A DNA stretch of 17,033 nt, taken from positions 1-17,033 of the forward strand of contig JAGBYS010000002.1 of assembly GCA_017628675.1 (NCBI GenBank), written 5' to 3'. This stretch comes from Tidjanibacter sp. GTDB taxonomy: Bacteria > Bacteroidota > Bacteroidia > Bacteroidales > Rikenellaceae. Each line of letters starts with the position of its first letter. Positions within the stretch are counted from its first letter, which is position 1. Below the pieces are notes generated by a model. That model was not told the DNA's origin, ran no database searches, and saw only the letters and a program-made list of their open reading frames with translations. This document shows positions 1-17,033 of this stretch, piece by piece. A program made the translations under genes and the position numbers.

Positions 1-6
1 CACTCG

Positions 7-723
7 CTAAATCACAAACTCAATCTCCTTGAACAGATAGGGCACAACCATCCCCTGACTCTCAACAAGCAACTCGCCCGAAGGCTTCACTCCCAGGATG
101 ACACCCTCGAATCGTTTGCCACCAGGCAGCGCATAGGTCGCCATCTCGCCTTTGCGGAAGAGCAGCGCGTCGTAGTCGCGCTCGATGGCTGCGGGGTCGC
201 TCTGCAACTGGTTATATCGTGCCTCGAGTGCGTCGTAGAGCCTCTGGAAGACAGCCCCAACATCGTAGCTCTCGCCCGTCAGAGTGGCCATAGAGGTAGG
301 ATTTGGCACCCACTCCTCAAACTCTTTCTGGTTGACATTCAGACCGATGCCCACAATCGTGCGCGCAAGGTGGCCGTCGGTGCCGAGGTCGTGCTCGATG
401 AGGATGCCACAAATCTTCTTGCGGCCCACATAGATATCGTTGGTCCACTTGATCTTGGCCTTTATGTTGTACTCACCCAGCGTGTCCGTCAGGGCCAGAG
501 CCACCGCCTCCGAGAGGAGGAACTGGCGCTTGGCCTCCAGGAAGGTGGGCTCCCACACAAGCGAGAAGGTGAGGTTCTCACCAGGGTTGCTACTCCACCT
601 ATTGCCCCTCTGACCACGGCCTGCCGTCTGCTCCTTGGCAATCACTGCGTCGCCGTGGCGATAGCCGGGCTTCTTGACCTCCGTGTTGGTCGAAGGGAGC
701 GAGCGATAAATCAAAACAGCCAT
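7..723 (-). CDS. birA: Biotin--[acetyl-CoA-carboxylase] ligase, no DNA-binding domain
   Basis: This 238-residue cytoplasmic protein should activate biotin with ATP and transfer biotinyl-AMP to the lysine of biotin carboxyl carrier domains. It shows the class signature: STNTE near residues 11-15, the biotinyl-adenylate loop GRGQRGNRW at 35-43, KWTNDIY at 92-98, KKICGIL at 102-108 and GIGLNVN at 125-131, followed by a small C-terminal beta domain. The winged-helix domain of E. coli BirA is missing, so it is a monofunctional ligase and not a repressor. Its start codon lies 7 bp after the lysC stop, which implies co-transcription with and probably translational coupling to lysC. The stop is 6 bases from the window edge, so any downstream partner is unseen. 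Confidence 0.93.
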   Translation of the reverse strand: MAVLIYRSLPSTNTEVKKPGYRHGDAVIAKEQTAGRGQRGNRWSSNPGENLTFSLVWEPTFLEAKRQFLLSEAVALALTDTLGEYNIKAKIKWTNDIYVGRKKICGILIEHDLGTDGHLARTIVGIGLNVNQKEFEEWVPNPTSMATLTGESYDVGAVFQRLYDALEARYNQLQSDPAAIERDYDALLFRKGEMATYALPGGKRFEGVILGVKPSGELLVESQGMVVPYLFKEIEFVI

Positions 724-730
724 AACTCTG

Positions 731-1999
731 CTACTCTACATTGGTTTTACGGATAATCCTGAGTACCTTGCGCGAGCGCTGGGTCATATAGACGCCCTCC
801 GCCTCGGCATACTGCACCAGGTGCTCCTTGTGGTAACCACGGATGGTCAGCAGCTCCATATCGCTGTTGTACTTCACCGTGAAGCCCGCCTTGTGGAACT
901 CCTCGACAATCTCGTCGAGGTAGCGGGTAGAGTCGATGCAGAGCGCCATACTGATGGCCGAGTTCTGCACCAAATGCACCTTGGCACGATAGCTCTCCAG
1001 GATCTTGAAAATCTCGGCCATACGCTCCTCCAGGATGAAGGAGTAGTCCTCGGGCTTGATGGAGAGCAGAATCTGGTTCTTCTTGAGAATCAGGATGGGC
1101 TTATCGATGGGCCTATCGATCTCGGCCTTGATGACACTACCGGGCAGCGAGGGGTTCACAAAGCACTTCACATAGAGAGGTATGCGTTTGTTCTGAAGGG
1201 GCTTGATGGTCTTGGGGTGGATAATCTGTGCACCGCTGTAGGCCAGCTCAATAGCGTCGAGGTAGGTGAGCTCGGGGATGTAGCTCACATCCTCAAACTG
1301 CTTGGGGTCGCCATTGAGAATACCCTCCACATCCTTCCAGATAGACACGCTCTCGGCGTCGAGGATGTAGCCCGCAACGGCAGCCGAGTAGTCGGAGCCC
1401 TCACGACCGATGGTCGTAGTGGCACCCTGCTCGGTGGCACCAATGAAGCCCTGGCCAACAACAACCCTCTCCTGGGCCAACTCCACGGCCTTCTTGAGGC
1501 GAGGTGTGGAACTTACAATGTCGATATTGGCGTCGCGGAAGCGGTTGCTGGTGAGGAATATGCGCCTCATATCCAGCAGGTGGCTACCAATGCCCGCATA
1601 GTTGAGATACTCGCTCACGATGGTCGTCGAGATGAGCTCACCGAAGCTCACAATCCTATCGTACCACTCCTCATAGCTACGGCTCTGGGGATTGGAGAGG
1701 GTGATGATCTCCTCCAACTCCTCATAGAGGCCACGCACCCTCTCGGGCAGGTGGGGCTCACCCCACAGACCCTCGAGAATTGTGGCGTGGTAGTCCACAA
1801 CCTGCTGCATAGCCACCACAGCCTCACCCGTGCGGCCCTCCCAGAAGCTCTCCATAACCCTCTCGAGCGCATTGGTCGTCTTACCCATAGCCGACACAAT
1901 GATGAAGAGTCTTCCCTCCGTGCCACGCGCAATCTCTGCAAGATTTCTAACTCCTGCCGCCTCCTTCACCGAGGCTCCTCCAAACTTATATACCTTCAT
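731..1999 (-). CDS. lysC: Monofunctional aspartate kinase
   Basis: This 422-residue enzyme phosphorylates aspartate, the entry step to lysine, diaminopimelate, threonine and methionine. Visible motifs are KFGGAS at 5-10, the TTIGREGSDYSA segment at 195-206 that binds nucleotide and aspartate, WKDVEGI at 221-227 and SGAQIIHPK at 255-263. The region from about 305 to the end has the size of a tandem ACT regulatory module, so feedback control is expected, but the effector cannot be read from sequence. No homoserine dehydrogenase domain is fused. The start is preceded by AAAAAGGT directly abutting ATG, as in the hydrolase and metK genes upstream. A short lysine-rich ORF overlaps this start. The symbol lysC is used for the family; which isozyme it is cannot be told. 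Confidence 0.93.
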   Translation of the reverse strand: MKVYKFGGASVKEAAGVRNLAEIARGTEGRLFIIVSAMGKTTNALERVMESFWEGRTGEAVVAMQQVVDYHATILEGLWGEPHLPERVRGLYEELEEIITLSNPQSRSYEEWYDRIVSFGELISTTIVSEYLNYAGIGSHLLDMRRIFLTSNRFRDANIDIVSSTPRLKKAVELAQERVVVGQGFIGATEQGATTTIGREGSDYSAAVAGYILDAESVSIWKDVEGILNGDPKQFEDVSYIPELTYLDAIELAYSGAQIIHPKTIKPLQNKRIPLYVKCFVNPSLPGSVIKAEIDRPIDKPILILKKNQILLSIKPEDYSFILEERMAEIFKILESYRAKVHLVQNSAISMALCIDSTRYLDEIVEEFHKAGFTVKYNSDMELLTIRGYHKEHLVQYAEAEGVYMTQRSRKVLRIIRKTNVE

Positions 2000-2045
2000 A
2001 CCTTTTTCGCAGCTTTTTGTTTTTACCTATTTGTCGCTTTTTCAT
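1986..2045 (-). CDS. Possible 19-residue leader peptide overlapping the lysC start
   Basis: An ATG at 2045 opens a 19-codon frame encoding MKKRQIGKNKKLRKRYEGI, with a TAA stop at 1986. It begins inside the hairpin motif of the lysC leader and ends 14 bases inside lysC in a different frame. Ten of the 19 residues are lysine or arginine. The overlap is the geometry of translational coupling, and a lysine-rich leader before aspartate kinase invites an attenuation idea. However, A-rich leaders in this phylum produce AAA and AAG codons by chance, so this is a candidate only. Confidence 0.25.
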   Translation of the reverse strand: MKKRQIGKNKKLRKRYEGI

Positions 2046-2068
2046 AAAAAAGCTCCGCAAAAAATTTT
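2036..2068 (-). promoter_or_regulatory. Leader motif of lysC (hairpin plus A/T block)
   Basis: Read on the minus strand this is AAAATTTTTT, a five-base spacer, then GCTTTTT-TATG-AAAAAGC. The second part is a perfect 7-bp inverted repeat with a 4-base loop. A matching arrangement precedes the hydrolase gene at 2927-2958. Its role is unknown; a leader hairpin affecting translation or RNA processing is the simplest idea. Confidence 0.45.
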
Positions 2069-2070
2069 AG

Positions 2071-2087
2071 GAGATACTGCGTATCTC
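2071..2087 (-). terminator. Perfect hairpin between hydrolase and lysC, weak terminator or attenuator
   Basis: GAGATAC and GTATCTC form a perfect 7-bp stem around a 3-base loop. On the minus strand a run of six T follows, but only after CTAAAA. That offset, and the low GC of the stem, make a strong intrinsic terminator unlikely. It could reduce read-through from the hydrolase gene into lysC. Confidence 0.35.
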
Positions 2088-2109
2088 TATAACCATTATG
2101 TGTTACTAC

Positions 2110-2916
2110 CTACTCTCCTGCTTCGGCACCCATAAATTTCCTGATTGCCTGGGCACAGGCCTCGGGCTCCTCGAAGTAGCCCAGGTGGCCCGAGTTCTCG
2201 AGCCAGGCGACCTCGGCCTGAGGGTGGTCGGCAACCATCTGCTCGGCAACCTCCAGGGGGATATAGTTATCCTTCTTGCCCAGGATGAAGAGCTGTGGCA
2301 GGGAGCTCTGGCGCAACAGCTCGTTGCTATCCTCCCTCTCCTTCATACCCCTCAGCAGGGCCACAACGCCCTCGGGCTCGGTAACCAACACCTGCTCCTC
2401 GAGGAAGATGATCTCGTCCTGCATCCTCTTGAGGTTATCCGAGGCAAAGCCATTCTTGGCAGCCGTCGAGGCGAGCAGATCCTTATGTCCGCCCTCCACC
2501 ATGGCTATCTCCCTATCACGGTCGAGGAGCTTCTGGGGCGAGTCGGGGTTGGGCGTCGAGCTCAGGAGCACAATGCCCTCCAGGCGCTCGGGGTGACGAC
2601 GCAGGGTCTGGAGCGCCACATAGCCACCCATAGAGTGGCCCACAAGGGTCACCTTCTCAATCTCCAGCTCGTCGAGCACACCAACAACCGTGTCGGCCAG
2701 AAAGTCCATAGTGTGGATGGGGCCCATAACCTGCGAGATGCCGTGACCGGGCAGGTCCATAGCCACCGTGCGGTACTCCTTGTCGAGCAGGCCGGCGAAA
2801 TCCTCCCACACATCCAGGCTCTCAAGGTAGCCGTGGAGAAACATAATAGCCTTCTCACCCTTTCTGGAGTCGGCAATGCGCAGTGCGCAACCGTTCGATA
2901 TGATAAATTTTTCCAT
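2110..2916 (-). CDS. Alpha/beta-hydrolase fold protein
   Basis: This 268-residue protein has no signal peptide and the full alpha/beta-hydrolase layout: an oxyanion segment FLHGY at 26-30, DLPGHG at 54-59, the nucleophile elbow GHSMGG with Ser95, an acidic residue at Asp216 in GKKDNY, and His244 in SGHLGYFE. A lid region of about 60 residues sits between strands 6 and 7. Fold and triad are clear; substrate is not. Esterases, lactonases and C-C hydrolases all share this pattern. A BioH-like pimeloyl-ester role is tempting given the nearby biotin ligase, but sequence alone does not support it. It lies 95 bp after metK and 110 bp before lysC on the same strand, so the metK riboswitch could reach it. 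Confidence 0.85.
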
Positions 2917-2926
2917 ACCTTTCTCC

Positions 2927-2958
2927 GCTTTTTACAAAAAGCAGAACCAAAAATTTTT
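2927..2958 (-). promoter_or_regulatory. Leader motif of the hydrolase gene, like that of lysC
   Basis: Read on the minus strand this is AAAAATTTTT, a six-base spacer, then GCTTTTT-GT-AAAAAGC, a 7-bp inverted repeat with a minimal loop. It ends about 10 bases before the start codon. Order, spacing and arms match the motif at 2036-2068, so the two are related by duplication or convergence. Confidence 0.45.
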
Positions 2959-3011
2959 CGTGTAACCTAATGTCGTAATTCTACCGACTGTTTTGCTTCG
3001 GAGGTTATAGT

Positions 3012-4265
3012 TTAAGCCAACTTGAAAATCTCCTTGAGCCTCTCTACCTCGTCGAGCTCCTCCCAGGCGAAGAACTTCACCTGCTGGCGGATGGTCTTGC
3101 CACCCCTGGTGAGCTCCATCTCCTCGGTGTAGGGCCTACGGCCGAAGTGGCCATAGGAGGCTGTGGGCTCAAAGATGGGGTTGGTGAGGCCAAAGCGACG
3201 CACGATAGCTGCAGGGCGCAGGTCGAACATCTCGGATACTATCTCGGCGATTCTTCCATCGGACACGCCTACCTTCGAGGTACCGAAGGTGTCCACGAAG
3301 ATGTTGATGGGCTCGGCCACGCCAATGGCGTAGCTCACCTGCACCAGCATCCTCTCGGCCACACCTGCGGCCACCATATTCTTGGCGATGTGGCGTGCGG
3401 CATAGGCTGCCGAGCGGTCCACCTTCGAGGAGTCCTTGCCCGAGAAAGCGCCACCACCGTGGGCACCACGACCACCATAGGTATCAACGATAATCTTGCG
3501 ACCGGTAAGGCCCGTATCGCCGTGAGGACCACCGATGACGAACTTGCCCGTGGGGTTAACATAGAGGATATAGTCGTCGCCAATGAGGTCGGCCAGGTGG
3601 TCACCTGCCTTCTCCAGACGGGACTTCACACGAGGAATCAGGATGTGGCGCACATCGTCGGCAATGATTCTCTGGCAATCCTCAAAGTCGTCGTGCTGAG
3701 TCGACACAACGATGGTGTGGACCCTCAGGGGGGTGCCGTTGTCGTCGTACTCGATGGTCACCTGGCTCTTCGAGTCGGGGCGCAAGTAGCGCATAACCTC
3801 GCCCTCACGACGGATGGAGGCCAACTCCTTGAGGATAACGTGCGAGAGGATGAGGGTTGCGGGCATCAACTCACGAGTCTCGGTGCAGGCATAACCAAAC
3901 ATAATGCCCTGGTCACCGGCACCCTGCTGCTCCTCCACCTCGCGCTCGACACCCTGATTGATGTCGCTCGACTGCTCGTGGATGGCAGAGAGAATACCAC
4001 ACGAGTTGCCGTCGAACTGCAGCTCGCTACGGTTGTAACCTATCTGGTTGATAACCCTGCGTGCCACGCCCTGGATGTCCACATAGGCGTCCGAGCGCAC
4101 CTCGCCCGACACTACCACAAGACCTGTGGTGCAGAGAGTCTCGCAAGCGACCTTGCTTGTGGGGTCCTTGCGCAAAAATTCATCAAGAATTGCGTCCGAA
4201 ATCTGGTCGGAAACCTTGTCGGGATGTCCCTCGGATACCGACTCGGAAGTAAACAAAAAAGCCAT
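3012..4265 (-). CDS. metK: S-adenosylmethionine synthetase
   Basis: This 417-residue cytoplasmic enzyme makes SAM from methionine and ATP and works as a homo-oligomer. Diagnostic motifs are GHPDKVSDQ at 13-21 with catalytic His14 and Asp16, [12 protein letters not shown] at 115-126, the [13 protein letters not shown] segment around 245-257, and the P-loop-like [19 protein letters not shown] at 270-288. It is some 30 residues longer than the E. coli enzyme. The start is fixed by [13 protein letters not shown] directly after the N-terminus and by AAAAGGT abutting ATG. A leader of about 230 bases carries a SAM-II-like aptamer, so the gene is probably repressed by its own product. The next three minus-strand genes may share the transcript. 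Confidence 0.97.
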
Positions 4266-4278
4266 ACCTTTTAATTAA

Positions 4279-4306
4279 GTTGAGAGTTGAAAGTTGAGAG
4301 TTGAGA
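4279..4306. repeat. Heptad array in the metK leader, consensus GTTGARA
   Basis: Four consecutive 7-mers (GTTGAGA, GTTGAAA, GTTGAGA, GTTGAGA) plus a partial fifth unit lie 14 bases upstream of the metK start, inside the predicted 5' leader. On the transcribed strand the unit reads TCTCAAC. Copy-number change here would alter spacing between riboswitch and start codon. Confidence 0.85.
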
Positions 4307-4384
4307 GTTATAATCCCAATCCGACAACCCAGTGAATAATTCCTAATTTTTATTGGTGGATAGCTTTAGCTCTTGGATGTAGAG

Positions 4385-4405
4385 GTCGGGGGCGAATGCT
4401 CCGAC
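4385..4405 (-). promoter_or_regulatory. Candidate expression-platform hairpin of the metK leader
   Basis: On the minus strand GUCGG and CCGAC can pair around an 11-base loop just downstream of the aptamer. An alternative helix uses part of the same bases: GGGGCGAA in loop 3 (plus-strand 4446-4453) can pair perfectly with UUCGCCCC (4389-4396), extended by GCUC (4438-4441) with GAGC (4398-4401). The two structures exclude each other, as expected for a switch. No U-run follows, so the mechanism is unresolved. Confidence 0.4.
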
Positions 4406-4409
4406 TATC

Positions 4410-4497
4410 GCTTTTTAGCACATTTTTGCCGAGCCCCGAGCGCTGTTCGCCCCTGGAACTTCGGCGTGGTTTGCAAGCAGCCAAATCTTTCCACGCC
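4410..4497 (-). ncRNA. SAM-II type riboswitch aptamer upstream of metK, with extended loop 3
   Basis: Read on the minus strand, P1 is GGCGTGG (4497-4491) with CCACGCC (4469-4463). The enclosed loop contains GATTT followed by GCTGCTTGC (4481-4473). That last segment can form the P2 pseudoknot with GCTAAAAAGC (4419-4410). The canonical SAM-II aptamer, as I recall it, has GAUUU, then CCGUAUUGC, then AUAAAUGUAGCUAAAAAGG; here the 3' part reads AAAAATGTGCTAAAAAGC. The outer P2 pairs are exchanged in a compensatory way (CC/GG becomes GC/GC), which supports real pairing. Loop 3 is enlarged by roughly 35 bases. Placement directly before metK fits the ligand. SAM-II is best known from Alphaproteobacteria and has been reported from Bacteroidetes. 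This is a manual match, not a covariance-model hit. Confidence 0.75.
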
Positions 4498-4498
4498 A

Positions 4499-4506
4499 CA
4501 AAGGTA
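4499..4506 (-). promoter_or_regulatory. Bacteroidetes -7 element of the metK promoter (TACCTTTG)
   Basis: This is a perfect match to TAnnTTTG on the minus strand. It lies one base upstream of the riboswitch P1 stem, so transcription should start within the first bases of P1, leaving at least a CGUGG/CCACG stem. The -33 element is weak and falls inside the heptad array at 4516-4547. Confidence 0.6.
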
Positions 4507-4515
4507 CGACAAAGA

Positions 4516-4547
4516 ATTGAGAATTGAAAATTGAAAATTGAAAATTA
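4516..4547. repeat. Heptad array, consensus ATTGAAA, upstream of the metK promoter
   Basis: Four consecutive 7-mers (ATTGAGA, then three ATTGAAA) plus a partial fifth lie 9 bases upstream of the metK -7 element. They occupy the position of the -33 element. The unit is the same size as, and similar in sequence to, the arrays at 4279 and 9618. Confidence 0.85.
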
Positions 4548-4637
4548 ATGTCCTTAAGGTCTTTAGGGGCTTTAATGAGCTATGGGGCTGTAAGGAGAGG
4601 GATCGCAGTAAGGTAAGATCCGTAAGACTTAGGTCGG
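4548..4637. other. Intergenic stretch without a gene
   Basis: The gap between metK and cysS is 637 bp and holds no gene I can support. This part contains the palindrome CCTTAAGG, two loose copies of a GGGGCTnTAA motif about 20 bases apart, and degenerate lead-in copies of the TTAGAC heptad. I see no clear function in it. Confidence 0.5.
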
Positions 4638-4664
4638 TTAGACTTTAGACCTTAGACTTTAGAC
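4638..4664. repeat. Heptad array, consensus TTAGACY
   Basis: Four near-identical units (TTAGACT, TTAGACC, TTAGACT, TTAGAC) stand in tandem. The 15-mer CCTTAGACTTTAGAC at 4650-4664 recurs exactly at 9801-9815, and both copies lead into an A-rich run. This shows a dispersed intergenic repeat family. Confidence 0.85.
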
Positions 4665-4687
4665 AAAAAAAACGCAGATAGCGAGGG
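4665..4687 (+). repeat. Solo copy of the AAAACGCAGATAGCG repeat unit
   Basis: An A-run followed by ACGCAGATAGCGAGGG matches the left end of the element at 4779-4904 except for one missing G. It stands as a direct repeat about 113 bases before that element. The intervening DNA has a small hairpin, GCGAC-AACG-GTCGC, and no gene. Confidence 0.7.
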
Positions 4688-4778
4688 AAATTTTGTACCA
4701 AACGAAGGAGCGAGCCCGCAGGCGACAACGGTCGCAGCGAGTGATGGAGGTTTCACTCAACCGCTTTCCCTTGAAACA

Positions 4779-4904
4779 AAAAAACGCAGATAGCGGAGGG
4801 AATGCAAGGCGCACAAGAAAACCACCTCCGCAGTTTACAAGGCGTAAATGAGGAGGTGGTTTATCGCAGTGCAACGCAGCAGTCACCCGCTATATGCGTT
4901 TTTT
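4779..4904. mobile_element. 126-bp MITE-like element with 18-bp terminal inverted repeats
   Basis: The left end AAAAAACGCAGATAGCGG (4779-4796) and the right end CCGCTATATGCGTTTTTT (4887-4904) are inverted repeats with 17 of 18 positions matching. The interior carries a strong hairpin and no coding potential. The right end runs into the cysS stop codon (4903-4905). No target-site duplication is evident, and no transposase lies in the window. It could be a non-autonomous element or a REP/BIME-like palindromic unit that serves as a transcript end. Confidence 0.5.
4819..4862 (-). terminator. Hairpin terminator downstream of cysS
   Basis: AAACCACCTCC (minus strand, from 4862) pairs perfectly over 11 bp with GGAGGTGGTTT (ending at 4819), and an inner TTTAC/GTAAA stem extends the structure. 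On the minus strand the stem runs straight into TTTTCTTG, a moderate U-tract. It lies about 40 bases after the cysS stop, inside the inverted-repeat element. No U-tract follows on the plus strand, so it acts for cysS if it acts at all. Confidence 0.55.
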
Positions 4905-6372
4905 ACGCTTGTTCCCAGTCCACACTACCGTCCTTATTATCCTTTACGCGGATGCCGATCTCGGTCAGACGGTTGCGAATAAGGTCGGCGGTGGGCCAAT
5001 CCTTGTTGGCCTTGGCGGTACGACGGATCTCGAGAATCATATCCATAAGGGGTGCGAGCTTATCGTCGGCACCCTCGCTGCGCTCGTTGCGAAGACCAAG
5101 AATGTCAAATACATAGAGATTTACCACACGCTTGAGCTCTGCCAAATCGTCGGCGGTGATGCTCTCCTTGCCGTCGGCCAGGGAGTTAATGATCCTCACC
5201 CAGTCGAACAGGGCCGAGATGACCATAGGCGAGGAGAGGTCGTCGTTCATAGCATCCTCACAACGGGTTGCCAGTTCCTCGACCTTCACCGATGAGGTGG
5301 CCGAGGGTTTAATCTTCTCGAGCGCATCCACAGCCTTCATAAGCCTATCGTAGCCCTTCTCGGCGGCCTTGAGTGCCTCGTTGGAGAAGTCGAGAGTGGA
5401 ACGGTAGTGTGCCTGGAGGATGAAGAAACGCACGGTCATAGGCGAGTAGGCCTGGTCGAGTTTGTCGTGGGTGCCCGTGAAGAGCTGCTCAAGGGTGATG
5501 AAGTTGCCGAGCGACTTACCCATCTTCTGACCGCCGATGGTGATCATATTGTTGTGGATCCAGTAGCGTGCCGAGTCGTGACCGAGCGAGGCGCACGACT
5601 GTGCAATCTCACACTCGTGATGGGGGAACATAAGGTCCATACCGCCACCGTGGATGTCGAACTGCTCACCCAGATACTTGGTGCTCATTGCGGTACACTC
5701 GAGGTGCCAACCGGGGAAACCGTCGCTCCAGGGCGAGGGCCAGCGCATAATGTGCTCGGGCTGCGCCTTCTTCCACAGGGCGAAGTCGTAGGAGTTGCGC
5801 TTGTCGCTCTGGCCGTCGATCTCACGGGTGCCCACAAGCACATCGTCGAGGTTGCGGCCCGAGAGTTTGCCGTAGTGGTATTTCTCGTTGTACTTGGTCA
5901 CATCGAAGTAGATGGAGCCGTTGCTCTCGTAGGCGTAGCCCTCCTTGAGGATGCGCTCCACCAGGGCAATCTGCTCAATGATGTGGCCGCTGGCGTGGGG
6001 CTCAATCGATGGGGGAAGAACGCCGAGTTTGTCCATAAAGGTGTGGTAGCGGTTGGTGTAGTACTGTGCAACCTCCATAGGCTCAAGCTGTTCGAGCCTT
6101 GCCTTCTTGGTGATTTTGTCCTCGCCCTCATCGGCGTCGTGCTCCAGGTGGCCCACATCTGTGATATTGCGCACATAGCGCACCTTGAAGCCCTGAGCCT
6201 TCAGGTAGCGGAACAGCAGGTCGAAGGTGATGGCGGGGCGGGTATGGCCCAGGTGGGGATCGCCATAGACGGTGGGGCCACACACATACATTCCCACGTG
6301 CTCGGGATTGATGGGTTTGAAGAGCTCTTTCGTACGCGAAAGAGTATTGTATAACATTAATTTTGTTGCCAT
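4903..6372 (-). CDS. cysS: Cysteinyl-tRNA synthetase
   Basis: This 489-residue class I synthetase charges tRNA-Cys. It has HLGH at 40-43 (the HIGH motif) and KMGKS at 283-287 (KMSKS with Gly for Ser, which I recall as common in this phylum). Zinc-ligand candidates are Cys31 in VCGPTV, Cys226 in HLECTAMS, and His252 and Cys254 in FPHHECE. An in-frame ATG further upstream at 6432 would add 20 residues but lies upstream of the predicted transcription start. I therefore choose the ATG at 6372, giving MATKLMLYN; the ATG at 6357 (MLYN) is an alternative. The C-terminal DALR and anticodon-binding regions are complete. The gene is divergent from the DUF2723 gene, and its stop codon overlaps the right end of a repeat element. 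Confidence 0.96.
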
Positions 6373-6396
6373 AATCTCTGATTGGTCTAATTTGAG

Positions 6397-6435
6397 GTTG
6401 TAAAAGTACTCATTATTTTCGTAACTTTGCAAAAT
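6397..6435. promoter_or_regulatory. Overlapping divergent promoters of cysS and the DUF2723 gene
   Basis: On the plus strand GTTG (6397-6400) is followed after 21 bases by TAACTTTG (6422-6429), a perfect TAnnTTTG. On the minus strand TTTG (6433-6430) is followed after 21 bases by TACTTTTA (6408-6401), one mismatch from TAnnTTTG. Each promoter uses bases of the other, so RNA polymerase binding should be mutually exclusive or at least competitive. Predicted leaders are about 30 bases for the DUF2723 gene and 20-25 for cysS. Confidence 0.65.
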
Positions 6436-6464
6436 ATTTCGTGCAAATAGAGAGTTATTTATCT

Positions 6465-9400
6465 ATGAAAAGCTATAAAAGAATCAACAACCTGCTTGGC
6501 TGGGCGACTTTTCTTCTCTCGGCCATAGCCTACATTCTCACCACCGAGCCCTCGGCAAGCTTCTGGGATTGTGGCGAGTTCATTCTCTCGTCCTACAAGA
6601 TGGAGGTTGGTCACCCTCCCGGTGCACCTCTGTTTATGATGCTCGCCAACTTCTTCACCCAGTTCTCCTTTGGCAATGTGGAGAATGTGGCCCTGATGGT
6701 CAACATTATGTCCTCGCTGGCGGCTGCCGCAACCATTATGTTCCTCTTCTGGACCATTACTCACATCTCTCGCAGGATGGTGTGTGGCCGCTCGGAGGAG
6801 CCCTCGCTGGGCAAGACTATCGCCATTATGGGTGCCGGCTTTGTGGGCGCAATGGCCTATGCCTTCACGGACACATTTTGGTTCTCGGCTGTGGAGGCGG
6901 AGGTCTATGCCCTCTCGTCGCTGATGACGGCGGTGGTTGTGTGGGCCATCCTCAAGTGGGAGGAGGCCGCCGACAAGAAGGGCAATGAGCGCTGGCTTAT
7001 CTTCATTGCCTATATGATGGGCCTCTCCATTGGCGTTCACATCCTTAACCTTCTGACCATCCCCGCTCTGGTCTTTGTCTACTACTTCCGCAAGACCCCC
7101 AAGGTGACCCCCAAAGGGCTCATTGTGGCAACGGCCATAAGCGGAGTGCTGATTCTCTTTCTGAACAGTATCATCATCCCCTATACCACCCAGATTGGTG
7201 CCTGGTTTGACCGTATGCTCAACTCGGTAGGTGTGCCCGTGAATGTGGGCTTTGCAATCTATGTGATTGTTCTCTTTGTGGCACTCGGCCTGGGCATCTG
7301 GCAGACCCAGAGGCGCAGTATGAGGCTTGCCAACCTGGCCCTTACGGCCCTCACGGTGATACTCATCGGCTACTCCTCCTATGCGTCGGTCATCATCCGC
7401 GCCTCGGCCAACCCTCCGATGAACTCCAACAACCCCGACAACCCATACTCACTCCTGTATCTGCTGAACCGTGAGCAGTATGAGGCGCAACCCATCATCT
7501 CGGGTGCCTCCTATGCAGCCCCCGTGTCGGACATCAAATATCGCACCAAGTACTATAAGAGTGAGGATGGCAAATATGTGGGCGAGAGGACCATCTCGGG
7601 CTATGACTACCCTGCCGAGTTCAAGTCGCTCTTCCCCCGTATGTGGTCGAGTCAGGACAGACACATCAAGGGCTATGAGTCGTGGGGTGAGGTCAAGGGT
7701 CGCCGCATAATCTACGACAGGGAGAGTTTCTGGGTGCCCACCTTCGGTGAGAACCTGCGTTACTTCTTCAACTATCAGCTCAACTTTATGTACTGGCGCT
7801 ACTTCCTCTGGAACTTCGTGGGTCGCCAGAGCGACAATCAGTCCGTGGGCGAGCTGACCGATGGCAACTGGATCTCGGGTATCAAGGCCATAGACGAGGC
7901 TATGGTGGGCCCACAGGACAGCCTGCCCGACCAGATGCGCAACAATAAGGCACGCAACCGCTACTACTTCCTGCCACTACTCCTGGGCCTTATGGGCCTC
8001 TTCTGGCAGCTCTCGCGCAACCCCCGCTACTTCTCGGTGGTGATGTGGCTCTTCTTGATGATGGGCGTAGTGCTGGTTGTCTATTTCAACTCGCCTCCCG
8101 GTGAGCCCCGTGAGAGGGATTATGTCTATGCCGGCTCCTTCTATGCCTTCTCGATGTGGATAGGCTTCGGCGTACTGGCCTTGGTGGAGTGGGCCCGCAA
8201 GGTACTCACTAAGGGCGAGGTGGCACCCGCTGTAGTGGCCGTTGTGGTGGCCCTCTCGGTGCCCACAATCCTCTGTGCCGAGAACTGGGACGACCACGAC
8301 CGCAGTGGCCGCTATGTGATGCGCGATATGGGCTACAACTACCTCCAGACCGTATTGCCCAACTCCATCATCATCAACTATGGCGACAACGACTCCTACC
8401 CTATGTGGTACAATCAGGAGGTCGAGAACATAAGGCCCGATGTGAGGATTATGAACCAGAGCTATCTGGGTGGCGGCTGGTACATCGAGCAGATGAAACG
8501 CCGTCTGAACGAGAGCGACCCCGTGCCCTTCTCGATGCCTCAGAGCAAGTATATGTTTGGCAACTTCGACTACATCTTCGTTCAGGACATCGTGGACTAC
8601 CGTGTGGATCTGGCACAGGCGATGGCTGTCGTAAGGAGCGAGAACCCCAACACCAAGCTCCTGCTGGACGAGAACGACCCAGAAAGTCTTACCTTCGACT
8701 TTATGCCTCAGCACAAACTCTCGCTGCCCGTGGATAAGGAGAATGTTCTGGCAGCAGGCATCGTCAAGCCCGAGGATGCACACCTCATCCTCGACCACCT
8801 GGAACTCGACATCAAGGGTCAGACCCTCGAGAAACCCGAGGTTATGATTCTCGATATGCTTGCCAACTTCGACTGGAAGAGGCCTATCTACTTCGTGCAG
8901 CCCAACCTGCTCAGCAACCTGGGCCTTGGCGACTACCTCCAGTACGACGGCTTCGCCTATCGTCTGGTGCCCATCAAGACCCCCGTGGAGAGTGCTGCCG
9001 AGATGGGTCGCATCGACACCGACTACCTCTACCACAACCTTATGGAGGTCTATCGCTATGGCAATGTAGCCGACCCCGATGTCTATGTCGATAACTTCTC
9101 GCGCTACAACCTCACCTCCATACAGGCTCGCAGCGCCTTTGCCCGTCTGGCCGAGGCCCTCATCAAGGAGGGTGACACCCAGAGGGCGCTTCAGGTGCTC
9201 GACCGTGGCATTGAGGTGCTCCCCTTCGAGAAGCTCCCCCACGGCTATCAGTCCTTCGCCTACATCGACGCCTACTACACCGCAGGCGACATCGAAAAGG
9301 GCGACAAGCTCGCACGCGAGTTTGCCAACCAGCTGACGCAGTTCCTCTACCACTACTTCACCTTCCCCGACCGTCTGCAGCCACTCATCTATGACCAGAT

Positions 9401-9629
9401 GATGGACGAGTATCAGTACCTCCACCACCTGATCTACTCCGTGCTCCTGCCCCACGACCGTATGGAGTTGGTGAACGAGTGTGGCAAGTCGCTCGACATC
9501 GTGGATCTCTTCTTCGGCATTGTCTACGACGAGAGTGGCAAGGCGGAGGACACGGGCATTGTGGTCAACGACCGCACCCGCCAGGAGTTCCTCCAGAGCA
9601 TCGAGGGACACTTTGTAATTGAGAGTTGA
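6465..9629 (+). CDS. DUF2723 membrane protein, TMEM260-like GT-C O-mannosyltransferase homologue
   Basis: This 1054-residue protein has many membrane helices between about residues 11-312 and 500-605, with soluble parts between and after them. The first loop carries SFWDCGEF (Asp35, Glu38) and VGHPPGAPLF at 48-57. This is the acidic and HPPG signature of DUF2723, a GT-C family that includes human TMEM260, an O-mannosyltransferase. A lipid-linked sugar donor and a periplasmic protein acceptor are therefore likely. The C-terminal half has a NYGDNDSYPMWY segment near 637 and TPR-like helices near 888-960. I chose the ATG at 6465 over an in-frame GTG at 6441 because the -7 element ends at 6429, which puts the GTG almost at the transcription start. 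The last codons and the stop lie in a heptad repeat. Confidence 0.85.
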   Translation: MKSYKRINNLLGWATFLLSAIAYILTTEPSASFWDCGEFILSSYKMEVGHPPGAPLFMMLANFFTQFSFGNVENVALMVNIMSSLAAAATIMFLFWTITHISRRMVCGRSEEPSLGKTIAIMGAGFVGAMAYAFTDTFWFSAVEAEVYALSSLMTAVVVWAILKWEEAADKKGNERWLIFIAYMMGLSIGVHILNLLTIPALVFVYYFRKTPKVTPKGLIVATAISGVLILFLNSIIIPYTTQIGAWFDRMLNSVGVPVNVGFAIYVIVLFVALGLGIWQTQRRSMRLANLALTALTVILIGYSSYASVIIRASANPPMNSNNPDNPYSLLYLLNREQYEAQPIISGASYAAPVSDIKYRTKYYKSEDGKYVGERTISGYDYPAEFKSLFPRMWSSQDRHIKGYESWGEVKGRRIIYDRESFWVPTFGENLRYFFNYQLNFMYWRYFLWNFVGRQSDNQSVGELTDGNWISGIKAIDEAMVGPQDSLPDQMRNNKARNRYYFLPLLLGLMGLFWQLSRNPRYFSVVMWLFLMMGVVLVVYFNSPPGEPRERDYVYAGSFYAFSMWIGFGVLALVEWARKVLTKGEVAPAVVAVVVALSVPTILCAENWDDHDRSGRYVMRDMGYNYLQTVLPNSIIINYGDNDSYPMWYNQEVENIRPDVRIMNQSYLGGGWYIEQMKRRLNESDPVPFSMPQSKYMFGNFDYIFVQDIVDYRVDLAQAMAVVRSENPNTKLLLDENDPESLTFDFMPQHKLSLPVDKENVLAAGIVKPEDAHLILDHLELDIKGQTLEKPEVMILDMLANFDWKRPIYFVQPNLLSNLGLGDYLQYDGFAYRLVPIKTPVESAAEMGRIDTDYLYHNLMEVYRYGNVADPDVYVDNFSRYNLTSIQARSAFARLAEALIKEGDTQRALQVLDRGIEVLPFEKLPHGYQSFAYIDAYYTAGDIEKGDKLAREFANQLTQFLYHYFTFPDRLQPLIYDQMMDEYQYLHHLIYSVLLPHDRMELVNECGKSLDIVDLFFGIVYDESGKAEDTGIVVNDRTRQEFLQSIEGHFVIES

Positions 9630-9638
9630 AAATTGAAA
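9618..9638. repeat. Heptad array overlapping the DUF2723 stop codon
   Basis: Three 7-mers (ATTGAGA, GTTGAAA, ATTGAAA) match the arrays at 4279 and 4516. They begin within the coding sequence, so the final residues and the TGA stop (9627-9629) are repeat-derived. Confidence 0.8.
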
Positions 9639-9740
9639 ATGGGAGAAATGGGAGAGATGGGAGTTTCCAAAAAAAACTCAAATTCCCTTTATAATTTTGA
9701 ATTTTGAATTTCTTTTGGCCCTTTTAGCCCTTTTGGCCCT
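9638..9740. repeat. Short tandem repeats of period 9 and 7 in the gap after the DUF2723 gene
   Basis: Three arrays follow each other. At 9638-9663 the 9-mer AATGGGAGA occurs almost three times. At 9693-9712 the 7-mer AATTTTG occurs twice plus a partial unit. At 9713-9740 the 9-mer TTTTGGCCC/TTTTAGCCC occurs three times. A TAATTTTG match to the -7 element at 9692-9699 lies in the middle and could serve the hydrolase gene at 9831, but its -33 partner is weak. Confidence 0.7.
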
Positions 9741-9802
9741 TTCCCTCCCCTAACTTAGGGAAGGGTGGGCAAAGCCCGGGAGATGTCTGCATGCGTTACA
9801 CC

Positions 9803-9823
9803 TTAGACTTTAGACGATAGACA
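9803..9823. repeat. Heptad array TTAGACN upstream of the secreted hydrolase gene
   Basis: Units TTAGACT, TTAGACG and ATAGACA end 7 bases before the start codon at 9831. The 15-mer at 9801-9815 is identical to 4650-4664. Confidence 0.75.
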
Positions 9824-9830
9824 AAAAGCA

Positions 9831-10961
9831 ATGAAGCGCCTATTTACCATAGTGATTGCCACACTGTTGGCGGTGGCGACGCTCTCGGCCCAGGAGGTCG
9901 TGGACAGGTTGCCGCGTGGCTGGCAGCCCCAGACCTCTTTCCCTATGGCCTGGAGTGGTGAGGGCGACTTCGAGGCGTGGCGCACGGCGGCCCGAGAGAA
10001 GATTGTGGAGCTTATGGGTCTGGCTCCCACCGAGCCCACCTCCACCTCCTATCGCACCCTGGCCTCCGAGAGGCGCGATGGCTACACCGCCCACAAGATT
10101 GAGTTTGAGATATCGCGCAACAACTTTGTGAGGGCCTACCTCCTGGTGCCCGATGGCGAGGGCCCCTTCCCTGCCCTTGTGGCGCTCCACGACCACGGAG
10201 CCAAGTTCTCCATCGGCAAGGAGAAGATGATCCGCCCCATAGCCGAAAGCCCCGAGGTGGTGGCCGAGGCCGAGGAGTGGGTCAAGAAAAACTACGACGG
10301 CATCTTCACGGGCGACTGGTTCGCCTCGCAGGGCTATGTCGTACTCGCTATTGACGCCCTAATGTGGGGCAACCGTGGCGAGGGTGAGGATGGACGCCAG
10401 ACACGCTACGACACCCAGCAGGCTGTGGCCTCCAACTGCCTCAAGTTGGGCACCACACTCGTGGGCATAATCACCTGGGACGACCTCCGTAGCATAGATT
10501 TCCTTGCGGCTCAGGAGTTTGTGGTGGCCGACCGCATAGGCCTCTATGGTCACTCTATGGGTGGCCACAGGGCGTGGATGGCAGCCGCTCTGAGCGACAA
10601 GGTCCGTGCCGTGGCCTCGGTGTGCTGGATGGCCACCTCCGAGGCGCTCCTGCAGTCGGGCAACAACGAGCTCAAGGGTGGCTCGGCCTTTTCAATGCAG
10701 ATACCTATGGTGAGTCGCTGGCTCGACAACCCCGACATAGCCTCACTCGCCTGTCCCCGTGCGGCACTCTTCATCTCGGGCACCGAGGATAAACTCTTCC
10801 CCGCAGGTGTCCGTGAGGCATACGAAAAGATGGCTCTGGTGTGGCAATCCCAGGGTGCCGAGGAGATGTTCCACTACAGCCTCTACCCCTCGCCCCACTA
10901 CTTCGGCACCCAGATGCAACAAGAGGTGGCCGACTTCTTCGCCCGCCACCTCTCAAAATAG
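9831..10961 (+). CDS. Secreted alpha/beta hydrolase (dienelactone hydrolase / acetyl-xylan-esterase-like)
   Basis: This 376-residue protein starts with a signal peptide, MKRLFTIVIATLLAVATLSA, with likely cleavage after SA at 20. The mature part is one hydrolase domain: ALHDHG at 118-123 for the oxyanion hole, the nucleophile elbow GHSMGG with Ser242, Asp320 in SGTEDKLFP, and His356 in PSPHYFG. An insertion with KNYDGIFTGDWFASQGYVVL precedes the core DALMWGNRGEGE segment. This pattern resembles Bacteroidetes hydrolases annotated as dienelactone hydrolase or Abhydrolase_7, many of which sit near polysaccharide genes; a carbohydrate-ester substrate is plausible but unproven. It lies 201 bp after the DUF2723 gene, separated by repeats, and probably has its own promoter. 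It converges with the small genes at 10987-12191. Confidence 0.85.
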   Translation: MKRLFTIVIATLLAVATLSAQEVVDRLPRGWQPQTSFPMAWSGEGDFEAWRTAAREKIVELMGLAPTEPTSTSYRTLASERRDGYTAHKIEFEISRNNFVRAYLLVPDGEGPFPALVALHDHGAKFSIGKEKMIRPIAESPEVVAEAEEWVKKNYDGIFTGDWFASQGYVVLAIDALMWGNRGEGEDGRQTRYDTQQAVASNCLKLGTTLVGIITWDDLRSIDFLAAQEFVVADRIGLYGHSMGGHRAWMAAALSDKVRAVASVCWMATSEALLQSGNNELKGGSAFSMQIPMVSRWLDNPDIASLACPRAALFISGTEDKLFPAGVREAYEKMALVWQSQGAEEMFHYSLYPSPHYFGTQMQQEVADFFARHLSK

Positions 10962-10986
10962 CTCTCAACCCAGAGAGCAACACGCG

Positions 10987-11079
10987 CTACTTGTAGTCAT
11001 CGAAGAGACTCCTATGCCCCGTGAGATACAAAAGCACATTGATTACAAGGCCGATAACAACAATCACTTTCAATATCAT
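10987..11079 (-). CDS. Putative 30-residue single-pass membrane peptide
   Basis: An ATG at 11079 opens a 30-codon frame ending in TAG at 10987. The peptide begins MILKVIVVIGLVINVLLYL, a clear transmembrane helix, and ends with a short polar tail, TGHRSLFDDYK. The start lies 13 bases after the stop of the 82-residue gene on the same strand, so it looks like the last gene of that operon. The hydrophobic helix flanked by a charged tail is unlikely for random frame, but at this length homology is needed for proof. Confidence 0.5.
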   Translation of the reverse strand: MILKVIVVIGLVINVLLYLTGHRSLFDDYK

Positions 11080-11092
11080 AACACAAACATCT

Positions 11093-11341
11093 CTATTTAG
11101 GGTTATTAAATCTGCCCCACCTGTGGTCTATCTCCCGCCAATACTCCCTACCCTCGGGGGTGGCGGCCCAATCGAAGGCGTGACACAAGACATATTCGGG
11201 CTCACCCGCCTCCCACAGTTTCTCGTCCAGAGCCGTGAAGGCGTTGAAGCGGTAGAAGGCGATATCGAAGGCCTCCTCGCACCCTTCGGCCCGCAGGAAC
11301 GAGCGAAAGTGGTCATATGTGGGCCACGAGGCTAATCCCAT
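11093..11341 (-). CDS. Hypothetical 82-residue acidic, aromatic-rich protein
   Basis: This small soluble protein is rich in Trp, Phe, Tyr, Asp and Glu, with segments AFDWAATPEGREYWREID and HFRSFLRAEG that look helical. I do not recognise the family. Its ATG overlaps the last 10 bases of the zinc-ribbon gene, so the two are translationally coupled and probably expressed at a fixed ratio. There is no signal peptide or membrane segment. The coupling suggests a partner role with the zinc-ribbon protein. Confidence 0.75.
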   Translation of the reverse strand: MGLASWPTYDHFRSFLRAEGCEEAFDIAFYRFNAFTALDEKLWEAGEPEYVLCHAFDWAATPEGREYWREIDHRWGRFNNPK

Positions 11342-11538
11342 AGAATCACATCCTTCAGTTTGTAGATAAAATCCTTATCCTGAGGATTGTAGCGCTGATT
11401 ACACGCAGGGCAGAAGAAGGGGGCTCGCTCGTCGCTCACATCGCCACACCCCACACACGCATACACAAACCCCACGCCCGCCTGGTGCTCAAACTCCACA
11501 CCGCACTTCTCGCAGTGCACTCTATAAATCACTCCCAT
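11332..11538 (-). CDS. Small six-cysteine zinc-ribbon protein
   Basis: This 68-residue protein starts at the ATG at 11538 (MGVIYRVHCEKCG), 4 bases after the stop of the upstream gene. An extended frame starting at 11649 runs through that gene and is not credible. Three CxxC pairs are visible: CEKC near residues 9-12, CVGC near 28-31 and CPAC near 42-45. They could bind one zinc as a rubredoxin-like or zinc-ribbon knuckle, with a spare pair. Small proteins of this kind may bind nucleic acids or act as assembly partners; the function is unknown. It overlaps the next gene by 10 bases. Confidence 0.75.
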   Translation of the reverse strand: MGVIYRVHCEKCGVEFEHQAGVGFVYACVGCGDVSDERAPFFCPACNQRYNPQDKDFIYKLKDVILWD

Positions 11539-11542
11539 AGCG

Positions 11543-11944
11543 CTATCGGTCGCAGATTTTAACAGCGGGCACGGTCTTGTAGTTACCCGCCTTAGTTGGA
11601 TACTGATAGGTGCCCACCTGACGCACAAACTTGCCCTGTGGCACCTCAATTATCTGGTCGTCGTAGTAGTGTACACCCTCGTCAACAAGGAAGAGCACAA
11701 CCATACCAAAATAGGTGCCGTGGCCACTCGAAGCATTTGCCAACGCATTGCCACCACCGACCACCTGCAGGACCTCATAGGAGGGGCTTGTCATAACCTC
11801 GCCCGCCTGGTCAAAGAGTGTGAGGCCGGGAATCTTGGTCGTGTGGGAGTTCGACTTCATACCTGCTGCCACCATCAACAATACCAAAAAGAGAACCGCT
11901 GCACCCGAAACGAAACCTAAAATAAATACTACATACTTTTTCAT
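11543..11944 (-). CDS. Hypothetical membrane-anchored exported protein
   Basis: This 133-residue protein starts MKKYVVFILGFVSGAAVLFL, a long hydrophobic helix (4-28) that would act as an uncleaved signal anchor, leaving about 105 residues outside the cytoplasm. The outer part has FDQAGEVM near 44-51, YEVLQVVGGGNALA near 56-69 and a GKFVRQVGTYQYPTKAG segment near 103-119, rich in Val, Gly and Tyr and probably a small beta domain. I do not recognise a named family. It begins 22 bases after the upstream 74-residue gene and ends 4 bases before the zinc-ribbon gene, so it is a mid-operon gene. Confidence 0.8.
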   Translation of the reverse strand: MKKYVVFILGFVSGAAVLFLVLLMVAAGMKSNSHTTKIPGLTLFDQAGEVMTSPSYEVLQVVGGGNALANASSGHGTYFGMVVLFLVDEGVHYYDDQIIEVPQGKFVRQVGTYQYPTKAGNYKTVPAVKICDR

Positions 11945-11966
11945 AATATATTGATTTTTAATTAAT

Positions 11967-12191
11967 TTAGTACTCTAATGAAAATAATGTAACTATAATA
12001 ACGATAGCCACAAACAGAAACATCAAATTGAGGAGTCGCTTGAGTTGTTTCTTTGTCTTGGGGTCGAATTCTGGATTTATAAAAACCATCATAAAATCCT
12101 GATATTTTAGTGTTAAACTTGCTAATGGGTTGTTAATCTGCGCCTCAGCCGAAGAGGATGTCACCACGCTCTCATCTATCCTCACCGACAT
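11967..12191 (-). CDS. Hypothetical 74-residue protein with a C-terminal membrane helix
   Basis: The ATG at 12191 gives MSVRIDESVV, about 45 bases after the predicted transcription start. A longer frame from 12275 would read through the regulator's terminator and is rejected. A soluble N-terminal part of about 45 residues (Ser-rich, then LKYQDFMMVFINPEFDP) is followed by a basic stretch, KTKKQLKRLL, and a hydrophobic helix, LMFLFVAIVIIVTLF, close to the C-terminus. That is the layout of a tail-anchored inner-membrane protein with the N-terminus in the cytoplasm. It is the first gene of the small-gene operon, and its promoter overlaps a palindrome shared with the upstream region of the WYL regulator gene. 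Confidence 0.65.
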   Translation of the reverse strand: MSVRIDESVVTSSSAEAQINNPLASLTLKYQDFMMVFINPEFDPKTKKQLKRLLNLMFLFVAIVIIVTLFSLEY

Positions 12192-12201
12192 TTGGCCATA
12201 C

Positions 12202-12241
12202 AAAAAAAGTCCCGACAACGCTCTTGCTGCATTGTCGGGAC
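12202..12241 (-). terminator. Intrinsic terminator of the WYL regulator gene
   Basis: GTCCCGACAA (from 12241) and TTGTCGGGAC (ending at 12209) form a perfect 10-bp stem followed by seven T on the minus strand. It lies about 40 bases after the regulator's stop codon. Its 5' arm coincides with the transcription start region of the next gene. Confidence 0.85.
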
Positions 12242-12248
12242 AAAGGTA
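12241..12248 (-). promoter_or_regulatory. -7 element (TACCTTTG) for the small-gene operon
   Basis: This perfect TAnnTTTG match ends on the first base of the terminator's 5' arm. A transcript beginning 4-6 bases later would lack half of that arm, so it should not terminate there. The -33 region falls within the palindrome at 12259-12275. Confidence 0.6.
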
Positions 12249-12258
12249 AGGGGCTGTT

Positions 12259-12275
12259 TTGACAACTTCTGTCAA
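12259..12275. promoter_or_regulatory. Palindrome TTGACA-N5-TGTCAA, candidate operator
   Basis: The 17-bp sequence TTGACAACTTCTGTCAA is a perfect 6+6 inverted repeat. It lies 3 bases past the regulator's stop codon, over the -33 region of the small-gene promoter. The same half-sites with a 6-base spacer occur at 13300-13317 upstream of the regulator gene. I found no third copy in the window. Confidence 0.6.
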
Positions 12276-12278
12276 TGG

Positions 12279-13196
12279 CTATTTTTCTTCGTGATAAATC
12301 GTATTTTTTAGCGCCTCGATTTTTCCTTTGATATACTCCTCAAAGTCGGGCGAGAGGATGCGGATGTCGTGCATAAGGCCCAGGGTGAAGCGGCCGATGC
12401 CCGCATAGTCGCAGACCGCAGTATCCAGGAGCCAATGCCCCTGGTCAATTGGGGTGAGGTCGCGCGTTGCGAGTGGGTACTCCTCCACCAGGAGATTGTG
12501 GGCCATCATACCGAGTTCGAGTTGCACCCTGCGCTGCTCGAAGCCCGTGATACGGAAGATGTCGATGTAGCCCTCGTGGTGTTCGGCCCCACTCTGCCAC
12601 CCCTCTGCCAAAACCTCCACCGAGCCGATGCGGGCCGTGTTGAAGAGTTTATTTTTGCCCGACTCCGGCTCATAGCACCACACCTGGACATAGTTCGTGG
12701 TAAAGCCAAAGGGCTCAACGAGCCTATCACGCACAATACCCGTATGGGAGGATGCGTAGCGCCTCAAGATTACCTGCCTGCGCCCACCGATGGCCTCCAC
12801 CAAGCGGTTGACATTCACGGCGTTCTTGCCCTCCACGACGCACTCCGCAAGCGAGGTGCAGTTATAGACCGAGGTGAGTTTCTTGCGCAGATTTTGCTTA
12901 ATGACATTGGTGTTGTCGAGCCCCTCAATGAGTTGATTTACGATGTAGGCCTCCTCGTCGGTGAAGTGGATAAGCTGCGAAATCTCCTTGAAGTAGCGGC
13001 TCTCCTTGCCGAGTCGGTAGATACCCCCCTCCTTGCGTTGCACCACAAAACCCGCCTCCTTGAAGGTGTCGATGTAGCGATAGACCGAACGGTAGGAGGT
13101 GCCAAGTCGCTCGGCCATATCCTCCACGGTGTAGTTGTTGTTGCCCGTCATCATCTTCATCAGACGCAGCACTCGCTCAATTTTCGGCTGTTCCAT
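12279..13196 (-). CDS. HTH/WYL-domain transcriptional regulator
   Basis: This 305-residue cytoplasmic protein has an N-terminal winged helix-turn-helix at about 5-60 (YTVEDMAERLGTSYRSVYRY then AGFVV). A WYL-type sensor region around 125-215 is recognisable from RDRLVEPFGFTTNYVQVWCYE and LFNTARI, followed by a C-terminal extension. The literal W-Y-L triplet is not kept; NYVQVWCYE stands in its place. WYL proteins sense nucleic acids, nucleotides or other small ligands and act as repressors or activators. A candidate promoter (TAACTTTG at 13234-13241) and a palindrome at 13300-13317 lie upstream, and a near-identical palindrome lies just past the stop codon, so self-regulation and control of the small-gene operon are plausible. 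A strong terminator ends the gene. Confidence 0.8.
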   Translation of the reverse strand: MEQPKIERVLRLMKMMTGNNNYTVEDMAERLGTSYRSVYRYIDTFKEAGFVVQRKEGGIYRLGKESRYFKEISQLIHFTDEEAYIVNQLIEGLDNTNVIKQNLRKKLTSVYNCTSLAECVVEGKNAVNVNRLVEAIGGRRQVILRRYASSHTGIVRDRLVEPFGFTTNYVQVWCYEPESGKNKLFNTARIGSVEVLAEGWQSGAEHHEGYIDIFRITGFEQRRVQLELGMMAHNLLVEEYPLATRDLTPIDQGHWLLDTAVCDYAGIGRFTLGLMHDIRILSPDFEEYIKGKIEALKNTIYHEEK

Positions 13197-13233
13197 ATCA
13201 CTCTCCGCAAGGCCATTAGAGTCCCTCGGCCCC

Positions 13234-13241
13234 CAAAGTTA
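13234..13241 (-). promoter_or_regulatory. -7 element (TAACTTTG) of the WYL regulator gene
   Basis: A perfect TAnnTTTG match lies 38 bases upstream of the start codon on the minus strand. I do not see a good -33 partner, so confidence is moderate. Confidence 0.5.
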
Positions 13242-13268
13242 TGAAATTTTCTCGTTGCTCCCTCGCCT

Positions 13269-13296
13269 TTGGGCCACAAAATACCACAAGGCCCAA
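13269..13296. promoter_or_regulatory. Inverted repeat TTGGGCC-N14-GGCCCAA upstream of the WYL gene
   Basis: Two perfect 7-bp arms flank 14 AT-rich bases between the candidate operator and the candidate promoter of the regulator gene. It could be an RNA hairpin, if transcription starts further upstream, or a second protein-binding site. Confidence 0.4.
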
Positions 13297-13299
13297 CAA

Positions 13300-13317
13300 T
13301 TGACATACATCTGTCAA
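13300..13317. promoter_or_regulatory. Palindrome TTGACA-N6-TGTCAA, candidate operator
   Basis: TTGACATACATCTGTCAA has the same half-sites as 12259-12275 with one more spacer base. It lies about 60 bases upstream of the regulator's -7 element and 25 bases past the amylase terminator, in DNA that can only serve the regulator gene. Confidence 0.6.
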
Positions 13318-13341
13318 AAAAACCTTCGCCACAAAAGCAAC

Positions 13342-13377
13342 AAAAAAGGGTTTGCACCCTACCGAGCGCAAACCCTT
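13342..13377 (-). terminator. Intrinsic terminator of the amylase operon
   Basis: On the minus strand AAGGGTTTGC (from 13377) pairs perfectly with GCAAACCCTT (ending at 13346), a 10-bp stem with a 12-base loop that runs into a T-tract at 13342-13347. It lies about 20 bases after the stop codon of the second amylase gene and separates it from the regulator gene. Confidence 0.9.
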
Positions 13378-13397
13378 ATATACAATATTGGTATAGA

Positions 13398-14792
13398 CTA
13401 TTTTGCAAGCAGCATATAGCCCCAAGCGGCGAAGTCGATCTGGTCGCCGGCCGAGAAGATTCGGGGCTCGCCACAAGCACACATCCACTCGCCTGCCTCA
13501 GCCTCAGTGAAGGTGAAGGTGGTGGGCTCAGCTGAGAAGTTGAAGAGGCACAGCACGGTGTTCTCCTCCTTCTGGCGGGTGAAGGCCAGCACATTCTCGC
13601 CTACGCCCTCAACGAACTGCACGGGAGCCACATTCTCGCCTGCAGCCAGAGCCTTATTGGCGTGGCGGAACGAGCAGAGTTTGCTGTAGAACTCGCGGTA
13701 CTCCTTGCCGTACTCCAGGTCTACGAGCTCCACTACGGAGTCCTTCTCAAAGAACTGCAAGCGGCGGTTAAGACCAATCTCCTGACCGGTGTAGATCAGG
13801 GGCTGCGACTTGGGCATAACGAAGGTGAGGGCAGCAAGAGCCTTGTGGGCGTCGCCCATACGCTCAAACTCGGTGCCTGCCCACGAGTTCTCGTCGTGGT
13901 TGGAGGTGAACATCAGGCGCATAGCGGGTGCGGGGTACTTCTCGTCGTCGCGTGCCATATACTCCTTGAGGTCCTTCACGGTCTTGGCGTTGGTCTTGAT
14001 GGTGCCGTCGCCAGCCACATTCTTGGTCTCGCTACCGCCCTTGGCCATAGCATTGAAGATGTGGTGGAGCTCCCAAGCATAGGTAGCGTCGAAGCCCGAC
14101 TCGTGGAGCCAGGTCTCCTCGCCCTCAGCAAGGAGGTATACCTCGGGATTGATCTTGCGAACCTCCTCCCAAGCCCTCTTCCAGAAGTCGCCGGGAACAT
14201 TCATTGCAACATCGCAGCGGTAGCCGTCCACGCCCTTCTCAATCCAGAACTTCAGAGCGTCGAGCATAGCCTCACGCATATCCTGGTTGTTGTAGTTGAG
14301 TTTGGCGATGTCGGTCCAGTCGTACTCCACGATGGGAAGGCCGGTATTCTCGTCCATCACATACCAATCCTTCTTGCCCTCTTTCCACCAGTTGGCATCC
14401 CTGGAGGTGTGGTTGGCAACCCAGTCGATGATGACCTTCAGGCCGATGTCGTGAGCAGCATCGAGGAAGCTCTCGAAGTCCTCCATAGTACCGAACTCGG
14501 GGTTCACGGCCTTGTAGTCGATGATGGAGTAGTAGGAGCCGAGCGACCCCTTGCGAGCCTCTACGCCGATGGGGCTGATGGGCATAAGCCATACGATATC
14601 CACACCCATCTCCTTCAGAGCGGGCAGATACTCCTCAGCAGCAGCGAAGGTACCCTCCTCGGTAGCCTGGCGAACATTGAGCTCATAGACCACCGAATTG
14701 TACTTGTCGAAATTATCGGCGGGCTGGTTGTTGCAGCCAAAGCAACCGAACAGAGTCGCAGCGAGTGCGACAAAAGCAAAAAATCTCTTCAT
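13398..14792 (-). CDS. GH13 alpha-amylase-family lipoprotein, 464 residues
   Basis: The N-terminus MKRFFAFVALAATLFGCFGC is a lipoprotein signal; LFGC (Cys17) and CFGC (Cys20) are both possible lipidation sites. A TIM barrel begins near residue 35. The four conserved GH13 regions are visible: DWVANH at 123-128, GYRCD with the nucleophile Asp194, LLAEGE with the acid/base Glu223, and TSNHD with Asp300. A C-terminal beta domain ends the protein. It should cleave or transfer alpha-glucans such as maltooligosaccharides; the exact specificity is open. It starts 26 bases after the stop of the 708-residue amylase gene and is co-transcribed with it. No N-terminal accessory domain is present, unlike its partner. 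Confidence 0.92.
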   Translation of the reverse strand: MKRFFAFVALAATLFGCFGCNNQPADNFDKYNSVVYELNVRQATEEGTFAAAEEYLPALKEMGVDIVWLMPISPIGVEARKGSLGSYYSIIDYKAVNPEFGTMEDFESFLDAAHDIGLKVIIDWVANHTSRDANWWKEGKKDWYVMDENTGLPIVEYDWTDIAKLNYNNQDMREAMLDALKFWIEKGVDGYRCDVAMNVPGDFWKRAWEEVRKINPEVYLLAEGEETWLHESGFDATYAWELHHIFNAMAKGGSETKNVAGDGTIKTNAKTVKDLKEYMARDDEKYPAPAMRLMFTSNHDENSWAGTEFERMGDAHKALAALTFVMPKSQPLIYTGQEIGLNRRLQFFEKDSVVELVDLEYGKEYREFYSKLCSFRHANKALAAGENVAPVQFVEGVGENVLAFTRQKEENTVLCLFNFSAEPTTFTFTEAEAGEWMCACGEPRIFSAGDQIDFAAWGYMLLAK

Positions 14793-14818
14793 AGTCTGTT
14801 TTTTATTTAGCGTTTAGA

Positions 14819-16945
14819 TTACTCATTCACAATAACATATCCGTAGGCAGGAATCTCAACACTGAGCTTGCCATCTGCAAGCGAAGCCTTGCCGCCCTCA
14901 GCCGCAAGAGCCACCTGGGCGCTCTCCACACCCACCATCTCGGGCAGCTCGACCTCAACGGTGCGAGCCTCGGGGCGAACATTCAGCGCAACAACCACCC
15001 ACTGGTCCATATAGTGGCGCACAAAGACAAAGACATCGTCGTTGGCAAGGAGCGTACGGTAGTCGCCATACATCAGAGGCATCGACGAGCGGCGATACTT
15101 GAACAGAGCCTTGGTCGCAGCGAGCTCCCTCTGCTGGAACTCGTTGTAGCCCTCGAACTCCATCATATAGCGGTTGTCGGGGTCGTTGGCACCGGGGATA
15201 CCATACTCATCGCCCTGATATACACAAGGAACACCGGGAACGGTCGAGATGATGGCCTTCAGCAGCGACAAGCGAGCATAGCCCTTGGTGTTGTCGCCCA
15301 CGCCCACCTTGCGGTGCCAGCCCTCGGCCTTATCGTCGGGGCACCAGAGCGACATATCGCCACCTGCCAGCGACAGGAAGCGGGGCTTGTCGTGGTTGCC
15401 GGTGATGTTACCCATTGTGTGGTGGGAGCCATAGGCGGCCTCGGACTCCTCCACTACCCTTGCGATATCGCGCATCGAACGGCTCTCGTCAACGATAACA
15501 TCGCGCGAGGTGTGGTAGAGGTTAAAGTCAAACTGCGAGTCGATCATACCGCTCTTCACATAGGAGCCGATGAGCTCCACATCGCCGTAGGTCTCGCCAA
15601 TCTGCCAGATGGCGCGGTCGGGCATCGAGGACTTCATCTTGCCGGTGAGCATACGCCAGTAGTTCAGAGGAATATGTTTGCAAGCGTCGTGGCGGAAACC
15701 ATCGAAGTCGAATGTGCGCAGCCAATGGAGAGCCGAGTCGGTCATAGGCTCACACACCTCCGCACGGCGGGTGTCGAGGGTGGGGATATGCTCATCGAAC
15801 CAGGTGGTAAGGCGTGTTTCGCCATCCCACAGACCGATATTCTTGCGACCATCGGGCAACATAAGGTCGGTGGTCCAGTCGGGGTGCTCCTTCAGCACGG
15901 GCGAGTTGATGTGGAGGTGGTTGGCTACATAATCGAGAATCACATTCATCTCCTCATCGTGGGCCGCTGCAAGCATCGTGTGAAGCTCCTCGTCGGTGCC
16001 GAAACGCTTATCCACCACGGTGCTGAAGATGGGCCAATAGCCGTGGTAGCCCGAGAACTTTGTGTCGGGGTTGCGGTTCTGGCCCCACGCATCGTAGGGG
16101 TTCTGGGTGATGGGCGAAATCCAGATGGTCGTAATGCCAAGGTCGGTGAAGAAACCGTCCTCAATCTTCTGGGTGATACCCACGATGTCGCCACCCTGGT
16201 AGTCGACCTTGTCCAACACCTCGGGCGAGTTCAGCTTCCAGTCGTTCTCGGTGGTGCCGTTCTTGAAGCGGTCAATCATCAGTGAGTAGAGAATCTGCGA
16301 GTGGAAATCCTGACGGCGGATATCCTTCGAGTCAACCACCACCTTGCCCTTCTCCAAGGGGAGGAGCACATCGTTGAAACGGCCCGACTCGGAGGCAGCA
16401 AAGACGCGCAGTGCCGAACGCTCATAACCTTTAGCCTCGGCGGGGATGGCAACCTCAATAGTGTTGCCATCAATCTTCACATCGCCCAGCTTGATGTTCT
16501 GCCACATTGCCACAGCCTCAACTACGGGCTTGGTAGCAACGATGGTGACAACACCACCCTTTGCCTTGGTGGAGGACATAAAGCTACCCTCGGTGTCGCG
16601 TGAGCCGCCGAGCACAACAATGGAGAGCTTCGACTCGTCGTGCCATACATCGATGGTCGAGATGAGCACATCGCTCTGGGTCGTAACCTCAAACTCCGAC
16701 CAGTTGTCGGCAGTGGACACAATCTGGAGTCGCTCATCGTCGGTTGTAAGATTGGTAGCACCCTCCCACTGGGGATAGTAGTCCGTGAGGAAGTGGGCGG
16801 TAGTGCCCTTCTTGAGAGTGAGTGGGATTACCGCGGAACTGTTGCCCAGGGCGAAATCCTGAGCAGGGGTGCACTGCACAAAAAGGAGTGCCAGCAGCGA
16901 CACCGAAGCCGCCACCAAAATGCTAAATAGCGATTTGAGTTTCAT
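14819..16945 (-). CDS. GH13 alpha-amylase-family protein with N-terminal accessory domain, 708 residues
   Basis: The N-terminus has a hydrophobic signal ending LLFVQC (Cys25). Gln before the Cys is unusual for a lipobox, but the position fits a Bacteroidetes lipoprotein. Residues 30-205 form an accessory region, probably beta-sandwich and perhaps carbohydrate-binding. The barrel begins near 215 (ILYSLMIDRFKNG, typical of neopullulanase and cyclomaltodextrinase types). GH13 regions are DYVANH at 338-343, GFRHD with nucleophile Asp420, IGETYG with Glu451, and GNHD with Asp519. A C-terminal beta domain follows. It is SusG-like in location and class, but no SusC or SusD lies within the window. 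It is the first gene of the two-gene operon. Confidence 0.92.
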   Translation of the reverse strand: MKLKSLFSILVAASVSLLALLFVQCTPAQDFALGNSSAVIPLTLKKGTTAHFLTDYYPQWEGATNLTTDDERLQIVSTADNWSEFEVTTQSDVLISTIDVWHDESKLSIVVLGGSRDTEGSFMSSTKAKGGVVTIVATKPVVEAVAMWQNIKLGDVKIDGNTIEVAIPAEAKGYERSALRVFAASESGRFNDVLLPLEKGKVVVDSKDIRRQDFHSQILYSLMIDRFKNGTTENDWKLNSPEVLDKVDYQGGDIVGITQKIEDGFFTDLGITTIWISPITQNPYDAWGQNRNPDTKFSGYHGYWPIFSTVVDKRFGTDEELHTMLAAAHDEEMNVILDYVANHLHINSPVLKEHPDWTTDLMLPDGRKNIGLWDGETRLTTWFDEHIPTLDTRRAEVCEPMTDSALHWLRTFDFDGFRHDACKHIPLNYWRMLTGKMKSSMPDRAIWQIGETYGDVELIGSYVKSGMIDSQFDFNLYHTSRDVIVDESRSMRDIARVVEESEAAYGSHHTMGNITGNHDKPRFLSLAGGDMSLWCPDDKAEGWHRKVGVGDNTKGYARLSLLKAIISTVPGVPCVYQGDEYGIPGANDPDNRYMMEFEGYNEFQQRELAATKALFKYRRSSMPLMYGDYRTLLANDDVFVFVRHYMDQWVVVALNVRPEARTVEVELPEMVGVESAQVALAAEGGKASLADGKLSVEIPAYGYVIVNE

Positions 16946-16994
16946 ATTGGTATGTTTTTAAGCTGTTTGTATTCAACCCTTGTGACACCTTCCC

Positions 16995-17011
16995 AGCAAA
17001 GCGCTTTTGCT
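16995..17011 (-). promoter_or_regulatory. Hairpin in the amylase operon leader
   Basis: AGCAAA and TTTGCT form a 6-bp stem with a 5-base loop in the predicted 5' leader, about 50 bases upstream of the start codon. It may stabilise or regulate the leader; nothing more can be said. Confidence 0.4.
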
Positions 17012-17025
17012 CGGCGCACAAAATA

Positions 17026-17033
17026 CAAAGGTA
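17026..17033 (-). promoter_or_regulatory. -7 element (TACCTTTG) of the amylase operon, at the window edge
   Basis: A perfect TAnnTTTG match on the minus strand occupies the last 8 bases of the window, giving a leader of about 75 bases. The -33 element would lie outside. Its presence suggests the amylase pair starts its own transcript. Confidence 0.6.

Follow-up and report, generated by a model that had tools for sequence, protein, structure and literature searches.

The metK gene of Tidjanibacter sp. (Rikenellaceae) is probably controlled at the level of translation, and from a distance, by a SAM-II-type aptamer that lies near the 5′ end of its mRNA, carries an additional hairpin (P3) and acts through a downstream segment complementary to it, the anti-aptamer. 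Four observations made by computation carry this proposal: the match of the aptamer to a known RNA family, the compensatory changes in P3, the pairing of the anti-aptamer with the aptamer and the co-variation of this pairing across Bacteroidota. The pairing stretch suggests how a SAM-II sensor could control a gene start lying far from the aptamer. The analysed sequence, hereafter the window, is a stretch of 17,033 nucleotides (contig JAGBYS010000002.1 of assembly GCA_017628675.1, positions 1 to 17,033), in which the following elements were located, given from 5′ to 3′ along the transcript with the evidence in brackets.

4499..4506, minus strand: TAnnTTTG-type promoter-like box TACCTTTG, immediately 5′ of P1 (sequence)
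4491..4497, minus strand: P1 5′ strand, GGCGTGG (sequence, RF01726 match, predicted fold)
4483..4487, minus strand: loop 1 segment, GATTT (sequence, RF01726 match)
4473..4481, minus strand: P2 5′ strand, GCTGCTTGC (RF01726 match, predicted fold)
4463..4469, minus strand: P1 3′ strand, CCACGCC (sequence, RF01726 match, predicted fold)
4428..4465, minus strand: P3 hairpin (GCCGA...TCGGC), inserted where loop 3 begins (predicted fold, compensatory changes)
4410..4419, minus strand: P2 3′ strand, GCTAAAAAGC (RF01726 match, predicted fold)
4385..4405, minus strand: downstream hairpin GTCGG...CCGAC, kept in the relative G005 (terminator-like tail absent from this strand)
4356..4375, minus strand: putative anti-aptamer CAAGAGCTAAAGCTATCCAC, able to form 18 pairs with the 5′ strand of the aptamer (duplex energy, leader fold)
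4358..4367, minus strand: putative anti-start segment AAAGCTATCC, within the anti-aptamer (−10.5 kcal/mol with the start region, p 0.25)
4258..4268, minus strand: start region GGTATGGCTTT, with the ATG at 4265-4263 (duplex with the anti-start segment, predicted fold)
3012..4265, minus strand: metK, S-adenosylmethionine synthetase, 417 aa (start shared by MetK relatives)

The SAM-II aptamer upstream of metK

An earlier note, made from the letters of the sequence alone, had placed a SAM-II-like riboswitch before metK and had suggested searching this region with the Rfam SAM-II covariance model. When the window was scanned against Rfam up to an E value of 1, the sole match was RF01726 (SAM-II, long loop) at 4500-4405 on the minus strand, over model positions 1-60 of 60, with 33.8 bits and an E value of 0.0036; a genome search with RF01726 alone gave the same aptamer an E value of 8.2e-5. 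The classical SAM-II model, RF00521, had no match in the window up to E 1. The 7-bp P1, the GATTT segment and the P2 strands described in the earlier note are all present at their places on the minus strand in the order of SAM-II (RF01726), and the outer P2 pairs, which the note had described as swapped, still match each other in the window. The RNA before metK is thus real, a SAM-II aptamer at the place reported for it. Its score of 33.8 bits is, however, below the RF01726 gathering score of 44 bits, and the aptamer is therefore named here a SAM-II-type variant. The length of the loop 3 insert is probably responsible for the low score, since the aptamer of genome G005, with a core identical to that of the window and a shorter insert, reaches 45.0 bits and passes the cut-off.

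The gene for SAM synthesis itself, metK (4265-3012), lies downstream of the aptamer on the same strand, and the nearest named relatives of its product are the MetK proteins of a Rikenellaceae bacterium (77%) and an uncultured Alistipes (74%). The window aptamer would be expected to bind SAM. The aptamer itself is ordinary for the order, in which 288 of 392 genomes have RF01726 matches at E up to 0.001 (284 above the cut-off), and 49 of 60 relatives match at E up to 0.1 (41 above the cut-off). Within the genus, metK was detected in 21 of 23 genomes and was preceded by the SAM-II core in all 21; weak RF01726 matches, perhaps due to chance, appear in further genus genomes when E values up to 1 are admitted. 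A second SAM-II match, above the cut-off with 45.2 bits, was found in genome G004 (L050, 1501-1562, minus strand), with the core changes GATTACAAG and GCTGAAA; it sits 163 bases upstream of a reading frame beginning MNLAIVGTGYVGLVSGTCF that by eye resembles a nucleotide-sugar dehydrogenase.

Directly 5′ of P1 the window carries TACCTTTG, a box of the type TAnnTTTG, which we take to be the Bacteroidetes promoter consensus. Of 161 Bacteroidota metK leaders, 141 have this motif at most 45 bases upstream of the aptamer, compared with 5 occurrences (control-set size not given) in a control window 100-145 bases upstream of the aptamer. Its placement suggests that the aptamer is located at the 5′ end of the mRNA. 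As the box abuts P1, the outermost P1 pairs may escape transcription.

Two tandem arrays of 7-base units, of 4.6 copies each, flank the leader at 4515-4546 and 4278-4309, with AATTGAA and AGTTGAG as their plus-strand units; one precedes the promoter-like box and the other lies just before the metK start codon. The 1.6 Mb genome contains 12 copies of CAATTNTCAATTNTCAATT and 0 copies of this sequence read backwards. Another 7-base array (unit TTAGACT, 3.9 copies) is found at 4638-4664, between cysS and metK.

A hairpin inserted into loop 3

The enlargement of loop 3 by about 35 bases, claimed in the earlier note, is confirmed by comparison with 161 Bacteroidota metK leaders: the stretch from TTGC to GCTAAA measures 53 bases in the window and 15-19 bases in 146 of the 161, so that the window is about 36 bases longer. 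It exceeds 22 bases in just 13 of these leaders, 11 of which come from the genus of the window. The insert is predicted to fold into one hairpin of 38 bases, P3 (−20.6 kcal/mol, z −2.99), which adjoins P1, shares with it the GCC of the P1 3′ strand and may stack on it.

Compensatory changes support P3 in 7 of the 11 long-insert genus leaders, the set on which all counts were made (G013 and G014, misaligned by one base, were left out). For its four basal pairs, 96.4% of cells are paired, against 14-50% in controls where the partner was slid, and three of the four have changed on both sides; the covariation score was equalled in 3 of 500 shuffles. Further pair types in P3 were not beyond shuffles (211 of 500). 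When seven long-loop leaders were folded together with RNAalifold, P3 was retained, and of the anti-aptamer only the outer GUGGA/UCCAY part. G003 has a different hairpin of its own at the P3 site. Outside the genus, a leader from Flavobacteriaceae (L149, upstream of metK) has by eye what appears to be its own hairpin, GCTGA...TCAGC, where loop 3 begins; it would have been inserted there independently of P3, at the corresponding place.

A putative antisense segment downstream of the aptamer

The anti-aptamer lies beyond the region covered by the earlier note (4385..4506). In the window, positions 4375-4356 (CAAGAGCUAAAGCUAUCCAC) pair with GUGGA, AG, UUUGGCU and CUUG of the aptamer, making 18 pairs with three interruptions and a duplex energy of −20.9 kcal/mol. 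Folded without constraints, the leader (4496-4248) has this pairing in its lowest-energy structure (−68.2 kcal/mol), and the lowest-energy fold of the G005 leader (−57.7 kcal/mol) is likewise the anti-aptamer structure. Compared with shuffles of the inter-region, the pairing in the window is borderline (p 0.041 with 2000 shuffles, 0.06 with 200).

Across Bacteroidota, the aptamer 5′ strand of each leader was duplexed with the inter-region between P2 and the start codon and compared to dinucleotide shuffles. A first set of 132 leaders was reduced to 110 distinct ones, and these by similarity to 50 representatives; the aptamer pattern was present in 41 of 80 MetK loci, and 3 of the 39 others had fewer than 100 bases upstream. 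For a second set, 60 regions were fetched and 51 used, 2 being without the metK motif and 7 without the aptamer pattern; its sequences were fresh, yet the order-wide search behind it also supplied part of the first set, so that the two are not fully independent. In the first set the mean z was −1.47, with p<0.05 for the anti-aptamer in 38 of 110 distinct leaders, and in the second set −1.90, with p<0.05 in 27 of 51.

Inter-regions pair better with their own aptamers than with those of other leaders. This cognate pairing gave z −6.1 (p 5e-5) over the 50 representatives, where shuffled inter-regions had a mean z of −1.4 (sd 0.9, lowest of 20 −3.5), the region upstream of the aptamer z +0.5 and the reverse complement of the inter-region z −1.1. 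In the second set the cognate z was −8.3, with values of +0.9, −2.1 and +0.1 in three shuffled controls, and over the pooled 101 leaders it was −11.1. The signal is carried by the P2 half of the aptamer 5′ strand (z −4.9, 50 representatives); the P1/loop 1 half, which hardly varies, did not co-vary when taken alone (z −1.1, p 0.14, same leaders). Among the pooled 101 leaders, the P1 3′ strand showed some co-variation with the inter-region (z −2.9) and the P2 3′ strand, used as a control, none (z +1.0). With this last value we dropped another hairpin suspected by eye, an anti-P2 hairpin between the P2 3′ strand and the bases just downstream.

Leaders with long exact complements include L130 and L226, with 12 bases each, and L020, L156 and L218, with 11 each; 96 of the 161 leaders are non-significant for the anti-aptamer when taken singly. 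In the genus, a search of the whole inter-region gave p<0.05 in 1 of 21 leaders only, perhaps because the inter-regions there are long. For the stretch just 5′ of and overlapping the start partner, chosen post hoc with the data already seen, aptamer pairing had p<0.05 in 8 of 21 genus leaders, the element being cut short in L001 and L040. A downstream segment that pairs and co-varies with the aptamer strands thus appears to be present over the phylum, and is borderline in the window alone.

By eye, three metK leaders of Flavobacteriaceae (L155, L156 and L158) have a hairpin GCTTTTGA...TCAAAAGC that ends shortly ahead of the ATG and holds the anti-aptamer in its loop. This may be a different layout of the switch; under the definition used in the leader test, the start arm is not significant in the three.

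A putative start codon arm

The end of P2 (4410) and the metK ATG (4265) are about 145 bases apart, as stated in the earlier note, and its conclusion that a control other than direct masking would be needed is supported by this distance. No ribosome-binding site lies inside or next to the aptamer with P2 ending at 4410 and the ATG at 4265. A candidate for the missing connection is part of the anti-aptamer itself: AAAGCUAUCC (4367-4358) can pair with GGUAUGGCUUU across the AUG (4268-4258) at −10.5 kcal/mol. In the window this start arm was not significant against shuffles (p 0.25, and 0.37 in the first-set test).

Over the phylum, p<0.05 was obtained for the start arm in 22 of 110 leaders of the first set and 10 of 51 of the second, and the cognate z was −3.4 for the 50 representatives and −4.0 for the second set (shuffled −0.4, sd 0.7). 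Genus leaders reached p<0.05 in 8 of 21 cases, with stems that all span the AUG, such as CCAUUUUAAAA/UUUUAAAAUGG, CCAUAAUAA/UUAUUAUGG and CCAUAUUAA/UUAAUAUGG. The excess of leaders in which anti-aptamer and start partner overlap is modest: 29 of the 50 representatives (expected 23.5, p 0.053) and 36 of the 51 leaders of the second set (expected 28.7, p 0.018). The start codon arm is therefore supported over the phylum, and in the window itself it is putative.

Proposed mechanism and alternatives

In the mechanism that we propose, the segment 4375-4356 would pair without SAM with the aptamer 5′ strand (the P1, loop 1 and P2 5′ strands), by which the aptamer would be undone and the segment held away from the start codon, leaving metK on. 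With SAM, the aptamer would fold and release the segment, and the released 4367-4358 would then pair with GGUAUGGCUUU at the start codon, turning metK off. The pairings of 4367-4358 with the aptamer and with the start are mutually exclusive, and the anti-aptamer also excludes the aptamer. The direction of switching and translation as the controlled step are what we infer, and a direction that is off with SAM would suit a gene for SAM synthetase. With P2 and SAM left out of the count, constraining the leader to the off-fold costs 11.9 kcal/mol relative to the on-fold; therefore, either P2 and SAM would compensate for the difference or the choice would fall while the RNA is being transcribed. 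The predicted on-fold does not leave the AUG entirely open, since a small local hairpin has it in its loop.

Other readings of the same leader have to be weighed. The anti-aptamer fold could be real while SAM acts on transcription, through a terminator or Rho, or on mRNA decay, and not on the start codon. The weaker signal of the start arm compared with the anti-aptamer, and its lack of significance in the window, would agree with this, and in alpha- and beta-Proteobacteria SAM-II is mostly tied to terminators (PMC2258182); yet the start arm co-varies over the phylum, and a scan of 4200-4920, limited to intrinsic terminators, found no terminator-like site on the metK strand and one on the other strand, where shuffles average 1.0 over both strands. 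We consider such a route unlikely. A classical direct occlusion, or a plain control by closing of P2, would dispense with any downstream platform, and we hold this to be quite improbable: it leaves the co-variation of downstream sequence with the P2 5′ strand unexplained, and the start codon is some 145 bases beyond P2, even though the window aptamer has kept the conserved core, direct occlusion is the stated mode of SAM-II (PMC10907184) and the SAM-II of Sinorhizobium meliloti metA controls a start 74 bases downstream by means of a Shine-Dalgarno (SD) sequence in the aptamer (PMC9373788).

The earlier note had itself proposed a two-state platform, in which GGGGCGAA in loop 3 would pair with TTCGCCCC further along the leader and so compete with the downstream hairpin. 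Both segments of eight bases are indeed present on the minus strand (4453-4446 and 4396-4389) and fully complementary, and TTCGCCCC falls inside the hairpin 4405-4385. What did not stand is their conservation. Of the ten long-loop genus leaders tested (G003, an eleventh, was outside the test), the window alone has GGGGCGAA, and G005, whose MetK is 97% identical to that of the window, keeps the downstream hairpin and TTCGCCCC without it; moreover, GGGGCGAA is situated within P3, whose stem is conserved through compensatory changes. Because of its absence from all other leaders tested, including this nearest relative, the GGGGCGAA switch is rejected as a conserved element, and we give it very little credence as the working mechanism. 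The comparison of metK leaders, which the earlier note had recommended, thus spoke against the GGGGCGAA helix and for a different alternative pairing, that of the aptamer 5′ strand with 4375-4356, which co-varies over the phylum. Seen from the plus strand (4384-4406), the downstream hairpin resembles a terminator with ATCGCTTTTT as its tail; shuffles average 1.0 such sites.

Control through the anti-aptamer may extend beyond the window. Perhaps, and we would put this a little short of an even chance, the metK SAM-II of Bacteroidota is in general an alternating-fold and not a direct-occlusion riboswitch, at which an antisense element chooses between the aptamer 5′ strand (GUGGA...) and a similar start region (AUGG...), with no need for a Shine-Dalgarno sequence and with hairpins in loop 3 as optional additions. 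Provided that the anti-aptamer is real, the SAM-II aptamer works in an entire phylum through a long-range alternative fold, and SAM-II control of distant starts becomes directly testable.

Relation to known SAM-II riboswitches

In text searches judged by title or abstract, no published account of a SAM-II platform in Bacteroidota was recognised, and the papers cited below do not describe the anti-aptamer in the parts covered. The window aptamer belongs, as a variant, to a published family, RF01726, entered as a table row “SAM-II long loops ... Bacteroidetes, marine” by Weinberg et al. 2010 (PMC2864571). It shares with this family the core sequence, the P1 and P2 strands, a SAM gene downstream and a Bacteroidetes host, and differs from it by the 38-base hairpin in loop 3, which probably pushes the score beneath the family cut-off, and by the proposed anti-aptamer and start arm, which lie outside the 60-position model. 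With the classical SAM-II (RF00521) of alpha-Proteobacteria, of which a few cases were also reported in the Bacteroides group, it has in common a single stem P1 and a pseudoknot P2 (PMC1273637), but RF00521 itself does not match the window at E up to 1. The same 2005 paper names Bacteroides thetaiotaomicron in connection with SAM-II (PMC1273637).

As for the mode of control, a 2007 survey linked SAM-II in Proteobacteria to terminators, its most frequent association in the alpha and beta classes (PMC2258182), and a 2024 review classes SAM-II as a direct-occlusion riboswitch, with the ribosome-binding site inside the aptamer (PMC10907184), whereas the start in the window is about 145 bases away. 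An antisense segment is not described in the available part of the study on S. meliloti metA, nor does “Bacteroid” occur there (PMC9373788). The metA riboswitch of S. meliloti resembles the window in that it controls a start codon at some distance downstream from its aptamer; it needs the SD inside the riboswitch, while in the window this role would be taken by an antisense segment that pairs with either the aptamer or the start (PMC9373788).
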